Virus record (IMG/VR): IMGVR_UViG_3300027836_000012
Location: 1 to 62,229 of that record
Strand: one strand, 5' to 3'
Source: a virus
DNA: 62,229 nt
In this document: in pieces, positions 1-62,229 of the stretch
Position numbering within the stretch: position 1 is the first letter of the stretch
How the letters are laid out: each line of letters starts with the position of its first letter
The notes under the pieces: model-generated
Told to the model about the DNA's origin: nothing
Database searches by the model: none
What the model saw: only the letters and a program-made list of their open reading frames with translations
Program-made: the position numbers and the translations under genes

Positions 1-793
1 CATTTTGGCTAGGGTGGGCGCAGGGTGTAACAAAATCGGTTGGTCCTTTGAGCTTATGACAATAATCATAAAATCCTCCTGCAACCAAATCTGGACGCCC
101 TTCCATAATTAGTAGCATCTCCATAAAGCTTCTAACCCCGCCCGGTTGGCAAAATGATCCCCATGGGATTGAATTAATCAACTCAAGATGACTGTTCCCT
201 AGGTGTTTAACAAAATAATCTTTAGTTATTCTAACGTCAAATGCACTGCCAACAATTAAATGAAATCCGTGTGCCTTACAAAACATTTCTGCTTCTCGAA
301 TGTTTAATAATGTCTCTACACAGATAAATTTTTCACTCCATAAAGATTCAGCATATGCTTCCCATAATTTTTTATTTGTAGAGTTTTTATCCCACGGGTT
401 TGGCCACATAGTATAAAAATGATTGTGCTCTGGAAAATCTTTATTAACAAAATCAAATCGTTCCATGCCACTAAGCATCAGTATAACAACGCCGCTAGAA
501 GCATTTTCAAATTTAATTTTAGGATGTAGATACAAATTCTTTACTGCACTTCTGTTGCCAGTGCCTAAACATCCTAAGTTAATTGGAGTCCAATCTGTCA
601 TATGATTGTTGCACAACTGTTGAACCCAACTGTTATCGTACATTTGATCAAAGATTTCTAATGGGATTTTCAGCGTATCAATTTGACCGTTGTATCGATC
701 CCAAACTTCTTTAGGCCAACTGCCTACACCCTGTGTAAAACTATCACCCAAGCCTATTACAATCTTTGCTCCGGGCACAATAGTCGGAATCAT
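1..793 (-). CDS. SGNH/GDSL-type hydrolase, cut by left edge
   Basis: The open frame starts at ATG 793 and runs off position 1 with no stop, giving at least 264 residues. The GDSL block I signature GDSFTQG lies at residues 16-22 (nucleophile Ser18), and HPSQ near the window edge fits the block V catalytic His region. SGNH enzymes are esterases or acyl hydrolases, often acting on O-acetylated sugars. The ATG overlaps the TGA of the upstream gene (ATGA), so the two are probably translationally coupled. Its place beside epimerase and glycosyltransferase-like genes suggests glycan editing. Substrate unknown; the C-terminus is not visible. Confidence 0.75.
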   Translation of the reverse strand, partial: MIPTIVPGAKIVIGLGDSFTQGVGSWPKEVWDRYNGQIDTLKIPLEIFDQMYDNSWVQQLCNNHMTDWTPINLGCLGTGNRSAVKNLYLHPKIKFENASSGVVILMLSGMERFDFVNKDFPEHNHFYTMWPNPWDKNSTNKKLWEAYAESLWSEKFICVETLLNIREAEMFCKAHGFHLIVGSAFDVRITKDYFVKHLGNSHLELINSIPWGSFCQPGGVRSFMEMLLIMEGRPDLVAGGFYDYCHKLKGPTDFVTPCAHPSQN

Positions 794-2079
794 TCTGTTA
801 TACATATATTAAAGTAGTTATTGTAATAGTTAAACAGTTCTACGTGAGCAGCCGGAACTTGTGTTTCTCGTTGGTTGAGTATTTGATAGTTATGTTCTAA
901 TATATCTTTCATTGATTGAATCCATTTAAATTTATCAGGTATTGCATCGATTCTTTTTATCTCTTTTATAATGGCATCAAATCGATCAAACGTTGATAAC
1001 TCGTCGTAGCTTTCATCTATGAATGGATGAAATGTTTTATACCCCATCTCTTTTAATTTTTTTAAACTTCCTCTATTTCCTAGGAAAATAAATGGATGCT
1101 TGCAGGCAATTGGTTTAAATGTTTTTTCGCTAATGAATACAGTTTCGTCAGCATCGGAAAAACTAGCTTCGGAAATAACAGTTACCCATGTATCTAAATA
1201 TATTTGGTCCATTATTCGATTTATGTAATATAAATCTTCCTGTTCATTGTTAGCTGTTTCATACACTAATAACGGCAACAATTTTCTAGCTTCTTCCATT
1301 GCACGTTGATCAGGCCATTTATTTTCAATTCGTGGTATGTGTGCCCCATAATCGTTGGCACTGACTAGACCCTTTGACAACAATTTCTCTTTATACAGCA
1401 TAAGGAAAAACCAACTTCGGTGAGCCCGCGTCCTTTTATTAAGGCAGTTGTACGTTCTTACTTTTGTAATGTTATACTTCTTATAGTCTAAGTTAACAGT
1501 TACACTGGGTAGGATATTAGAGTCTTTAGCGATCATCTGAATATCTTTTTCAAAGTGTGGATATGAAATTACCTTAACTTGTGATGTAACAGATTTATTA
1601 TTAGCCCACATAGTATATTGGCTTGCGGCCAGCATGTTGCCAGTGACATACACTATACACGCAGGATCTATTCCAACACGGTTACATTCTTCGTGAAAGA
1701 ATTGCCACAGCCAAGGAGTCTGATATCCCTCCAAACATTGATCTAAAAGTAATAATGCTTTTTTATTTTTAAGTCTATCTAATTGTTGATCAGTTAAGTA
1801 GTCAAACAAGCTCTCTCTAATATTGTCTTTATAGTAGTTAGCACCAGTCCACCAATTAGGAGATTCACCTACTCCAGATGCAATAATACAATGATCTAAT
1901 TCAACTAAGTCACTAAAGTAATTTTCTAAAGAACTGTGTACTCTATAGTGTTTAATGGCACCCATGATAGCACTCGGACCAAATCGGTTTGGACCAATGT
2001 CGTCTTGATATGCAACAAAGTTTCTTCTACTGTCTAAGTCTTCAAAAACAAAGTTAATCACATCAACCGATCCTTCCAA
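790..2079 (-). CDS. Putative glycosyltransferase-like protein (429 aa)
   Basis: Cytosolic protein without signal peptide or membrane segment. Near the C-terminus, around residues 317-350, the stretch ISEKTFKPIACKHPFIFLG followed by a GYKTF motif resembles the donor-binding end of phage and bacterial glycosyltransferase-like proteins, where an E-K pair and a HPF-GN turn are conserved. The N-terminal half is not recognised. It overlaps the upstream epimerase gene by 22 nt and its TGA overlaps the next start by 4 nt, so it belongs to the surface-sugar operon. Family assignment is tentative; another nucleotide-sugar enzyme is possible. Confidence 0.5.
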   Translation of the reverse strand: MEGSVDVINFVFEDLDSRRNFVAYQDDIGPNRFGPSAIMGAIKHYRVHSSLENYFSDLVELDHCIIASGVGESPNWWTGANYYKDNIRESLFDYLTDQQLDRLKNKKALLLLDQCLEGYQTPWLWQFFHEECNRVGIDPACIVYVTGNMLAASQYTMWANNKSVTSQVKVISYPHFEKDIQMIAKDSNILPSVTVNLDYKKYNITKVRTYNCLNKRTRAHRSWFFLMLYKEKLLSKGLVSANDYGAHIPRIENKWPDQRAMEEARKLLPLLVYETANNEQEDLYYINRIMDQIYLDTWVTVISEASFSDADETVFISEKTFKPIACKHPFIFLGNRGSLKKLKEMGYKTFHPFIDESYDELSTFDRFDAIIKEIKRIDAIPDKFKWIQSMKDILEHNYQILNQRETQVPAAHVELFNYYNNYFNICITE

Positions 2080-3056
2080 GTTAGCGGTGTAAGGTCGTTA
2101 ACTATTTCTAAAGGAAAACTGTAATCAAACGGTTTAGGACCGTGTTCCTTAATCCATTCTACTGTTCTTTTTACAGACTCACGCACATCTATGGTGTGGA
2201 TGTAGCCTAATAATTCTCTTGCCTTCTGTGAACTACAGGTAGCATACTTTACTTCGTTAGGTCGATCAGGCATATGCATAAAACCTCTAGTATAACCGCA
2301 CTCGTCTGCTACTATCTCGGCTAGCTCTTTAATTGTTATAGTGCCTTCATCCGGACCAATATTTACAACTTCGTACGTAAATGGACCAAGAGCTAACTGC
2401 TCAATACAATACACGCAGTCGTCTATATAGCTGAAGCACCGTTCTTGACTGCCGTCACCGTATATAATTGGAGGCTTACCTTGTAAGCATCGATTAACCA
2501 TTATGCTTACAACATTTCTAAACGGATCGTCATAGCGTTGTCGTGGCCCAACAATGTTGTGAGGGACTGCAATGTTCCATTCAATACCATGCACGTGACT
2601 CATAGTCTTTAGAATATCTTCGCTGGCAACTTTAGCAATGCCGTAAGGGTCTGCTGGACACGGTATGTCCGATTCTTTAAATGGAGGCTCGCCGTGGCCG
2701 TATCTAGCCATGCTTGAGCAAAATACAAACCGCTTTACTTTTAATGATACGGCTGCACTAATAGTACTAACACTGGCTTGGAATATATTTTTAGTAATAA
2801 ATGCAGGACTAAAGATACTGAGTCCTTCATGTGCAGTGGCAGCACAATGAATAACAATATCTGATCCTTGCATAATCTCAGTCATCTTTTGCTGGTCGCA
2901 ACAATCAACTTCGTGAAATTCTACATTGTCTGGTACATTAGATTTGTAGCCTCCTAGCAAAATATCATTGCCAGCCACAGAATGTCCTAACTCTAACATT
3001 CTATCTGCAATGTGACTGCCTAAAAATCCAGCCACTCCTGTTATAAAAATTTTCAT
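2058..3056 (-). CDS. NAD(P)-dependent sugar epimerase/dehydratase (extended SDR)
   Basis: Rossmann fold opens with the glycine motif in MKIFITGVAGFLGSH (GxxGxxG), and the catalytic pair is seen as YGIAK (YxxxK). A Ser in the preceding CSSMARYG stretch completes the triad. About 332 residues, the usual length for UDP-glucose 4-epimerase and dTDP-glucose dehydratase relatives. Start chosen at 3056 because ATG there overlaps the TGA of the upstream radical SAM gene (ATGA); a start 12 nt earlier is possible. It likely interconverts a nucleotide sugar for glycan synthesis; the exact sugar is not determined. Confidence 0.88.
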   Translation of the reverse strand: MKIFITGVAGFLGSHIADRMLELGHSVAGNDILLGGYKSNVPDNVEFHEVDCCDQQKMTEIMQGSDIVIHCAATAHEGLSIFSPAFITKNIFQASVSTISAAVSLKVKRFVFCSSMARYGHGEPPFKESDIPCPADPYGIAKVASEDILKTMSHVHGIEWNIAVPHNIVGPRQRYDDPFRNVVSIMVNRCLQGKPPIIYGDGSQERCFSYIDDCVYCIEQLALGPFTYEVVNIGPDEGTITIKELAEIVADECGYTRGFMHMPDRPNEVKYATCSSQKARELLGYIHTIDVRESVKRTVEWIKEHGPKPFDYSFPLEIVNDLTPLTWKDRLM

Positions 3057-4426
3057 ATTTTTTTGCAATCCAAGAAAAATGGTTTGTATTCAGGAAACGT
3101 TTCTAAAAAATCAGTTCCCCTTCGTCGATCAAACTCAGTAAACCACCGATGAAAATCAGTCCGCCCTTCTTTTAATTTATCATCTGAGTAGTGAGTGGTT
3201 TCCATATAGTTAACTACTCTTCGAAACTTTTCATATTCTAAGTCTGTAAACTTATCAGATGCAGTATTATCAATGTTTTGTTTAATGAAGTCTAATGCTT
3301 CGTGCATGTACGGCATAAATTCTTCTTTAGGTAAAATATTCATATCATACTGTAACGGTTCTTTTAAGTATGGTGTGTCAAATCGTATTCGATGTTCTTT
3401 TAAATGATCGTACCATCCGTATTGTTTACGCCACTCTAACATTTTTTCTAATAGACTTTTAAAACTAGTAACTGCTAGTATGTTAAAAGTTATCATAAAT
3501 GTAATTGGATTTTTAGTTTTAGTTAGATACGTGTGGAAGTTGTTGCTCCATACATCTAAGTCAAGCCCTGTGCGAATATATTCTGCACGAGGTCCCCATG
3601 TATCTAAACTAGTGAATAATTTAAACCTACGTATCTTACCTTCAACTCGTAACTTTTCAACCCTCTCTGATAAACGTTCAACTAGTAAGTGCTTAACACC
3701 TAAGTTGCTGTTAATGTTTAATTCAAGTTGCGGCAATGGATTTAGATCAAGGTCCTCCAGAAGCCGCCACGTTGATTGTTGTAACAACGGCTCGCCACCA
3801 GTAATACGCAATATGTTTAAAGTCTTACGCATGGTAGGCCACCACTTCCACCATGCTTCAACATATGGATTTTCTTCTTCAATTTTATGAATCTTAAACC
3901 AATCAATGTCACTTCGGTGATTGCGTACCATATCGTACGGACCAAACTTTTCAATTTCTTTGTAGAAACTACTTGATGCTTTAGGATGGCAATATCCGCA
4001 TTTAAAATTACACTCGTTGCCAAACGATATCTCAATATATTCGGGATTGATATTAAAATCTATATCGTTATTTTCAATTTCTGACATACGATCTTCGGTG
4101 TAGATACTGGCGTTTCTTTCGTGTCTATCACTAATATAGTCGGACCCTAATGCTTCAATGTTCCAGCAATACTGGCAACCTGTGGGTTGCTCGCCGTTAA
4201 GCATAGCAATTCGTTGATTCTTTTTCTCTTGCGTGTTATGTAATGCACTTGGATTTTCTAATATTTCGTTTAACGGAATAGCATGAGGTGCCGGATGATA
4301 ACAACTATGTGTTTCGCCTGTTTGTAGATAGATAGTTGTGTGATGCCATTTGGCTAGACAGAATGTAGGACTAATTCGGTCTGTAATGTTTTTAATCTTA
4401 ATAATTTTATTTTTATCAACAGTCAT
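3053..4426 (-). CDS. Radical SAM protein with extra cysteine cluster
   Basis: Carries the 4Fe-4S/SAM motif CNFKCGYC (CxxxCxxC) near residue 137 and a RITGGEPLL segment typical of SAM binding. The N-terminal part has further cysteines (CLAKWHH, SCYHPAPH, GCQYCW) that could bind an auxiliary Fe-S cluster of SPASM/twitch type. Similar proteins are common in T4-like marine phages next to sugar genes. The substrate is unknown: a peptide or a sugar would both fit. Overlaps its neighbours by 11 and 4 nt in one operon. Confidence 0.8.
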   Translation of the reverse strand: MTVDKNKIIKIKNITDRISPTFCLAKWHHTTIYLQTGETHSCYHPAPHAIPLNEILENPSALHNTQEKKNQRIAMLNGEQPTGCQYCWNIEALGSDYISDRHERNASIYTEDRMSEIENNDIDFNINPEYIEISFGNECNFKCGYCHPKASSSFYKEIEKFGPYDMVRNHRSDIDWFKIHKIEEENPYVEAWWKWWPTMRKTLNILRITGGEPLLQQSTWRLLEDLDLNPLPQLELNINSNLGVKHLLVERLSERVEKLRVEGKIRRFKLFTSLDTWGPRAEYIRTGLDLDVWSNNFHTYLTKTKNPITFMITFNILAVTSFKSLLEKMLEWRKQYGWYDHLKEHRIRFDTPYLKEPLQYDMNILPKEEFMPYMHEALDFIKQNIDNTASDKFTDLEYEKFRRVVNYMETTHYSDDKLKEGRTDFHRWFTEFDRRRGTDFLETFPEYKPFFLDCKKI

Positions 4427-5255
4427 TTAATTTAATCTCTTTAAGTGAGCCAAGGGTGTTAACATCAAATTGATCTTTAATTCTTCCAAGTGGCATATAT
4501 TGCCACGCAGTGTTATACTTTCTACCGGCAATCAACCATTCTTTAAACGCAGTATTTTTCATAGTATTATTTCTTGAATTGTTCACATCAATATAAAAAC
4601 TATTATGGACGCTATTCCACTGCGACATAACATCAAAATGTCTGCAATCATCATTGTCTACGTATGCTTGGAAACTGTCCTTGCCGCAGATACAGTGTTG
4701 TAGGAATACATTACAAGTAAGATCATAATCTAAATATTGCCAATCACCTACCTCGTGCATATATTCCTGGGCAGATGGATTGGAGAACTCTAATAAACAT
4801 ATATCGGTATGCAGTGTTTTCCGTTTGTTAGGATAATGTAATTGTAGTTGATGTACAGCTAAGTTTATTTTGTCTAGACCTTGATACCATTGATCAATAA
4901 TGGGCAATTCAAACGGAGGCTGATGCGGATACCATGATCTGTGACAAGTTGCTGAAGTAAAAAATCGATGTATATCGTTTAGGTCATTGTTGGAAAATTG
5001 TGTTTGATCGCTTACTTCGAACGGAAAAATTGTTTCTGGAAATTGTGAATTGAATTGTCTAATAGTGTTAACAAGTGTTGTTCTCTTTGAAGATTTTAAA
5101 AACACATCATAATCTACATTAGCTAACCGATTATGATTAACATCCCAAGTTTCATTGGGCAACAACGATGCAACCCATTTATCTACTACAGGATTGTTTA
5201 AAAGTTCTATTTTTAATTCTTGATGATCGAATATACAGGATAGGTGCATTAACAT
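4416..5255 (-). CDS. Hypothetical protein (279 aa)
   Basis: No motif recognised. Rich in aromatic residues, His and Asp, with no signal peptide. HTDICLL near the middle and later His residues are a weak hint of a metal-dependent oxygenase, but the full HxD...H...R set is not clear. It is the first gene of the surface-modification run and overlaps the radical SAM gene by 11 nt, which suggests work in the same pathway. Confidence 0.6.
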   Translation of the reverse strand: MLMHLSCIFDHQELKIELLNNPVVDKWVASLLPNETWDVNHNRLANVDYDVFLKSSKRTTLVNTIRQFNSQFPETIFPFEVSDQTQFSNNDLNDIHRFFTSATCHRSWYPHQPPFELPIIDQWYQGLDKINLAVHQLQLHYPNKRKTLHTDICLLEFSNPSAQEYMHEVGDWQYLDYDLTCNVFLQHCICGKDSFQAYVDNDDCRHFDVMSQWNSVHNSFYIDVNNSRNNTMKNTAFKEWLIAGRKYNTAWQYMPLGRIKDQFDVNTLGSLKEIKLNDC

Positions 5256-5297
5256 AATTATCCTGTACTAAGGCTTGCCAAAAAAAAGTCCATGGAC

Positions 5298-5470
5298 TTA
5301 ACCATGGACTTGATTATACTTCGATAATGCTAATTGTCGAGCTCGCCATAATCTCCATAATACATAATCAGATAGTTCTTCATCAACAATTTTTCCGAAC
5401 TTACGTGCTTGTAGATTACGTCCAAAAACAATCTCATCTTCAATAACAAGACTGTCGTTGTCTTCTAAGC
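5298..5470 (-). CDS. Possible small protein, start unresolved
   Basis: The frame from about 5470 down to the stop at 5298 encodes a plausible globular end (segments DEIVFGRNLQARKF, SDYVLWRLWRARQLAL). No ATG, GTG or TTG lies at its beginning; the only upstream ATG (5636) would place the first half inside the Lys/Ala-rich gene 5476-5682 in another frame. Either this is a real overlapping gene of up to 112 aa, or a remnant whose start was lost. Low certainty. Confidence 0.25.
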
Positions 5471-5475
5471 GTCGA

Positions 5476-5682
5476 TTACTTAGCGGCTGGCTTGGCGTCT
5501 GCTTTAGGTGCGTCCTTCTTAGCAGGCTCACTTTTGACAGGCTTCTTTTCGTCCTTCTTAACTTCAGCTTTGGCTGGTGCTGAAGCGGCAGGTGCGGCTG
5601 GTTTGGCTTCTTCTTTCTTAGCAGGTGCTTGTGCAAATGCTGATACTGCGAACAATGATGCGATTACGATTGCTAATTTCAT
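5476..5682 (-). CDS. Small exported Lys/Ala/Pro-rich protein
   Basis: 68 residues: a clear Sec signal peptide (MKLAIVIASLFAVSAFA, cleavage after AFA) followed by a low-complexity tail of K, A, P and E. A good ribosome binding site (AAGGAAA) lies just upstream of ATG 5682. Likely periplasmic and highly basic; it could bind DNA, LPS or peptidoglycan. No enzyme motif. Similar KAPE-rich exported peptides occur in proteobacteria, so it may be host-derived. Confidence 0.7.
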   Translation of the reverse strand: MKLAIVIASLFAVSAFAQAPAKKEEAKPAAPAASAPAKAEVKKDEKKPVKSEPAKKDAPKADAKPAAK

Positions 5683-5768
5683 TTTAAAGTTTCCTTTATG
5701 TTAGTGTAGGAATTATTACCCTACATATATATAACGCCTTAGCTTTGCATTACGTTGACACAAATTGG

Positions 5769-6611
5769 TTAAGTCCAAAGACTATCGCGAGCCTTGATTA
5801 AACGGATCATCATTTCAGTATCTTCTTTGTCATAGGCCGCTTCAATCTTGGTAGTAAGTTTGAGTGCTTTGTCAGCCATCTTGCGAAGTTCGGGTGTCTT
5901 GTCACTACTCATCCAACTTAGCTTGCCACCATTGGCCAAACGTGCCGCTTCGCAGTAAGCACTCCAACCACTGGCATCATGAGCATCTGGACGATTGGGA
6001 TATACAGTAGTCCACCATACGTACAGTTCTTTGATTTCTTTTGCACGAATAGCTTGCCCAGTTGGCTTGCCGTAGTCTGGATGCTCTGGTCCACACCAGT
6101 CAGTGTTAGTCAGAGTCATTGCCCAGTCAAGATGATCGATACCTGCTTGAGGGCAACGCCAAGTGCGCCAACGCCACCAACCAGAAGCCCAAAAGGGAGG
6201 ATCATACTTTGCGCGAGCTTCCTTATCTCCCCAGGCGATGTGCGACCATGCGGATTCAATTTCGACGAAATCAACCAACTCATTAAATAGGCATGGCAGG
6301 AACCGATTGCCAACATCACACCAATTACCAGGCTTGATATCACGAGCATGGGCGGTAAGACTGTGAGTACGAGTAACCCAACGGTTATTGATGTAATACT
6401 TAACATCGTAGATCTTTCTAATGGGCCAAGTTACAAAATCCTGGATATAGCTTAGACCCTCTTCAGCTAGCCAGTAACGAAAATTATGTTTCATTTGAGC
6501 CGCAGTGGTCCAGTTGTCCCATTCTTCGGCTGTGCCTGCGCTTAGTTTTTTAGTGCCGCGAATCCAGTCTGCAAACGGTGTGCATGACCAATAGGTTGTG
6601 TGCTGTGCCAT
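5769..6611 (-). CDS. Conserved phage-type hypothetical protein (280 aa)
   Basis: Trp-rich protein (over 20 Trp) with no signal peptide and an acidic, helical C-terminus. Its MAQHTTYWSCTPFADWIRG opening and the general pattern look like uncharacterised proteins of large myoviruses, but no function is known. It sits 23 nt downstream of the MazG-like gene in the same direction. Confidence 0.65.
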   Translation of the reverse strand: MAQHTTYWSCTPFADWIRGTKKLSAGTAEEWDNWTTAAQMKHNFRYWLAEEGLSYIQDFVTWPIRKIYDVKYYINNRWVTRTHSLTAHARDIKPGNWCDVGNRFLPCLFNELVDFVEIESAWSHIAWGDKEARAKYDPPFWASGWWRWRTWRCPQAGIDHLDWAMTLTNTDWCGPEHPDYGKPTGQAIRAKEIKELYVWWTTVYPNRPDAHDASGWSAYCEAARLANGGKLSWMSSDKTPELRKMADKALKLTTKIEAAYDKEDTEMMIRLIKARDSLWT

Positions 6612-6634
6612 GTTAATCCTTATCTATAAAGACG

Positions 6635-7000
6635 TTATACATATGGTGCAAGATTCGGCGGAACCCATCCTACGGGTTTTAACACCTTACCGTCTTCACG
6701 CTTACGAACCTTGCCAGTATCTTTATCAATCTTGGCAAAGTTAGTCTGCATAACTTCTTTCCACGCACCCTCGGCATCACTGCCCATACTATGGATAGCA
6801 CCAATAGTAACAACTAGAATATCAATAAGTGCATCAAGCGTTTCTAACTGATCGTGATTATTAACAGCTTCTTTAAGCTCTTTATATTCTTCTTCGATCA
6901 ATCCAAGATACATTTTAAATTGAGATTGATCAAACTCACCGCCTGCGGTTTGATCACAGGCCCGCATAAACTTTTCTTGATCGCGAAATGGATTCGTCAT
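6635..7000 (-). CDS. MazG-like nucleotide pyrophosphohydrolase
   Basis: 121 residues, all-alpha NTP pyrophosphatase type. The Mg-binding set is visible: GLIEEEYKEL (EExxE) near residues 33-42 and ALIDILVVTIG (ExxD-like) near residue 61. Such enzymes hydrolyse (d)NTPs to NMP and pyrophosphate; in T4-like phages MazG homologues are proposed to shape nucleotide or (p)ppGpp pools. Start overlaps the stop of the BI-1 gene by 4 nt. Confidence 0.85.
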   Translation of the reverse strand: MTNPFRDQEKFMRACDQTAGGEFDQSQFKMYLGLIEEEYKELKEAVNNHDQLETLDALIDILVVTIGAIHSMGSDAEGAWKEVMQTNFAKIDKDTGKVRKREDGKVLKPVGWVPPNLAPYV

Positions 7001-7692
7001 TCTTTCTTTCCACCAAATAGTTGTAACAGCATTAAGAATAAGTTAATAAAGTCCAGATACAGAGTTAACGCACCTGCAACTTCTTCTTTGCCAGTATCAT
7101 CACCTACTGACACCATTTCACGAATCTTCTGTGTGTCGTAGGCAGTCAAGCCTAGGAATACAATAACGCCAATAGCACTGATAACCATTTGCATTACCGT
7201 ACTTCCAATAAAGATATTAATAATACTGGCAATCACAATAGCAATAAGACCGATAAACATAAACTGTCCAACACCACTAAGATCTTTCTTAGTAAAATAA
7301 CCATAGCCACTCATAACACCAAACAACACTGCCGCACCCATAAAGGCACTGACAATACTGCCCATGTTGTAGACTACAAAGATTGTGGAAAAACTTAGTC
7401 CCATCAGCGCCGCAAATCCGTGTAGAAAAAGTTGTAGGGCACTTTTACTCATCTTTTCCATAGCAAAGCTAACACCAAGAATGGCGATAAGCGGTGCAAA
7501 GATCACAAGCCACTTCATTGCGCCAGTAAAGAAAAATTCCATCAATCCAGCGTTAGTACCAACTAAAAAACTAACAATCATTGAGGTAATAACTGCAAGA
7601 GACATATGTCCGTAGACTCGTCCCATTGCTGAGTTAATTTGTGTTGCCGAGCGGTAAGTTGGCAAACCGCCGGTATATGATGATCCAAACAT
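6997..7692 (-). CDS. Bax inhibitor-1 / YccA-family membrane protein
   Basis: 231 residues with about seven hydrophobic helices, the family's normal size. The C-terminal LGLTAYDTQKIREM segment is the BI-1 signature (DTQ.I). Inner-membrane protein; bacterial YccA restrains the FtsH protease and BI-1 relatives conduct Ca2+ ions. In a phage it might protect phage membrane proteins or delay membrane failure. First gene of a run with the MazG-like gene. Confidence 0.9.
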   Translation of the reverse strand: MFGSSYTGGLPTYRSATQINSAMGRVYGHMSLAVITSMIVSFLVGTNAGLMEFFFTGAMKWLVIFAPLIAILGVSFAMEKMSKSALQLFLHGFAALMGLSFSTIFVVYNMGSIVSAFMGAAVLFGVMSGYGYFTKKDLSGVGQFMFIGLIAIVIASIINIFIGSTVMQMVISAIGVIVFLGLTAYDTQKIREMVSVGDDTGKEEVAGALTLYLDFINLFLMLLQLFGGKKE

Positions 7693-7713
7693 ATTAAATC
7701 TCCTTTTAATTAT

Positions 7714-7941
7714 TTACAAACTGTATTGTTCTACAGTAATTTTTTTATTGCAAGACATTGGTTTACCAGTGTTATCTAAAAACATAGTGCCCCATCGACT
7801 ATTCTTTTCTTCAAACTCAATAAACAATTTATCGTATGCACAAAATATCCTAATAGTAGAATCAGATGGCAATCGTTGTACCCAAAATCTAGCTAACAAT
7901 AACAAGACTATTGCTACTAGAAAGTGTCTAACATATTTCAT
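7714..7941 (-). CDS. Small single-pass membrane/exported protein
   Basis: 75 residues with an N-terminal hydrophobic segment (residues 7-21) that acts as signal anchor or signal peptide, then a soluble part with two cysteines. ATGA overlap with the upstream gene. Function unknown. Confidence 0.6.
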   Translation of the reverse strand: MKYVRHFLVAIVLLLLARFWVQRLPSDSTIRIFCAYDKLFIEFEEKNSRWGTMFLDNTGKPMSCNKKITVEQYSL

Positions 7942-8123
7942 GTAAGAATTTCTCTGAACCTATTGACAAAACTTTCTACATAACAACTAAATTCTTGATT
8001 ATTATCTTTACCGTTTTGCCTATAATGCACCCATACATGCCCATCTTTTTCTATAGTATGCAATACTAAAAACTGTTTATGATCGCTTCCTTCCCAGGTA
8101 CTGCCTTCTTTTACTGTTGTCAT
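7938..8123 (-). CDS. Small hypothetical protein (61 aa)
   Basis: Compact, probably beta-rich (GSTWEGSDHKQFLVL, HVWVHYRQNG), resembling small SH3-like phage proteins. ATGA junctions on both sides bind it into the operon. Function unknown. Confidence 0.6.
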   Translation of the reverse strand: MTTVKEGSTWEGSDHKQFLVLHTIEKDGHVWVHYRQNGKDNNQEFSCYVESFVNRFREILT

Positions 8124-8344
8124 CTTAGCGCATCCATTGTTAGTTCTTTGCCGTATATATGAGCAACGGGTTTAAGCCATCCATTATTAATACATTCAGC
8201 AATGATTAATTTATATTCTTTAGGGCATCGTTGATTAATTTCAAATCCAGCACGGGGGCAGACTACCATTCCGTCTGTGAGCATGAACTTAGGATCACCT
8301 TGTTTAATCGTGTTAATCTTAGATCTACTAATAACAATGTTCAT
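8120..8344 (-). CDS. Small hypothetical protein (74 aa)
   Basis: No motif recognised; two Cys (VVCPRAG, NQRCPKE). ATGA overlaps with both neighbours show it is part of the ligase operon. Confidence 0.55.
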   Translation of the reverse strand: MNIVISRSKINTIKQGDPKFMLTDGMVVCPRAGFEINQRCPKEYKLIIAECINNGWLKPVAHIYGKELTMDALR

Positions 8345-8592
8345 AATTTGAATGCCTCAATCGTTTGACGCTTTGCTTCTTCTTTGATCTCTGTTTCATG
8401 AACGGTTTGTAAACCACGAAACATATTTTCTACAACGTGTATAATAGCAACTTTTCCATCTTCTGTCAAGTGGCTATACTCTGGACTTACAGTACTTTCA
8501 TGCCAAACCATTTTGTTACGGCTAAGTTCTAGCAGACCTCCGTAGACAAGGTCTTTGTTCATACTACGTTTTAAATCAAATTTTTTCGCCAT
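8341..8592 (-). CDS. Small hypothetical protein (83 aa)
   Basis: Start set at ATG 8592, which has AGAGG upstream and lies just inside the ligase gene's end; the longer frame to 8805 would run deep inside the ligase gene. Helical and charged, possibly winged-helix-like (LTEDGKVAII), which is only suggestive. Confidence 0.6.
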   Translation of the reverse strand: MAKKFDLKRSMNKDLVYGGLLELSRNKMVWHESTVSPEYSHLTEDGKVAIIHVVENMFRGLQTVHETEIKEEAKRQTIEAFKL

Positions 8593-9898
8593 TTGCAAAG
8601 CCTCTAAAATGGAGAAATCGTGGAAAACGTAAAGAGTAAGTGCCATCTTGATTTTGTGTAATTGCATCGGCTCGGACTTCGACAATCTTGCCAACCACAG
8701 CTTCACGACTAGCCCAGTAGTCATCACGATTGCTATCAGTAAACCCGCTACCAACATTAACGGATATCTCTCTACCATCATCGACCCCTTCACAAACAAC
8801 GGCACCTAGCTTACCAACATTACGACCTGTGCCTTCTTCTACAGCCGTAACGGTTAGCGATACTTCAATAAACGGCTTGAGCTTGAGCCAAGCAACTGAT
8901 CGCTTGCATTTATAACCGGCATCCGGGTCTTTCAACATGATGCCTTCATACCCACCAGCAATTGCCAATGCGTTAATTTCTTTGTAACGTTTTTGGCCAG
9001 CATCGGTATCTAGGTCTACAGTTTCCTGAGCAACAACTGTTACATTGGGTAGCTGTAATTCATTTTTTTCAAACCATGCCTTGAGCATCATGCTTCGGGT
9101 AGTCTGGGGTTTGTCCCATTTACCCTTTTCAAAATCTGCTAACGGCACAAAGTCAAACAAGTTAAGAACCGCATCGTTTGCCTTGGCACTGCTCTTGCGG
9201 TGAATCTGTTTCATTAAGTCTTGGAAAGTTCCACTCATGATTTCACCATCCAGTACTACCGGATAAGGTGGCGGATCTTGCTTGACTACTTTTGAGATTT
9301 GATCTTTCACATGGGGAAAGTTTACAAGTTCCTTACCATTGCGACTAAATTGATCAACACGACCGTTAGGGTAAACAATGGTAATAACACGAACGCCGTC
9401 GAGTTTAACTTCAATAAGTTTTTGTCCAGTGACCTTGGATTCATGATTGGCACTATCATGGGCAAGTTGGCAACTAAAAACAGGAACGGCATAATCGGGC
9501 CATTTCTTTTCTACAACTTTGTTAATGGTGTTTTCACTAAATCCTGCTCGCATATCTTTAATAAGAATACGACGATACCAACCATTCCATTGGGCCTTGG
9601 TGGCCTGCGCCATCAACGCATCAACGGCATCACGGGCGTCATTACCGGTGATATCACGATGACGTAGGCACTGAGCAACACTATTAAAAGTACTCCAAGT
9701 GATACCATTACCGTCTTCATTTGTTTTTTCCTTGATTTGTTTGAGTCCAAATGTTACCATCGCATTAAATGTTAGGTTCAATCCTGCAAACAGTTCGTCA
9801 TTTCCTGCTTCGGCTTGCGCCAGTAGGATCGCTTCTTTGTTCAAACGTGAAGGATGATTTTCCAGATCGGAAATAACTCGGTAGCAAGCTTCGCTCAT
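8576..9898 (-). CDS. ATP-dependent DNA ligase, T4-like
   Basis: 440 residues. Adenylation motif I is EVKLDGVR with Lys165 as the expected AMP-accepting lysine; motif III-like LDGEIMSG and motif V-like AWLKLKPF are also present. The helical N-terminal domain (IKDMRAGFSENTINKV) resembles that of T4 gp30. It seals nicks during phage replication. First gene of a five-gene operon with a sigma70 promoter at 9928-9956. Confidence 0.92.
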   Translation of the reverse strand: MSEACYRVISDLENHPSRLNKEAILLAQAEAGNDELFAGLNLTFNAMVTFGLKQIKEKTNEDGNGITWSTFNSVAQCLRHRDITGNDARDAVDALMAQATKAQWNGWYRRILIKDMRAGFSENTINKVVEKKWPDYAVPVFSCQLAHDSANHESKVTGQKLIEVKLDGVRVITIVYPNGRVDQFSRNGKELVNFPHVKDQISKVVKQDPPPYPVVLDGEIMSGTFQDLMKQIHRKSSAKANDAVLNLFDFVPLADFEKGKWDKPQTTRSMMLKAWFEKNELQLPNVTVVAQETVDLDTDAGQKRYKEINALAIAGGYEGIMLKDPDAGYKCKRSVAWLKLKPFIEVSLTVTAVEEGTGRNVGKLGAVVCEGVDDGREISVNVGSGFTDSNRDDYWASREAVVGKIVEVRADAITQNQDGTYSLRFPRFLHFRGFANGEKI

Positions 9899-9927
9899 TC
9901 TAGACCTTTAGTTGACTTAATGTAACT

Positions 9928-9956
9928 ATTGTACAGTCTATGTATCAGTATGTCAA
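9928..9956 (-). promoter_or_regulatory. Sigma70-type promoter of the ligase operon
   Basis: On the minus strand: TTGACA, 17-nt spacer, TACAAT. Lies 30 nt upstream of the ligase start. Confidence 0.8.
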
Positions 9957-10673
9957 GTGATTTGTTGTCTTAAATGGCTTACCAGTATATGCGTATTCTA
10001 GTTGATTCATTATCTTACGCTTCATTTGGCGAACTTTTGGATGGTTGTGATCGTACTCAAATGCCTTCATAAAGCGTCCCCAACTATTTGGACGAACACG
10101 TTTTGGTACTTTTGAATCTAAGTATATTTTGATAGCTTTGGGATCAAAACCAAATTTATCAATCATATCTTGAGCTAGGTTAAATGAATGAGCACCCATT
10201 TCATCTCTATCACCATAATACTCTTGTTCTTTACGGGTACGAGCATAGTAGGCAGTACTTTGATATCCTGGAATATCTTTAAAATTCCTAGCACGATATT
10301 GCCGTGTATGAATAACCTCATGGAGTACAGTATCAGCAAAAAGTTGGCAAACTCTCTCCCAACGATAGATACTCATCTTCATAGTTGAAATATTTGGAGG
10401 GTAAACCATTTCAACTTCAATAAAACGCTTTCTGCCCTTTTTATCTAAATCAGAATAATAAGCACCGCCTACCCAAATCTCGCCCTTCTTTACAGGCTTG
10501 TATCTACTACTTTTAAATTTTATTGGAAGATGACACTTAACGTGCTGACTTATTAGACGAGTAATTTCATCAATAGGAAGTCGTCTATCAACTAACTCAG
10601 ATTTTAGTTGATGTAGCATTGAGTACAGAGTTTCTCGGTCAAGTAAAGACCAGTTAAACGCCTTGCGGGCCAT
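9945..10673 (-). CDS. Putative zinc metalloprotease (HExxH), SprT-like
   Basis: 242 residues. Zinc motif LHEVIHTRQY (HExxH) near residue 119, with RDEMGAHSF about 45 residues later as probable third ligand region. The gene at 16267 has the same layout (THELRHQGQY then PDEIDAYS), so these are paralogues. The fold may act on proteins or be a structural metal site. A late-type promoter motif lies 21 nt upstream, with AGGAG ahead of the ATG. Confidence 0.65.
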   Translation of the reverse strand: MARKAFNWSLLDRETLYSMLHQLKSELVDRRLPIDEITRLISQHVKCHLPIKFKSSRYKPVKKGEIWVGGAYYSDLDKKGRKRFIEVEMVYPPNISTMKMSIYRWERVCQLFADTVLHEVIHTRQYRARNFKDIPGYQSTAYYARTRKEQEYYGDRDEMGAHSFNLAQDMIDKFGFDPKAIKIYLDSKVPKRVRPNSWGRFMKAFEYDHNHPKVRQMKRKIMNQLEYAYTGKPFKTTNHLTY

Positions 10674-10693
10674 AGTACACTCCTAGACATTAG

Positions 10694-10701
10694 TATTTAT
10701 A
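10694..10701 (-). promoter_or_regulatory. T4-type late promoter motif TATAAATA
   Basis: Exact TATAAATA on the minus strand, upstream of the metalloprotease-like gene starting at 10673. Confidence 0.65.
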
Positions 10702-10732
10702 GTGTACTACGACTTTTCATTATCTGCGCACT

Positions 10733-11323
10733 TTATGGGCGTTTTGTTATAATCTCGTCAATCAAACCGTATTCTAGAGCCTCTTGCGCACTCATAAATT
10801 TATCACGTTCCATATCGTGCCTAAACTGTTCAAATGTTTTGCCCTTGCTATTATGATTCACATAAATCTGGGTCAAATTCTTCTTCATTTTTAGAATCTC
10901 TTCTACCTGGATTTCCATATCTGTAGCCTGTCCACCAGCCCCACCGCTAGGTTGATGAATCATGTGTCTAGCGTTTGGTAGCATCTTACGCTTGCCAGGA
11001 GCACCAGCAGTGGCAAGCAGACTGCCCATACTACAGGCTTGGCCCATAACAATGGTGCTAACATTAGGCTTAATGAATTGCATAGTATCGTAAATGGCCA
11101 TGCCAGCAGTAACCACTCCACCTGGACTGTTGATAAAAAAGTTGATATCTTCATTTCCCTGGCTTTCTAAAAAGAGTAGCTGTGCTACTATTAGACTTGC
11201 TGAATGTTCATTAACATCTGTGTCCAGCATGATAATACGATCTTTAAGTAAACGACTGTAAATGTCGTAAGCTCGTTCTCCGCGAGCTTCGGACTCGATA
11301 ACCGTGGGTACCAAATGTGGCAT
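10733..11323 (-). CDS. clpP: ClpP protease subunit
   Basis: 196 residues, full length for ClpP. Catalytic Ser98 in [10 protein letters not shown], His123 in MIHQPSGG and Asp174 in MERDKFMS are all present, as is FFINSPGG. Forms the barrel-shaped ATP-dependent protease with a Clp ATPase, here presumably the host's, since none is seen in this window. No propeptide. In the context of the tmRNA at the right edge it could degrade tagged proteins. Lies 12 nt after a lipoprotein gene in one operon. Confidence 0.95.
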
Positions 11324-11335
11324 TATATTCCTTAA

Positions 11336-11878
11336 TTAATTTAATTCGCTATCAACTTCTTTAAGTCGCTTGGTAGCCATCTCTTGAAGATTCTGCTGAT
11401 GGCGTTGATTTTTCAGTACGTTAGCATCACCTGTTGGTAAGACTAACAATACATAGGCTTGATAGCCGCCGCCTCTAGTATTAATAATTTTATGTTTTTC
11501 AACATAGGCGCCAGTTAGATCAACTTCTTTACATGAAGAACGCGATATTGATTCGCTTCGTGTAACAGATTCAGTTGAGTATGTTTTCATGCGTGTGCTA
11601 GAAGTGCCGCCTGCAGTCATACAAATTGTATTTCTAGCATTTTGCTCGGCAATTTGTCGTGCCATTGAATAATCTCTAGCTTTGGCAGTATCAGCCGCGT
11701 AGACTGCACTTTTGCTTTCTGGTAGCTTAATCATCCAATCTGGTGCTTTATCCAGTACTGCTTGACGATCACGATACTCACGTTCGCGAACATCTTCTGC
11801 AATTTTTGCATGCCTGTCTGTAGTACCGCAGGCAGCTAACAACGCAATCATAGGAAGTGCAATTAGTAATTTTTTCAT
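11336..11878 (-). CDS. Outer-membrane lipoprotein, LPP20-like
   Basis: 180 residues; signal peptide with lipobox LAAC (Cys17). The mature part has a compact alpha/beta region with GGGYQAYVLLVLP near the end, as in LPP20/LpoB-type envelope lipoproteins. Start overlaps the stop of the entericidin-like gene (TAATG). Host-like; could support the envelope during infection. Confidence 0.75.
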   Translation of the reverse strand: MKKLLIALPMIALLAACGTTDRHAKIAEDVREREYRDRQAVLDKAPDWMIKLPESKSAVYAADTAKARDYSMARQIAEQNARNTICMTAGGTSSTRMKTYSTESVTRSESISRSSCKEVDLTGAYVEKHKIINTRGGGYQAYVLLVLPTGDANVLKNQRHQQNLQEMATKRLKEVDSELN

Positions 11879-12000
11879 TATCGGCCACCCATCTTTTCTT
11901 TAGTCCATTCGGCAGTAGACGAAATGTCTTTGCCAACCCCTGCTACTGTAGAACATGCAGTAAGTGCCATGCTCAAAATAATTACGCCAACTGCTTTCAT
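11878..12000 (-). CDS. Entericidin-like lipopeptide (40 aa)
   Basis: Encodes MKAVGVIILSMALTACSTV, a lipobox (LTAC), then AGVGKDISSTAEW and a short tail, the pattern of entericidin A/B. In enteric bacteria EcnA/EcnB form an antidote/toxin pair of small lipoproteins linked to stationary-phase lysis. ATGA overlap with the upstream gene and TAATG with the downstream one. Confidence 0.8.
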   Translation of the reverse strand: MKAVGVIILSMALTACSTVAGVGKDISSTAEWTKEKMGGR

Positions 12001-12125
12001 TTTGCCATCTCCTGTGAGTGTGTTTTAACTGTGTCTACACCTTTGTCTAACATCTTAGCAATGCCAGAAAATCCAACAGTTGCTAGAATTAGTCCAAAGA
12101 TAGTGCCTAAAATAAAGCCTTTCAT
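11997..12125 (-). CDS. Small single-span membrane protein (42 aa)
   Basis: Begins MKGFILGTIFGLILATVGFS, a Gly-rich transmembrane segment, then a short charged tail ending HSQEMAK. First gene of an operon running through the entericidin-like peptide, lipoprotein and ClpP. The closeness to the entericidin-like gene suggests an envelope role. Confidence 0.6.
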   Translation of the reverse strand: MKGFILGTIFGLILATVGFSGIAKMLDKGVDTVKTHSQEMAK

Positions 12126-12156
12126 ATGTGCCTCTCTGTGTGTTAATAACAGTTAT

Positions 12157-12185
12157 ATTATAGTTGAATTAAATCAAAAGGTCAA
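12157..12185 (-). promoter_or_regulatory. Sigma70-type promoter of the envelope/ClpP operon
   Basis: Minus strand TTGACC, 17-nt spacer, TATAAT, 32 nt upstream of the start at 12125. Confidence 0.75.
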
Positions 12186-12186
12186 G

Positions 12187-12531
12187 TCACCATTTGTCCA
12201 TAACTATCCAATTATTTGGACTGTTATCAATTTGGCAAATAACACCGTGGTATACTTGTAACTTTTTATCTCGACCTTGTCTTTCAGTAAACAGTTTACA
12301 GGTTGTATTTTTATGTTTGAAATACCCAACGTTAGCATCAGTTGGCCCAACTTCATTTTCCAAAATAGTATCGCCAATTTTAATTTTAGAATCAGGGGTT
12401 CGTCCGTTTTGGCAAACTGTAACTGACTCGCTACTCATTATACCATCTTTTTGATATGTGGCGCTTTTAACATTACAATTGGCCCACGATGACACAGGCA
12501 CAAGTACCAGTAAGAGTATTAACCATTTCAT
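12187..12531 (-). CDS. Exported small protein (114 aa)
   Basis: Signal peptide MKWLILLLVLVPVSSWA with cleavage expected after SWA; the mature protein has four Cys that could form disulfides in the periplasm and is probably beta-rich. ATGA overlap with the lipoprotein gene upstream. Function unknown. Confidence 0.65.
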   Translation of the reverse strand: MKWLILLLVLVPVSSWANCNVKSATYQKDGIMSSESVTVCQNGRTPDSKIKIGDTILENEVGPTDANVGYFKHKNTTCKLFTERQGRDKKLQVYHGVICQIDNSPNNWIVMDKW

Positions 12532-12797
12532 GATTGATCACACCTATAAGCGTACCACCAAATGGTAGCTTTGAGTCTACTATTATAAGCTCGATTAAAT
12601 TCGCTTAACATGTCTGGATCCGGATCAAAATTTAGTTGTCGCTGTAGTGCAGTTAGCTCTTTTAATTGAATATCCTTTAGTGAACAGCTGACTGGATAGT
12701 CGTACAGCTCACTATAGGTCATAACCTTTGAGGTTGTACTTTGGCTATCACACCCAACTAGGAGTAATGCCACTACTAGTAACGAAGTAATCTTCAT
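12528..12797 (-). CDS. Small lipoprotein (89 aa)
   Basis: Signal peptide with lipobox LVGC (Cys16) followed by a mainly helical domain with two further Cys. ATGA overlaps with both neighbours. Likely membrane-anchored in the periplasm; function unknown. Confidence 0.65.
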   Translation of the reverse strand: MKITSLLVVALLLVGCDSQSTTSKVMTYSELYDYPVSCSLKDIQLKELTALQRQLNFDPDPDMLSEFNRAYNSRLKATIWWYAYRCDQS

Positions 12798-13234
12798 CGA
12801 TATTTGTCATCTAGTTCAACGTTAGTAAGACCTGCGACAGTTTGAAACTTGTCCCAAGCGGCTTTAGCGGCTGGATTAGATTCCAGCTCACTGCTAGGCA
12901 ATACTGCTTCTAGCCAAATTTCTGGACGACGAGTAGGGTGTGCGCCAAACTTGCGGGGCTGGTGTAGTCGACCAGACTCCCAAAGTTCAATGCTGACACT
13001 ACGGAACTGGTCTTCATCGTGATAGCCAGCCCATTCAGGATTGCTGTGACTGAAGAATCCTTGACTGTAGGCATTTTCAGTGCCACCACCATAGCCCAAC
13101 CAAATTCCCTGCCACTGGTCGGCATCACGAGGATCGAAATCTGTACGAGCAATAACTACTAATACATCGTCAATGTCAATCTTTCCGTCAACAATATCAC
13201 GCACACACCGACTATAACTTAGTCCAATTTTCAT
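12794..13234 (-). CDS. Hypothetical protein (146 aa)
   Basis: Start set at ATG 13234, preceded by AGAGGATA and immediately after the stop of the upstream gene; the longer frame to 13327 would overlap that gene. Contains MKIGLSYSRCVRDIVDG and an acidic, Trp-rich centre. Resembles an uncharacterised phage family; no function assigned. Confidence 0.65.
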   Translation of the reverse strand: MKIGLSYSRCVRDIVDGKIDIDDVLVVIARTDFDPRDADQWQGIWLGYGGGTENAYSQGFFSHSNPEWAGYHDEDQFRSVSIELWESGRLHQPRKFGAHPTRRPEIWLEAVLPSSELESNPAAKAAWDKFQTVAGLTNVELDDKYR

Positions 13235-13235
13235 A

Positions 13236-13475
13236 TTATCCTCTAATTCCTGTTTGAGTACGAGTAATAGTAGGCCCAGTGCTTTCAATATCCATTCCTG
13301 CACTTCGACCTTCGTAACATCTACCATTCCACTTTAGTTTTAATTTTACACTCTTATTGACTATGACGTCAAGTACATTTTCAAAAATAAACTGATCTAC
13401 CACAGCTTCTGTTGTTTTTGAACCTTTTGCCATTTTAATTTGGCAAGTATCGCTATGTCTTAGTATTGTGCTCAT
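13236..13475 (-). CDS. Small hypothetical protein (79 aa)
   Basis: Basic, probably beta-rich. ATGA overlap with the upstream SH3-like gene. Unknown function. Confidence 0.55.
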   Translation of the reverse strand: MSTILRHSDTCQIKMAKGSKTTEAVVDQFIFENVLDVIVNKSVKLKLKWNGRCYEGRSAGMDIESTGPTITRTQTGIRG

Positions 13476-13786
13476 AATGTAAATCTTACTTCTTTAATAC
13501 TGTCCCAACGGAAACTTTTCCACGCTTTGGACTCTAGGTCATATACAGGCATAACCTCTTCGTTGACTTTCTTTTCTTTTTTAGGGGCAGGAAAATCAAT
13601 TGGGTTATCTGTATTAGTTACATGAACTTTTTCCTCTACAAAAGGAACGAGTGTTGGATTGGTTGTACATTCCATAACTCGTTCAGTGCCATCTTTTTTA
13701 GTAAACACTACGGTTGTAGGTCCGTGCGCTAAATGACTTTTAAGCCATTTTTTAAACAGCTTGGTTTCTTTCTCAGTCAGTAGCAT
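13472..13786 (-). CDS. Phage SH3-barrel-like protein (DUF2693-type)
   Basis: 104 residues from ATG 13786. KSHLAHGPTTVVFTKKDG near the start and KSFRWDSIKEVRFTL at the end match a small protein widespread in T4-like phages, often described as an SH3-barrel or WYL-like fold. Role unknown. The start lies inside the end of the upstream 57-aa gene (14-nt overlap), which rules out the longer frame. Confidence 0.7.
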   Translation of the reverse strand: MLLTEKETKLFKKWLKSHLAHGPTTVVFTKKDGTERVMECTTNPTLVPFVEEKVHVTNTDNPIDFPAPKKEKKVNEEVMPVYDLESKAWKSFRWDSIKEVRFTL

Positions 13787-13946
13787 TTTGTTTACTTTCA
13801 AGTTCCTCAATGCGCTTTGTCGCCTCGGCAACTTTTTGCTCAAGCATCTCAATATGTTCAGCAATTTGCTCTAAGAAATTAGCAGTATTTGCGCCGGTCA
13901 TTCTAATCATTTGTACAACTGTTGGTTGCAAGTTTTCGTTACTCAT
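13773..13946 (-). CDS. Small coiled-coil protein (57 aa)
   Basis: From ATG 13946 the frame reads MSNENLQPTVVQMIRMTG, then a heptad-rich helix (FLEQIAEHIEMLEQKV...) ending at TGA 13773. It starts directly after the phosphoesterase stop at 13947. Probably a helical adaptor; function unknown. Confidence 0.6.
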   Translation of the reverse strand: MSNENLQPTVVQMIRMTGANTANFLEQIAEHIEMLEQKVAEATKRIEELESKQNATD

Positions 13947-14807
13947 TTAAATCTCCAAAATTAAGTTAGGGCTCCAGCCAGTCTGCTCGCTGTATCCGTC
14001 ATTTTCGTAACCTCTAGGATTACACACAACTCTAGTTTCACCAAGTACATAATCAAATGGATGGTGAGTGTGACCATGTGTCCACAGTTTGATCTGTGGA
14101 TGATCCATAATAAATTCACTCAAGTCACTGTGATATCCACCGTTCATTAATGTGTCATTACCATACATTGGATGACAACTTTGGAAACTTGGACTATGAT
14201 GACCAACTACAACACACTTCTTGTCCTTGTGTTCCTGAACAATGTGTTTGATGTAGCCTAGAGTTTTATCGTGACGAACAGCAACATCTAACGCACTCAT
14301 AGCCGCATAGTTTCTTTGGTCGTTACGGATGATACGGAAATCGTTCATCATACCTTCGATGGCATGCATTGTCAAAGGATCACGCTTGTTCATGTTGGTC
14401 CAAAGCGTTCCGCCAACAAACACAACATCGTCAATAATCTTCATGTCTTGCTCTAACATATACACGTTAGGGTACTTGGCACATTCTTCACGCATGTAAT
14501 CAATACCTGCGTAAAACTTGCCATTGTAGAATTCATGATTGCCCATAATGTAAATCACATGTGGAAACTGAAAACTACAACGCTTGAAGAAATCTCTAAA
14601 ACGCTGTGCTGTCAACTGTCTACGACCTAAGCCAGTGCCGTTGGCAATAGCGGCCTGATCCGCAGTATTAGCTGGCTCAGGGTGGTCGTGTAGATCCTGG
14701 GCGATACAAATATCACCGCCTAAAATCAATACATCGGCACCTTCGTCATTGTTGATAAAACAATCCGAAAATTCCAAATGTAAATCACTGACTAATTTAA
14801 TTTTCAT
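13947..14807 (-). CDS. Calcineurin-like metallophosphoesterase
   Basis: 286 residues with the full motif set: DLHLE (residues 8-12), LGGDI, GNHEFYNG, VVGHHSPS and HGHTHHP. These bind a two-metal centre that cleaves phosphomono- or diesters, including nucleotides or nucleic acid ends. Tightly packed with neighbours. A second, unrelated-length member lies at 35005. Confidence 0.9.
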   Translation of the reverse strand: MKIKLVSDLHLEFSDCFINNDEGADVLILGGDICIAQDLHDHPEPANTADQAAIANGTGLGRRQLTAQRFRDFFKRCSFQFPHVIYIMGNHEFYNGKFYAGIDYMREECAKYPNVYMLEQDMKIIDDVVFVGGTLWTNMNKRDPLTMHAIEGMMNDFRIIRNDQRNYAAMSALDVAVRHDKTLGYIKHIVQEHKDKKCVVVGHHSPSFQSCHPMYGNDTLMNGGYHSDLSEFIMDHPQIKLWTHGHTHHPFDYVLGETRVVCNPRGYENDGYSEQTGWSPNLILEI

Positions 14808-14818
14808 TTTTAACTCTT

Positions 14819-15295
14819 TTATTGAGATTCGCTTTTCATCGTTTCAAAAATAGATAATTGCAAATCTTCATCGTTAGTTCTTTCTTTGAACCGTTCTGCA
14901 TAACGAGCATCTGATTCTGCCCTGTGTGTAGGGCACAGAGTTTTAATCCAACCTTTGCCACCTGACGTGCCAGGTGCGCCACATTCTTCACAACTGACAT
15001 CTGCCCAAGCTTCTGCCATACGTACCATGCCACGGATCTCAGCATCACCACCGTCATAGTAAAAACGTAAGCCACCAAACTTCTCTTTAATCTGTGCTAT
15101 AGTAACTTGTGGGACAGTCGTTCCCTGTTTTTCTTTCCAGTCAATATGGCTTTGAATATTAGCACATAGGCTTTCAAGAATAGGCCACCACCCTTGGCCA
15201 CAAGCAAACCCGCCATACTTACCCGCAAACATCTTTGGGAAACGTTCTTCCATATGTTTTGCAAAGGCATCATATTTTTCAAATTCGTCTGACAT
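14819..15295 (-). CDS. Hypothetical protein with zinc-finger-like cysteines (158 aa)
   Basis: IKEKFGGLRFYYDGG is a recurring phage segment, followed by CEECGAPG and a later TLCPTH that together could bind zinc (CxxC...CxxH). Probably a DNA- or protein-binding phage accessory protein. Confidence 0.65.
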   Translation of the reverse strand: MSDEFEKYDAFAKHMEERFPKMFAGKYGGFACGQGWWPILESLCANIQSHIDWKEKQGTTVPQVTIAQIKEKFGGLRFYYDGGDAEIRGMVRMAEAWADVSCEECGAPGTSGGKGWIKTLCPTHRAESDARYAERFKERTNDEDLQLSIFETMKSESQ

Positions 15296-15543
15296 TATTC
15301 ATCCTCTGTTACTACAAAATGACTAATAACCAAATCCAATGCCGCAATGGTCTGTATGTTCAAGCCCACATCTTCTGGATGTAGCCAATAGCCATTTGGA
15401 TTAGCATCTGACTTTGGATTCTTCTTCCACTGCTTTAATTCTTTTTTAAGGTACGCACGATAGTCTTTTAGGTTAAGACTGGTAATACGATCCGCAGTTT
15501 CACCATCAATCCATTGATAAGGTTTATGTTTTTCTTTGCTCAT
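15295..15543 (-). CDS. Small hypothetical protein (82 aa)
   Basis: Basic N-terminal half, acidic C-terminus; no motif. Overlaps both neighbours by 1-4 nt. Confidence 0.55.
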   Translation of the reverse strand: MSKEKHKPYQWIDGETADRITSLNLKDYRAYLKKELKQWKKNPKSDANPNGYWLHPEDVGLNIQTIAALDLVISHFVVTEDE

Positions 15544-16232
15544 TGTGCCGCCTTTACATAATTAAGTCTAGTTACGTCGTTACCGTGCTTCCAATGTTTA
15601 GAATGATCTTTAACTTTGGCTTTGACAACAACACATGCACCTAATTGCAAATTAGTCTTATTGAGCCAAGAGCACATCCTATTTTTAATTATAGCATCTA
15701 TATTGTAACCTTCAAAGTTTTTTGACTTAATTGATGAAATAATTTCTGCATCCAGATCTTTGAGCGTAGAACCAATTTCTGCTAGATGGCCGTCTTCAAC
15801 AGATCGAGCGGCTCGTTTAACTTTAGTTTGGGCAACATCACGAACGTGGACGCTGGGTAGGCAAGCAACGTAACCAAATTGATTTTGTTTTACTGTGTCA
15901 CTGCTAAGGATAGTATTAATGTTAGTTTGGAAATCGTTTTCGCCTTCAATGGCACTAAACAAAAATTTTCGAAAATGTTTTTGAATCTCTTCTGCTTGCA
16001 CGACATCTTCGGGCAATATTTTCAAAGGCATTGGGGCTGATCCTGGATCAGCTGTCCAAATAGCAGGCTCCAGGGTACACAACATCATTAGTTTATTGGG
16101 CTGTTTAGAAAACAGATAGACATTATCGTCTGTATACACTGCCTGCGCTTCTTTAATATAAGCACCGTTCACTCGTTGCGCCGCACAAGCCAGCTCTAGA
16201 ACTTGTTGGATTGGGAACTCTTTGTTAGCCAT
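15540..16232 (-). CDS. Hypothetical protein (230 aa)
   Basis: Soluble protein without recognised motifs. Transcribed from a strong promoter at 16264-16292, making it the lead gene of the 16.2-13.4 kb operon. Confidence 0.6.
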   Translation of the reverse strand: MANKEFPIQQVLELACAAQRVNGAYIKEAQAVYTDDNVYLFSKQPNKLMMLCTLEPAIWTADPGSAPMPLKILPEDVVQAEEIQKHFRKFLFSAIEGENDFQTNINTILSSDTVKQNQFGYVACLPSVHVRDVAQTKVKRAARSVEDGHLAEIGSTLKDLDAEIISSIKSKNFEGYNIDAIIKNRMCSWLNKTNLQLGACVVVKAKVKDHSKHWKHGNDVTRLNYVKAAQ

Positions 16233-16263
16233 TATGCTCTCTGTGTGGATTACTATACTTTAT

Positions 16264-16292
16264 ATTTTACTGGAAAATGCAGTCAGTGTCAA
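16264..16292 (-). promoter_or_regulatory. Sigma70-type promoter
   Basis: Minus strand TTGACA, 17-nt spacer, TAAAAT; 32 nt upstream of ATG 16232 and inside the 3' end of the upstream gene. Confidence 0.75.
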
Positions 16293-16932
16293 CCTTTTGA
16301 AGACGTATGTAAACTTTTTTGACTAGCCGTTTAATAGTCCTATCATTTTGGTTTGGAAATTCTCCTCGATACATACTAAAAGAAGGACTAACCAAATTGT
16401 TTTGAATTCGTAATTTACTTAGGGCATCTACGTTATGCAGATATTTAAGGGCTCTAGTTTTACCCAAACTGCGCACTAGCTCGAATGTAATACTGATAGA
16501 ATAAGCATCTATCTCGTCAGGGTCTCGTAAGTATTCAGTGTGACCGGATCCTCGACTAGTATCAATCCTAAAGTCTCGTTTTCTGTACTGTCCTTGATGC
16601 CTTAGCTCGTGTGTCACAGTATCGTATATTTGAGTTAGTACTTGAGTAGAGTGTGCAGAGTACCAAATATGATTTTTTGGAAAATTATGAGTTATAATTA
16701 ATTCAATAGGGCATTCATGATTCTTATCGTCTTCAGGATCGTAAAATCCGTTAGCATAAAACACATCTTCATTTAACGAACTATCTCTACGAGATATTAC
16801 TTTAATATCAAGATTGTGCTTTTTAAATTCTCGTCTAACTCTGTTTAACAATTTTTGGAATGTCAAACCTTGCTCTGCACTAGCTCTTACAATATTGCAG
16901 ATTGCGCAGATCAGTTCCATAACCCCATTCAT
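16267..16932 (-). CDS. Putative zinc metalloprotease (HExxH), paralogue
   Basis: 221 residues with YDTVTHELRHQGQYRKRDF (HExxH near residue 109) and DPDEIDAYSIS downstream. The layout matches the gene at 9945 (ADTVLHEVIHTRQYRARNF, then RDEMGAHSF). Both are soluble. Follows the IF-1 gene by 2 nt, so the two are co-transcribed. Confidence 0.65.
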   Translation of the reverse strand: MNGVMELICAICNIVRASAEQGLTFQKLLNRVRREFKKHNLDIKVISRRDSSLNEDVFYANGFYDPEDDKNHECPIELIITHNFPKNHIWYSAHSTQVLTQIYDTVTHELRHQGQYRKRDFRIDTSRGSGHTEYLRDPDEIDAYSISITFELVRSLGKTRALKYLHNVDALSKLRIQNNLVSPSFSMYRGEFPNQNDRTIKRLVKKVYIRLQKVDTDCIFQ

Positions 16933-16934
16933 AG

Positions 16935-17156
16935 TTATAACCTAAATTTTATTCTTCCTCTAGTCAGATCGTATGGACTGACTTCTACTTTAACTGCGTC
17001 TCCAAGGATAACTTTAATTTTATGCAATTTAAGTTTTCCTCCCATGTAGCAAAGTATGATATGTTCGTTTGCATCAATCTTAACACGAAACATGTTTGCC
17101 GGTAAAACTTCTATAACTTTGCCAGTAAGTTCTAATAATTCTGAATTTTTAGACAT
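16935..17156 (-). CDS. infA: Translation initiation factor IF-1
   Basis: 73 residues, the normal size (E. coli 72). The S1/OB-fold signature is unmistakable: LTGKVIEVLPANMFRVKID, then GDAVKVEVSPYDLTRGRI, matching bacterial InfA closely. IF-1 binds the ribosomal A site and works with IF-2/IF-3 in start-codon selection. The start ATG overlaps the end of the AbrB-like gene. In this phage it accompanies an initiator tRNA at 43476. Confidence 0.92.
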   Translation of the reverse strand: MSKNSELLELTGKVIEVLPANMFRVKIDANEHIILCYMGGKLKLHKIKVILGDAVKVEVSPYDLTRGRIKFRL

Positions 17157-17319
17157 GCTTAGTTATCACAAGTTTGCCGTCCTCTGCTTTGATATTTAAA
17201 ATGTCGCCCTCTTTCCATCCCTGAGCTTCGCAGATCTCAGGTGGGATTTTAAAGATGACGTTATCAGGGTCGTCTTCGATGTCTTCAAATAATTCTTCTA
17301 CTAGATATGTTTTATTCAT
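17149..17319 (-). CDS. AbrB/MazE-like small protein (56 aa)
   Basis: From ATG 17319: MNKTYLVEELFEDIEDD, then IPPEICEAQGWKEGDIL and a beta-strand end KLVITK, the swapped-hairpin pattern of SpoVT/AbrB proteins and of a common T4-like phage protein. Possible DNA-binding regulator or antitoxin-like fold; no partner toxin seen. Overlaps IF-1 by 8 nt and the upstream gene by 4 nt. Confidence 0.75.
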   Translation of the reverse strand: MNKTYLVEELFEDIEDDPDNVIFKIPPEICEAQGWKEGDILNIKAEDGKLVITKHV

Positions 17320-17876
17320 ATTTCTTTTGTCTCATCGTATTTAACTACTAACCATCCAAGACGATATAAATCAGCTTCAATTTCTTCAGTGACTACACTT
17401 TCAGGAACATATCCGGTCTTAGCCTTCCATTCTTCTTCAGTCATAGTCCCATCGTATGCAAGATTTTGCCCGCCGATTCCTGAACAGTACCAATCAATAT
17501 AATCACCTTCTTGTCGCATGTCTGCAACAATACCTCCAGCTGACCTCCAACTACAACCCCATGTTTGCTCTTTTAAAATGGGCCACATTTCTCGTTTCAT
17601 AAAGTCGTTATTGCACATTGCGGCGTAGAGATTCTGTGCGTAAGATTCGCTTGCACGAACTTTCTCCAGTATCCAATCAGTAGTTACAAGATCGTACTCC
17701 ATGTTGTCTTTCATAGATTCAGGAGTTTGCCATTTTTTATCAGCATCTTCTAAAATCTTTTGAAACATGTCCAAGTAGTCCTTATTAGGCTCTTCACCTT
17801 TTTCTTCCATGCGCTTAACGTAACCTTCTTTTTGGAAGGTATGTCGTTGTGAACTTTTACTTGGTTTTTTGCTCAT
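17316..17876 (-). CDS. Hypothetical phage protein (186 aa)
   Basis: Start set at ATG 17876 (MSKKPSKSSQ), which overlaps the end of the upstream secreted-protein gene by 20 nt; the longer frame to 17933 would overlap more. Basic head, acidic helical body, Trp-rich centre. Function unknown. Confidence 0.6.
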   Translation of the reverse strand: MSKKPSKSSQRHTFQKEGYVKRMEEKGEEPNKDYLDMFQKILEDADKKWQTPESMKDNMEYDLVTTDWILEKVRASESYAQNLYAAMCNNDFMKREMWPILKEQTWGCSWRSAGGIVADMRQEGDYIDWYCSGIGGQNLAYDGTMTEEEWKAKTGYVPESVVTEEIEADLYRLGWLVVKYDETKEI

Positions 17877-18192
17877 GCCAGTCGCCTTGAAAGCAGTGTC
17901 GCAGTTCGTGACCAATAGTGTCATGGTCTGCACGTTTGCCTGTAATTATAAGGCATCGATCAGGCCACCAAAATGCACAGGCTTGAACAGCATAGGCAAA
18001 CCCACTGTTACCAAATTTCTTACTTTCTTGATTGCATACTTGCAATGGGTTATCAACTGTGCGCCATTCGACTTGCATAGATCGATTAGTGCCTTGCCTA
18101 ACATCGTATGTTTTGCGCGGGTCGTCTGACACTGGACCAGCATGTGCTACAGAAAACATTGTTGCTATCAGTAAAGTAATTGCTTTTTTCAT
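17857..18192 (-). CDS. Exported small HExxH protein (111 aa)
   Basis: Signal peptide MKKAITLLIATMFSVAHA, then a Cys-containing domain ending with TIGHELRHCFQGDWH. The HELRH matches the zinc motif of the gene at 16267, but here in a short, exported protein. Could be a minimal periplasmic metallopeptidase. No SD-deciding alternative start. Confidence 0.65.
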   Translation of the reverse strand: MKKAITLLIATMFSVAHAGPVSDDPRKTYDVRQGTNRSMQVEWRTVDNPLQVCNQESKKFGNSGFAYAVQACAFWWPDRCLIITGKRADHDTIGHELRHCFQGDWHEQKTK

Positions 18193-18214
18193 ATTTGCCT
18201 CGGTTGCCTAAAAT

Positions 18215-18314
18215 TGGTACAGATGGTAGGATTCGAACCTACAAAGGCAGTCTAAGACCAAGCCTCGTTCCCTCCCCGAAGGGAGGAGGTCTACCATATT
18301 CCACTCACATCTGT
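18215..18314 (-). tRNA. Aberrant tRNA-like gene, possibly Leu
   Basis: Perfect 7-bp acceptor stem (ACAGATG/CATCTGT), encoded CCA, perfect T arm (GTAGG/CCTAC around TTCGAAT) and a Leu-like D region (GTGGAATATGGTAGAC). The middle is odd: a GC-rich hairpin (CTCCC TTCG GGGAG) follows the D arm, then a TTGGTCTTAGA stretch resembling a Leu(UAG) anticodon loop but without a proper stem. 97 nt without CCA is too long for an ordinary Leu tRNA. It has its own promoter. Anticodon left undetermined. Confidence 0.6.
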
Positions 18315-18320
18315 ATTGTT

Positions 18321-18349
18321 ATTGTATGATCATTACCTATTGCTGTCAA
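18321..18349 (-). promoter_or_regulatory. Sigma70-type promoter of the tRNA-like gene
   Basis: Minus strand TTGACA, 17-nt spacer, TACAAT, ending 6 nt before the mature 5' end of the tRNA-like gene. Confidence 0.8.
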
Positions 18350-18351
18350 CC

Positions 18352-19314
18352 TTATTTTTGGTTTACAACTGCCATTACATCTTTGATTAGTTTATTTTGG
18401 GCAGATGTTTCCGCACCCGACCAAGCAAACTTTTCAATTGATACTCCGTAAGTAATCTTATTTTTATTTAACCCTCTTGGGTTAAAAATCCAATGTGCGG
18501 CATTTGGGTAAAACCAAACTTCTATGTCTGAATTTTTGGCTTCTTGATGTTTTAGCCAAACCGCAGGCGCTGTAGATCTGCCCTGGCAACCAATTGCAGT
18601 ACCGGGTGGAGTTAGCGCATCTGCCTGCATAAGAAAACACGGATCAGCCCTGTTCCAAATCCAGCTTGTTTCGGTATCACCTGCAAAGTTATCTAATTCA
18701 CCGTAGATTAACTTAATTGGAACTTTAGGGTGATGAGGCAAACCAATACCAGTTCCGGTCATACCTTCTGCAAATATTGCAGGCACTTTTTTAGGATCGA
18801 CTACTGCTGAAATGTTGGCCGCGACAGCCGCTCCGTTACTTATACCATAAAAGTAAATCTTTTCAGTGTTAATATCTGTTCGAGTAAGTGCCCACTTATA
18901 TGCTTCATATGTAGTTTTGAACAACATACGCTGTCTAGCTTCTGCTGTAACTTTCACTGAAAAGAATCTCCATCCTTGATGGAATCCATTCATTTCATAT
19001 GCATCAAACAGTAAGGTGGCAACGCCATTGCTTCTAAATGCCCTGGCAATATCTTTGCCGTCAACTTTGCCACCACCGCCGTGTATATAGATTATTAATG
19101 GAGGCTTTGATCCTGGTTTTGGAATATCAAATTCTACTGATGAGTGACATGGGTCAAAGCCAGATATATTTCCTTCAACTGAATGCATCTGTGGCCGCAC
19201 TTCTAGGAGAGTTGCATTTCCTATGGACTGCGGACTACATTCGGTTTTAGATATTTGACTGAAACAGGTTGTGGTGTAGACTGCAAAAATCAGAGTTAGA
19301 AACAATCTAGTCAT
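18352..19314 (-). CDS. Exported dienelactone-hydrolase-like alpha/beta hydrolase
   Basis: 320 residues with a signal peptide (MTRLFLTLIFAVYTTTCFS). Oxyanion region IIYIHGGGG, nucleophile Ser159 in GISNG, probable Asp208 in GELDNF and His in NAAHW complete a serine hydrolase triad. Periplasmic esterase or hydrolase; substrate unknown. Has its own sigma70 promoter and looks like a captured host gene. Confidence 0.8.
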   Translation of the reverse strand: MTRLFLTLIFAVYTTTCFSQISKTECSPQSIGNATLLEVRPQMHSVEGNISGFDPCHSSVEFDIPKPGSKPPLIIYIHGGGGKVDGKDIARAFRSNGVATLLFDAYEMNGFHQGWRFFSVKVTAEARQRMLFKTTYEAYKWALTRTDINTEKIYFYGISNGAAVAANISAVVDPKKVPAIFAEGMTGTGIGLPHHPKVPIKLIYGELDNFAGDTETSWIWNRADPCFLMQADALTPPGTAIGCQGRSTAPAVWLKHQEAKNSDIEVWFYPNAAHWIFNPRGLNKNKITYGVSIEKFAWSGAETSAQNKLIKDVMAVVNQK

Positions 19315-19342
19315 ATTGGTCCAAATGTGTTATTGATAGCTA

Positions 19343-19371
19343 ATTGTACTACCTAACTCTGTGTAAGTCAA
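19343..19371 (-). promoter_or_regulatory. Sigma70-type promoter
   Basis: Minus strand TTGACT, 17-nt spacer, TACAAT, 29 nt upstream of the hydrolase start at 19314. Confidence 0.7.
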
Positions 19372-19976
19372 TCTTGATGCTTGATGGTACTGTAGTCAAA
19401 AAGCCACACTGGGTCCAATTTTTGATATAGTATCCATTGCTTGGTATGCTTAATAGTTACTGGAAAGTCGACTTGATGTACCCCTGTATAAAATAGGCTA
19501 TCCGCTTGTCGATTTTTTTGGACACCCACACCGTTCCTAAGAAATATATTTTTTAAGCTAACATTGTATTCATTGAATGTAACTGCTATCTGTTTGTACT
19601 TGTGATGTTTTGCCCATCGCACTTGTTCTGGAAACAAATATTTTCCTAATAAAAATCTGCCTCGATGATCGCTGTTAATCCAAGACCTAATACCAGCAAG
19701 ACATATATGTTGATTAAAATCACTTTGATAGATTCCACTACAGCCAACAATATAATCATTGTAATATATTACAAAGAACTTACCGTTAGGGTCTAAGAAT
19801 CTTTTTTCAATCTCTAACAAATACGGAAGGGTGTGAGTTTCAGACTGCCAATGTTCTGCCCACATGTTTGTGTGCGCTGGCTGTGTAGTGTCTAGGAATG
19901 CTTGCCGACAGAATTCAAAGAATTGGTTTCGATCAACGTTTTCAAACGACCTAACACTATAACAATTTTCGCTCAT
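19368..19976 (-). CDS. GNAT-like acetyltransferase (202 aa)
   Basis: Shows the GNAT core order: strand with VIYYNDYIVGCSGIY, then GIRSWINSDHRGRFLLGK, an acetyl-CoA-loop-like R/G segment, and NEYNVSLKNIFLRNGV as the C-terminal helix. ATGA overlap with the next gene upstream. Likely N-acylates a sugar, amino acid or peptide. Family call moderate. Confidence 0.6.
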   Translation of the reverse strand: MSENCYSVRSFENVDRNQFFEFCRQAFLDTTQPAHTNMWAEHWQSETHTLPYLLEIEKRFLDPNGKFFVIYYNDYIVGCSGIYQSDFNQHICLAGIRSWINSDHRGRFLLGKYLFPEQVRWAKHHKYKQIAVTFNEYNVSLKNIFLRNGVGVQKNRQADSLFYTGVHQVDFPVTIKHTKQWILYQKLDPVWLFDYSTIKHQD

Positions 19977-20647
19977 TCTATAATACTGTTAGCCTCGTCA
20001 ACAAACTCTAGTTGCGGACTGCGTACATCATAATTCTTGTATTCAGTTTCTAATTCTAATGGGTGTAACGATTCATGTTGTATTCGATTTTCTACTTTGA
20101 GTATCCTAGATTTAATAACCATATCTACTTCGTAAACTCGAGATCCTACTAGCCGCCAAAATCTATCTCGATCAACAGCGGTATACGCAGGTACCTCTTG
20201 TTCAATTTTTAAATTGTATTTTCCAACATCAACATGATTGTTTTTCTTCCACAACATGTCGTACACCGTTTCGTGTTTCTTGGCAATGCTATAATAATAT
20301 TTCCAATAGTGTCTGTACTCTGCTATTTCAAATGCAGCCTTGAGCAATAGACCAATTTCAGGTCTGTTAAAACTAAATTGATTTCCAAATCGCTTAGTGA
20401 ACAGGAATACAATAAACCAACTTGGATCGTTGTTCCGCCAAAATGCTGAACACAAAAATGATACTAATTCGTCTCCGTCAAATGCACCAATTGTTAGATA
20501 GTGAGTGTTAGTATTAAGATATTTTTGTAATATTGGAGCGTAATCTAACTGCCAGGGTTTTTCAACGCCGCTGTGTTTGTTTTTTAGTTTAGTAATGGCG
20601 ACAGCCTGTTCTAGATGTTCAGGCCCGCAGATTTTTATAGTGAGCAT
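19973..20647 (-). CDS. GNAT-like protein (224 aa)
   Basis: Strand pattern near residues 50-80 (YLTIGAFDGDELVSFLCSAF) resembles the GNAT fold, but the acetyl-CoA loop is not clear. Coupled to the neighbouring GNAT gene and PP-loop gene. Could be an acyltransferase or an inactive relative. Confidence 0.5.
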   Translation of the reverse strand: MLTIKICGPEHLEQAVAITKLKNKHSGVEKPWQLDYAPILQKYLNTNTHYLTIGAFDGDELVSFLCSAFWRNNDPSWFIVFLFTKRFGNQFSFNRPEIGLLLKAAFEIAEYRHYWKYYYSIAKKHETVYDMLWKKNNHVDVGKYNLKIEQEVPAYTAVDRDRFWRLVGSRVYEVDMVIKSRILKVENRIQHESLHPLELETEYKNYDVRSPQLEFVDEANSIIE

Positions 20648-20659
20648 ACACTATATATT

Positions 20660-21577
20660 TTAAGATTGATCTTCTAACCTTCTGATTTGATCTAACGACC
20701 TTTTTACTGTTCCTCTGAACGGTAACCCATTATATTTTTTTTCTAAGTGTTGTTCAAAACTTGCAATTAATGGGTCAATGGATTCGAACCCTGTTTTTTT
20801 AATTCGATTAATCATTTCAGGGTATGCTTCTTTATAGCCTTGTAATTTAGTAGAATTAGTTCCTAATTTGCCAGGAATTTTGTTTCCAACTAAGAGTTCA
20901 AACCATTTCATCTTAGTAAATCCTACTACTATTTCCGGAGTCCATTTAAACCACTCCATTATTGCTGGCCTGTTAATTTCTTGTACGTATTTTGACCAGC
21001 CAATATCGTGTTCCCAATCGCACATTAACCATTCGCTATCTACTTGATAATTATCGTGTTGTCTAAACCAAGTTGGATCGCTTGCACCTGCAATTGGGAT
21101 TTCATCAATGAAATCTAAAAATTTAAGTTGAGGTAAGGCTCTTGGCCGATCAATCTGTGCTAGATCGCTAATTGATTCTGCTTGATTAAGATAAAACGAA
21201 TTCAAATTAAAATCAATAACTTTGTATTCAACTGACAGGCTTTCTGCTATGGTTACTGCATAAGATACATCGTATAGATTTATATCATTTTCATATCTAA
21301 AAATATATGCCTTGACTTCTTTACCTATCTCTTTGTATGCACGTAATATTAATTCACTTTCGCTACCTCCCGAAAACAGCAGACCAAATTTTTTACCTTC
21401 GTAGAAATCAGCAGTAGTTCTTGCATTATATAATACAGCATCTTTAAAATTTTGTATTTTTACAGATTGCGGATTCCATGCAGTAGTAAATGTTTCGTTA
21501 GCAGTTAGTCTACGCCGTTGCGTAGCATCTGTACCATAGTGCCAATAATACCAGTTGTTAAGGCTTGTTTGAACCAT
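20660..21577 (-). CDS. PP-loop ATPase (asparagine-synthase-like)
   Basis: 305 residues. LLFSGGSESELIL near residue 70 is the SGGxxS PP-loop that binds ATP and releases pyrophosphate while adenylating a carboxylate, amide or thio-acceptor. No glutaminase domain, so nitrogen would come from free ammonia or another donor. One of five PP-loop genes in the window. Overlaps the radical SAM gene by 20 nt. Confidence 0.8.
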   Translation of the reverse strand: MVQTSLNNWYYWHYGTDATQRRRLTANETFTTAWNPQSVKIQNFKDAVLYNARTTADFYEGKKFGLLFSGGSESELILRAYKEIGKEVKAYIFRYENDINLYDVSYAVTIAESLSVEYKVIDFNLNSFYLNQAESISDLAQIDRPRALPQLKFLDFIDEIPIAGASDPTWFRQHDNYQVDSEWLMCDWEHDIGWSKYVQEINRPAIMEWFKWTPEIVVGFTKMKWFELLVGNKIPGKLGTNSTKLQGYKEAYPEMINRIKKTGFESIDPLIASFEQHLEKKYNGLPFRGTVKRSLDQIRRLEDQS

Positions 21578-23183
21578 ACTTCTTTTTTCCTGTATAAAAT
21601 ATTCCAGGCTTGCCGCGCATGCCTATTGGTGTAGCAGTTGGCAATTCTTCGTTTATTAACGGTAATCCGTAATGGGTCATTAATGTTTTTTTATATTCAA
21701 CGCCTCTTTTATATTTTAGTTCATCCAATGTTTTTTTACCTGCTAGCAAATATACAGCAGGGGCAGTATATTTGGTTAGTGTGTCATAGCTAACTCCACA
21801 TGACGCCGCATCTGCAATACCAAATCCGCCTAACTTCCATCGAGGATGTGTTCCGCTCTTATCTGAAATGTCTAACACTTGTTTGGCACAACCTCTGAAG
21901 TCTATTCCTAGTTTTTTGTTCACCCAATGCCTAGAATTAAACTGATTAGTTTCTGGAAATTCATAACCGTATTTTTCGCAATTCTTTTCAAACTCAGTAG
22001 TCAGTTTAAGTTCGTCTTTAAATTGCAAATGTTTAGGAAGGATATATAGTGGATTTATTGACCAATGGTCGAGCGGATTATTTTTAGACCATAAGAATTC
22101 TTCTAGTTCGGGTGCAGTATCGGGACTATCTGCAGGTAACCCAATAATCCAACCTGATGATGCTAGCACTTGATCTTTCCATAAGCCTTCTTTTAATTCT
22201 TTTAAAAATGCTAACTGGTCAAGCGGATTAACACCCTTTCCTATAATTTTTGCAGATTTAGGATTTAATGTTTCAATGCCGAAGACTACAGATTTAAGAC
22301 CCGACTCTTTTAGTATTGCCGCTTGTTCTGGAAATCGCATTAATAGATCTAATCGCATATAAGCACTAAAATTAATTTTAAAAGGAAGTTTTGAATACAC
22401 TTCGTCGTATAATAATTTTAATTTATCTACACTATCATTGTGAGTATCGTCAGCAAATATGTAATCAGTAATGCCGTATTTTTCGTAGTTTTCTAACATT
22501 TCCGATCGAATCACCTCTGGTCGTTTAATCCATTCTCCTTTAGTTTTTCCGTTAAGGGGAAATGCACAGAATTTACATTTAAAAATGCAGCCCCTACTAA
22601 GTTCTATCGGAACTGTCATACCTGGCAACATAATGTCAGACTTAGTATATTGAATTTTACTAGTAACAAATTTTTCAAATTCTTTACCTGATGTTTGGCC
22701 TAAATGGTATGAGAGATCAGCTTTAGATATTCCGGCGCACCAATTAGTGTAATCAACAATTTCCTTATCCGAATATCCTATAAATTGATGTATGCCGTAT
22801 ACCTTCCAAATAAAATGTTTGTATCCGCCAGCTACAATTTTAATTTTAGGATTACGGCGCCTACAAAATCGTATAAAATCTATTAGGTCTTGATCATTGC
22901 TATTTTCTTCTAATGCTACTGGACTAGTGCGCTCTATATCAATGCCAAAAATGTCTTTTAAAAAAACATGTCCAAATCCGACCCACAATGTGTCTTTGCT
23001 AATTAATGTATCTAACAGATTTTGTAAATCTTCATCAAACTTATGGAATACCGTTACATCAATAATTTTAACATTGTACCCATTATTTCTTAATTCTGTT
23101 GCGATTCTATAACTACCGGCAGTTTTAACCCCCCCAGGAAATTGAGAGTTGCCGGTTAAAAGTATGCAATGCACCTTTTCCAT
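21558..23183 (-). CDS. B12-binding-type radical SAM enzyme (541 aa)
   Basis: N-terminal Rossmann-like domain (residues 1-150) in the position of a cobalamin-binding domain, then GCIFKCKFCAFPLNG (CxxxCxxC) near residue 190, and FADDTHND, typical of class B radical SAM methyltransferases. The C-terminal part has extra Cys. Probably methylates or rearranges a small molecule made by the neighbouring PP-loop and desaturase genes. Confidence 0.8.
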   Translation of the reverse strand: MEKVHCILLTGNSQFPGGVKTAGSYRIATELRNNGYNVKIIDVTVFHKFDEDLQNLLDTLISKDTLWVGFGHVFLKDIFGIDIERTSPVALEENSNDQDLIDFIRFCRRRNPKIKIVAGGYKHFIWKVYGIHQFIGYSDKEIVDYTNWCAGISKADLSYHLGQTSGKEFEKFVTSKIQYTKSDIMLPGMTVPIELSRGCIFKCKFCAFPLNGKTKGEWIKRPEVIRSEMLENYEKYGITDYIFADDTHNDSVDKLKLLYDEVYSKLPFKINFSAYMRLDLLMRFPEQAAILKESGLKSVVFGIETLNPKSAKIIGKGVNPLDQLAFLKELKEGLWKDQVLASSGWIIGLPADSPDTAPELEEFLWSKNNPLDHWSINPLYILPKHLQFKDELKLTTEFEKNCEKYGYEFPETNQFNSRHWVNKKLGIDFRGCAKQVLDISDKSGTHPRWKLGGFGIADAASCGVSYDTLTKYTAPAVYLLAGKKTLDELKYKRGVEYKKTLMTHYGLPLINEELPTATPIGMRGKPGIFYTGKKKYGSNKP

Positions 23184-23185
23184 AA

Positions 23186-23953
23186 TTATTTTTTTATAAG
23201 TTGAATAACACTGCCGGCAATATCTATTTGATTTCCAACCGCAGTGGTATAACTCTTAGGATATCTGTGATGGTTGTTATGCCAACTTTCTCCCCAGCTA
23301 GGAATAGCCCATAACCAATTGTTAGAACTTTGATCTTTTAAATTATATGTCCTAAAGCCTCCCCACATGCTCGGACTATGACCTACATAATTAACAACAT
23401 TACTCATAAGGGCAGTAATAACTACCGGTATCCAGTGCAAATACACTACTAAGAATATGCCGCCAATTGCATATAGCAGACCACTCCAACAAATCAATAT
23501 TATAAAATAATAACGATGCAAAAATTGTTGATAGCGATCAACAATGAGATGTCGCATACGCCACTTTGTATCAACATTTATATCAGTCTCGTAGTCTAAA
23601 GAAAAGATTTTAAAACCTTTATATAATGGGCTATGTGGATCTCCAGGTTTATCGCTCTTGAGATGATGATTGATATGTATAGCTACCCATGCAAGTGCGC
23701 TACCGGTGCCTGCCAAACATCCGAACACACTAAAAATTTTAGTAAGCACTGAGTTAGTTTGGTAGCTTTGATGTGTAAGTTGTCTATGAAAGGTTACTAC
23801 AATTCCCAAACATCCGTAAATAAAATAGCCTAGCACAATTAACAATATTGCGGTGAGATTAAATCCAGTATGGTGTATTGCTAACATAGAGCTAACCGCA
23901 CAAAATATAAGAAAAAGTTGGGCACCTCTGGTGCTACTGGAGAATATAGTTTT
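23186..23953 (-). CDS. Acyl desaturase (membrane fatty acid desaturase)
   Basis: About 255 residues from ATG 23953. Three histidine boxes: HRQLTHQ, HINHHLKS and WHNNHHRYP, which hold the di-iron site. At least four hydrophobic helices. Introduces a double bond into an acyl-CoA, acyl-ACP or lipid chain. A second desaturase is at 26465. The ATG follows a GATAAATA late-type motif by about 10 nt. Confidence 0.88.
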   Translation of the reverse strand, partial: KTIFSSSTRGAQLFLIFCAVSSMLAIHHTGFNLTAILLIVLGYFIYGCLGIVVTFHRQLTHQSYQTNSVLTKIFSVFGCLAGTGSALAWVAIHINHHLKSDKPGDPHSPLYKGFKIFSLDYETDINVDTKWRMRHLIVDRYQQFLHRYYFIILICWSGLLYAIGGIFLVVYLHWIPVVITALMSNVVNYVGHSPSMWGGFRTYNLKDQSSNNWLWAIPSWGESWHNNHHRYPKSYTTAVGNQIDIAGSVIQLIKK

Positions 23954-23962
23954 CATACCACT

Positions 23963-23970
23963 ATTTATCC
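23963..23970 (-). promoter_or_regulatory. Late promoter-like motif GATAAATA
   Basis: Minus-strand GATAAATA ends 10 nt before the desaturase ATG at 23953. Confidence 0.5.
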
Positions 23971-23987
23971 GGTGGTATATCATCAAA

Positions 23988-23995
23988 AATAAATA
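23988..23995 (+). promoter_or_regulatory. Late promoter-like motif AATAAATA
   Basis: Plus-strand AATAAATA, then TTGC and ATG at 24000, matching the NATAAATA-N4-ATG layout seen elsewhere in the window. Confidence 0.55.
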
Positions 23996-23999
23996 TTGC

Positions 24000-24878
24000 A
24001 TGTCGTTTTTTAAGTCAAAATATCCAATTGTTGCTGTAGGTATGAATCAAGTTTCAACTGTAGAGCTGGCAGTTGCATGCCACAGGGCTGGAATATTTCC
24101 TACTATTTCTGCGTTTAACAATTATAAAGTAGGCGTACTGCAAGTTGAAGATTTTAAAAAAACATTAGAACGGTATATATCTATTACCGGTACATCTGAT
24201 GTCATTGCAAGCATGGGTGCTAAGGATTTTACTAACCCTAAAGTACTAACACTACTATGCGATTTAAAAATAAGTCATGTTGAATTATTAGACAATGTTA
24301 ATCACGAAACTATTAAATCAATATTAGAACATAAAGCACAATTTAATAAACATGCAGGATACGTGATGTTTAAAGCATTGTATGTGCATGATAAATGTTA
24401 CCCGTTTGATGGATTTATAATTAAGGGCCCGGACGGTGCTGGCAGATCCGCACCCGGCGACAGTAACTCGTTAGATACTTACTTTGCTAACTTAAAAAAT
24501 ATAGCACCATCTGTTGCAATTATCCCGTCGGGCGGAATATCAACTAGCCAACAGGTTAAACAATGGATTGATAAAGGTGCAACAGCAGTAGGAATTGGAA
24601 GTGTGTTTGCCGCCAGTAAAGAAAGTCCAATTAATCAAGCAGGCAAGGAAAAAATGATCAGTGCAACTTCTAATGATCTAAAAGTGTTTGATACGGTTAA
24701 TCAACTAGCATTAATTTTTACGCCGTCAGAATCTGATGGCATTAACAATACCCGAGGATTAACCAAAGGAGTACAGACCGGTGAAGTGGGGCATGTGTTT
24801 ATGGGCCGCGGTGTTGACCACATAACTAAGATTCTTTCTGTGAATGATATAGTTCAAAATTTAATTAAAGACTTATGA
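24000..24878 (+). CDS. Nitronate monooxygenase / FabK-like flavoprotein
   Basis: 292 residues from ATG 24000 (the frame is open further upstream, but the late motif and start fit here). VAVGMNQVSTVELAVACHRAG, IIPSGGISTSQQVKQW and GATAVGIGSVFAAS follow the TIM-barrel, FMN-binding pattern of 2-nitropropane dioxygenases and enoyl-ACP reductase II. Oxidises nitronates or reduces enoyl chains. Next to two desaturases, a lipid role is plausible. Confidence 0.75.
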   Translation: MSFFKSKYPIVAVGMNQVSTVELAVACHRAGIFPTISAFNNYKVGVLQVEDFKKTLERYISITGTSDVIASMGAKDFTNPKVLTLLCDLKISHVELLDNVNHETIKSILEHKAQFNKHAGYVMFKALYVHDKCYPFDGFIIKGPDGAGRSAPGDSNSLDTYFANLKNIAPSVAIIPSGGISTSQQVKQWIDKGATAVGIGSVFAASKESPINQAGKEKMISATSNDLKVFDTVNQLALIFTPSESDGINNTRGLTKGVQTGEVGHVFMGRGVDHITKILSVNDIVQNLIKDL

Positions 24879-25309
24879 TTATTATCTTTTACTTTTTGCT
24901 GTGGACTTTTATGTTATACTGGATTCATCGGCTTGCACACGTAATTCCTTTTTTAAAGAAATATCACTTTGATCATCATAAAGTTATTAACCTAAATGAA
25001 GTAAAATGGAATTGGAATAATTTTTTATTGTACAACGACACTAGAAAAAGTACAATTGATCTATGGCTAACAGAAGTTATTCCTACAATTATATTTTCAC
25101 TAGTAACTGGGCAGTGGTGGATCAGTGTGTTTTATTATCTATGGGCCGCACTAATTCAGGAAAGAATAGAACACGACAAAAGTTTTAATTTGCCAGTGCT
25201 TACATCTGGCAAATGGCATCTAATGCATCATAGATATGGCGAATACAATTTTGGTCTTTTCTCTAGTATATGGGATAGACTATTTCGCACTAACAAAAAT
25301 TTTATGTAA
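24875..25309 (+). CDS. Sterol desaturase / fatty acid hydroxylase family protein
   Basis: 144 residues with membrane helices and His clusters HRLAH, KYHFDHHK, and HLMHHRYGEYNFG before the SSIWDRLF ending typical of the family. Shorter than usual (about 200-270), but all His boxes are present. Di-iron membrane hydroxylase or desaturase. ATGA-coupled to the flavoprotein gene. Confidence 0.8.
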   Translation: MIIIFYFLLWTFMLYWIHRLAHVIPFLKKYHFDHHKVINLNEVKWNWNNFLLYNDTRKSTIDLWLTEVIPTIIFSLVTGQWWISVFYYLWAALIQERIEHDKSFNLPVLTSGKWHLMHHRYGEYNFGLFSSIWDRLFRTNKNFM

Positions 25310-26468
25310 TAACATCAGTGTTATTCATATCGCCTATGAAATAACTATGTCCTAAAATTAGTAACCCATCGGCTTGACGATCTATATAATTTAACATGAA
25401 GGTTGGTAGATTGTTTTTAACATAGTTAATTCCTTCCCACCATATTGCATTGGCTTTGGTATCTTTGTAGCCTTCAATGAACCAAGTGTCAAATTCACTG
25501 TACCAATCTTTAGTTGCCTTGTCGGCTTGCCAATACTGGTTATCCCATGTGGTATACAACAACGATCTTAAAATTCGTTCATGTACAGTTCGATACAATT
25601 TTGCAACGGCTTCTTTTGTCCATACTACTTTTTTTTCAGGGTTAGCCTCGACCCATTTTTTTATAACATGTGCTTGTTTTGTCAGTAGTGGTAAACAGTC
25701 TGGACTCCAATAGAAGAACTCGACTGATGAATTTGTATATTCTTTAATATGTTCTGCAACTGTAACAATGTTAGCAGACCTGTCACTAAACCGTGTGTAG
25801 AACTTATTGTTAACGATCATAGTTCTTGGTTTTTCAATACCTAGTACTAGACCTATTGTTTTTTCTTTATCAAATCTTTTTCTAACTTCTGTGAAATGTA
25901 TGTAATTAAATCTAGTTGATCCTAATGGATTTAAGCCTTCTCGTTTATTAAGCACCCAACTAGCATCTCCAGCTGTTTCTAAACTTTGAAATAAATTATC
26001 ACTTAAATCTAAAACATTAATCTTTGTCCTAGGAATAAGATGCTCTACCTCTTTTAATCTAGGGATAGTGTTTAGTTTATGTTCAGCGGCAGCATGTTCA
26101 GGATTCAGTACAGTTTCGTTGACAATAGTAAATTTAGAGTTGGCCTTCTCCATAGTGTTGACAACGATTTCGTCAATTAATAATCCCTGACGAATAAAAC
26201 TCATTAAAATATTATGACTGTCTGCACCACCACTGTAACTTAAAATTACGTAGTCATATTTTTCTCTAATCTGTCTAGCTCTTGCATCGTACAATTGATC
26301 CAACGTTTGTTCTGGCTCAACGGTCCAATCATGTTTACTAAATTCTTCGTTGTTAAAGTTCCATTGTACTTGTTGTTTAACGGTTGCCGCATATAGATAT
26401 GCTTGTATCTTTGAATCAAAAGTCTGACCGTTACAAGTATAAAATCCCAATTTTGGATTAATATTCAT
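25302..26468 (-). CDS. PP-loop ATPase (388 aa)
   Basis: VILSYSGGADSHNIL near residue 75 is the PP-loop. Longer C-terminal part without known motifs. Adenylates a substrate as in asparagine or thiouridine synthases; no glutaminase domain. ATGA overlap with the upstream desaturase; converges with and overlaps the sterol desaturase gene by 8 nt. Confidence 0.8.
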   Translation of the reverse strand: MNINPKLGFYTCNGQTFDSKIQAYLYAATVKQQVQWNFNNEEFSKHDWTVEPEQTLDQLYDARARQIREKYDYVILSYSGGADSHNILMSFIRQGLLIDEIVVNTMEKANSKFTIVNETVLNPEHAAAEHKLNTIPRLKEVEHLIPRTKINVLDLSDNLFQSLETAGDASWVLNKREGLNPLGSTRFNYIHFTEVRKRFDKEKTIGLVLGIEKPRTMIVNNKFYTRFSDRSANIVTVAEHIKEYTNSSVEFFYWSPDCLPLLTKQAHVIKKWVEANPEKKVVWTKEAVAKLYRTVHERILRSLLYTTWDNQYWQADKATKDWYSEFDTWFIEGYKDTKANAIWWEGINYVKNNLPTFMLNYIDRQADGLLILGHSYFIGDMNNTDVIT

Positions 26469-27220
26469 TTTTTAATAAAGGTTGTTATGTAAGCAATAGG
26501 ATCAAGTTCCCAGGGCTTTACTTTTGTTGAAATTGCCGATGCGTTAGAGTGATGATTATTGTGCCATGCGTCACCCCAAATAAATGGCCATAGCCACAGA
26601 TTATTTGTGCTAGTATCTCTATTTTCAAAGTTTCTATACCCATGCATATGAGCAAAATAATTAAAACAATTTTGACTTAACTGTACTAACATTACAGGTA
26701 AGATCCATGCAAAATATACAAGCTCAATATTGATTAGAGACAAAAATACTAACCAAGCAGTGATCAGACCAAAGTACCATTTGTTTATAAAAACGTGTTC
26801 CTTGGTCATCAGATCCTTGACTAAAAACACTTTCATTTTACCGCTGTGGTCTTCAATATGCTTGAACCCAAACAATTTGAATCCTAGATTATGCGGGCTA
26901 TGGGGATCCTTGTCTTGATCCGAATACGCATGATGTAACCTATGTACATATACCCAACCTAACGGACTCCCACGTCCTGCTAGAATAGCTATAGTAGTGC
27001 ATATCCATTTGACTATGAATGATTTAAATTCAAACGCTTTGTGGCTGTAGTATCGATGCAGGGTTAAACTTACACCTATGATACTGTACAAATAAAAACT
27101 GATTATTAGAATACTAACATTAATTGCGTTGAAATCAACTAACAGTATACCTGCTAGTGCAAGAATACTTGTTATAATTTGAACTTTGGTAATAGTGTTG
27201 GCGCTAGCTGAAAGGATCAT
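26465..27220 (-). CDS. Acyl desaturase, second copy
   Basis: About 251 residues from ATG 27220. His boxes HRYYSH, HRLHHAYSD and WHNNHHSN with hydrophobic helices between. Same family as the gene at 23186 but clearly diverged. Start chosen because a TATAAATA late motif ends 5 nt before this ATG; the frame is open upstream. Confidence 0.88.
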   Translation of the reverse strand: MILSASANTITKVQIITSILALAGILLVDFNAINVSILIISFYLYSIIGVSLTLHRYYSHKAFEFKSFIVKWICTTIAILAGRGSPLGWVYVHRLHHAYSDQDKDPHSPHNLGFKLFGFKHIEDHSGKMKVFLVKDLMTKEHVFINKWYFGLITAWLVFLSLINIELVYFAWILPVMLVQLSQNCFNYFAHMHGYRNFENRDTSTNNLWLWPFIWGDAWHNNHHSNASAISTKVKPWELDPIAYITTFIKK

Positions 27221-27224
27221 GGAA

Positions 27225-27232
27225 TATTTATA
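27225..27232 (-). promoter_or_regulatory. Late promoter motif TATAAATA, divergent pair
   Basis: Minus-strand TATAAATA followed by TTCC and ATG 27220. The predicted start of transcription would fall on or next to the start codon. Confidence 0.7.
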
Positions 27233-27234
27233 CA

Positions 27235-27242
27235 CATAAATA
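27235..27242 (+). promoter_or_regulatory. Late promoter motif CATAAATA, divergent pair
   Basis: Plus-strand CATAAATA followed by TTGGC and ATG 27248. Back to back with the minus-strand motif at 27225. Confidence 0.65.
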
Positions 27243-27247
27243 TTGGC

Positions 27248-27874
27248 ATGAATAATTTTTATTTCCCCAACGGAGTGCATTCATTTCCGTTGGACATTCC
27301 TCGAATAGCAGTTGATGATGTTGAACTGTGGCGGTCCATATACAGTACGCATCGATCAGTTATTGATAAAACAGTAATTAATCATAATGGATTTTCTGGC
27401 GCATGGATTGGGCTGGACATATATCGTGGGCCAAATTACAATATTTCCAAGGATATTTACAACGCCAACTATTATGATTGTTCATCAGTATTTCCTCGGA
27501 TGTTTAAAACTATTTTTGAGAATATCCCTATGGACATTAATTGTATTAGGGTAGCAACTAGTATCAAACCATTCATTCCCCACACAGATTTTAGTGTCCC
27601 AGTTGTCTCATTAAGAACAATTTTGTATGAACAAAACGATATACCTACGTTTTTCTACGTTGACTCTAACGGAAATAAAGTATATCAGCATTTACCACCA
27701 ACTACTAACACTTGGATTTATAATGACAGCACTATGTTACACGGCAGTGACAAATTGCCAAATAAAAGTAAAGTACTTTTTATGTACTACGGCGTTCCAA
27801 ATTTTAATAAATTAAAAGAAATTGCCGATCGCAGTATGTCTTTGTATTCAGAATTTATTATTCCAGTCAGCTAA
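27248..27874 (+). CDS. Putative 2OG-Fe(II) oxygenase (208 aa)
   Basis: FIPHTDFSVPVV (HxD) and a later MLHGSDKLPNKSKVLFMYYG (His plus Arg/Lys) fit the Fe- and 2-oxoglutarate-binding pattern of phage hydroxylases. Would hydroxylate a small molecule, lipid or protein side chain. Next to lipid and acetyltransferase genes. Family call moderate because the distal Arg is not certain. Confidence 0.6.
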   Translation: MNNFYFPNGVHSFPLDIPRIAVDDVELWRSIYSTHRSVIDKTVINHNGFSGAWIGLDIYRGPNYNISKDIYNANYYDCSSVFPRMFKTIFENIPMDINCIRVATSIKPFIPHTDFSVPVVSLRTILYEQNDIPTFFYVDSNGNKVYQHLPPTTNTWIYNDSTMLHGSDKLPNKSKVLFMYYGVPNFNKLKEIADRSMSLYSEFIIPVS

Positions 27875-27889
27875 CAATGTAAATACTAG

Positions 27890-28381
27890 ATGATACTTAA
27901 ACATGAACCTCCTCGACAGATAATACTTGACAAATTACTTGCAGAATCTACTGACTCTGCAGGAACTCCTATCGAAGTACATTGGTCTGCACAGTTAGGT
28001 GGTAATGAATGTTTTCCATTAGTGCTAGAAGTTTATCTAGAGCTAGTTAAGAAAGGTTGGGCACATCCTGATATGCCACTTAATAATTCTCAAAAAATTA
28101 TATACGCAAAATACACTGACGGATCTATAGCCGGCGGCATTGTATATATGTACAACGAGGCACAACGGCATGGTTGGATATTTTTAAGTTTTACCGCACC
28201 TGAACATAGGGGCAAGGGCATCAACGGAATATGTCATACATTTTTTGAAAATGATGTCAAAAGATTAGGAGCATTATCAATTGCAAGTTTTGTGCATATT
28301 GATAATACTCCTAGACTACGATCTGCCGCTAAGGTTGGATTACAACCTGAATTTTATAGAACTTATAAAAAATTAAGCTGA
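27890..28381 (+). CDS. GNAT acetyltransferase (163 aa)
   Basis: FLSFTAPEHRGKGINGICH is the acetyl-CoA-binding R/QxxGxG/A region; NTPRLRSAAKVGLQPEFYR is the usual C-terminal end. A TAAATACTAG stretch lies just before the ATG, a weak late-type motif. Overlaps the convergent gene by 9 nt. Confidence 0.8.
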   Translation: MILKHEPPRQIILDKLLAESTDSAGTPIEVHWSAQLGGNECFPLVLEVYLELVKKGWAHPDMPLNNSQKIIYAKYTDGSIAGGIVYMYNEAQRHGWIFLSFTAPEHRGKGINGICHTFFENDVKRLGALSIASFVHIDNTPRLRSAAKVGLQPEFYRTYKKLS

Positions 28382-28675
28382 GATTGTTTCTGTTTTCTTA
28401 AACATCAGTATAATATTATTAGCTGTGTTGTGTGCTTCTCTTGCATCAATATATGTAACTAATCCGGGATTAGCATTAAAGTCACTATATGATTGAATAG
28501 AATCCCAACATGCAACATACGCTAATGTTAATTTGTCTGGGGTTACAAATGTTTCTTCACTGATCAGTTTGCCGGCAATCTTAGCCTCAGTGGCAAGAGC
28601 AGTTGAATTGTCATCCCTTCGAAAAAACGGTACGTCTGCTGATGGACGTTGCCACTTACTGATTACTTTGAACAT
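28373..28675 (-). CDS. Small hypothetical protein (100 aa)
   Basis: MFKVISKWQRPSADVPFF opening and an alpha/beta pattern similar to small dimeric alpha-beta-barrel proteins, but no motif allows assignment. Just downstream of the DctP-like gene. Confidence 0.55.
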   Translation of the reverse strand: MFKVISKWQRPSADVPFFRRDDNSTALATEAKIAGKLISEETFVTPDKLTLAYVACWDSIQSYSDFNANPGLVTYIDAREAHNTANNIILMFKKTETISA

Positions 28676-28687
28676 GTTAAATTTTCC

Positions 28688-29620
28688 TTACGCTGATTTA
28701 ATTTTGTTAATCAAGTCGTTGCTAAAATAGTCAGCATACTTAGTATAAACTACTTCAGTAGCTGTTTTAAATTTAGCAGTTTCGTCTGTACTCATTTCTA
28801 CAACTCGATCACCTAATGTATCTTTAACGGTTGCTACATCAACAATGCTTTCGCGACGCTCAATACGTGCGGCATTTAATGCGGCATCTTTCATAATTTC
28901 CTGTGTTGCAGAATCCAATGTATCCCAGAAACCGTTGGCAACAATGATAGAAGTTAGGAACAGGCTGTGTGCTGTATCGTTTACATAGGCAAATGACTTG
29001 TCTTGCTCTAACGGAATAACACGAACAAATGTGCTTTCACCAGCGTCAATGATACCAGCGCGAGCCGCCTCATTCATTTCTTCTAATTCAACAGTGTCAA
29101 TTGGAGTAGCGCCAACTGCTAAGAATGTATCAACAGCGACTGGACTTCTAGCTGTACGAATCTTTGCACCTTTAAATGCATCAACTGTTGCATACTCTTG
29201 TTGAGAAGGAACAATTCTAAATCCGCCGCTGTATGTAAAAGCTAGGCCGCGAACTGCTGAACTTTGCTCTAGACCTTCTAACAAGTACTCACCAATTTCG
29301 CCTTCTAATACACGATCTGCATGTTCGTGATCACGGAATAGGAATGGAAGATCTAAAACAAACATATCTTTGTTATAGTGGCCTAACCATGTTGTGTACA
29401 TTTGGCTCATTTCAACTGTGCCGTCTTCCATTAACTGTAACAGATCGTGCTTAGTGACTTTTTTGCCGTTGTTGTATTTCTTAGCATAGTCAGTTAGTGA
29501 CAATACTTCGATGTCAATAGCGCCGTTTGTTTGCTCTTTGACTTGCTTAGAGAAGCGATTGGCTGCTCTTAAAAAAAGATCGATTGGTTCGTGTGCGATC
29601 ACCCAGCGAATTGTTTTCAT
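28688..29620 (-). CDS. DctP-like TRAP substrate-binding protein without signal peptide
   Basis: 310 residues: residues 30-130 (YTTWLGHYNKDMFVLDLPFLF, GGFRIVPS) and KGAKIRTARSPVAVD follow the TRAP solute-binding fold for carboxylates. It starts MKTIRWVIAHEPIDLF with no signal peptide, so it should stay in the cytoplasm, unlike host DctP. Related genes are known in T4-like cyanophages. May sequester or sense an organic acid. Confidence 0.8.
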   Translation of the reverse strand: MKTIRWVIAHEPIDLFLRAANRFSKQVKEQTNGAIDIEVLSLTDYAKKYNNGKKVTKHDLLQLMEDGTVEMSQMYTTWLGHYNKDMFVLDLPFLFRDHEHADRVLEGEIGEYLLEGLEQSSAVRGLAFTYSGGFRIVPSQQEYATVDAFKGAKIRTARSPVAVDTFLAVGATPIDTVELEEMNEAARAGIIDAGESTFVRVIPLEQDKSFAYVNDTAHSLFLTSIIVANGFWDTLDSATQEIMKDAALNAARIERRESIVDVATVKDTLGDRVVEMSTDETAKFKTATEVVYTKYADYFSNDLINKIKSA

Positions 29621-29657
29621 AATTTCCTACTCCGTTAAAAGGATTTGTTTACATATT

Positions 29658-29665
29658 TATTTATC
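29658..29665 (-). promoter_or_regulatory. Late promoter-like motif GATAAATA
   Basis: Minus-strand GATAAATA, 38 nt upstream of the DctP-like gene start. Confidence 0.45.
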
Positions 29666-29674
29666 AAACCTAGT

Positions 29675-30925
29675 TTACCAGTCTTTTTGGTAGTTTATTA
29701 GGTGATGTTTGATGTAATCTTGTACTGTAGGATCGTCTATATACAGCAAATTATAGTCAGTATCCATGCCAAATCTAGCGTTTGGACGCATATTTAATGG
29801 TGTGTTAGATACATCTTGATCATGTATAATACTAAGGCCGAGGCTTTCTAGCTTAATTTTAAAGTAAAAATACCAATCGTTTTTATCTAAATCATAGATA
29901 TATTGTCGAGCTGCCATCTTATAAGTTGCTGGACCTTTAATGATCTTTTGTCCGTTGTTATTGTTGACCATGCTCCATCGCTGATAATCTTGTCCGTTAA
30001 ACCAGTTAATAATTCCTAGTTTAACAACATATTCTGTGCTGACTCTATCATTGTAATAGATTGCACCCCTCACTGAGCAATTTAAATATTTGATGTTAAA
30101 TATCATCCACCAAAAATAATCGTGTAAGCTGTTTATTTTTATTGAGGAGGTTTGAATATTTTTTTCAAACTTATTGTAAAAACTTTCAGCAAATGCAGGA
30201 TTTGATGCAATTTTAAAATGTTCAAGGATAACATCTTTGTATGCCGAATAGTGTACATCGGGATCAGTAAACTTTCCTTTTAACGATTCTAATCTTGGAC
30301 GCATATTGCTAGACACTTTGGTCAAATAGTGATCGTAATTAGTGTATAAGGTTAATCCTAACGCAGTGCCAAAGATACAATCGCCCTCATCTGCGGTAAT
30401 TGCAAAATAACCTTTCTCAATTAAATCGTCATACTTGGTTTTTGCACTATCAATGATTTTAAATTTTCCATAGATAAACTTTTTCCAAAATTGCGGGTTT
30501 TCTACAATAGCGTGACTACTAGCACATACTACAACATTCTCTAACTCTTTAATTGATAAATTTTTTATTAATGCCGATAGTACTACGGTACTGTCTATAC
30601 CACCCGAATACATAACTGCAAAATGTTGATCGTTTTTGTTTATTCTATGTTTAATTTCTTGAGCACGTTCGTCAGTAACTTGCTCAAATGTTTTATTAAA
30701 TCCTAGATCAAGTTCAGGCATTTTGAATTCAGGGGGCAGTGTTTGATTCCAGGGTAGGCTCCATTCTCCGTTTCTAGTAACAAACCTGTTGGGATTAATT
30801 CTCCTTCCTAGGTCTATCATAAACTTGCCACCTTCGGTCAGTTCAGGGTATAATCCATTCCAAAATCCGTCTTGGTATCCATTAAAAATAATGCTACTAA
30901 AATATATCTCAGTGTCTCTATTCAT
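29675..30925 (-). CDS. PP-loop ATPase (416 aa)
   Basis: HFAVMYSGGIDSTVVLSAL near residue 103 is a classic SGGxDS PP-loop, as in the C-terminal domain of asparagine synthase B. ADEGDCIFG downstream matches the second ATP-binding stretch of that family. No glutaminase domain. Start overlaps the upstream stop by 1 nt. Confidence 0.82.
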   Translation of the reverse strand: MNRDTEIYFSSIIFNGYQDGFWNGLYPELTEGGKFMIDLGRRINPNRFVTRNGEWSLPWNQTLPPEFKMPELDLGFNKTFEQVTDERAQEIKHRINKNDQHFAVMYSGGIDSTVVLSALIKNLSIKELENVVVCASSHAIVENPQFWKKFIYGKFKIIDSAKTKYDDLIEKGYFAITADEGDCIFGTALGLTLYTNYDHYLTKVSSNMRPRLESLKGKFTDPDVHYSAYKDVILEHFKIASNPAFAESFYNKFEKNIQTSSIKINSLHDYFWWMIFNIKYLNCSVRGAIYYNDRVSTEYVVKLGIINWFNGQDYQRWSMVNNNNGQKIIKGPATYKMAARQYIYDLDKNDWYFYFKIKLESLGLSIIHDQDVSNTPLNMRPNARFGMDTDYNLLYIDDPTVQDYIKHHLINYQKDW

Positions 30926-31692
30926 TAAACAGCTCGTACAGTGTAGTTGTGTGTATATGCTAAATTAGATAACGCACTCGGCATCGGCATCCCAACAAAT
31001 TTATAAAAAGTTTCTCTTATATGCGGGCTGGCTGCAGAATGCAACGCCCATGCATTTTCAATCTCCGCCATGGCATCTTCAACGTCGGTTGCCATATATA
31101 AAATGTGTTTGATAGTATTTGACATTCCTTTAGGGAATTCAGTTTGATCAATTGGTACTGTAAAATTATCAGGTACCATATCTGAAAAATACTCTTCCAT
31201 ATATTTTTTATGGGGTACAAGATTGTGTAGAGATTCTGCAATCTTCAAAGCATGACACACTCGTAGACAAAAGAATCCAAATTCTCGAAGTTTTAATAGC
31301 ATAGCTTTGGCCTCTGAAGAAGCATAGTCTTCTGGCCAGCCAACTGTTATAATACTGTCAGCCCCATTAATTTTTCTAACAGAAGGGGTTTGTCTCGCTA
31401 CTAATACATTTGCCCCGTGAATAACCATTGTTGTTTTATCTCTAATAGTTTGTTCTAGGGCAGTAAGATTGTTAAGTCCAGGAATACCTTCTCCTAACAA
31501 TACAACTTGAGTAGGTACTTTAGAACTAAGTATTTCAGCTACTTCGAGGGTTATCCAAGGATCAAAATTGTCTGCTAATAAGAATCTATCTACACCTGGT
31601 AGATATATTGTATTGCCATTCATTTTTTTAAAATGCAATGTATAGAAAGCAGAAATTAATCCTTCTTGAGGTTTAAGCCACGGTTTAATCAT
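30925..31692 (-). CDS. Hypothetical protein (255 aa)
   Basis: Alpha/beta protein without recognised motif; THFKK-like N-terminus, GWPEDYASSEA and a helical C-terminus. In one unit with the PP-loop gene, so probably in the same pathway. TATAAATA ends 5 nt before its ATG. Confidence 0.6.
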   Translation of the reverse strand: MIKPWLKPQEGLISAFYTLHFKKMNGNTIYLPGVDRFLLADNFDPWITLEVAEILSSKVPTQVVLLGEGIPGLNNLTALEQTIRDKTTMVIHGANVLVARQTPSVRKINGADSIITVGWPEDYASSEAKAMLLKLREFGFFCLRVCHALKIAESLHNLVPHKKYMEEYFSDMVPDNFTVPIDQTEFPKGMSNTIKHILYMATDVEDAMAEIENAWALHSAASPHIRETFYKFVGMPMPSALSNLAYTHNYTVRAV

Positions 31693-31696
31693 ACAG

Positions 31697-31704
31697 TATT
31701 TATA
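31697..31704 (-). promoter_or_regulatory. Late promoter motif TATAAATA
   Basis: Minus-strand TATAAATA followed by CTGT and ATG 31692. Confidence 0.7.
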
Positions 31705-31727
31705 GGTATGTTTATTTGCAGAAACAA

Positions 31728-31750
31728 AAAAAGGCCCCGGAGGGCCTTTT
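31728..31750 (-). terminator. Rho-independent terminator
   Basis: Stem AAAAGGCCC/GGGCCTTTT with a CGGA loop and T-run on the minus strand, directly after the methyltransferase stop at 31750. Confidence 0.85.
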
Positions 31751-32781
31751 CATTCTTCAAATATTTCTGGATTTAACTGAACTACTTGTTTTTCTTTTTT
31801 CCTACCAAATCCTGCTTCGCCCATTCCAGGGTGCATTATATCTGTTGTGTCTTCGTTAACTACTAACTCAAGCGGCACAAAGAATCTGTCCATAACACCT
31901 TTAATTTGCTGCCATTGATCTGGCAAGCGTTTGCCTTTAAAATCATAAACGGCATAATTGCCAATCTTGTTAATAAAGAAATCCCAAATGTCGTCGGGTG
32001 TGTAGCCAAACTTAGAACACTGTGCAGGTACAATTTCTAATTGCACAATTGGTCTACAAGATCGGATTGTTTGTTCAGCACCTTTTAGAATAGGGAACTC
32101 GTATCCTTCGCAGTCAATTTTGATAATGTCTACATCTTCAAATTTATGACTGTCTAGTGTATTGACCTGAACCGCATGAACACTGTATTTGGTCTTGGCT
32201 TTTCGTTCTTCAGTAAGAATACAGTTGTGCCCGGCATTGTTAGGGTGATGTTCCATTTCCATCTGCCCAGCAGTTTCACCAAGTCCTTCATTGTGAGTAA
32301 CAATGTTACCACTAATTTCTAAACTAGCAAATGTTCCGTCTGGCTTTTTCCACCAACCGTCTGCATGATTTGGGTCATGCACTGTTTTAACATTACGGGT
32401 ATCCCAGTAACGACCTTTTAGTTCAACATGCTGATTGAGTAAAATGTTTTCTGTAGCTAATTTGTAAGTATCTGGAAACGGTTCAAAACCGTGTACAGTC
32501 GTTGCCCAGGTTGCATATTCCATTGTGTTATTAGCAACGTTCATGCCAACATCAATAATAGTCTGTGCATTAGGTTTCATCTTACGTAGAAACTTAAGAT
32601 TGCGTCCTTGATAAGGACCGTTCTCTCTTGCAAAACGTTGCACATAGAGTGCATCGCCTTTAGTAACCCAATATAGTCTACCCATTCTATTATGGATTAG
32701 TTCTTTAGTAGGGTCAGTATTTAATGTGCTTAGTGCCTTAAATGTGTTTACGTCCCATTCGTGCCATTGATATTTTTTCAT
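31750..32781 (-). CDS. FkbM-family methyltransferase
   Basis: 343 residues from ATG 32781, which overlaps the upstream TGA (ATGA). SAM motif I TIIDVGMNVANNT, VHGFEPFPDTY, and the FkbM signature IIKIDCEGYEFPILKGAE followed by RPIVQLEI are clear. O-methylates sugars or secondary metabolites; fits a glycan-modifying role. Confidence 0.88.
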   Translation of the reverse strand: MKKYQWHEWDVNTFKALSTLNTDPTKELIHNRMGRLYWVTKGDALYVQRFARENGPYQGRNLKFLRKMKPNAQTIIDVGMNVANNTMEYATWATTVHGFEPFPDTYKLATENILLNQHVELKGRYWDTRNVKTVHDPNHADGWWKKPDGTFASLEISGNIVTHNEGLGETAGQMEMEHHPNNAGHNCILTEERKAKTKYSVHAVQVNTLDSHKFEDVDIIKIDCEGYEFPILKGAEQTIRSCRPIVQLEIVPAQCSKFGYTPDDIWDFFINKIGNYAVYDFKGKRLPDQWQQIKGVMDRFFVPLELVVNEDTTDIMHPGMGEAGFGRKKEKQVVQLNPEIFEE

Positions 32782-33698
32782 TTGTTTTTCTTCCACCTGT
32801 CTTTGAATTTGTCTGGATAAAATGCCTTAGCGATTGCTCCAGGATCATTCTTGACCAATAATTTAAGATTCTTCTCATCTAAGATTGGACTTGTGCTACT
32901 ACACGGTTCTTTGTTGTAAGTGCTAGTATACACTTCTTCACGGAACTGGTCAACAGATTCTTGAGCAATACTTTCAAAAGCGGTTCTAAACGCTTTAAAA
33001 TATTTATTACGATTCCATCGTGTAGAGTTGATCTCTTGAATAGTGTTGTTTGTTACGTCTTCAAATCCGTCGTCGGTGTACTGCAAAACATTAGCACCGA
33101 CATTTGAATATCTCCAAAATGGTGCAATGTTCTTATTCAAGTTTGATCCGCCGTCCTTACGTTCAGAATTATGCACAGTTACCACTAGACTGTGATCAAT
33201 AACAAACCTAACTAGGCTCTTTGGATCAATCTTATTGTTGGTTAGAATTTTTTCTAGTAACAATTTCTTAATATGGTTAACTTGAAAGTTGTGTTCGCAA
33301 TGGAAACCGCCATCCTTGGTATGGAATTGATCAGTCGTCAATCCGCTAATACCTTGACTCATCATTTGGCTCAGTGCATAACCTGTGACTAGGTCTGCTC
33401 CTAGGTTACCTTTCTTTTCAGTAGTATTGAGAACGTTACTTTGAGTTTCTCTAATACAGTACCCTAGGTTGTTGTAATTTTCGTTAGAGGCAGTACGGTA
33501 CCCTTCACCTGCTGGACTGCCTCCTGCAAAATGATGATTGAACCAGTGATAAGTAGACAACTCCTCTAAATCTTTAGATCCAACTGCATTGGCAAAAGTT
33601 CTAAGGTCGCTGGCTAGAAAGTGTAGACGTAGTCCCCAAATACAACTTTTTTCAATTTGTTTTTGGATATCTTGTTCTAAGAATTTTTGAATATGCAT
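32778..33698 (-). CDS. Hypothetical protein, HNH-like histidine pattern (306 aa)
   Basis: Start set at ATG 33698 since the longer frame runs into the kinase gene. GGFHCEHNFQVNHIKKLLL and later VIDHSLVVTVHNSE give an H/N-rich core that could be a metal nuclease site, but this is only a hint. Coupled to FkbM. Confidence 0.5.
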   Translation of the reverse strand: MHIQKFLEQDIQKQIEKSCIWGLRLHFLASDLRTFANAVGSKDLEELSTYHWFNHHFAGGSPAGEGYRTASNENYNNLGYCIRETQSNVLNTTEKKGNLGADLVTGYALSQMMSQGISGLTTDQFHTKDGGFHCEHNFQVNHIKKLLLEKILTNNKIDPKSLVRFVIDHSLVVTVHNSERKDGGSNLNKNIAPFWRYSNVGANVLQYTDDGFEDVTNNTIQEINSTRWNRNKYFKAFRTAFESIAQESVDQFREEVYTSTYNKEPCSSTSPILDEKNLKLLVKNDPGAIAKAFYPDKFKDRWKKNK

Positions 33699-33725
33699 TT
33701 GCCTATACCAGTAGTTGATGTTATT

Positions 33726-33754
33726 ATTATAACATCTAACGATGTAAAGAGCAA
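33726..33754 (-). promoter_or_regulatory. Possible sigma70-type promoter
   Basis: Minus-strand TATAAT with a weak -35 (TTGCTC) at 17-nt spacing, 28 nt upstream of ATG 33698. Confidence 0.5.
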
Positions 33755-33756
33755 GC

Positions 33757-34218
33757 TCAAACTCTCCAAATTTCAATAAAGCCTTCGTCTTCTGTAGGCA
33801 TTTCAAAATTATCAATCATACCCTGTACAACTTCCCACGGAACATCCTTTCCCACACGGCCTGCCAAACGGCTAACCAATTCATCTGTAGGGGGTGTACC
33901 AAACACAACTGCAATATGTTCATAGTCTGGAAGCATACGGAACTTACGTCTGCGACTAGCAACAGTAGTACTAGTTTGATCCCAAATTATATCATGATTG
34001 TTTTCACGACACTTGACTACATGATCAGCCATTAGTTTAACAGCAATTGGCATATATTCTGTAAACACTTCAGAATAGGTCTTTGCCATTCGTTTAGCAT
34101 AATCTTCCACCCAAACATCAGTTGAAACGATGTTCAAACCTAATGCCCAAATTTGATCCTTAATCCAAGTACTCTTACCTGAACCCGGAACTCCAACTAG
34201 CTGATAACACTTTGGCAT
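33757..34218 (-). CDS. Polynucleotide kinase-type P-loop kinase
   Basis: 153 residues: Walker A GVPGSGKST at residues 9-17, then VSTDVWVEDYAK and IIWDQTSTT, the arrangement of the T4 Pnk 5'-kinase domain. No C-terminal phosphatase domain. Phosphorylates 5'-OH ends of RNA or DNA, for example to repair cleaved tRNAs, which would suit a phage with so many tRNA genes. Overlaps the upstream gene by 22 nt. Confidence 0.8.
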   Translation of the reverse strand: MPKCYQLVGVPGSGKSTWIKDQIWALGLNIVSTDVWVEDYAKRMAKTYSEVFTEYMPIAVKLMADHVVKCRENNHDIIWDQTSTTVASRRRKFRMLPDYEHIAVVFGTPPTDELVSRLAGRVGKDVPWEVVQGMIDNFEMPTEDEGFIEIWRV

Positions 34219-34391
34219 TTTTGTAACCTTTCTATTTCGTCTGCCGCTTCTTCTAGCAAATCTGCTATTCTGTCTGCGGCACCTTCTTGTACACTTTTAC
34301 GATCTTTAATTTGTCTCCGTATTTCTGCTCGCTTACGCAGGCGAAACACTAATCCTTGTTCTGCTACTGGTAAATGGCTTTCATCTATCAT
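34197..34391 (-). CDS. Small helical protein (64 aa)
   Basis: Charged helix rich in Glu, Arg and Ala (ADRIADLLEEAADEIERLQ). Coiled-coil-like phage protein of unknown role; overlaps both neighbours. Confidence 0.55.
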   Translation of the reverse strand: MIDESHLPVAEQGLVFRLRKRAEIRRQIKDRKSVQEGAADRIADLLEEAADEIERLQKCQSVIS

Positions 34392-34504
34392 GCTGTCTCC
34401 ACAATGTAGTATCCTGAGTTAGGATAGGTTTCTTGTAACCAATCCAACATGCCTGGTTCATTAGGCAGTCGGATTGATTGATACTTATTAGTAATATAAG
34501 TCAT
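34388..34504 (-). CDS. Very small protein (38 aa)
   Basis: From ATG 34504: MTYITNKYQSIRLPNEPG, ending YYIVETA before TGA 34388. ATGA overlaps at both ends (with the HD gene's stop and the next start) support translation. Function unknown. Confidence 0.55.
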   Translation of the reverse strand: MTYITNKYQSIRLPNEPGMLDWLQETYPNSGYYIVETA

Positions 34505-35001
34505 CGGATATACTTTCTAGCTTCTGCCATTAATGTAGCATCGCCCTTAGTCATAACCTCTAACAATAATCGCTTTTCTTCTAAGTACGTTTTAGCAAAC
34601 GCAACATCATGTTCTACGATACTACGAGTGTTGGCTATTAAGTCTGCTAACTTAACTGTCTGTGCTTCAGCAGGTGCCATTGCAGAGTGTGCTCTGTCTA
34701 ATGCCTTTCGATGCGCTCGATTGCCGTGTTCAGGACGACTAACGTCTGTTAACCATCCAACTAACTCTGCAACTTCTGCACCAAACTCGGCACGGATAAC
34801 TTCGTTAGTAACACCAGTATCTTCTACAGTATCATGTAACCAAGCAGCCGCAACCATTGCTTCAGATCCGCCGGCTTCGGCAACAATCATTGCAACTTCA
34901 GCAGGATGGACAATGTATGGTTCGAAAGTGTACTTCCGAACTTGTCCAACAGCCGCGTGTGCCGCTGTAGCAAATACTCTAGCTCTTTCTACCATTTCCA
35001 T
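34501..35001 (-). CDS. HD-domain (p)ppGpp hydrolase-like protein (MESH1/SpoT type)
   Basis: 166 residues, close to the stand-alone MESH1 length. Conserved set: AAHAAVGQ (His15), YIVHPAEVA (His32), WLHDTVEDTG (His56-Asp57, Glu-Asp at 60-61) and a later NTRSI. This is the Mn2+-dependent site that removes the 3' pyrophosphate of (p)ppGpp. No synthetase domain. Would lower the host stringent alarmone and keep translation running. Confidence 0.82.
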   Translation of the reverse strand: MEMVERARVFATAAHAAVGQVRKYTFEPYIVHPAEVAMIVAEAGGSEAMVAAAWLHDTVEDTGVTNEVIRAEFGAEVAELVGWLTDVSRPEHGNRAHRKALDRAHSAMAPAEAQTVKLADLIANTRSIVEHDVAFAKTYLEEKRLLLEVMTKGDATLMAEARKYIR

Positions 35002-35004
35002 TGT

Positions 35005-35565
35005 TTACTCCTTAACGTGATGTCCTTTGATCTCGCCATGCATAGCATCGCGGATCGCGTCTTCCATACTAACAGCAATACGACCTGTTGCATCCATGCC
35101 CATATCACGGCAACGGAATTTTTCCATTCCACTTACCCCACCGTGCAAGTGACCGTGTAAATGAACAGCACCCCTGTGCATTTGATCCCATTCTGCAATA
35201 GGATAATGGAACATTATAACCTTAGTGCCATTATATGTAATATCTAAATACTCGTGTACTTCTGCAAAGGCTCTGCGAAAGTTTACATCCATCAATGTCT
35301 TACGGTCGTGATTGCCACGTACTAAAATTTTAATGCCATTCAAACGCTTAACCATCTTTGCGGCATCACTGCCTGACATAAACGCAACATCACCTAAGAT
35401 GTAAACGGTGTCCTCTGGTTCGATCAAGTCGTTCCATTCTTTAACCATTGCTTCGTTCATGTAAGCTAAATCATTTCTAAATCGTGCTCTTGCATCTGGG
35501 CAGAAACTCATAATGTTCTTATGCCCAAAATGCAAGTCACTTGTCACCCATGTTGTCATTACCAA
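35005..35565 (-). CDS. Calcineurin-like metallophosphoesterase (186 aa)
   Basis: WVTSDLHFGHKN, YILGDVAF, VRGNHDRK, FHYPIAEW and HLHGHLHG give the full di-metal motif set. Short form, as in phage and bacterial YfcE/YqeK-like esterases. May act on nucleotides or RNA ends. Close to the HD gene (3-nt gap). Confidence 0.88.
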   Translation of the reverse strand: MVMTTWVTSDLHFGHKNIMSFCPDARARFRNDLAYMNEAMVKEWNDLIEPEDTVYILGDVAFMSGSDAAKMVKRLNGIKILVRGNHDRKTLMDVNFRRAFAEVHEYLDITYNGTKVIMFHYPIAEWDQMHRGAVHLHGHLHGGVSGMEKFRCRDMGMDATGRIAVSMEDAIRDAMHGEIKGHHVKE

Positions 35566-35762
35566 TTCTCCACACCTGAAATTTCAGTTTTGAACTCACC
35601 GTCTAAACCATTAATTTTAGTATGTACTATCAAACTAGTAACACTACCAATACCGCTACTGTTGTCTTGTAGCAACTCAAAACTAGTAGCTTCTGGAAAC
35701 TTGTCCATAGTATCTAAAATCTTTTGAACTTCTTCTCTGCACAAATACATATTAATCTCCAA
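35559..35762 (-). CDS. Small hypothetical protein (67 aa)
   Basis: Alpha/beta, acidic, no motif. Overlaps both neighbours by 7 and 11 nt. Confidence 0.55.
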   Translation of the reverse strand: MEINMYLCREEVQKILDTMDKFPEATSFELLQDNSSGIGSVTSLIVHTKINGLDGEFKTEISGVENW

Positions 35763-36222
35763 TAGGTCTCATAGAGCGCCAATCATCTAAGTTTGGCTTT
35801 TCGTTTTCATCATATGTCCACCCCAATGCCTTCATCATGCGATGCTTGACTAAAAGATTTGGACTACGAAATCTGCCAGTATCTTCAAACCCCATCATGA
35901 CGCCAACTTCACAGACCGCACCCGATCTGCAGATGCCTGCATAGCAATGAACAACTACATTCATACGGTGCTCTAATGCGTGTTGTAACAATCGAACAAG
36001 CTCGTTAGCCTGCTCGTGACTGCACTTCATTGCTTCTTCCAGTACTTCATCCTTTTCTTCTACATCCAAAAACTCAAAGTTATGTTGTTCTTTGAACTTA
36101 TGTGCAGGTACAGGCCGCCAACTTGCTGGATCAACTATGCTAATCAGCATACTGTTCTCACCTGCTTCGTGATGAAATCTTTTTGGGATGTCATCAGCGG
36201 CTACGTTTTCAATCCATGGCAT
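35752..36222 (-). CDS. Dual-specificity protein phosphatase
   Basis: 156 residues with HCYAGICRSGA, the CX5R loop (Cys93, Arg99). Cys-dependent phosphatase of DSP/PTP type; removes phosphate from Tyr/Ser/Thr or from small phospho-compounds. General acid Asp probably in residues 53-58. Could counter host protein phosphorylation. Confidence 0.85.
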   Translation of the reverse strand: MPWIENVAADDIPKRFHHEAGENSMLISIVDPASWRPVPAHKFKEQHNFEFLDVEEKDEVLEEAMKCSHEQANELVRLLQHALEHRMNVVVHCYAGICRSGAVCEVGVMMGFEDTGRFRSPNLLVKHRMMKALGWTYDENEKPNLDDWRSMRPIGD

Positions 36223-36231
36223 ACATGCCTC

Positions 36232-36438
36232 CTAAGTTTCTATGTCGATGTGTCGACCCTTATCCGAATCTAGACGAATATTTCTTGCTACTCGTTCTGC
36301 TATGATTTGATCAAGTCTACGTTCTTCAATCTTTTTGCTATAATCTTGTTCTCGGTGTTTTTCCAAACGAGCCTGATCTAATCGATACTGTTCTTGATTA
36401 TACTTTATAACGCTCTGTTCTGCTCTTGAGATTTCCAT
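36232..36438 (-). CDS. Small charged helical protein (68 aa)
   Basis: Predicted long helix with many Arg/Glu/Gln (coiled-coil-like). One-base overlap with the upstream stop. Unknown function. Confidence 0.5.
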   Translation of the reverse strand: MEISRAEQSVIKYNQEQYRLDQARLEKHREQDYSKKIEERRLDQIIAERVARNIRLDSDKGRHIDIET

Positions 36439-36665
36439 TATATTCGCTCCTTTTTAACTCGCCCAATCCGGCTAGCCTTGTTCCAATCGTAGGCAATGCC
36501 ATCTGGGCATAAACCATCTTTGATACTGTCTACTCCAAACATGCCTACAATTTCAAATTCGCTTCCTACAATGCTTACAAAAGAATCTAGAGTTTTAGCA
36601 TAGATCATTGCCTTATCTAAGCTAGGAAAGTTTGTTTCTATTTCTTTGTTTATTACTGTGTACAT
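36438..36665 (-). CDS. Small hypothetical protein (75 aa)
   Basis: Lead gene of the 36.7-34.2 kb operon, transcribed from the promoter at 36672-36700. No motif. Confidence 0.55.
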   Translation of the reverse strand: MYTVINKEIETNFPSLDKAMIYAKTLDSFVSIVGSEFEIVGMFGVDSIKDGLCPDGIAYDWNKASRIGRVKKERI

Positions 36666-36671
36666 GTCTTA

Positions 36672-36700
36672 ATTATATACTCAAAAGAAAACCCTGTCAA
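36672..36700 (-). promoter_or_regulatory. Sigma70-type promoter inside a terminator
   Basis: Minus-strand TTGACA, 17-nt spacer, TATAAT. The -35 box is part of the terminator stem at 36688-36720. Confidence 0.8.
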
Positions 36701-36720
36701 CGGGTAAGCTGACAGGGTTT
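36688..36720 (-). terminator. Rho-independent terminator of the Ro60-like gene
   Basis: Perfect 11-bp stem AAACCCTGTCA/TGACAGGGTTT with T-rich 3' flank on the minus strand, 25 nt after the stop at 36746. Confidence 0.8.
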
Positions 36721-36745
36721 AGGGGTGTTGTATTTCTACAACAGC

Positions 36746-38158
36746 TTAGAGAGCGTAACGATCACTCATTACAGTCTTAAGCATGATACCTTCTGGAGTG
36801 AACTGATCCAAATCAGCGGCTAGCAAGCTAGTCATGATTGATGGACTGAATCCACTTACCAATGCGGCACCACTCTTGTCTGCCTTAACAGGCACGTTAT
36901 CTGAACTGTTTAGGTTCCAGAAAACAATCTGTGGCACAGAGTAACCTGCATCTGCGAACTTGCGTTCGATCATTTGCATTGCTGTGTCGTCGTAACGAGC
37001 ACATTGGTTAAACTGCATGTCTGACAAGATTAGCAACATGGCTGGCATGTCGCTAGCTGGTACTGAACCCTTAACTGCAACGCTTAGGATCTTGTCCATA
37101 GCGGCATGCAAGTTAGTGCTCATGTCCCAATCACTCTTGCTCATTTGAGCAACCTTGTCAACAATGTTACCCTTTAGAGTAACAAGTTGTGGCTTGCTAG
37201 AGAAAGTCAAGAATGTGTCCTTGAACACGCCCTTGTTCTTGTCTGCTAGGTACAAGCCCAAGCTGATTGAAACATCCATGCAAGTCACATTAGTGTTCTT
37301 GCCTGCTGGGCAGGACATAGAACCGCTAACGTCTACGATTGGCATGATGCTGGCATCTCCAACGTAGTTAGGCAAAGCATCCCACTGTGCCACAATGTGG
37401 TCAGTTTCTGTCTTGTCTAAAGTTGCACGGTAGCTACCGATCACTCCCTTCAACACATCATGTGGAAAGATTGCAGAGGCGTTAACCTTAACAGTCTTAT
37501 CACCACTTACCAACTTGGCAACATACTCAGCGAACGCTGGGCTGTGACGGTTGAATGCCTTCTTGTATAGTCGAGACGCTACAGAAGGAACGTGACTGAA
37601 GTTGATGTTATCCCAATCTCCTGCACACATTTGGGTTTCAACAACGTTTGTCATTGTTACCAATGACTTGCGGTACTGCTTAGGAGTCATTCCAAAGAAT
37701 GCTCGTACTTCAGCCGCAATCTTACCCTTACGAGGAGTCCACTTTGCAGCCAGGCCGTTCTTAGCACGTAGGGCATCGCCCAACATGGTATAAGCGGCTG
37801 ACTTCAACACTGGTGAAGTGAAGACAAAGATGTCATCCCAACGGCCCACTTCTGGAACCTTCTTCAACAGAGCCAAAGCGGCGTCCGGGTCACGCTTTTC
37901 TAGATGAACTAGAATGTCGCGGAACAGTTGACGTTCACCTGCACCGCCACGGACATCACGTGCCCATTGTGCGATGCGTAGTGCCACATCACTGTTTTCT
38001 ACATAGGCGGCTGTGAAGTCGCCTGTGATGTTCTTACCACGGCTTGCGCCGATCTTGTAGAACAAGTCAACACACGCCGAAGCTGTTGACTTACGAGCCT
38101 TCATACCGTTTTCGGTACGAGCTTCTTGATTTGCGATTGCTGTTACAAATGCGTTCAT
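36746..38158 (-). CDS. DUF2828 vWA protein, Ro60/TROVE-like RNA-binding protein
   Basis: 470 residues. N-terminal half is helical and HEAT-like (RIAQWARDVRGGAGERQLF, VPEVGRWDDI, then KWTPRKGK and SLVTMTNVVETQMC), the layout of DUF2828 and TROVE proteins that encircle single-stranded RNA ends. C-terminal vWA domain has MIDAS DVSGS at 276-280 and LILSDMQF. Ro60 in bacteria binds Y RNAs and helps RNA decay with PNPase; the phage role is inferred. Monocistronic, with its own promoter, a ~500-nt structured leader and a terminator. Confidence 0.82.
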   Translation of the reverse strand: MNAFVTAIANQEARTENGMKARKSTASACVDLFYKIGASRGKNITGDFTAAYVENSDVALRIAQWARDVRGGAGERQLFRDILVHLEKRDPDAALALLKKVPEVGRWDDIFVFTSPVLKSAAYTMLGDALRAKNGLAAKWTPRKGKIAAEVRAFFGMTPKQYRKSLVTMTNVVETQMCAGDWDNINFSHVPSVASRLYKKAFNRHSPAFAEYVAKLVSGDKTVKVNASAIFPHDVLKGVIGSYRATLDKTETDHIVAQWDALPNYVGDASIMPIVDVSGSMSCPAGKNTNVTCMDVSISLGLYLADKNKGVFKDTFLTFSSKPQLVTLKGNIVDKVAQMSKSDWDMSTNLHAAMDKILSVAVKGSVPASDMPAMLLILSDMQFNQCARYDDTAMQMIERKFADAGYSVPQIVFWNLNSSDNVPVKADKSGAALVSGFSPSIMTSLLAADLDQFTPEGIMLKTVMSDRYAL

Positions 38159-38169
38159 TTTATTACCTC

Positions 38170-38226
38170 ACAGAATGTATTTTTTTTCGATATGCTTGAA
38201 AATTAAAAGTTGCTGTTAACATTCTA
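38170..38226 (-). repeat. Structural RNA element, copy 1
   Basis: Minus strand AGAATGT...ACATTCT closing helix; TTAACAGCAAC follows the 5' arm and CTGTG follows the 3' arm. Same layout as copies at 38232, 38465, 48607 and 49085. Confidence 0.6.
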
Positions 38227-38231
38227 AATTT

Positions 38232-38459
38232 AACAGGATGAGTGTGCCAATTTGTTTATTTTCTGGTCTGGCCAATTACGGCACCCAGACCCTAGCAACA
38301 TTCATGTTGCCTATTACATGTTTTTCTGTATGTAAATCATATTCCAGATTCTCTGGACCTATCTATTCTATCAGTGTCTATTTCTAGAAAGCATTTCTGC
38401 CTGTCCTCCGACCACCTTCTATAGCATTAAGATGTAGTTTAAATTGCTGTAGTCATCCA
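38232..38459 (-). repeat. Structural RNA element, copy 2
   Basis: Minus strand GGATGA...TCATCC helix; ACAGCAA after the 5' arm, TGTTAAA after the 3' arm. About 228 nt, with strong internal hairpins. Confidence 0.6.
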
Positions 38460-38464
38460 AAATT

Positions 38465-38631
38465 AACAGGATCGTTGTTGACTGCTTTTATTAGACACAG
38501 GCCATCACTCTGTGCTTCGTTGGGCTATTTCAATAGCAACCTTCAATGTCTCCAGGCAAGCCCTTCAACTCCAGCTGACTACCATAGGGTCCAACAGTTC
38601 ATAGTAATTATGAGTTGCTGATACGATCCTA
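38465..38631 (-). repeat. Structural RNA element, copy 3
   Basis: Minus strand AGGATCGT...ACGATCCT helix; CAGCAAC after the 5' arm, TGTTAAT after the 3' arm. Starts about 30 nt after the promoter's expected start site. Confidence 0.6.
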
Positions 38632-38667
38632 AAACTCTCTACAAGCATTTCTGCTTGCTATGTGTCT

Positions 38668-38696
38668 ATTATAGTACACTTTGTACTTTTTGTCAC
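38668..38696 (-). promoter_or_regulatory. Sigma70-type promoter of the Ro60-like unit
   Basis: Minus-strand GTGACA, 17-nt spacer, TATAAT; start expected near 38661, about 500 nt before the protein start. Confidence 0.8.
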
Positions 38697-38727
38697 TACA
38701 TTTTGGCTAAACTGCCTAAATATATTT

Positions 38728-38802
38728 TGGTACCTGGACACGGTTTCGAACCGCGGACCCTCTCCGTGTAAAGGAGACGCTCTACCCCTGAGCTATCCAG
38801 GC
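38728..38802 (-). tRNA. tRNA-Val(UAC)
   Basis: Acceptor GCCTGGA/TCCAGGT, encoded CCA, anticodon arm TCTCC-TTTACAC-GGAGA. Reads GUA. Directly upstream of the Ro60-like unit's promoter. Confidence 0.93.
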
Positions 38803-38807
38803 AATTT

Positions 38808-39044
38808 TTATTTTACTCGTTTCAAATATTCTTTTCCAATTTTACCCGATTGAAGTTCAAGTAATGCAGTAACACTTGGATTTACATATAAAGTTTGGTC
38901 TCCATTGTTTCTGTTTTGACGTTCAAGCTCTCTTGCCCGTGTACTAGCAATAAGTACCATGTCAAAGCGACTTCCTCCTGCATTGATAACACATACCTCA
39001 GTATCTATACTTGTACCTCTGCTTAGACCTTTTGACTTTTTCAT
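38808..39044 (-). CDS. rpoZ: RNA polymerase omega subunit homologue
   Basis: 78 residues. GGSRFDMVLIASTRARELER matches the conserved core of bacterial RpoZ (RFxLVxxAxxRARQ), and TALLELQSGKIG the following helix region. Omega binds the beta' C-terminal region, aids assembly and contacts (p)ppGpp. A phage copy could replace the host omega and alter promoter choice. Has its own perfect sigma70 promoter. Confidence 0.85.
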   Translation of the reverse strand: MKKSKGLSRGTSIDTEVCVINAGGSRFDMVLIASTRARELERQNRNNGDQTLYVNPSVTALLELQSGKIGKEYLKRVK

Positions 39045-39065
39045 AAATTCCTTGTGTAAAATAGT

Positions 39066-39094
39066 ATTATACTTTAATGTTCATCAGTTGTCAA
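39066..39094 (-). promoter_or_regulatory. Sigma70-type promoter of rpoZ
   Basis: Minus-strand TTGACA, 17-nt spacer, TATAAT, both boxes at consensus. Confidence 0.85.
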
Positions 39095-39110
39095 GCTGTA
39101 TATGTTCATC

Positions 39111-40034
39111 TTATAGTTGTGTATATCTTTCTGTTTTACCAGAACCCCAATCACTTAAATGTTTAATTAACTTGTCTCGATTAATATAAACGGCATACCG
39201 TTTATAATTATGGCGAAGCCTAGTATCGCTTGGATTCATTATGAAGTCAACTTTTTTACAACTAATATATTTTGGAAACATTTTTAATTCAGTTCCCCAG
39301 TGCATTCCGTATATAATTGGTTTAACATAGTACTCCCACGAAAAGAGTAGCATTGGGGCAGTACCTGAATTTTTTTCAACTAGTCCGTTTCCTTTTATAT
39401 ACTCAATACTATTAATGTAACTAGTAACAATTGGGTCTGATAAGTACGCTAACGCAAATTCGTTAAATGGTGCTCGCCGATCGATGCAGACAATTTTTCC
39501 AGATCGGGGAACTTGTTTCAATGCTCGCTGACTTGCTATCTCAATAGAAGTCCACGATTCTAAACAATGTGCGTTACCTTGCCAATCAAACATTAGATCA
39601 AAACTTTCGATTCCTTGTAAAAAGTCAGTATCTTCTGGAAGCTGTGCTAGGAACTTTTTCATCATATGATGTTCAGCAGGTATTCCAGTTGTAATTGCTA
39701 ACTGTTCAATTTCTTCTTTAAGTGCATCTGGGTTTATATCTATAACAATGCATTTAAAGTTATATTTCTTTTCAAGAAACTTAATATTTTCATATTCAAC
39801 ATCATTGTATCCGGGATGATACATAAATGCACATTGATATGCTAAACCGAGAGTATGAAATGTATGTAACAAAACTTGACTGTCTAACCCACCGGTAAGA
39901 CTTATTAAGATTTTACCTTCATTGGAAAGTTTAATGCAAGCACGTTCCATTTCTTGTCTGAGTGTGCCTATAGGTCTCTCACAACTAGTATATTCTACAT
40001 AGAATTTATTGTTTTCATCGAGATTATATATCAT
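39111..40034 (-). CDS. PP-loop ATPase (307 aa)
   Basis: ILISLTGGLDSQVLLHTFH near residue 45 is a PP-loop with Thr for the usual first Ser. SFDLMFDWQG and RAPFNEFALAYL resemble asparagine-synthase C-terminal domain motifs. No glutaminase domain. Confidence 0.75.
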   Translation of the reverse strand: MIYNLDENNKFYVEYTSCERPIGTLRQEMERACIKLSNEGKILISLTGGLDSQVLLHTFHTLGLAYQCAFMYHPGYNDVEYENIKFLEKKYNFKCIVIDINPDALKEEIEQLAITTGIPAEHHMMKKFLAQLPEDTDFLQGIESFDLMFDWQGNAHCLESWTSIEIASQRALKQVPRSGKIVCIDRRAPFNEFALAYLSDPIVTSYINSIEYIKGNGLVEKNSGTAPMLLFSWEYYVKPIIYGMHWGTELKMFPKYISCKKVDFIMNPSDTRLRHNYKRYAVYINRDKLIKHLSDWGSGKTERYTQL

Positions 40035-40049
40035 AGTTATATTTAAAAT

Positions 40050-40126
40050 TGGTCGGAGTACAAGGATTCGAACCTTGGACCCCCTGGTCCCAAACCAGGT
40101 GCGCTACCAGACTGCGCTACACTCCG
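40050..40126 (-). tRNA. tRNA-Pro(UGG)
   Basis: Acceptor CGGAGTG/TACTCCG, CCA encoded, anticodon arm CCTGG-TTTGGGA-CCAGG. Reads CCA. Confidence 0.93.
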
Positions 40127-40137
40127 ATTATTCTTAC

Positions 40138-40166
40138 ATTTTATTGTATTAACAATTTGTTGTCAA
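40138..40166 (-). promoter_or_regulatory. Sigma70-type promoter of tRNA-Pro
   Basis: Minus-strand TTGACA, 17-nt spacer, TAAAAT, ending 12 nt before the tRNA. Confidence 0.7.
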
Positions 40167-41213
40167 CCATTTAGAAAAACTATTATTGGGATTATAAAAA
40201 TTCATTAGTGGACAATCAAACAACTTATTAAAATTTTCATCTAATGCAGACGCAGATTTAATGCCGTAATACAGTGTGCTAGATGGATGCTTTAATTTAT
40301 TAACAAAATAATCATTGTCTCCAGTGAAGTCGGCTATGAATTTCTTCTGTTCTGATTTTAAAGTACTAAAGTTTTCTAAGTTCGGTTCATTAGTGCATGA
40401 CCACTCTTGGAACTTTTTACCGCAATAAAACGGTTCTACTTTTGCGTCTTTGTGTATACGCAAATAAATCACAAGCCCACGTTGTTGCCATTTGAAATTA
40501 AATCCATGCCACCAAACAAGGTCGTACATATTCTTAATTGGCCTAGGCGATCGAGTAATAGTTGTGATGTACATATCAAACCAGCATCTAATACTTTTTT
40601 CACTTATTCCTTTAAAAGAAAATAGTTCTCTAAGATTTTCTAAATTAAATGGTCTTTCTAGAAACCCTTGTGGCATAGTTCGATATATTACTGTAGCTAA
40701 AGGATTGCCCATAATTTGGTCGCCGCCTTCACCTGAATATACAATGCCATCTAATTTAGAAAAAGTAAGTAACAGAGTTGCTTGCTCGCTAGGTAATATC
40801 TTAAATTTTCCTCGAATATATGTTTCGTAAAAATTTTTATATTCTTTTACACTGTCATAGTTTAAAATAATTGTAACTCGATCTAACGGCCTTCCTGTTC
40901 TAAGTAACGATACAACCGTTGCTGTACTGTCGATACCTCCTGACCACATAATGTATATGGGTTGATCTAAGTCTAGAAGCTCATTGGCATGAAACAAACA
41001 TGCATCAGCAAATGTCACAGGTTCAACGCACTCGGGCAGTATATGCCTATCTAGTAAAGTTTCGTTAAACGGAAAGGTGATAAGTCCAGTTCGATCAACT
41101 AGCCATCCATCACCGTCAATCTTATAAATTTCTTTGAATAGATTAACATCTTCTTGCGGAAATTCTAAAGTTGGGTCTTTTAATTCTTGACTATATGCGT
41201 ATATAAGTTTCAT
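40149..41213 (-). CDS. PP-loop ATPase (354 aa)
   Basis: IYIMWSGGIDSTATVVSLL near residue 89 is the PP-loop; IVYSGEGGDQIMG matches the second ATP-site motif of asparagine synthase-like enzymes (cf. GxGADExFxGY). Similar in layout to the gene at 29675. ATGA overlap with the gene upstream. Confidence 0.82.
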   Translation of the reverse strand: MKLIYAYSQELKDPTLEFPQEDVNLFKEIYKIDGDGWLVDRTGLITFPFNETLLDRHILPECVEPVTFADACLFHANELLDLDQPIYIMWSGGIDSTATVVSLLRTGRPLDRVTIILNYDSVKEYKNFYETYIRGKFKILPSEQATLLLTFSKLDGIVYSGEGGDQIMGNPLATVIYRTMPQGFLERPFNLENLRELFSFKGISEKSIRCWFDMYITTITRSPRPIKNMYDLVWWHGFNFKWQQRGLVIYLRIHKDAKVEPFYCGKKFQEWSCTNEPNLENFSTLKSEQKKFIADFTGDNDYFVNKLKHPSSTLYYGIKSASALDENFNKLFDCPLMNFYNPNNSFSKWLTTNC

Positions 41214-41908
41214 TGCGAACCTGATCTAAGTTCAATTTCTAATTCGTATCTAACGAGATGAGAAATAGTACCGGCATCTGTGGTAGCGTTAATACGCTTT
41301 ACATATTTTTCCCATACTGCATTTAATCTCGACACAATTAATTGAGTAGACATTACTTTCATTTGTAAGTCTGATCGAGCTTCTTCAACAGTTATTTCTT
41401 GGATGTCTGCCCATTCAATTATTGCCAAAGAGTTTTTGTTTTCTAATTCTTTAGCCATAAACGGAATAAAGATTTCGTCTCCGCAATAAGTTTTTGCTCG
41501 ACAAAGATATCTTTCTATCTTTTGTTCTAAAGCAACAATACCGGCTGCTCTAGCATTGGCTAGTTTTCTTTTTTCTAAGAAACCCACTGTAGGTGATTCA
41601 ATTGGAATTACTGCAAACATGTTGTCACCTGGAATTTTATCCACTGACTTTGCAACATTACTTTCGCTAGTTATCAAGGCCTGGTCACTCCTTCGCAAAA
41701 GTGTAACATTAAGATCAATTGATTTACGATAATTTAAGTTGTTAAACACTTCGGTGTTTTGAAGAAATACATTCATTGCAGAACTATTACCAATGCCCGC
41801 GGCCACGGCATGTGCTACCGATATGCTGTTAACATTAGTTAATACTCCAAATGTTTCTTGATCAACTATCAGTTGATAGTCTTGTTTTTTTGCAAATGTA
41901 TCTAGCAT
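41210..41908 (-). CDS. Hypothetical protein (232 aa)
   Basis: Helical, no recognised motif. Coupled by ATGA to the downstream PP-loop gene, so likely a partner or substrate protein. A conserved-looking GDEIFIPFMAKELEN stretch in the centre. Confidence 0.55.
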   Translation of the reverse strand: MLDTFAKKQDYQLIVDQETFGVLTNVNSISVAHAVAAGIGNSSAMNVFLQNTEVFNNLNYRKSIDLNVTLLRRSDQALITSESNVAKSVDKIPGDNMFAVIPIESPTVGFLEKRKLANARAAGIVALEQKIERYLCRAKTYCGDEIFIPFMAKELENKNSLAIIEWADIQEITVEEARSDLQMKVMSTQLIVSRLNAVWEKYVKRINATTDAGTISHLVRYELEIELRSGSQ

Positions 41909-41922
41909 ATTGCCTCAATAAA

Positions 41923-41996
41923 TGGAGCGGAGTGAGAGAATCGAACTCTCGACCGAAGATTGGAAATCTGCTGTTTTACCATTAAACTAACCCCGC
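41923..41996 (-). tRNA. tRNA-Gly(UCC)
   Basis: Acceptor GCGGGGT/ACTCCGC, CCA encoded, anticodon loop TTTCCAA; one C-T mismatch in the anticodon stem. Reads GGA. Confidence 0.9.
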
Positions 41997-42006
41997 ATAC
42001 TTTAGT

Positions 42007-42188
42007 AAAGTACATTTATGGCTTTTGCTAAACGCTGGTGCCCTGTCCTTCCTACCTATCTTATAGATAAGTTAAATGTACTTTATTAAAACAAACTAAG
42101 GCGTATTAAGTATATGGGCTATGCCTATCACAGTGACTGGGATGCCAAACCTGATCTTTTTAGGGATTTAAGTTTGTTTTAATAAAGT
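42007..42188 (-). repeat. Two nested/adjacent long hairpins in a tRNA spacer
   Basis: Arm pair 1: AAAGTACATTTA (42007-42018) with its inverse at 42073-42084. Arm pair 2: ACTTTATTAAAACAAACTAA (42080-42099) with a near-perfect inverse at 42168-42188. The two helices share five bases, so they may exclude each other. Loops of about 55-68 nt. No coding frame. Confidence 0.6.
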
Positions 42189-42389
42189 GTCTAGCTACCT
42201 ACACCACATAGGCCCTAAACTGGGTGGTTACCCCGTCCACGTTCTTTTCCATTTAGACGGGATAGCGTCCCCGCCTTTGTGATTTCTCAAGTCGCCCATA
42301 TAGCGGGCCTTGCGGCAGATCCAATGCGCCGTGCTCTTATGGTATTGGCAATTACCCACTTTAATTAACAGTACAAAGTGTAACCCGGG
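42189..42389 (-). ncRNA. Possible structured non-coding RNA
   Basis: No gene seen. GC is higher than in the flanks and the minus strand has several short helices (GGGAC/GTCCC-like pieces, GCGGGGACGCTATCCCGTC, GGTAACCACCC). Not recognised as tmRNA, RNase P RNA or group I intron. Could be part of the hairpin-bounded element next to it. Confidence 0.35.
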
Positions 42390-42527
42390 TTATCTTGTAA
42401 ATAATCGTTTAAATCTTATCCAATAATATTTAATGCTTCGAGTTTGTATCCACGAAAGATCAAATAGGATTGTAGTTTCACGCGGTACGTTGCCATACGC
42501 TTTATCGAGAGTTTCTTTGATCTTCAT
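42390..42527 (-). CDS. Possible small protein (45 aa)
   Basis: ATG 42527 with GGAGAT upstream; reads MKIKETLDKAYGNVPRETT and a basic, aromatic tail ending before TAA 42390. Placed directly after the 236-aa gene. Function unknown. Confidence 0.5.
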   Translation of the reverse strand: MKIKETLDKAYGNVPRETTILFDLSWIQTRSIKYYWIRFKRLFTR

Positions 42528-42541
42528 GCTATCTCCAATTG

Positions 42542-43252
42542 CTACTCAACAATATTTTCTTTAATCTTTTTTAAGATTATACTTCTCATCCTCGACTCTT
42601 GAAATCTGCGGTACCTATCAGCTAAGGGAATCCAAGGTTCCCAACTAGTCGATGTTGCACAGGATACAGAGTACCTACGTAGTTCTGGATCCATTTTAAA
42701 TCTCACAAACTTTACATGCTCATCGGTGTTAAACGTAAAATAGGCTAACGGCTCATCTTTTTCAATTGTTAGTTCTTTAATACCCTGCCCCATCATAAAC
42801 TCGATGTTTACTGCACGGAACCATTTTCCAATATTGTATCTTCCTGGCACAATGTTAGCTTGACTTGCCCACTGTGGCGTTTCCAACCAAGGAGAAGTCA
42901 TTGTAACAGAAATATCTGCATCAGAAAAGAAAATTGGTGTAATACCATACTCTAGTAAGAACCTATCTTTGATATTAGGTTGTCTTACAGTTTGTGCAGT
43001 CATACCATTTTTACTAGGAGTTACATTACCCTGCTCATCAAACAGGAAAGTGGATGCTAGTGGATTTTTAAATTCTAATGTATTCTTAGTTAGATTTTTA
43101 AATGCCGGGCAGTAAAACATACTGTCCCATTTGTCCACAGTTGTTTTTTGTTCTATCTGTTTGTCAAATACACTTATTGGATCGGCATACAACATGTTCC
43201 AATCAATATTTCCAAATTCGTAATTTGGTGCCCAGTATACAGTTATTGACAT
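42542..43252 (-). CDS. Conserved phage-type hypothetical protein (236 aa)
   Basis: MSITVYWAPNYEFGNIDW opening, beta-rich centre (GITPIFFSDADISVTMTSPW) and a basic helix at the end. Similar proteins are frequent in T4-like marine phages; function unknown. Lies between tRNA-Thr and the small 45-aa gene. Confidence 0.65.
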   Translation of the reverse strand: MSITVYWAPNYEFGNIDWNMLYADPISVFDKQIEQKTTVDKWDSMFYCPAFKNLTKNTLEFKNPLASTFLFDEQGNVTPSKNGMTAQTVRQPNIKDRFLLEYGITPIFFSDADISVTMTSPWLETPQWASQANIVPGRYNIGKWFRAVNIEFMMGQGIKELTIEKDEPLAYFTFNTDEHVKFVRFKMDPELRRYSVSCATSTSWEPWIPLADRYRRFQESRMRSIILKKIKENIVE

Positions 43253-43267
43253 AAAGACTCTTTAAAA

Positions 43268-43342
43268 TGGTGCCCCCACTATGATTTGAACACAGGACCT
43301 GCCGCTTACAAGGCGGCTGCTCTACCACTGAGCTATAAGGGC
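43268..43342 (-). tRNA. tRNA-Thr(UGU)
   Basis: Acceptor GCCCTTA/TGGGGGC, CCA encoded, anticodon arm CCGCC-TTGTAAG-CGGCA. Reads ACA. Confidence 0.92.
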
Positions 43343-43394
43343 AAATTTATTACACACTACTTATCACACCATACATTGTGTGTAATGGTGTTTG

Positions 43395-43470
43395 TGGTGG
43401 AGGTGACAAGGATCGAACTTGCTACATCCTGCTTGCAAAGCAGGCGCTCTCCCAAATGAGCTACACCCCC
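43395..43470 (-). tRNA. tRNA-Ala(UGC)
   Basis: Acceptor GGGGGTG/CACCTCC, CCA encoded, anticodon arm CCTGC-TTTGCAA-GCAGG. Confidence 0.93.
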
Positions 43471-43475
43471 AAAAC

Positions 43476-43551
43476 TGGTTGCGGGGCTTGGATTTGAACC
43501 AAGGACGGCAAAGGCTTATGAGACCTCGCTGGTGACCGGACCCTCCCCGCG
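43476..43551 (-). tRNA. Initiator tRNA-fMet(CAU)
   Basis: Acceptor starts CGCGGGG and ends CCCCGCA A CCA, leaving the C1-A72 mismatch that marks bacterial initiator tRNAs. Anticodon loop CTCATAA. The three G-C pairs usual at the bottom of the initiator anticodon stem are only partly kept (GAGGT/GCCTT), and the D arm is short. Pairs functionally with the IF-1 gene at 16935. Confidence 0.85.
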
Positions 43552-43559
43552 GCAACTAT

Positions 43560-43736
43560 TTATTCTGGTGTTTTACTTTTACTTTTACTATTGGTTCTAC
43601 GTGCAGATTCTGCAGATAGTTCTGCTTCAATCATTGCACGTTTCCATGCATTACGATCTTCTATATTGCGAAATCCTGTGGATGCTAACATCATTTTAGT
43701 TAGCCCACTCATTTTATACGCTGAAGTTGGTTTCAT
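43560..43736 (-). CDS. Small phage protein (58 aa)
   Basis: ATG 43736 with AAAGGAAA upstream; MKPTSAYKMSGLTKMML opening and a basic tail rich in Ser and Lys. A small protein with this opening is common in T4-like phages. Divergent from the SGNH gene. Function unknown. Confidence 0.65.
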   Translation of the reverse strand: MKPTSAYKMSGLTKMMLASTGFRNIEDRNAWKRAMIEAELSAESARRTNSKSKSKTPE

Positions 43737-43747
43737 TTTTTTTCCTT

Positions 43748-43755
43748 TATAAATA
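43748..43755 (+). promoter_or_regulatory. Late promoter motif TATAAATA
   Basis: Plus-strand TATAAATA, then TTAG and ATG 43760. Confidence 0.7.
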
Positions 43756-43759
43756 TTAG

Positions 43760-44542
43760 ATGCAATTTTTTAATCGACGAATACACGATCGAAGGAACTG
43801 TTATTTTAACTGGTGTCCTTCTGATAATCTGGAAGCATATAAAGAAGAAGGACAATACGGCCCTAATCCTTATACACCTACCTCATTTGGTTATCAATTT
43901 AACAGTTACGGATTTAGATGTGACGAATTTAATTTACCTAGTCCTTTACCGATACTGTTTCTTGGATGTAGCTTTACTGAAGGTACAGGAGTACCTAAGG
44001 AAGCAACCTGGGCTTATCAAATACTTGAAAAGATTCGAGCAAAAACAGGCAAGGATATACCATACTGGAACTTTGCAGTGGGTGCCGCTGGCATAGATAC
44101 TCAAGCATCATTTTTATCTGAGCACGGTGATGCTATAAGACCCCGTCATATAATCTTTATGCGGCCGCCTTGGACTAGAAGACAAATTGTCAAACCGTCC
44201 GGCGAAATAGTTGACTGGATGCCAGGACACCACGGGCACGAAAGTTTTGAGCCGTTATTAGTAGACGAACAAAACGCTCTATTTCAAGCTGACCGTAGTT
44301 TATGTATTCTAGACTTATTAGCAGAGAAATACAACGCCTACATTCATTATTGTTCTTGGTCGCTCAAAGTTGAAGATTCTAAAATAGATCCTTTTATTAA
44401 TAAGTATCGACGTTTTAGAAAAATAAATTTTAAATTTCCTGACAAAGTTGATAATGGGAGGGACAACATGCACCCCGGACCTCAAACTCATAAAATAGTT
44501 GCAGATCAAATGTGGGAACACGATCTCAAACATTACTTTTAA
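43760..44542 (+). CDS. SGNH-hydrolase-like protein (260 aa)
   Basis: ILFLGCSFTEGTGVP near residues 65-79 is the GDSL block I with Cys in place of Asp before the Ser71 nucleophile. GAAGIDTQ and a C-terminal DNMHPGPQTH (His block V) complete the pattern. Related in design to the partial gene at the left edge. Alone on the plus strand, with a late promoter at its start. Confidence 0.75.
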   Translation: MQFFNRRIHDRRNCYFNWCPSDNLEAYKEEGQYGPNPYTPTSFGYQFNSYGFRCDEFNLPSPLPILFLGCSFTEGTGVPKEATWAYQILEKIRAKTGKDIPYWNFAVGAAGIDTQASFLSEHGDAIRPRHIIFMRPPWTRRQIVKPSGEIVDWMPGHHGHESFEPLLVDEQNALFQADRSLCILDLLAEKYNAYIHYCSWSLKVEDSKIDPFINKYRRFRKINFKFPDKVDNGRDNMHPGPQTHKIVADQMWEHDLKHYF

Positions 44543-44543
44543 T

Positions 44544-44619
44544 TGGCTCCCCAGCGTGGGATCGAACCACGGACACCTTGATTAACAGTCAAGTGCAACT
44601 ACCGCTGTGCTACTGGGGA
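44544..44619 (-). tRNA. tRNA-Asn(GUU)
   Basis: Acceptor TCCCCAG/CTGGGGA, CCA encoded, anticodon arm CTTGA-CTGTTAA-TCAAG. Confidence 0.93.
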
Positions 44620-44625
44620 ATAATA

Positions 44626-44778
44626 CTAACTTGGAATAATATGTGGAATGTAGGGAACTGCTCTTGGTCCACCATACAGTTGTTCAAAAAGTTTTTTAGC
44701 CTCTTGCGGTGTATCCGCATAGATTCTTTTCTTTTCTTCACCTTGTGGTGTTCTAACAGTTGTTTCATACATTGGCAT
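44626..44778 (-). CDS. Small protein (50 aa)
   Basis: Start at ATG 44778 (MPMYETTVRTPQGEEKK) with AAAGGAA upstream; the longer frame would read through tRNA-Ser. Helix AKKLFEQLYGG then a proline-rich end. Unknown function. Confidence 0.6.
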   Translation of the reverse strand: MPMYETTVRTPQGEEKKRIYADTPQEAKKLFEQLYGGPRAVPYIPHIIPS

Positions 44779-44794
44779 ATTGCGTTCCTTTATG

Positions 44795-44880
44795 TGGCGG
44801 AAGACCGGGGACTCGAACCCCGAAACCGTTGCCGATCGACGGCTTAGCAAGCCGCTCCAATACCATTATGGGAGTCTTCC
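44795..44880 (-). tRNA. tRNA-Ser(GCU)
   Basis: Acceptor GGAAGAC/GTCTTCC, CCA encoded, anticodon arm GCGGC-TTGCTAA-GCCGT and a long class II variable arm. Confidence 0.92.
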
Positions 44881-44888
44881 TTTAACTA

Positions 44889-44973
44889 TGGTGCGAGTAG
44901 CCGGGGTCGAACCGGCATGCCTTTCGACGAGAGATTTTAAGTCTCTTGAGTATACCAATTTCTCCATACTCGC
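44889..44973 (-). tRNA. tRNA-Leu(UAA)
   Basis: Acceptor GCGAGTA/TACTCGC, CCA encoded, anticodon arm AGAGA-CTTAAAA-TCTCT, long variable arm. Confidence 0.93.
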
Positions 44974-44978
44974 ATGTT

Positions 44979-45068
44979 TGGTGGAAGCGGTGAGATTCGA
45001 ACTCACGGACCCTTTCGAGCCGACAGTTTTCAAGACTGTTGCAATAAGCCGGACTCTGCCACGCTTCC
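44979..45068 (-). tRNA. tRNA-Ser(UGA)
   Basis: Acceptor GGAAGCG/CGCTTCC, CCA encoded, anticodon arm ACAGT-CTTGAAA-ACTGT, long variable arm. Confidence 0.93.
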
Positions 45069-45075
45069 TTATTAC

Positions 45076-45164
45076 TGGTGGAGATGATAGGATTCGAACC
45101 TATTGCGTTTCTTAAGTACCGGATTTACAGTCCGGGGCCACTCCACCATCGTAGCCGCATCTCC
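45076..45164 (-). tRNA. tRNA-Tyr(GUA)
   Basis: Acceptor GGAGATG/CATCTCC, CCA encoded, anticodon arm CCGGA-CTGTAAA-TCCGG, bacterial-type long variable arm. Confidence 0.93.
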
Positions 45165-45170
45165 ATATAT

Positions 45171-45254
45171 TGGTGCCCAGGGAGAGACTCGAACTCTCAA
45201 TCCTTGCGGCAGTGGCTTCTAAGACCACCGTGTATACCATTCCACCACCTGGGC
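45171..45254 (-). tRNA. tRNA-Leu(UAG)
   Basis: Acceptor GCCCAGG/CCTGGGC, CCA encoded, anticodon arm GTGGT-CTTAGAA-GCCAC, long variable arm. Confidence 0.93.
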
Positions 45255-45263
45255 AATAAACTT

Positions 45264-45410
45264 TCCATTGTTAAGTGTTATGTGCAAATTCTGAGATAGT
45301 CGCTAAACATACTCAATGCCGATGCAGTTATTTCAGGATCAGTCGCCGGCAGCTTTGACCCGAATAGTGTAAGCGTCCCTACACGATACCTTATAACACT
45401 TAACAATGGA
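45264..45410 (-). repeat. Hairpin-bounded spacer element (18-bp inverted repeat)
   Basis: Perfect 18-nt inverted repeat TCCATTGTTAAGTGTTAT (45264-45281) and its inverse (45393-45410), enclosing about 110 nt with no gene. The right arm includes the CCA end of tRNA-Glu. May guide processing or be an independent RNA. Confidence 0.65.
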
Positions 45411-45481
45411 GACGCTACGGGGAATCGAACCCCGCTTGCCAGGATGAAAACCTAGTGTCCTAACCGATAGACGATAGCGTC
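45407..45481 (-). tRNA. tRNA-Glu(UUC)
   Basis: Acceptor GACGCTA/TAGCGTC, CCA encoded, anticodon arm CTAGG-TTTTCAT-CCTGG. Its 3' end is inside the 18-bp inverted repeat. Confidence 0.92.
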
Positions 45482-45541
45482 ATTGCTAAATTAAATTTTT
45501 AAAGAACATTTTATGCAACTGTTTTATCAGCGCATGTATGT

Positions 45542-45570
45542 ATTATATAGTATACCACATTGTTTGTCAA
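45542..45570 (-). promoter_or_regulatory. Sigma70-type promoter within the tRNA array
   Basis: Minus-strand TTGACA, 17-nt spacer, TATAAT; would drive tRNA-Glu and genes beyond. Confidence 0.8.
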
Positions 45571-45599
45571 CAACATTTTGAACTATTTTTAAACTATTT

Positions 45600-45673
45600 T
45601 GGTGCTCTTAGAAAGAATCGAACTTTCATTACCTCCATACCAAAGAGGCGGTCTACCATTTACCTATAAGAGC
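45600..45673 (-). tRNA. tRNA-Thr(GGU)
   Basis: Acceptor GCTCTTA/TAAGAGC, CCA encoded, anticodon arm CCTCT-TTGGTAT-GGAGG. Confidence 0.9.
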
Positions 45674-45674
45674 A

Positions 45675-45749
45675 TGGCCGGGCTTGAGAGGATCGAACTC
45701 CCACCGTCGGTTTCGAAGACCGAAATGATATCCATTTCACCAAAGCCCG
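45675..45749 (-). tRNA. tRNA-Arg(UCG)
   Basis: Acceptor CGGGCTT/AAGCCCG, CCA encoded, anticodon arm TCGGT-CTTCGAA-ACCGA. One nt from tRNA-Thr(GGU). Confidence 0.92.
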
Positions 45750-45755
45750 AATGTG

Positions 45756-45832
45756 TGGTACCCCGTGTCTGATTCGAACAGACAGCCAACTCCTTTTGAG
45801 AGAATCCGCACTACCAATTAGCGTAACGGGGC
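45756..45832 (-). tRNA. tRNA with CAA anticodon (Leu by code, class I shape)
   Basis: Acceptor GCCCCGT/ACGGGGT, CCA encoded, perfect T arm. Best anticodon arm ATTCT-CTCAAAA-GGAGT gives CAA (UUG codon, Leu). The variable region is only about five nt, whereas Leu tRNAs normally have a long arm, so the amino acid is uncertain. Confidence 0.7.
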
Positions 45833-45839
45833 ATAAATA
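45832..45839 (+). promoter_or_regulatory. Late promoter motif CATAAATA
   Basis: Plus-strand CATAAATA followed by TTTTT and GTG 45845. Confidence 0.55.
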
Positions 45840-45844
45840 TTTTT

Positions 45845-46009
45845 GTGAAGACTTACGAACACATAACTCCGCAAGGATTATATTTTCATCTTTGTTTGTA
45901 CGAAGGTGTATGTTGCGTTATGGTACAAGATGTGTACGATAACACTTACTTTGAAATGCAATACTTCACTAATGTTAACAAGGCATTGCGCTTTATTAAC
46001 AATCTTTAA
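45845..46009 (+). CDS. Small protein, GTG start (54 aa)
   Basis: Frame KTYEHITPQGLYFHLCLYEG, then a Tyr/Phe-rich middle and NKALRFINNL end at TAA 46009. Start taken as GTG 45845 because a late promoter motif ends 5 nt before it. Plus-strand gene between minus-strand tRNAs. Function unknown. Confidence 0.55.
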   Translation: MKTYEHITPQGLYFHLCLYEGVCCVMVQDVYDNTYFEMQYFTNVNKALRFINNL

Positions 46010-46010
46010 T

Positions 46011-46102
46011 TGGTACCAGCGGAGGGGATCGAACCCTCTCAAGAACGCTAATCTGGCGCTAAAAGGTTTATAAAACCTCTCTGACTTCCAAGTCTCGCTG
46101 GC
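46011..46102 (-). tRNA. tRNA-Ile(UAU) with long variable arm
   Basis: Acceptor GCCAGCG/CGCTGGT, CCA encoded, anticodon arm GAGGT-TTTATAA-ACCTT (reads AUA). Unusual: the D arm is very short (ACT-TGGA-AGT) and the variable region forms a hairpin (GCGC...GCGT), as in class II tRNAs. Amino acid identity therefore not certain. Confidence 0.75.
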
Positions 46103-46110
46103 AATTTAAT

Positions 46111-46184
46111 TGGGTTGAACCGGGGAATCGAACCCTCTCTAACTGTTTCACAGACAGTTGTGCGACCACTACACTAGGAACAAC
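46111..46184 (-). tRNA. tRNA-His(GUG)
   Basis: Anticodon arm ACTGT-CTGTGAA-ACAGT. The extra 5' G (46184) faces discriminator C, the His identity pair. Acceptor has two adjacent T-T mismatches. CCA encoded. Confidence 0.88.
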
Positions 46185-46190
46185 ATTGAT

Positions 46191-46311
46191 TGGCCCCGCC
46201 CCGTGGATTCGAACCACGATCTCGTCCTTGACATGGAATGTTGTATATTGCTGACTGTATCCTTGACAGGATAACCTTTATATACGTGTGCTACCATTAC
46301 ACCAAAGCGGG
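46191..46311 (-). tRNA. tRNA-Asp(GUC) interrupted by a 47-nt insert
   Basis: Removing 46237-46283 leaves a perfect tRNA: acceptor CCCGCTT/GGGCGGG, D stem GTG/CAC, anticodon arm CGTCC-ATGTCAA-GGACG, T stem CGTGG/CCACG, CCA encoded. The insert splits the 5' side of the anticodon stem and itself contains an anticodon-arm-like hairpin (TATCC TGTCAA GGATA). It may be an unusual intron or an inactivating insertion. A separate intact tRNA-Asp lies at 47415. Confidence 0.8.
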
Positions 46312-46318
46312 AAAAGTT

Positions 46319-46393
46319 TGGTAGTTCCTACAAGGTTTGAACTTGTGACCTTCACGATGTCAACGTACTGCTCTACCGCTGAGCTAAGGAACT
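46319..46393 (-). tRNA. tRNA-Val(GAC)
   Basis: Acceptor AGTTCCT/AGGAACT, CCA encoded, anticodon loop TTGACAT. Confidence 0.9.
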
Positions 46394-46404
46394 AAAGATT
46401 GAAT

Positions 46405-46596
46405 TTATTTTCTATGTTCTAATATCTCTAGAACACGGTTAATAAGATTGCTGCCAGTGTGCGTGAATACACATGGCAGGAGAGAATGAATAAGAAAAGC
46501 TAATGCAGCCATAAAACTATAGCATGATAGTTTTACAGCTACTTTTAGATGCGATAGGTAATTAGAACCTATCTCTTTTAAATGATTACACTGCAT
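46405..46596 (-). CDS. Small membrane protein, DUF6356-like
   Basis: Start at ATG 46596 (MQCNHLKEIGSNYLSH), overlapping the panD stop by 11 nt. A hydrophobic segment (SFMAALAFLIHSLLPCVF) then THTGSNLI, matching a family of small phage/proteobacterial membrane proteins with a HAFxPFxFxxTGS signature. Function unknown. Confidence 0.7.
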   Translation of the reverse strand: MQCNHLKEIGSNYLSHLKVAVKLSCYSFMAALAFLIHSLLPCVFTHTGSNLINRVLEILEHRK

Positions 46597-46957
46597 CAAA
46601 TTTAATATCACCTGTCATTACTTCAGTGACGTGATTTTGATTATCAACAAATACAGTTCGATGTGTTGCAGTTTCACCGGGTTGAAGTGTAACCATACTT
46701 AGTACCACTACAAGATCGTTTGGTTGAAATAATCTACTAGGTGGCCCGTTGAGAATTATCTCACCATCCTTGCCGGGAATAACATAGGTTTCCCAATGAG
46801 CGGCATTACTTAGATTATTTACATGAACATATTCAAATGCTTCAATGCCTGCTGCCTTCATTAGTTTTTCATCGATAGTAATACTACCGATATAATTTAA
46901 ATTGGCATCAGTGACTGCAACTCGATGTAGTTTTGCTTTAATAAATGATTTTAACAT
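46586..46957 (-). CDS. panD: Aspartate 1-decarboxylase (PanD)
   Basis: 123 residues, usual length. KLHRVAVTDANLNYIGSITID carries the self-cleavage site Gly24-Ser25 that forms the pyruvoyl cofactor; ILNGPPSRLFQPNDLVVVLS matches the later conserved part. Converts aspartate to beta-alanine for pantothenate and coenzyme A. An unusual phage gene placed inside a tRNA array; fits with the acyl-lipid genes elsewhere. Own promoter at 46979. Confidence 0.93.
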   Translation of the reverse strand: MLKSFIKAKLHRVAVTDANLNYIGSITIDEKLMKAAGIEAFEYVHVNNLSNAAHWETYVIPGKDGEIILNGPPSRLFQPNDLVVVLSMVTLQPGETATHRTVFVDNQNHVTEVMTGDIKFDAV

Positions 46958-46978
46958 AGTGTAGACCTTCCTTACATT

Positions 46979-47007
46979 TATATAGTGTTAGTATACAACG
47001 CTGTCAA
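46979..47007 (-). promoter_or_regulatory. Sigma70-type promoter of panD
   Basis: Minus-strand TTGACA, 17-nt spacer, TATATA, 22 nt upstream of ATG 46957. Confidence 0.75.
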
Positions 47008-47018
47008 CAAATCTTGAA

Positions 47019-47092
47019 TGGAGCGGGTAGCGAGAATCGAACTCGCGAATAAACCTTGGCAAGGTTTCAGGTTACCATTACATCATACCCGC
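47019..47092 (-). tRNA. tRNA-Gly(GCC)
   Basis: Acceptor GCGGGTA/TACCCGC, CCA encoded, anticodon arm AAACC-TTGCCAA-GGTTT. Confidence 0.93.
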
Positions 47093-47097
47093 ATTAT

Positions 47098-47171
47098 TGG
47101 CGTACCTCCAGGGACTCGAACCCCGACGAACAGTTTTGGAGACTGTCATGCTGCCATTACATTAGAGATAC
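47098..47171 (-). tRNA. tRNA-Trp(CCA)
   Basis: Acceptor GTATCTC/GAGGTAC, CCA encoded, anticodon arm ACAGT-CTCCAAA-ACTGT. Confidence 0.93.
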
Positions 47172-47376
47172 ATTATTCTGTGTAAGCTACAACTTCCACG
47201 TCGCCCTTACTTGAGTTGCACACCCTGTCATTGCGTTTTGATATCTGCGTAGTTGCAATTCTACTCAGCGGTTCGAGTCCATGTTACGTCTTTGGAATCC
47301 TTCTTAACGGTTGGCCGCCCCCGGCCCCTATAACGCCGAGCCAGCGACACAGATAACGTTCTGTGCTAACGGGATT
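47172..47376 (-). other. Non-coding spacer of 205 nt
   Basis: No gene seen. GC-rich centre (GGCCGCCCCCGGCC on the plus strand) and short inverted repeats near the ends (TCTGTGT/ACACAGA), so it may fold like the other hairpin-bounded spacers. Confidence 0.4.
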
Positions 47377-47413
47377 TGGCGCACCGTAGGGGACTTGAAC
47401 CCCTGGCGCAAAA
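47377..47413 (-). pseudogene. tRNA 3'-end fragment (T arm, acceptor strand, CCA)
   Basis: Minus strand AGGGG-TTCAAGT-CCCCT, then ACGGTGC-G-CCA, but no 5' half: tRNA-Asp begins immediately on the other side. A remnant of a displaced tRNA or a recombination scar. Confidence 0.75.
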
Positions 47414-47414
47414 T

Positions 47415-47489
47415 TGGCGGTCTCAACGAGAATCGAACTCGTCCCTACGGCGTGACAGGCCATTATACTAACCGATATACTATGAGACC
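47415..47489 (-). tRNA. tRNA-Asp(GUC)
   Basis: Acceptor GGTCTCA/TGAGACC, CCA encoded, anticodon arm ATGGC-CTGTCAC-GCCGT. Its 5' end overlaps the stop of the HNH gene by 10 nt. Confidence 0.93.
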
Positions 47490-47863
47490 AATTTTTTCTT
47501 ACTCATTCGCAACCTACCTTCTTCACTGGCATTTTTAACTCCCCAGGTGTCAGTCTGAGTATGACAGTTAGGACATAAGTAACGATAGTTTTCAATCACA
47601 TCATTGGAATTATTACCATCAATATGATCAATTTGTAAAACGATGGGGTTGCCGTTCCACTCGCTTATACCACAACAAGAACACTTATATGGCGTGTTGC
47701 GTTTAAAGTAAGTTTTTGCATTGTTCTTTGTGTAATTGCCAGAAGCAATAGCTTCATTTAGTCTATGTTCAATCTGACAGGGACTACAACAATACTTTCC
47801 AGACTTTTGCGATGGCATCCATCTAAATTCTTTTTCGCAGTTAATACAGTTAGCAATTGGCAT
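47480..47863 (-). CDS. HNH endonuclease with zinc fingers
   Basis: 127 residues: N-terminal CINCEKEF and CCSPCQIEH zinc site, then CSCCGISEWNG, LQIDHIDGNNSND and YLCPNCHTQTDT, the full HNH nuclease core with zinc-binding CxxC pairs. Typical free-standing homing endonuclease, here inserted against tRNA-Asp and a tRNA fragment, which may mark its target. Confidence 0.88.
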   Translation of the reverse strand: MPIANCINCEKEFRWMPSQKSGKYCCSPCQIEHRLNEAIASGNYTKNNAKTYFKRNTPYKCSCCGISEWNGNPIVLQIDHIDGNNSNDVIENYRYLCPNCHTQTDTWGVKNASEEGRLRMSKKKLVS

Positions 47864-47940
47864 AGGTTAGTTCTCCTAACTTTATTTAGCCAATCTAACC
47901 AACTGATCTAACGGTGCATAAATTTACTTATGAAAACAAT

Positions 47941-48014
47941 TGGTACCCAGAACAGGAATTGAACCTGTAATGACCGGTTATCAGCCGATTGTTATACCAT
48001 TTAACTATCCGGGT
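47941..48014 (-). tRNA. tRNA-Ile(GAU)
   Basis: Acceptor ACCCGGA/TCTGGGT, CCA encoded, anticodon loop CTGATAA. Confidence 0.92.
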
Positions 48015-48019
48015 ATATT

Positions 48020-48094
48020 TGGTGGTAATGGAAAGAGTCGAACTTTCACTGGACACCGTATGAAGGTGGTGCACTACCGTTATGCTACATTACC
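48020..48094 (-). tRNA. tRNA with CAU anticodon (elongator Met, or Ile2)
   Basis: Acceptor GGTAATG/CATTACC is fully paired, so not an initiator; anticodon arm CCACC-TTCATAC-GGTGT, CCA encoded. Met is the simplest reading; lysidine-modified Ile(AUA) cannot be excluded, but a UAU tRNA exists at 46011. Confidence 0.88.
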
Positions 48095-48220
48095 ATAGAA
48101 AAACACACTCGGCTCTCCTTACAACCTTGTTCCTGTCAATTCAGGATGAAACTGGATGAACCCAGTGGCTCCCCTTGGTTGTTTGTATCTGTCAATTCAG
48201 ATTGAAAGTATGTTTATCTA
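48095..48220 (-). repeat. Spacer with twin hairpins sharing one loop
   Basis: Two hairpins, CCTG-TCAATT-CAGG and ATCTG-TCAATT-CAGAT, have the same loop but different stems. Imperfect inverted arms near the ends (CCATAGA.../...TCTATGG) would close the spacer. No coding frame. Confidence 0.45.
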
Positions 48221-48294
48221 TGGTAGGGGCACAGAGAATCGAACTCTGATTAATAGGTTAAAAGCCTACTACTTTGCCGTTAAGTTATACCCCC
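48221..48294 (-). tRNA. tRNA-Lys(UUU)
   Basis: Acceptor GGGGGTA/TGCCCCT, CCA encoded, anticodon arm GTAGG-CTTTTAA-CCTAT. Confidence 0.9.
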
Positions 48295-48297
48295 ATA

Positions 48298-48373
48298 TGG
48301 TCCACAGCGTCAGATTTGAACTGACACCTCATCGGTTAAGAGCCGAGTACGCTACCGTTAACGCCAGCTGTGG
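48298..48373 (-). tRNA. tRNA-Lys(CUU)
   Basis: Acceptor CCACAGC/GCTGTGG, CCA encoded, anticodon loop CTCTTAA between CTCGG-type stem arms. Confidence 0.9.
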
Positions 48374-48459
48374 ATGGATCGTAAATATTTTCTTTTACGT
48401 GCCATCCAGGACCATACGGGGGTCTAGGATGACACTACAGTTTACCTGTACGTTTCATG

Positions 48460-48588
48460 TCATTCTCCTTTGTTGATATTTCTCTTTTGGGCTTGGCGTT
48501 CTGATTTCCAAAACACTCGTTTCCAATCTTTCAAATGCTTCCACCATTGTGGAGGCGCTGTTAAGTTACCTTTTTTGACATTTGCCAT
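48460..48588 (-). CDS. Small basic protein (42 aa)
   Basis: ATG 48588: MANVKKGNLTAPPQWWKHLK, then RVFWKSERQAQKR. The WWKHLxxWKRxFWKxER pattern belongs to a small conserved phage/bacterial protein family of unknown function. Ends at TGA 48460. Confidence 0.65.
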   Translation of the reverse strand: MANVKKGNLTAPPQWWKHLKDWKRVFWKSERQAQKRNINKGE

Positions 48589-48606
48589 TTGAGTTCCTTA
48601 CTATAA

Positions 48607-48670
48607 AACAGGATACATTTACTTTTCAAGTTCAAATTGAATTTTTTAAGTTTGCTGTTAGTATCCTAAA
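48607..48670 (-). repeat. Structural RNA element, copy 4
   Basis: Minus strand AGGATAC...GTATCCT helix; TAACAGCAAA follows the 5' arm and CTGTTTTA extends the 3' arm. Begins 3 nt after the CCA of the tRNA at 48673. Confidence 0.65.
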
Positions 48671-48672
48671 CT

Positions 48673-48746
48673 TGGTGCTCCATCGAGGAATCGAACCCCA
48701 ATTGCCGGACTACAAAACCGGTGTCTTACCATTAAACGAAAAGAGC
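48673..48746 (-). tRNA. tRNA-Thr(UGU), second copy (anticodon tentative)
   Basis: Acceptor GCTCTTT/ATGGAGC with one T-T mismatch, CCA encoded. Anticodon arm CCGGT-TTTGTAG-TCCGG gives UGU if a T-T pair closes the loop; the surrounding arm resembles bacterial tRNA-Gln, so identity is not certain. Confidence 0.75.
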
Positions 48747-48752
48747 AAAATC

Positions 48753-48828
48753 TGGTCTCGCATGTAGGACTCGAACCTACGATGTCTCCGCCCCAAACGG
48801 AGTGGTATAGCCACTAACCGAATGCGAG
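48753..48828 (-). tRNA. tRNA-Pro(UGG), second copy
   Basis: Acceptor CTCGCAT/ATGCGAG, CCA encoded, anticodon arm CTCCG-TTTGGGG-CGGAG. Confidence 0.9.
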
Positions 48829-48835
48829 ATAAAAT

Positions 48836-48911
48836 TGGTGGACCAGTGGAGGATCGAACTCCAATCTGAGCATTGCAAGTGCCCTGTGTACCCCAGTATC
48901 ACTACTAGCCC
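48836..48911 (-). tRNA. tRNA-Ala(UGC), second copy
   Basis: Acceptor GGGCTAG/CTGGTCC, CCA encoded, anticodon arm GGGCA-CTTGCAA-TGCTC. Confidence 0.88.
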
Positions 48912-48922
48912 ATTAAATTGTT

Positions 48923-48997
48923 TGGTACCGCTGTATGGAATCGAACCACAATTCCCACGTTCGTAGCGTAGTGTATTATCCATTATACTACAGCGAT
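48923..48997 (-). tRNA. tRNA-Arg(ACG)
   Basis: Acceptor ATCGCTG/CAGCGGT, CCA encoded, anticodon arm CTACG-CTACGAA-CGTGG. Confidence 0.9.
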
Positions 48998-49002
48998 ATA
49001 TT

Positions 49003-49078
49003 TGGTGCTACCTCCAGGAATCGAACCTGGTTCAACGGTTCTTCAGACCGCCGCTATGACCACATCAGCTAAAGTAGC
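49003..49078 (-). tRNA. tRNA-Phe(GAA)
   Basis: Acceptor GCTACTT/AGGTAGC, CCA encoded, anticodon loop CTGAAGA. Confidence 0.92.
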
Positions 49079-49084
49079 AAATAA

Positions 49085-49149
49085 AACAGGATGTATTTTA
49101 CTGGTTAGATTAAAAGTCTAGTGTATAAAATTTGCTGTTAACATCCTTA
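49085..49149 (-). repeat. Structural RNA element, copy 5
   Basis: Minus strand AGGATGT...ACATCCT helix; TAACAGCAAATTTTA follows the 5' arm and CTGTTTTA extends the 3' arm. Begins 4 nt after the CCA of tRNA-Arg(UCU). Confidence 0.65.
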
Positions 49150-49152
49150 ACT

Positions 49153-49227
49153 TGGTCTCGCCTGCAGGAATCGAACCCACATTCGTAGGGTAGAAGCCTA
49201 CTGTATTATCCATTATACTAAGGCGAG
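49153..49227 (-). tRNA. tRNA-Arg(UCU)
   Basis: Acceptor CTCGCCT/AGGCGAG, CCA encoded, anticodon arm GTAGG-CTTCTAC-CCTAC. Confidence 0.92.
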
Positions 49228-49233
49228 ATAATT

Positions 49234-49307
49234 TGGCACGGGAACTAGGGCTCGAACCTAGAATGACAGAGTCAAAGTCTGTAGTGTTACCATTACACTA
49301 TTCCCGA
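49234..49307 (-). tRNA. tRNA-Gln(UUG)
   Basis: Anticodon arm ACAGA-CTTTGAC-TCTGT, CCA encoded. The first acceptor pair is U-U, in line with the weak 1-72 pair of bacterial tRNA-Gln. Confidence 0.9.
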
Positions 49308-49316
49308 ATAATTGAA

Positions 49317-49512
49317 TTTGTAAGTAGTTCCACCATCATTATTGGAACCATTCACCCGTGTAATAAACTCGAGCGGGACTCGGTACGTCACTTGGGATTC
49401 ATCCAGCGTTCTCGCCTGTTGAGATTTTCAGGGAATCGAACCCTCACCTTCTACTAGCTCGGTCCTTCGAAGAAACCTTACTAGCGTGATTTCACTTGCT
49501 GACACTTACAAA
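49317..49512 (-). repeat. Hairpin-bounded spacer with a tRNA-like T arm
   Basis: Inverted 9-mers TTTGTAAGT (49317-49325) and ACTTACAAA (49504-49512) enclose the spacer. Inside, the minus strand has AGGG-TTCGATT-CCCT, a tRNA T-arm look-alike, but no matching acceptor stem or clear anticodon arm. No coding frame. Confidence 0.45.
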
Positions 49513-49515
49513 ACT

Positions 49516-49590
49516 TGGTACTCCGAACGGGTTTCGATCCCGCTTCTCCAACTTGAAAGGCTGGCGTCCTAGCCACTAGACGACCGGAGT
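49516..49590 (-). tRNA. tRNA-Glu(UUC), second copy
   Basis: Acceptor ACTCCGG/TCGGAGT, CCA encoded, anticodon arm CCAGC-CTTTCAA-GTTGG. T loop is ATCGAAA instead of TTCGAAA, an unusual change at position 54. Confidence 0.88.
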
Positions 49591-49596
49591 ATGATT

Positions 49597-49674
49597 TGGA
49601 GTAGCGGGTGAGATTTGAACTCACGGTTTTACGGATTTGCAATCCATTGCAATGGGCCTCTCTGCCACCGCTAC
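49597..49674 (-). tRNA. tRNA-Cys(GCA)
   Basis: Acceptor GTAGCGG/CCGCTAC, CCA encoded, anticodon arm ATGGA-TTGCAAA-TCCGT. Confidence 0.9.
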
Positions 49675-49680
49675 ATAAAC

Positions 49681-49755
49681 TGGCGCCGCTGATGGGAATC
49701 GAACCCACCTAAGTCTCGCAGACAACGAGTCACCCTCCCAGAGAGCTACAACGGC
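49681..49755 (-). tRNA. tRNA-Asp(GUC)-like, third GUC tRNA
   Basis: Acceptor GCCGTTG/CAGCGGC, CCA encoded. Anticodon loop TTGTCTG gives GUC but with U at position 37, where tRNAs nearly always have a purine, and a four-pair stem. First tRNA of the array, nearest the tandem promoters. Identity tentative. Confidence 0.75.
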
Positions 49756-49828
49756 AAATTTGTTAACACACTCACGACCAGGAAACCCTAGTCCATAAGC
49801 AAACTATGTTTGCTCATAAAGAATGTGC

Positions 49829-49895
49829 TTATTAAAGCATACTAAGTCTTAAAGTCCAACGATGATTTTACGACCAGCCTAATATGCTTTAATAA
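49829..49895 (-). repeat. Inverted repeat, 13 bp
   Basis: TTATTAAAGCATA (49829-49841) and its exact inverse (49883-49895) around a 41-nt loop. Lies between the first tRNA and the 51-aa gene; the stretch 49756-50011 is otherwise without a gene. Confidence 0.55.
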
Positions 49896-50011
49896 CTAGT
49901 ATTTTCTTCCCACAAGAGGGAATGCCATCCACTAGTCCGCCCGTTTGCTCCGTGTTTTAAGTGCAGAGCCAGGACCTCGTTTCCTGTATATTCACACTTT
50001 GCGATCTACGA

Positions 50012-50167
50012 CTACTCTTGAGCAATCTCTCGCTTTCTAACGGCTTTGCTATACACTCTTGCACGTTCTGCCTTTTCCAAAATCATCTTGCGAAGATCTT
50101 GTGGAGTCAGTGTATGCTGACGTGTAAACTCAGCTTCTCGTTGTTTTTTCTTATCTATCTCTATCAT
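50012..50167 (-). CDS. Small basic helical protein (51 aa)
   Basis: ATG 50167: MIEIDKKKQREAEFTRQ, then LTPQDLRKMILEKAERARVY and a basic end before TAG 50012. Probably a nucleic-acid- or protein-binding helix. Lead coding frame of the tRNA transcript. Confidence 0.55.
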   Translation of the reverse strand: MIEIDKKKQREAEFTRQHTLTPQDLRKMILEKAERARVYSKAVRKREIAQE

Positions 50168-50184
50168 AACCTGTTGTTCAAAAA

Positions 50185-50204
50185 CAAAAAACCCCAGGGT
50201 TTTT
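50185..50204 (-). terminator. Possible Rho-independent terminator/attenuator
   Basis: Stem AAAAACCC/GGGTTTTT followed on the minus strand by T-rich sequence, between two small frames and downstream of the tandem promoters. May limit read-through into the tRNA array. Confidence 0.55.
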
Positions 50205-50244
50205 AATCCTAGGGTCCTTGAAGTTTGTTGTGTTAACTTGTGTG

Positions 50245-50391
50245 TTACACGACAGTCCTCCGGACCCTTAGAATCTCTGGTGTGCGATCATATGATAGAC
50301 TTCCGCCATTAATCGATAACCAAGAACAGGCTATTACACCTGCCAGTTTGGGCATCGTATTAAATTGCTGATGTCTATTGAACGATTGCAT
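50245..50391 (-). CDS. Possible small protein (48 aa)
   Basis: ATG 50391: MQSFNRHQQFNTMPKLAG to TAA 50245. Only a weak purine-rich site upstream. First frame after the promoters; coding status uncertain. Confidence 0.35.
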   Translation of the reverse strand: MQSFNRHQQFNTMPKLAGVIACSWLSINGGSLSYDRTPEILRVRRTVV

Positions 50392-50457
50392 TTTGTTTTC
50401 TCTTAAATCTCTTTAAAAAATTTGTTAGTAAGCACCATTGCCTGCTAACTTGTATGT

Positions 50458-50486
50458 ATTATAGCACCTTACGGTACCGCTGTCAA
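50458..50486 (-). promoter_or_regulatory. Sigma70-type promoter, tandem set 3
   Basis: Minus-strand TTGACA, 17-nt spacer, TATAAT; full consensus. Confidence 0.85.
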
Positions 50487-50557
50487 CAACTTTTGAAATC
50501 TTTCTTTGTTGTATTTTTACAACATCTCTGGATTACATTGTTTGCTAACTTGTCTCT

Positions 50558-50586
50558 ATTGTACTGTAGTTAGTGCCTTCTGTCAA
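50558..50586 (-). promoter_or_regulatory. Sigma70-type promoter, tandem set 2
   Basis: Minus-strand TTGACA, 17-nt spacer, TACAAT. Confidence 0.82.
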
Positions 50587-50648
50587 CCGCTATTTGCAAA
50601 TTTGGCAAATAAAGTTTTCACTGGCGAACAACTTCTAACAATGATTCT

Positions 50649-50677
50649 ATTATAGTTTTATTTAGTCTTTCTGTCAA
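50649..50677 (-). promoter_or_regulatory. Sigma70-type promoter, tandem set 1
   Basis: Minus-strand TTGACA, 17-nt spacer, TATAAT; full consensus. The 330-nt stretch 50392-50721 holds the three promoters and no gene. Confidence 0.85.
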
Positions 50678-50721
50678 GACCCTATTGGTAATATGGTGTT
50701 TTTATAACATTTTGAAAAATG

Positions 50722-51207
50722 TTAATTGTTTACCGCGCCCACAAGATGTAGTCTTGGGCTGTCTGAACAATTTACAAACGTATGTTCGGTCCTGGTATCG
50801 GTCAAATAGACTTTCCCTAATTTAAGATGTGTTGGCGTACCGTGTTTGAATAAGAAATAACATTCACTGTTTGTAATCAGTGGTACATGGATTCGTTGAT
50901 TTGGATCCTTGTGCATACTGTAACAGGCGTAAGGGCCGACCCACATGAGTCTAGTCCTGGTCAGATTAAAATCTTTTATAATTTGTTCAATTGGAGTTCC
51001 GCTAAACACAGGATTTATTTCTACAAGGTCTAGGTCGTTTCCTTTACTGCGTCCAACAGCACTGCTCCAAGGATCTTCTCCATATTTGTATTGAACACCT
51101 GCTTGCTTTCCTTTGTGTCCGTAGTCTGTCCAGTTAATTACATGCTCTAACTGTTGGTAGCAATCAAGTATTGGAGTTATATCTATATCTGCAAGAACTT
51201 TAATCAT
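50722..51207 (-). CDS. Aspartyl/asparaginyl beta-hydroxylase-like 2OG oxygenase
   Basis: 161 residues. YSMHKDPNQRIHVPL (HxD-like plus RxH) and VYLTDTRTEHTFVNC with RLHLVG fit the AspH/cupin layout: two His and an Asp bind iron, the Arg binds 2-oxoglutarate. Would hydroxylate a protein side chain or small molecule. Last gene of the AhpC operon. Confidence 0.7.
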   Translation of the reverse strand: MIKVLADIDITPILDCYQQLEHVINWTDYGHKGKQAGVQYKYGEDPWSSAVGRSKGNDLDLVEINPVFSGTPIEQIIKDFNLTRTRLMWVGPYACYSMHKDPNQRIHVPLITNSECYFLFKHGTPTHLKLGKVYLTDTRTEHTFVNCSDSPRLHLVGAVNN

Positions 51208-51702
51208 TTATTTTCCAAAAGTAATTGATTGTACGTTGTTCTTTAGACAATAGTCAACCACTTCAATAACATTGTCTGTTGTCATTTTTTTCTTATTGAT
51301 ATGTGCTACTCGCTGTGTATCAACTAGACCGGGTTTGACATTGAGTATTCTTGGTAACTGATAAATTTTTTCTTGGCAGAATTGATCTTGTTTTAATTTT
51401 TCAACAGAGTATGCATTAGGTTCGCTAGTAAATCTAGAAGAAATATTAATGATAGTTTTTGGTCTTCCTACCCACATATTAAACACCCGGTCTAGCAACA
51501 CAAATTGATTAGCATCGTGTGCGTTATTAACAAAGACATCAAAATCTCTTATTTCAGACACAATTTTTGAAACAACTTCTAAATTACTTATGTCGTGGCC
51601 GTTAGACCTAGAATAACCAACTACTTCGTAGTGTTTTTCTGCAAAATAATGTAAAAAGGCGAGCCCAAGCCCGCCTGTGTGTCCTGTAATTGCTACTTTC
51701 AT
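51208..51702 (-). CDS. Short-chain dehydrogenase/reductase-like protein
   Basis: About 164 residues from ATG 51702. KVAITGHTGGLGLAFLHYF is the NAD(P) glycine motif; FVNNAHDANQ replaces NNAG, INISSRF and YSVEKLKQDQF (YxxxK) complete the SDR site. Shorter than most SDRs (about 250), so a reduced form. Overlaps ahpD by 1 nt. Confidence 0.75.
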   Translation of the reverse strand: MKVAITGHTGGLGLAFLHYFAEKHYEVVGYSRSNGHDISNLEVVSKIVSEIRDFDVFVNNAHDANQFVLLDRVFNMWVGRPKTIINISSRFTSEPNAYSVEKLKQDQFCQEKIYQLPRILNVKPGLVDTQRVAHINKKKMTTDNVIEVVDYCLKNNVQSITFGK

Positions 51703-52208
51703 CAACTATTTAAGACTTTAGCAACACTATTCATCACTGAGGCAATACGCCCAATGTCACGAAGTTGTTCTACAGTGTAGCCTTCTGTCTTCAATGTGTC
51801 ATAGTGTGCTTTCACACAGAAGTGACACTTGCCAACAATGCTAGCCGCCAAACTAAATGCTTCAAAATTGCTCTTGGTAGTTCCACCGTGACTGGCAATA
51901 GCATTCATGCGTAACTGTGCTGGCAGGCCTTTAAGAGCAGGATCTTCAGTCATTTCAACATATGGATACCAAACGTTATTCTGTGCCATAATACTTGCCG
52001 CTGTCATTGCCGAGTCTGCGTGAACAGGAGCATCTGCCAACAAGACAGCAAGTACCTTGCCATTGCCAGTTGCGGCGAGTGCGGCCACAGCACACCCCAT
52101 AGCCACATCTGCATCTAAAGTACTACGCAAAAGAACAGCGTCAAGATTTAACTTGGTGTCCTTGGCGTAGTCTGGCAACGCAGTTTTAATTGCGTCAATG
52201 AATGCCAT
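51702..52208 (-). CDS. ahpD: Alkylhydroperoxidase AhpD
   Basis: 168 residues of all-helical carboxymuconolactone decarboxylase fold. Catalytic GKCHFCVKAH with CxxC (Cys128, Cys131) and His135. Works as reductant or peroxidase partner of AhpC. Start overlaps the ahpC stop by 1 nt. Confidence 0.88.
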   Translation of the reverse strand: MAFIDAIKTALPDYAKDTKLNLDAVLLRSTLDADVAMGCAVAALAATGNGKVLAVLLADAPVHADSAMTAASIMAQNNVWYPYVEMTEDPALKGLPAQLRMNAIASHGGTTKSNFEAFSLAASIVGKCHFCVKAHYDTLKTEGYTVEQLRDIGRIASVMNSVAKVLNS

Positions 52209-52747
52209 TATAGAGTCTCTCCGCCAACTGTACGGTTACATGCACATAGTTCGCCAGTTTGTAACGCATCTAACACACGAAGTGTTTCTTCTGGGCTACG
52301 ACCCACGTTCAAGTTGTTGACTGTGACGTGTTGGATTTCATTGTTCGGATCAACAATAAATGTGGCGCGAAGTGCGGCACCTGCTGGAGCATAGAATACG
52401 CCCAGTTGATTAATCAAACTGCGCTCATCACGAGCTGTGTCGGCAAATTGTGTGTGAGTGATTTTCTTCAAATCTGCGTGAGCTGTTTGCCAGCTAACTT
52501 TACAGAACTCATTGTCTGTTGAACCTGTTAGCAATACAGCATCGCGGTCAGCAAAGTCACTTGCTAACTTGTCGTAGGCTACGATTTCTGTAGGGCAAAC
52601 AAATGTAAAATCTTTTGGATAGTATACGATCACTTTCCACTTGCCTTCAAATGACTTTTCTGTAATGTCAAAGAACGCATCTTCTGGTTGTCCTGGCTTA
52701 ACGCCTGTGACTGTAAATTCTGTTAATTTATCACCAACTGTTTTCAT
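52208..52747 (-). CDS. ahpC: Peroxiredoxin AhpC
   Basis: 179 residues from ATG 52747, preceded by a strong AAGGAG site. Peroxidatic Cys51 in DFTFVCPTEI and resolving Cys168 in GELCACN are present, as in 2-Cys AhpC1-type enzymes paired with AhpD. Reduces H2O2 and organic peroxides. No AhpF is seen. Confidence 0.93.
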   Translation of the reverse strand: MKTVGDKLTEFTVTGVKPGQPEDAFFDITEKSFEGKWKVIVYYPKDFTFVCPTEIVAYDKLASDFADRDAVLLTGSTDNEFCKVSWQTAHADLKKITHTQFADTARDERSLINQLGVFYAPAGAALRATFIVDPNNEIQHVTVNNLNVGRSPEETLRVLDALQTGELCACNRTVGGETL

Positions 52748-52800
52748 AATATCTCCTTTGTGTGTGTTTGAAAACATAGAACGGTATGTTCTATATGTAT

Positions 52801-52830
52801 ATTATATATCCTATTAACCTACAAGATCAA
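52801..52830 (-). promoter_or_regulatory. Possible promoter of the ahpC operon
   Basis: Minus-strand TATAAT with a weak TTGATC at 18-nt spacing, about 54 nt upstream of ahpC. Confidence 0.5.
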
Positions 52831-52879
52831 TAGATTTTAACTATAAATTTTCTAATAACGTTAATAGAAAAAACTAATA

Positions 52880-52909
52880 ATTAAAAGGACCTTTGCGGTC
52901 CTTTTAATT
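52880..52909 (-). terminator. Rho-independent terminator
   Basis: AATTAAAAGGACC/GGTCCTTTTAATT stem with short loop, right after the outer-membrane protein gene's stop. Confidence 0.8.
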
Positions 52910-52918
52910 TAAGTAATT

Positions 52919-53476
52919 TTAAAAATTACGGGTGTAATTAACTGCCCACACGTTTTGATTTGTATCACCGCGTACATTATCATATCGCAACCCAAGAGAG
53001 TCTTGTTTGGTAACGTCATATTTGATACCAGCTCGCCAAGTTTTAGTTTCATCTGCGTTGGCTGTTGGATTATATGCGTTACGATATCTCCAACCTAGCT
53101 GTGTTGACAGTTTGGTGCTAGGAACTGGCACAGTAATATTTGGTTCTACCGAATAGTAACTAAAATTACCAGTAGTAGTAAACCGCTGGCCTGTTGCAAT
53201 TTTCAAACCTGGGCTAGTAATACCAAGTGATGTTTTACCTAACAAATTAACTTCTGCACGACTGCCAGTAGTCCCGCCAGTAGTTGAACTTTCAGTGGTG
53301 TTCAAAGTAGTGCCAATTACAAAGTTCTTATTGATGTTTTCGCTGACAGAAATTTGGTATACGTTGCTGTTAGCAGTTCCGTTTACTCCGTCGGCATTTT
53401 GATATTCGATGCTAGCAGATCCTGCGTAGACTGTGCTAGATGCTAAAATTGCAATGGTTGCAATGGTTTTCTTCAT
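52919..53476 (-). CDS. Outer-membrane beta-barrel protein (185 aa)
   Basis: Signal peptide MKKTIATIAILASSTVYA, then alternating beta-strands with Tyr and a C-terminal Phe (NYTRNF), the sorting signal for BAM-dependent insertion. Small porin-like or OmpX/OprF-type barrel of host origin. In a phage it could alter the cell surface or block superinfection; that is inference. Confidence 0.75.
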   Translation of the reverse strand: MKKTIATIAILASSTVYAGSASIEYQNADGVNGTANSNVYQISVSENINKNFVIGTTLNTTESSTTGGTTGSRAEVNLLGKTSLGITSPGLKIATGQRFTTTGNFSYYSVEPNITVPVPSTKLSTQLGWRYRNAYNPTANADETKTWRAGIKYDVTKQDSLGLRYDNVRGDTNQNVWAVNYTRNF

Positions 53477-53602
53477 AATTTCTCCTTAGTTAATTCGTTA
53501 CGAATTTAAGTTATTATATAGTACTTGTTAAAAAAATGCAATAGGTTCTGGCTGTATGCATAGTGTTCTACTCTGCTAAATATACTGTAGAGAGCCATAA
53601 TT

Positions 53603-55048
53603 ATGTCAAATTCCGTATTACGATCAATTAGATTCGCCCTTAAAACTAGCACAGAATTAAATCGATATTCTGGTAGTAATGGTGAAATTTTATTCGACGC
53701 AACTAAACGAACCCTACGTATTTTCAACGGAAAAGACGCAGGCGGTATTGAATTACTACGTGCAGACTTTTCTAACGCTCTAGGCAGCGGAGGCGGCAAT
53801 TCCATTAACTTTGGAACTAAGTCTCTCATTGCCGCAGGATTTACAGGTAATGTTACTGGGCAAGTTAGTGACATTACTAACCACGTTTTTAACTCGTTGT
53901 CAGATGTCAACGTCACAGGCGCACTAGAAGGTCAAGTTTTATACTATGACGGAGACGATTGGCGTGCCACTACATTGGCCAGTACCTTTACAGGCGGCGA
54001 TGTTCCGGGCGTAACTAATTTCTTAAGCATTACATCAAGTACCAGTACTACTACAGGTGCTGTTAAAATCAGCGGTGGTATTGGTATTGTAGGTGCAGTC
54101 AACGCTGGTGGCGCTATCAGCACTAACAGTGCAATTTCAGCTGGTGGACGAATTACAACATCTGCCAACGGTGCAGGCATTGTAGGTGATTCAAGTATTA
54201 CTGGTGCATTGTCAGTTAGTGGTACGGGTGAGTTTGGCGATGATACATCGATTAAATCTCAGAAAGAATTACGCTTCTTTGGCACTGCTAACACAAACTA
54301 TGTGGCATTCAGAGCGGCAGGCAATGTGCCTAACTCACTTACTTGGACACTGCCAGCTAGCGATGGCTCGCCTAACCAAGTTTTAGCCACTAACGGTTCG
54401 GGAGTATTAGGATGGACTAATCCCGGAACAGGCGGTGGCGGTGGCGGGTCGGCCAATCCTGGCGGATCAAACTCGTATGTTCAGTTTAATGATAATAACA
54501 CGTTTGGTGGCAATGCTAACTTAACGTTTAATTCCTCAACCAACACGTTAACAGTTTACAATGTACAAGTTACCAACACGATGCAGAGTGTTAACGGATT
54601 CCAAGGCGATCTAGTAGGTAATGTTACAGGTAATGTTACAGGTAATGTTACAGGTAATGTTACAGGTAATGTTAATAGCTCTGGAACTAGTTCTTTTGCC
54701 AATGCTAATATTAGCGGTGGCAATATTGACGGCACTGCCATAGGAACATCTACAAGAGCATCGGCCGCATTTACTACTATATCATCAAACAACACAGCTA
54801 CTTTTACCAAAGGTACAAACAGTGTTAACCCAACTACTGGTTCTGTAATAGTTACAGGCGGTGTTGGTATCAGCCAGAACACTTACGTTGGCGGCAGTGT
54901 TGTTGTAAATAACAGCATCACAGCACAGGGTAATATAACGGCTAATGCAAATATTGTGTTGCCCACTACACCAACACAAGCGACCCACGCTACAAACAAG
55001 CAATATGTAGATAGTCGAGCAATCGCATTTTCAGTAGCACTAAGCTAA
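53603..55048 (+). CDS. Tail fibre / virion structural protein (481 aa)
   Basis: N-terminal GEILFDATKRTLRIFNGKD is a phage fibre/trimerisation-type module. The rest is Gly/Ser/Thr/Asn-rich with repeats such as GAVKISGGIGIVGAVNAGG and GSVIVTGGVGISQNTYVGG, and a TNKQYVDSR ending common in T4-like fibre proteins. Includes a GNVT tandem repeat. Likely exposed on the virion. First gene of the plus-strand structural pair. Confidence 0.8.
   Translation: MSNSVLRSIRFALKTSTELNRYSGSNGEILFDATKRTLRIFNGKDAGGIELLRADFSNALGSGGGNSINFGTKSLIAAGFTGNVTGQVSDITNHVFNSLSDVNVTGALEGQVLYYDGDDWRATTLASTFTGGDVPGVTNFLSITSSTSTTTGAVKISGGIGIVGAVNAGGAISTNSAISAGGRITTSANGAGIVGDSSITGALSVSGTGEFGDDTSIKSQKELRFFGTANTNYVAFRAAGNVPNSLTWTLPASDGSPNQVLATNGSGVLGWTNPGTGGGGGGSANPGGSNSYVQFNDNNTFGGNANLTFNSSTNTLTVYNVQVTNTMQSVNGFQGDLVGNVTGNVTGNVTGNVTGNVNSSGTSSFANANISGGNIDGTAIGTSTRASAAFTTISSNNTATFTKGTNSVNPTTGSVIVTGGVGISQNTYVGGSVVVNNSITAQGNITANANIVLPTTPTQATHATNKQYVDSRAIAFSVALS
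54617..54675 (+). repeat. 12-bp tandem repeat encoding GNVT
   Basis: Four exact units of GGTAATGTTACA followed by a partial unit, in frame within the fibre gene. Slippage could change copy number. Confidence 0.85.
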
Positions 55049-55065
55049 TAACAAGGAAGATTTAA

Positions 55066-58000
55066 ATGGGAAAGAAACAGATTAAGGATTATAAATTTGT
55101 ACCTGGATTGATTCCGCCAGATGCTAATCAGTATCCAAATGCTGTGAATCTTATCACAGCAAATAAAGAATATATCATAGAAGAGATCATCGGCTACTTA
55201 ACTTTCCAAAGTGGCGGTCCTCTTAGTGCTCCTGTAGCTAGACCAAATGCTGTTGCGCAGTTAACTAATAACAAAGAGTTTATTAAAGAAGAAGCCAGTG
55301 CATATATTACAGCACAACAAGCCACTCAATCAGTATTAAATCTAGTTCCTAATGCCCACGCTCTTATTCTTTCCAATAAAGAATTTATTAAAGATGAGAC
55401 AGAAGCTTGGTTAGACGATCAAGTTACTACTTTGAACCCGCCATTTGACAGTGTAAGCACCTATGTTCCTTTAAAATTAAAAAGTGATATTGGCGAATTT
55501 ATTGATGCATTGTTAAAAGACATTCGATATGGCGGCAACGAATGGACTATTAATACCGTTGAAGATTATTTTTCAGCTGGTGTGTTTTTATTTACAGGTT
55601 CACGAGCTCCAGAAGCACTGGTCTATGAGTTTGTTAAAGGACTTATTAACGACTATATTTTACCTAAAGTAATTTATCCGTCACTGCAAGAATTAAGTGT
55701 ACAAAGCATTGTAGGCGGCACAGCAGAAGTAAGCGCAGAAAACAGTGTAACAGCATTAATTGACACTATCAAGGATGTAATTGAAGACGGACTTAGTGCA
55801 ATCCCTGCTTACGTTAACCCAACTTATCCGTTTGGTGCGTTATATACCCTTAATCCAGAAAAATGCAAGCGAGATATAGGTTACATAGTTGATGCTTACA
55901 TTGCTGACATTACTGGTTACGGTAATGCTGAAACTATTAGAACTGTAAGAATGTACTGGCGTAGCGGTGTTGCACAAATTGATGGCAGCAGAGCCGCAGA
56001 AGTTGCAGTACACGTATTTTTAAAATCGTTGATCAACACCAACGTTATACCTAGAGTGGCTTATGCAACACAGCAAAGCCCAGTCATTGCCGCACAAAGT
56101 CTCACTGGTAATCCAGGTGAAGCTGGCACTGTGACAGCATTTAATACACTAGCTGATATTGTAATTGCTGTTATTGGTACCGGGCTAAGTGCTGTGCCAG
56201 CATTTGTATACAACTACAATGCAGCCTTTGCCGGGTATACATACAATGCTACTAAATGCCGCAGAGATGCCGGCTACATTGTCGACAGTTATATCTACGA
56301 TATGACCTATGGCGGTAATTCTAGCACGTGGTATGTCAGTTCAAGATATTGGCTTAACGGTCAAGCACAGGTTGATGGTAACAGACAGCCTGAAATATTA
56401 GCACACACATTTGCAAGAAACTTGATCAATGATGATATCCTTATCAACAAATATTTTGCATCATACCAAATATCAACTTTACAAGTTATTGCTTTAGGTG
56501 CCGCAGGTGAAGTTGGTGCTAGTTCAAAAGTTACGGTGTTGTCAAACATACTGTTGAATACTATCCAAACTGGACTTAGCGCATTACCTCGCAACGATGC
56601 GCCCGGTAGTCAAAATGCCGGATTGTTACCAAACGCAGTAACACTAATCGAAGCTAATAAAAAATATATTGCGGCAGAGACGCTGGCATTAATTGCCTAT
56701 AACGTGGCTAATAACATTGCACCGTATGTGTTCTATACTTACAACCAAGCTAAATGTGAGCGTGATATCAGTTATGTTCTAGAAGGCTATATAACCGATC
56801 TTAAACGTGGTGGGAACAGACAAACCGTACACAATGCTAGTAAGTATTGGGAAAACGGTATTGCACAAGTTGACGGTGACAGAGAGCCAGAAATTGTTGC
56901 TCATACATTTATTCGAGATTTGATCGATAACTATATTTTAGAAAACGTAGCCTATGCATCTCGTCAAACTCTTGTTAATCAATATATTAACAACAGTATC
57001 ACTACTGAAATATTTGCCAAGACTAGAGTTAAAGAATTAACCAACACTGTAATAGATGTTATTCAGTTTGGATTAACATATTTGCCAGCTACAGTGTCAA
57101 ACAGGGGTTATATTAAAGTACAAGGATTCTTCAAATTAAAAGATTTCTTATTAGTTACCAACACTTCACGAAATATTATTCTTTACAACTTTGCTGATCA
57201 AAATGCCGCGGCTGAAGTAACCTATAGTGAATTTGCAGATTCCGACTTCCCTGGATTTATTTACGGAACTGACAAAGTTACTACTTTAACCTTTGACGTT
57301 GACACCAGCGGTCATATGGTCACTGACAACATTCAAGTTTTTGTAGAAGGTAAAGAAACAACAGTTCGTATGAACTCTATTGCAACAGACGCAATGGAGC
57401 GTCTCAAAGTTGGCCTTCCACAGTCCATGCTTGATGCTGACTTTGAATACGGATTACAACCAACTAAGTGGCAAGTTATTTCAATGATGCGTAACTATCC
57501 AAGTATCTATGAAATTCCTGGTACGGATCAATCAGTACTAACTGTGGTAACAGATGCTTCTGCCAGTACAGCGGGTGTAGGAGCATCATTAATCACAGTA
57601 ACTACATCAGGACCACATGGATATATTGTAGGAACTCCATTTACTATCAAAGCTTTGGCCAATACTATCAGTGGATTTAGCCGTGCAGAAGGTAGTTTCT
57701 TAGTGTTCTCGGTTCCGTCAAATACAACTTTTACCTACTACGGCAAGTCTAAGGTAGGAACAACCAACGGACAAGTGTTGGCAACCACATATACTCAATT
57801 ACGTAAAGGTTCATTTTACACAGGTGCTGCCGTAGGTGTACCAATTTTTAGTGTTCAATCAAACGGTAGCTCTGGAAATATTATTACTAGTTTGACATCA
57901 CCGTTAGGTGCTGACTATGTAGGTTTTACTGGCGTAGTGCCCCCAACCGGTGCTCCAGTAAGCGGCGCCGGTATTAATCCAGGTACACAGGTAACTGGCG

Positions 58001-61000
58001 TTGTTGGTACTGGAAGTTCTGTTAATTCAACATTGACTAGTACTGCTGAAATTGGTGCTACAAGTCTTGTGATCAACAACACTGCTGGCATTTTGCCAGG
58101 GCAAGTTATTGATCGCGGCGACGGATTTGCTATCAAAGTTACACAAATTGTAGGTTCAGCAGTTAGCCTAGATGGTACACTGACTTCTAGAATAATAGGA
58201 AGTACAGAATCGTATATCGGTCAAACTGGTGCAACTAATGGAGCTGGTGTCGGCGCAGTATTTACAGTGTCAAGAAATGGCGCTTCATATAGTGCAACGG
58301 CTACTACACCAGGTACCGGTTATGTAACTGGTAATACTATTACTATCTTAGGTGCTGGCCTCGAAGGTACAACTCCTGCAAACAACGCAACGTTGACAGT
58401 TGCCACAGCAAGTCCTAGATTTACAGTAGCGACTTTTGACGACAACTCCTTAGTACGTAGTATTGGTTATATCACTACTACCGGATTGGCAACTACTGTT
58501 AGCCCATCGGGCGGTACTGGACTAACTGTCAACGTTACAATTAACGAGTTTGGTGAAATTCAAACCGTGTCAGTTAACAATGCAGGTAATGGATATTCTG
58601 TCAATGACGTTATTACTATCGTTAGCGGAGTTACTAGAGGAGTTGTTCAGGGTTTCAACACAGGACCAAACTTTACATCTGGTAGCGGATATACTAGCGG
58701 AACTGCTGTGGCTACAACTACTACAGGCGGTGGCGTTGGCCTAACTGTTAACACAACTGCTAACCCATTAGGTGGCGCAAGAACCCTAGGTGAAATAACC
58801 AACGGTGGGTCTGGCTACGGAGCAAACGTGGGTGTTGCTACATCGGGTGGGACAGGTAACGGGCTAACAGTTAACACCCTAGTTGACGGCAGTGGCGCAG
58901 TTACAGGTGTAACTATTAACCAACGAGGTAGTGGGTATACATTTGGTGACCCTATTACAATTAATGGCGGTAGCGGCACCGCGGCATTCACTATTGATGT
59001 TGTGACTAACCAAGAAATTACTAATGTGGTGGTTAACAATGGCGGCAGTGGATATCAAGCAGGCGACACTGTAACAATCAGCGGCGGTGGCAACAACGCC
59101 AACGTTAACATTGCACAAGTTACAGCTGACGGCACTATTCAAGTGGCAACAATCAACGACGGTGGGTTAATTCAAACTGTGACAGCAACTGGAACACCGA
59201 TTACGGCAGTTGCTAAATCTTTTGTAAGTGCTGTGACATTTAGTGAACCAATTATTGCACAAATTAACTCTGGCAGCACTCTGCCATATAGTGCTATTGC
59301 AACAATACAAGTTGACTTTGCCAACGCTCATGGATTTATACCCGGTAACACATTAACCACTACAATTAGTAGCTCAGGGTCAAATCATGTGTTGGCTCAA
59401 GGTAGTTTCTTTGTAGAACAAGTTCCGAGCGCTACCCAACTTAGATTTACTGCTAGAGCAGCCGGTACTGTAGATACCACTGCTACACTAACTGGTACAG
59501 TGTATGCAAGACCAGACAGCTTCTATGTACATAGACCTTACGATGGAGGTGTGCAGTTAGGCACCGGTGGGCCACAACACGGAGCAAGTGCAGTTCGTAT
59601 GAGTAAGAAATACATTCGTTACCAGTCAGGTAAGGGTGTTATGTACAACACTGGTGCATTGTTTGCTCCTAGTTACGATATACGAAGCATGACAGCAACA
59701 GCAACAACTATTGGTAGTTTTATCACAGTGGTTACCGATGACACTGATCACGGTTGCCAAATTGGTGCAGAAATTACTATTAACGGTGCAGTTACTACCG
59801 GTTATAACGGTGTGTTTAAAGTAGTAGATGTCACTGATGAACGTACATTTAAAGTGCAATCAACCCAAGTGTTAGGTGCTACTACTGCTGATCTAAGTGG
59901 TAGTTGCCAGATGGCTGTACGCACATGGCACGGCGCAACTGTACGGGCCGGCGCATACGACGACCAAAATGGTATGTTCTGGCAATACGATGGTAAAACA
60001 TTAGCAGTGGGTCGTAGAAGTTCTACGTTCCAAATTGCCGGTGTAGTGTCAGTTAACGTTGACAGCAATTTAATTACAGGCAGTAACACTAGATTTACAC
60101 AACAACTATCCGCAGGTGATCGTGTGGTCATTAAAGGTATGAGTCACGTGGTTACACAGATTGCCAGTGATACTAGTATGACAGTGTCGCCTGACTTTAG
60201 AGGCGTAATTAATGTTAATAACGTCAAGCTGTGCAAGACAACTGATATTATTGTTCCGCAATCAGATTTTAATCTTGATGCATTAAACGGATCAGGACCA
60301 AGTGGATATAATGTTGACATCACTAAGATGCAGATGATTGGTATGCAGTACACTTGGTACGGTGCTGGATTTATTGATTTTATGCTACGTGGTAGTGACG
60401 GCAATTACACATTTGCACACAGATTCCGTAACAGTAACACAAACACCGAAGCATACATGCGTACTGGTAACTTGCCCGTTCGATATGAAGTTATCAATGA
60501 AGGTGCTAGAGATAGATTAGGGGCTGCAATGACCAACAGTCAAACAACTGTAGTTCTAGAAGATGCCTATTGGTTCCCTAATAACGGTACTGTTATGATT
60601 GATAATGAAATGATCAGTTATACTGGCAGAACTCAAACTACATTAACTGGCTGCACACGATCTGCACAACTTAGCCAGTTTGTGTCAGGAAGTTCAAGAA
60701 GCTTCACAGCAGGAGCTGCCGCTGTACACAACAAGGGCGCTGGTGTTATTTTAATTAGTAATACAGTTACTCCAATTATTAGTCACTGGGGTAGTGCATT
60801 TTTAACAGACGGTCGCTTTGATACTGATCGAGGCTACATCTTTAACTATGCGGCCACTAATATTTCTATCACAACCACAAGACAAACTGCGTTCTTAATT
60901 CGTTTAGCACCAAGTGTATCAAACGCTATTGTTGGTGACTTAGGTGAGCGTGAACTGTTAAACAGAGCGCAGTTATTGTTAAACGGTATTGAAATTACAT

Positions 61001-61944
61001 CTGATACTGGTACCGGTGGTATTGTACTTGAAGGTGTGTTAAATCCGCAAAACTATCCAATTAATCCAGCTGACATTCAATGGACTGGCCTGCAAGGAGC
61101 TGCTCAAGGTGGTCAACCTAGCTTTGCACAAATTGCACCTGGCGGTAGTGTGAACTGGAACGGCGGCGGAACACAGACTACTGCAACTGCTACAACAAAT
61201 GCGTTTGTTTCCGGCACTATTGCATTAGGTGCAGTGTTCAGTGGCCGATCAATATCAAACGGTGATAGTAGAGTGTTTATTACCCAGGCAAACTTTAACA
61301 CTTATAACTCACAAGGTTTGGCAGCAGGTGATGCTATCTCTGGAAGTGGTATACAGGCTAATACCGTTATTAATAGTATTAACTTCTATGGTAACATCAG
61401 TGGTACCAACTACTATCAGATTACTATGAACAGGGCCGCCAATCAAAACGTCACAGGTGCAACTAACGTAAGTGTACAAAAAACTTACAATCTTGCAACA
61501 ACTAGTACCCTGTTCTTCCAACAGGCCAGCTGGGAAACTTCTACTGCCAAGGCTGGTACAGAAGTTAGTGATACACTGTTCCCCGCAGGTACGTTTGTAA
61601 GCAGTGCTACATTATTAGGTTATTTTGGTACTAACTACTATCGTGTAACATTCAGTCAAACCTCAACGTCTACACCGGTAGTTGCAGGATCTACTACTAT
61701 TACATTTAAATTTGGTAATCCGCCTTATGCGCAACCCGGAGAAACTGTATTCTCCTTCGTGGCAGCGCCAGGTGGCACATCAACTCTAGATCTAACAGAA
61801 CTTAAAGAATTGACCAACACTACACTAGGTGGACGAGGAACGTATCCAAACGGTCCTGACGTACTGGCTATTAACGTGTACAAGTCATCTGGAACTGCTG
61901 TTGCATCTAACATCGTTCTACGATGGGGTGAAGCACAGGCATAA
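55066..61944 (+). CDS. Giant virion structural protein (2292 aa)
   Basis: Starts 18 nt after the fibre gene with AAGGAAGA upstream. The N-terminal third (about residues 130-690) has four or five copies of a module of about 135 residues (for example CKRDIGYIVDAYIADITGYG, then WRSGVAQIDGSRAAE). The middle has many short beta repeats of the type GGSGYxxGDxVTIxGG, suggesting a beta-helix or fibre. The C-terminal part is Thr/Ala/Gly-rich. Similar proteins occur in T4-like marine phages; likely a baseplate or fibre component. Confidence 0.8.
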   Translation: MGKKQIKDYKFVPGLIPPDANQYPNAVNLITANKEYIIEEIIGYLTFQSGGPLSAPVARPNAVAQLTNNKEFIKEEASAYITAQQATQSVLNLVPNAHALILSNKEFIKDETEAWLDDQVTTLNPPFDSVSTYVPLKLKSDIGEFIDALLKDIRYGGNEWTINTVEDYFSAGVFLFTGSRAPEALVYEFVKGLINDYILPKVIYPSLQELSVQSIVGGTAEVSAENSVTALIDTIKDVIEDGLSAIPAYVNPTYPFGALYTLNPEKCKRDIGYIVDAYIADITGYGNAETIRTVRMYWRSGVAQIDGSRAAEVAVHVFLKSLINTNVIPRVAYATQQSPVIAAQSLTGNPGEAGTVTAFNTLADIVIAVIGTGLSAVPAFVYNYNAAFAGYTYNATKCRRDAGYIVDSYIYDMTYGGNSSTWYVSSRYWLNGQAQVDGNRQPEILAHTFARNLINDDILINKYFASYQISTLQVIALGAAGEVGASSKVTVLSNILLNTIQTGLSALPRNDAPGSQNAGLLPNAVTLIEANKKYIAAETLALIAYNVANNIAPYVFYTYNQAKCERDISYVLEGYITDLKRGGNRQTVHNASKYWENGIAQVDGDREPEIVAHTFIRDLIDNYILENVAYASRQTLVNQYINNSITTEIFAKTRVKELTNTVIDVIQFGLTYLPATVSNRGYIKVQGFFKLKDFLLVTNTSRNIILYNFADQNAAAEVTYSEFADSDFPGFIYGTDKVTTLTFDVDTSGHMVTDNIQVFVEGKETTVRMNSIATDAMERLKVGLPQSMLDADFEYGLQPTKWQVISMMRNYPSIYEIPGTDQSVLTVVTDASASTAGVGASLITVTTSGPHGYIVGTPFTIKALANTISGFSRAEGSFLVFSVPSNTTFTYYGKSKVGTTNGQVLATTYTQLRKGSFYTGAAVGVPIFSVQSNGSSGNIITSLTSPLGADYVGFTGVVPPTGAPVSGAGINPGTQVTGVVGTGSSVNSTLTSTAEIGATSLVINNTAGILPGQVIDRGDGFAIKVTQIVGSAVSLDGTLTSRIIGSTESYIGQTGATNGAGVGAVFTVSRNGASYSATATTPGTGYVTGNTITILGAGLEGTTPANNATLTVATASPRFTVATFDDNSLVRSIGYITTTGLATTVSPSGGTGLTVNVTINEFGEIQTVSVNNAGNGYSVNDVITIVSGVTRGVVQGFNTGPNFTSGSGYTSGTAVATTTTGGGVGLTVNTTANPLGGARTLGEITNGGSGYGANVGVATSGGTGNGLTVNTLVDGSGAVTGVTINQRGSGYTFGDPITINGGSGTAAFTIDVVTNQEITNVVVNNGGSGYQAGDTVTISGGGNNANVNIAQVTADGTIQVATINDGGLIQTVTATGTPITAVAKSFVSAVTFSEPIIAQINSGSTLPYSAIATIQVDFANAHGFIPGNTLTTTISSSGSNHVLAQGSFFVEQVPSATQLRFTARAAGTVDTTATLTGTVYARPDSFYVHRPYDGGVQLGTGGPQHGASAVRMSKKYIRYQSGKGVMYNTGALFAPSYDIRSMTATATTIGSFITVVTDDTDHGCQIGAEITINGAVTTGYNGVFKVVDVTDERTFKVQSTQVLGATTADLSGSCQMAVRTWHGATVRAGAYDDQNGMFWQYDGKTLAVGRRSSTFQIAGVVSVNVDSNLITGSNTRFTQQLSAGDRVVIKGMSHVVTQIASDTSMTVSPDFRGVINVNNVKLCKTTDIIVPQSDFNLDALNGSGPSGYNVDITKMQMIGMQYTWYGAGFIDFMLRGSDGNYTFAHRFRNSNTNTEAYMRTGNLPVRYEVINEGARDRLGAAMTNSQTTVVLEDAYWFPNNGTVMIDNEMISYTGRTQTTLTGCTRSAQLSQFVSGSSRSFTAGAAAVHNKGAGVILISNTVTPIISHWGSAFLTDGRFDTDRGYIFNYAATNISITTTRQTAFLIRLAPSVSNAIVGDLGERELLNRAQLLLNGIEITSDTGTGGIVLEGVLNPQNYPINPADIQWTGLQGAAQGGQPSFAQIAPGGSVNWNGGGTQTTATATTNAFVSGTIALGAVFSGRSISNGDSRVFITQANFNTYNSQGLAAGDAISGSGIQANTVINSINFYGNISGTNYYQITMNRAANQNVTGATNVSVQKTYNLATTSTLFFQQASWETSTAKAGTEVSDTLFPAGTFVSSATLLGYFGTNYYRVTFSQTSTSTPVVAGSTTITFKFGNPPYAQPGETVFSFVAAPGGTSTLDLTELKELTNTTLGGRGTYPNGPDVLAINVYKSSGTAVASNIVLRWGEAQA

Positions 61945-61947
61945 CAG

Positions 61948-61971
61948 AAAAGGCCCGCAAGGGCCTTTTTT
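61948..61971 (+). terminator. Rho-independent terminator of the structural genes
   Basis: AAAAGGCCC-GCAA-GGGCCTTTTTT, right after the stop at 61944. Confidence 0.88.
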
Positions 61972-61983
61972 AATGGCAAAAAG

Positions 61984-62002
61984 AAACCCGCCGAAGCGGG
62001 TT
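61984..62002 (-). terminator. Rho-independent terminator of the tmRNA
   Basis: Minus-strand AACCCGC-TTCG-GCGGGTT followed by a T-rich run; about 50 nt after the tag stop codon. Confidence 0.82.
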
Positions 62003-62229
62003 CTGCTATTTTTGGTGACAAGGTATAACTACCTCGCAAGTGCAGTTTCTTAGGCTGCTAGTTCGAAACGCTCAGCGTTTGCGGCGCTAGCCACGAATGC
62101 TGGAACTTCGAAAAACTTGAATGTATTTGCGTTTGCATTTACGAGTTTTGCTTGATTTAGAGTCATCGCCTACTCAGTTGCCGTCTCTATTATCTCACCC
62201 TGTCGAAACCATGGCAGGCCCATCAGAAA
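62003..62229 (-). ncRNA. ssrA: tmRNA coding half, probably permuted two-piece type (cut by right edge)
   Basis: Minus strand from 62221: GGGCCTG, then CCATGGTTTCGACAGGG, matching the conserved tmRNA 5' end. The tag frame begins at a GCA (62136 or 62130), includes NTFKFFEVPAF and ANAERFELAA, and ends at TAA 62050; the LAA end is the usual protease signal. GCAG...CTGC around the stop matches tmRNA helix 5. A terminator follows at once and no T arm or CCA lies downstream, so the 3' half should lie upstream, beyond the window, as in permuted tmRNAs. Confidence 0.82.

Follow-up and report, generated by a model that had tools for sequence, protein, structure and literature searches.

A permuted two-piece tmRNA gene at the edge of a phage contig, and probable protein genes in the intervening segments of its relatives

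Introduction

Two-piece tmRNAs of phages are already known, and Sharkady and Williams are said to have recognised a third lineage of two-piece tmRNAs. A survey of 97,179 tmRNA sequences, in which RF04321 is the merged permuted family, included 79 sequences from phages and reported 10 residues as the commonest length of the tag (PMC11915505). Besides LAGLIDADG homing endonuclease genes located within group I introns, the same survey described one tRNA-Ala nested in an intervening sequence; neither ORF nor open reading frame occurs as a term in its main text. A second study counted 53 two-piece tmRNAs in the phage genomes of a cultured-phage database, 50 of which came from marine or aquatic samples (PMC9004378).

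The locus analysed here may be compared with several of these systems. The betaproteobacterial two-piece tmRNA (RF01850) and the merged permuted family (RF04321) share the gene order with the relatives of our locus, as well as the tRNA-like domain, the resume-codon context and, behind the coding half, the CCUUGuuACcaAA element and a terminator. In contrast, the present tmRNA is phage-borne and has a 28-residue tag, and its relatives appear to carry genes in the intervening segment (IVS). Melnitz, a methylophage, and other aquatic phages likewise bear a permuted tmRNA on a large phage, whereas the two-piece ssrA of Melnitz clusters with those of alphaproteobacteria and is associated with a glutamine riboswitch, and the available text describes no protein gene in the IVS (PMC9004378). 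The homing endonuclease genes in introns and the nested tRNA-Ala (PMC11915505) are also genes within a removed part of a tmRNA precursor, but they are restricted to homing endonucleases or a single tRNA, while the IVSs of phages seem to hold many unrelated small protein genes. As far as shown by the literature searched, with most subscription journals lying outside it, this class of IVS protein genes has no earlier report.

Complete permuted tmRNAs could also be found by covariance model (CM) or ARAGORN in the Xanthomonas jumbo phage XacN1 and in Pseudomonas Samunavirus phages (SM1 and UF_RH6), in whose records they are not annotated as tmRNA. Unlike the tmRNA studied here, they have short tags (ANANTFDYALAA, ANDTSFDVRLAA), the latter being that of the two P. 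aeruginosa phages UF_RH6 (L413) and SM1 (L414). By the test used, the IVS of XacN1 contains no nested gene. In XacN1 (AP018399, L007 1274-3080, about 37.2-39 kb), the permuted tmRNA lies approximately 1 kb from a GOLLD RNA, and the record contains two copies of it (at 37,231 and 356,026), presumably in terminal repeats.

The Coding Half at the Contig End

The window, that is, the whole stretch of DNA analysed, is an entire virus contig of 62,229 b and represents a linear fragment. The minus strand of its final 250 bases carries the coding half of a two-piece tmRNA gene in circularly permuted form (Table 1). A cmscan search of the whole window revealed a match to model positions 79-213 of RF04321 (tmRNA_permuted), with E 5e-9 and 59.5 bits, which passes the gathering score of 47 and is truncated 5' by the contig end. 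When the window end was scanned, RF01850 (beta_tmRNA) matched positions 61982-62229 with 53.1 bits (E 1.2e-15), below a gathering score of 84, the 5' part of the model being absent at the contig end; this alignment also extends over the CCTTGTCACCAAA element and the hairpin of the terminator. The tmRNA signature, the ELAA tag, the hairpin and the terminator that the initial annotation had placed at this edge were all located, with a match well above chance, and the covariance-model search that it had suggested yields a score beyond the RF04321 threshold. The span it had given (62003-62229) needs a slight correction to 62221-61984, and positions 62229-62222 belong to the IVS rather than to the mature tmRNA.

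Table 1. Coordinates of the tmRNA elements and of the ClpP-like gene in the window
Feature	Position	Strand	Basis
Coding half (mRNA-like piece), G+1 at 62221 to terminator	61984-62221	-	RF04321, RF01850
IVS, final 8 nt TTTCTGAT, before G+1	62222-62229	-	Complete relatives, TGAT/GGGCC boundary
5' acceptor strand GGGCCTG; pairs with ..CAGGTCC-A-CCA in L283 and other relatives	62215-62221	-	Sequence; pairing in relatives
tmRNA signature GGTTTCGACAGGG, D-loop region	62198-62210	-	Sequence, CM alignment
Helix GAGT-AGGCGATG-ACTC; arms 62175-62172 / 62163-62160	62160-62175	-	Compensatory change relative to relatives
Tag frame: resume codon GCA (62136-62134) and 27 codons, ANANTFKFFEVPAFVASAANAERFELAA	62053-62136	-	CM alignment at resume codon; long-tag class in relatives
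Tag stop codon TAA	62050-62052	-	Sequence
Short hairpin GAGGTA-GTTA-TACCTT, then GTCACCAAA as in the beta-type model	about 62020-62035	-	RF01850 alignment
Intrinsic terminator GAACCCGCTTCGGCGGGTTT and CTTTTT	61984-62003	-	Directly after coding half, ~50 nt past tag
ClpP-like protease gene, 196 aa	10733-11323	-	PF00574, E 1.5e-78

The helix downstream of the signature reads CGGT..ACCG or CAGT..ACTG in relatives, so its difference in the window is compensatory. Folding of the window's tmRNA RNA alone was unremarkable (z -1.7), which is unsurprising because only half of a two-piece RNA is present.

Part of this stretch could be read as an ordinary small protein gene, MTLNQAKLVNANANTFKFFEVPAFVASAANAERFELAA (the frame MTLNQ...), since an ATG at 62166 shares the reading frame of the tag and has an in-frame counterpart in several relatives. 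However, this ATG is located in the loop of the compensated helix and has no properly spaced Shine-Dalgarno sequence, its flanks contain the tmRNA signature and the acceptor strand, and the RF04321 and RF01850 alignments run through the entire stretch; such a gene is barely conceivable. It is also very improbable that the locus is a decayed tmRNA fragment without function, such as a relic of integration or recombination. Although tmRNA genes are common integration sites and the visible part is only half a gene, the gene breaks off where the contig does, the helix has been kept intact by compensatory change, the 28-codon tag is open and ends in ELAA, the terminator is in place, and the genes of close relatives are intact.

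Permuted Gene Order in Relatives

As the contig stops 8 nt into the IVS, the acceptor half falls outside the window, and evidence on the gene order comes from relatives. The coding halves most similar to that of the window are found in L234 (93.3% identity), L242 (91.7%), L230 (88.3%) and L283 (87.9%), all of which have a T arm and CCA about 53-474 nt upstream of the coding half, supporting the permuted order that had been proposed from the window alone. Among those scanned, L234, L242, L283 and L161 align to RF04321 over its full length. The 278-kb contig L161 is also syntenic with the window: its giant ORF in this neighbourhood is 68% identical to the window's 2292-aa ORF, which converges on the coding half and ends beside it at 61944. 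In L161, the complete permuted tmRNA has the same convergent orientation, lies 2.4 kb from the giant ORF, and covers both full models (RF04321, 132 bits over 1-213; RF01850, 126 bits over 1-331). The alpha type suggested in the initial annotation should be replaced by a beta-like one, given the RF01850 match in the window and the score of L161. Across the related loci, 247 permuted tmRNAs were called by ARAGORN, and all seven acceptor-stem pairs are formed in 77 of 82 ORF-bearing genes and in 62 of 81 others among all relatives.

A standard one-piece tmRNA whose 3' half is missing or sits at a greater distance downstream would also contain a signature and a tag frame, and ARAGORN calls standard genes in 18 related loci. 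On the other hand, the one-piece model RF00023 had no match near 62 kb in the cmscan of the window, a terminator follows the tag after ~50 nt with the convergent 2292-aa ORF close behind it, and in the nearest relatives the gene is permuted, the acceptor half preceding the coding half, which makes a one-piece gene extremely unlikely. The possibility that the acceptor half is found at the opposite contig end by circular wrap-around was also considered and rejected, ARAGORN having called no tmRNA across the joined ends. Taken together, the window almost certainly breaks off within a two-piece tmRNA gene of permuted order and beta kind that belongs to a large phage.

If so, the minus strand past 62229 would contain the rest of the IVS and, further upstream, the acceptor half with its T arm, CAGGTCC or a similar strand, and CCA. 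A single transcript would presumably be cut after CCA and before G+1 by tRNA-processing enzymes, and the two resulting RNAs would be held together through the acceptor and adjoining stems. Stalled ribosomes would then be rescued with the help of host SmpB and alanyl-tRNA synthetase, and the 28-residue tag would be appended. We infer these steps of processing, charging and rescue, like the subsequent degradation by host Clp or phage ClpP, from the gene structure.

Several other features of these contigs were recorded. Between 18215 and 49755 of the window (minus strand, mostly 38728-49755), ARAGORN detected 37 tRNA genes representing a nearly full amino-acid set; this 62-kb fragment probably comes from a far larger phage genome. 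Genes for a Bax1-I family protein (6997-7692), two fatty acid desaturase-like proteins (23186-24001 and 26465-27280) and a DctP-type solute-binding protein (28688-29620), all on the minus strand, are unusual genes for a phage to carry. A neighbouring 481-aa protein gave no match in cultured phages. In L234, L161, L241, L411 and L378, a gene for a cold-shock domain protein (Pfam CSD, E 6e-30 in L234) is located immediately upstream of the permuted tmRNA, sometimes followed by another hydrophobic mini-ORF of ~22 aa in the tmRNA leader.

Tags and the Rescue Route

The related loci encode 123 different tags among the 247 permuted genes, most of which fall into two length classes (10-14 and 21-33 aa). 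The tag of the window had been described as long (26-28 residues) and rich in Phe; it has 28 residues, five of them Phe, and belongs to the long class. Long tags mostly begin with A(N/K/T)xxTF(K/E/D)(F/Y) and finish like a short tag (e.g., ..AANAERFELAA), and judged by their sequences they resemble short tags that have received an extra N-terminal module. A long tag is also found in Mesoplasma florum (Mollicutes), where it is recognised by Lon. That tag is similar in having about 27 residues and an extra N-terminal part, whereas most long phage tags keep a canonical end of the ALAA/ELAA type. In ssrA tags, such an end is associated with recognition by a ClpXP-type protease, which by analogy argues for the same kind of recognition of the phage tags; the C-terminal ELAA of the window tag would be a canonical-type degron for ClpXP-like proteases. 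The two modes of tag length raise the testable question of how the extra 14-20 residues affect tagged proteins. Further unusual phage tags, such as DNNYMSFATSYALAA and ANTSDSAANNIVAFSRSTVAA, were observed in L041, L063, L078, L031, L054 and L083.

The ClpP gene noted earlier in the same window is real (Table 1), and phage ClpP is a possible consumer of tagged proteins. A self-contained rescue and degradation route of the phage's own, which had been proposed on this basis, is not supported: SmpB was found in none of 16 records (the window and 15 related ones, including jumbo-phage contigs), many of which are fragments. Host SmpB is thus presumed, and the route would at best be shared with the host.

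Probable Protein Genes in the Intervening Segment

In an unselected sample of phage permuted tmRNAs, a nested frame of at least 12 aa was present in the IVS of 32 of 112 loci (29%). These nested genes share a layout in which a Shine-Dalgarno sequence comes right after CCA (CCACCA-TAAGGAG-ATTAGT-ATG) and the stop is usually the UGA of UGAU/GGGCC, 1 nt before the coding half, the 5' end of which is GGGCC. A directed scan for this layout detected it in at least 120 viral contigs, and the nested proteins form at least 49 clusters (15-104 aa), besides larger ones of up to 133 aa. In contrast to this viral occurrence, a scan of 84,980 species genomes of bacteria and archaea, which covers beta-like acceptor sequences only, found no instance. 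The single cellular match to a relaxed pattern (L409) was rejected as a one-piece tmRNA 3' end beside a recombinase gene with a chance ATG.

Among the close relatives of the window, L242 has a 474-nt segment with two frames, the second being the longer, and L283 has a nested 35-aa peptide of membrane type, whereas the IVSs of L234 and L230 have no nested gene. Among the matches listed, 14 relatives have the same IVS end as the window (TTTCTGAT), and 12 of them contain a nested gene, in a sample enriched by the directed scan; when only unselected loci are counted, four have one (all of one family) and two do not. The chance that the window's own IVS holds a nested gene is placed slightly below even. 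In L412 (4383-4456, minus strand), a tRNA-Arg(ccg) occupies the IVS of a permuted tmRNA gene instead of a protein gene. Another contig, L119 (end of IMGVR_UViG_3300020160_000908), breaks at CTGATGGGCC, which is practically the break point of the window itself; variable segments between conserved tmRNA halves may cause assemblies to break at these sites.

The open frames could also be chance or structural spacers without any gene. This reading would fit their absence from most segments of the unselected sample, the constraint that a stem imposes on the segment ends and hence on the last codons, and a pN/pS of 0.94 in a 68-aa family that has few differences. However, 58 of 63 non-redundant frames are open to the segment end, compared with 7.7 expected when the segment end is fixed and no length filter is applied, or 17 when the expectation is conditioned on 12 codons or more. 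For the 49 clusters, dinucleotide shuffles gave an expectation of 5.1 open frames and 0.17 stops exactly at UGAU/G, whereas 47 and 23, respectively, were observed. Nested frames are mostly under purifying selection, with pN/pS values of 0.07-0.4 in most families or comparisons, including 0.33 for a hydrophobic peptide of 24 aa that recurs in 13 sequences (MNDDLT..IGVVVVLVVFALVLL), 0.18 in a 122-aa family (nine distinct sequences) and 0.10 in a 104-aa pair; higher values were obtained for the MKYTALC family (0.58) and for one pair (0.76). Moreover, one nested product is a thioredoxin (PF00085, E 4e-21). The spacer explanation is accordingly considered very improbable, and protein genes nested in the IVS very probably exist as a class.

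Another nested product matched PGDYG (E 3e-6). A PHROGs search of the nested proteins returned the thioredoxin and one weak match only, and tblastn found no match in cultured phages for the 104-aa protein. The tmRNA halves flanking the nested genes are intact, aligning to RF04321 over its full length with 59-139 bits.

Reassortment of Segments and the Closing Stem

Comparisons among loci indicated that IVS segments and tmRNA halves reassort. Between L081 and L126, the coding half shows 100% identity over 200 nt but the nested proteins are unrelated, whereas L081 and L346 have segments with 98% identity and coding halves with only 64%. Homologous exchange via the conserved flanks would be the simplest cause of this pattern.

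The two ends of a segment also match each other better than they match ends from other phages. For ORF-bearing segments, end-to-end complementarity was -8.3 kcal/mol with their own ends versus -5.7 kcal/mol with those of other phages (z -11), and the corresponding values for ORF-less segments were -10.6 and -5.4 kcal/mol (z -14.5). The Shine-Dalgarno sequence of the nested genes sits in this covarying stem of the IVS ends; in 55 of 61 minimum-energy folds it pairs with the final 24 nt of the segment. Such pairing may account for the endings ..VSL, ..VFL or ..VLL of unrelated nested proteins, and it leads to the hypothesis that ribosome access and stem formation should compete.

Because the IVS of many relatives holds a small exchangeable protein gene, the pre-tmRNA looks like an mRNA as well. 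As a tentative model, to which we give rather less than an even chance, the tmRNA gene would be a dual-use cassette site in which the Shine-Dalgarno sequence is locked in the closing stem and translation of the cargo is coupled to tmRNA maturation. The excised piece, which would end 1 nt past its UGA, might in turn serve as a substrate for its parent tmRNA.

Implications

The IVS of phage two-piece tmRNAs has until now been treated as a spacer. If it encodes proteins, the precursor of a well-studied non-coding RNA would double as an mRNA in many phages, and a set of small phage genes has likely been missed by annotation. The tmRNA locus would then also be a site at which small accessory genes are swapped between conserved flanks. 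Moreover, the stem over the Shine-Dalgarno sequence makes a coupling of ribosome rescue to phage protein expression directly testable.
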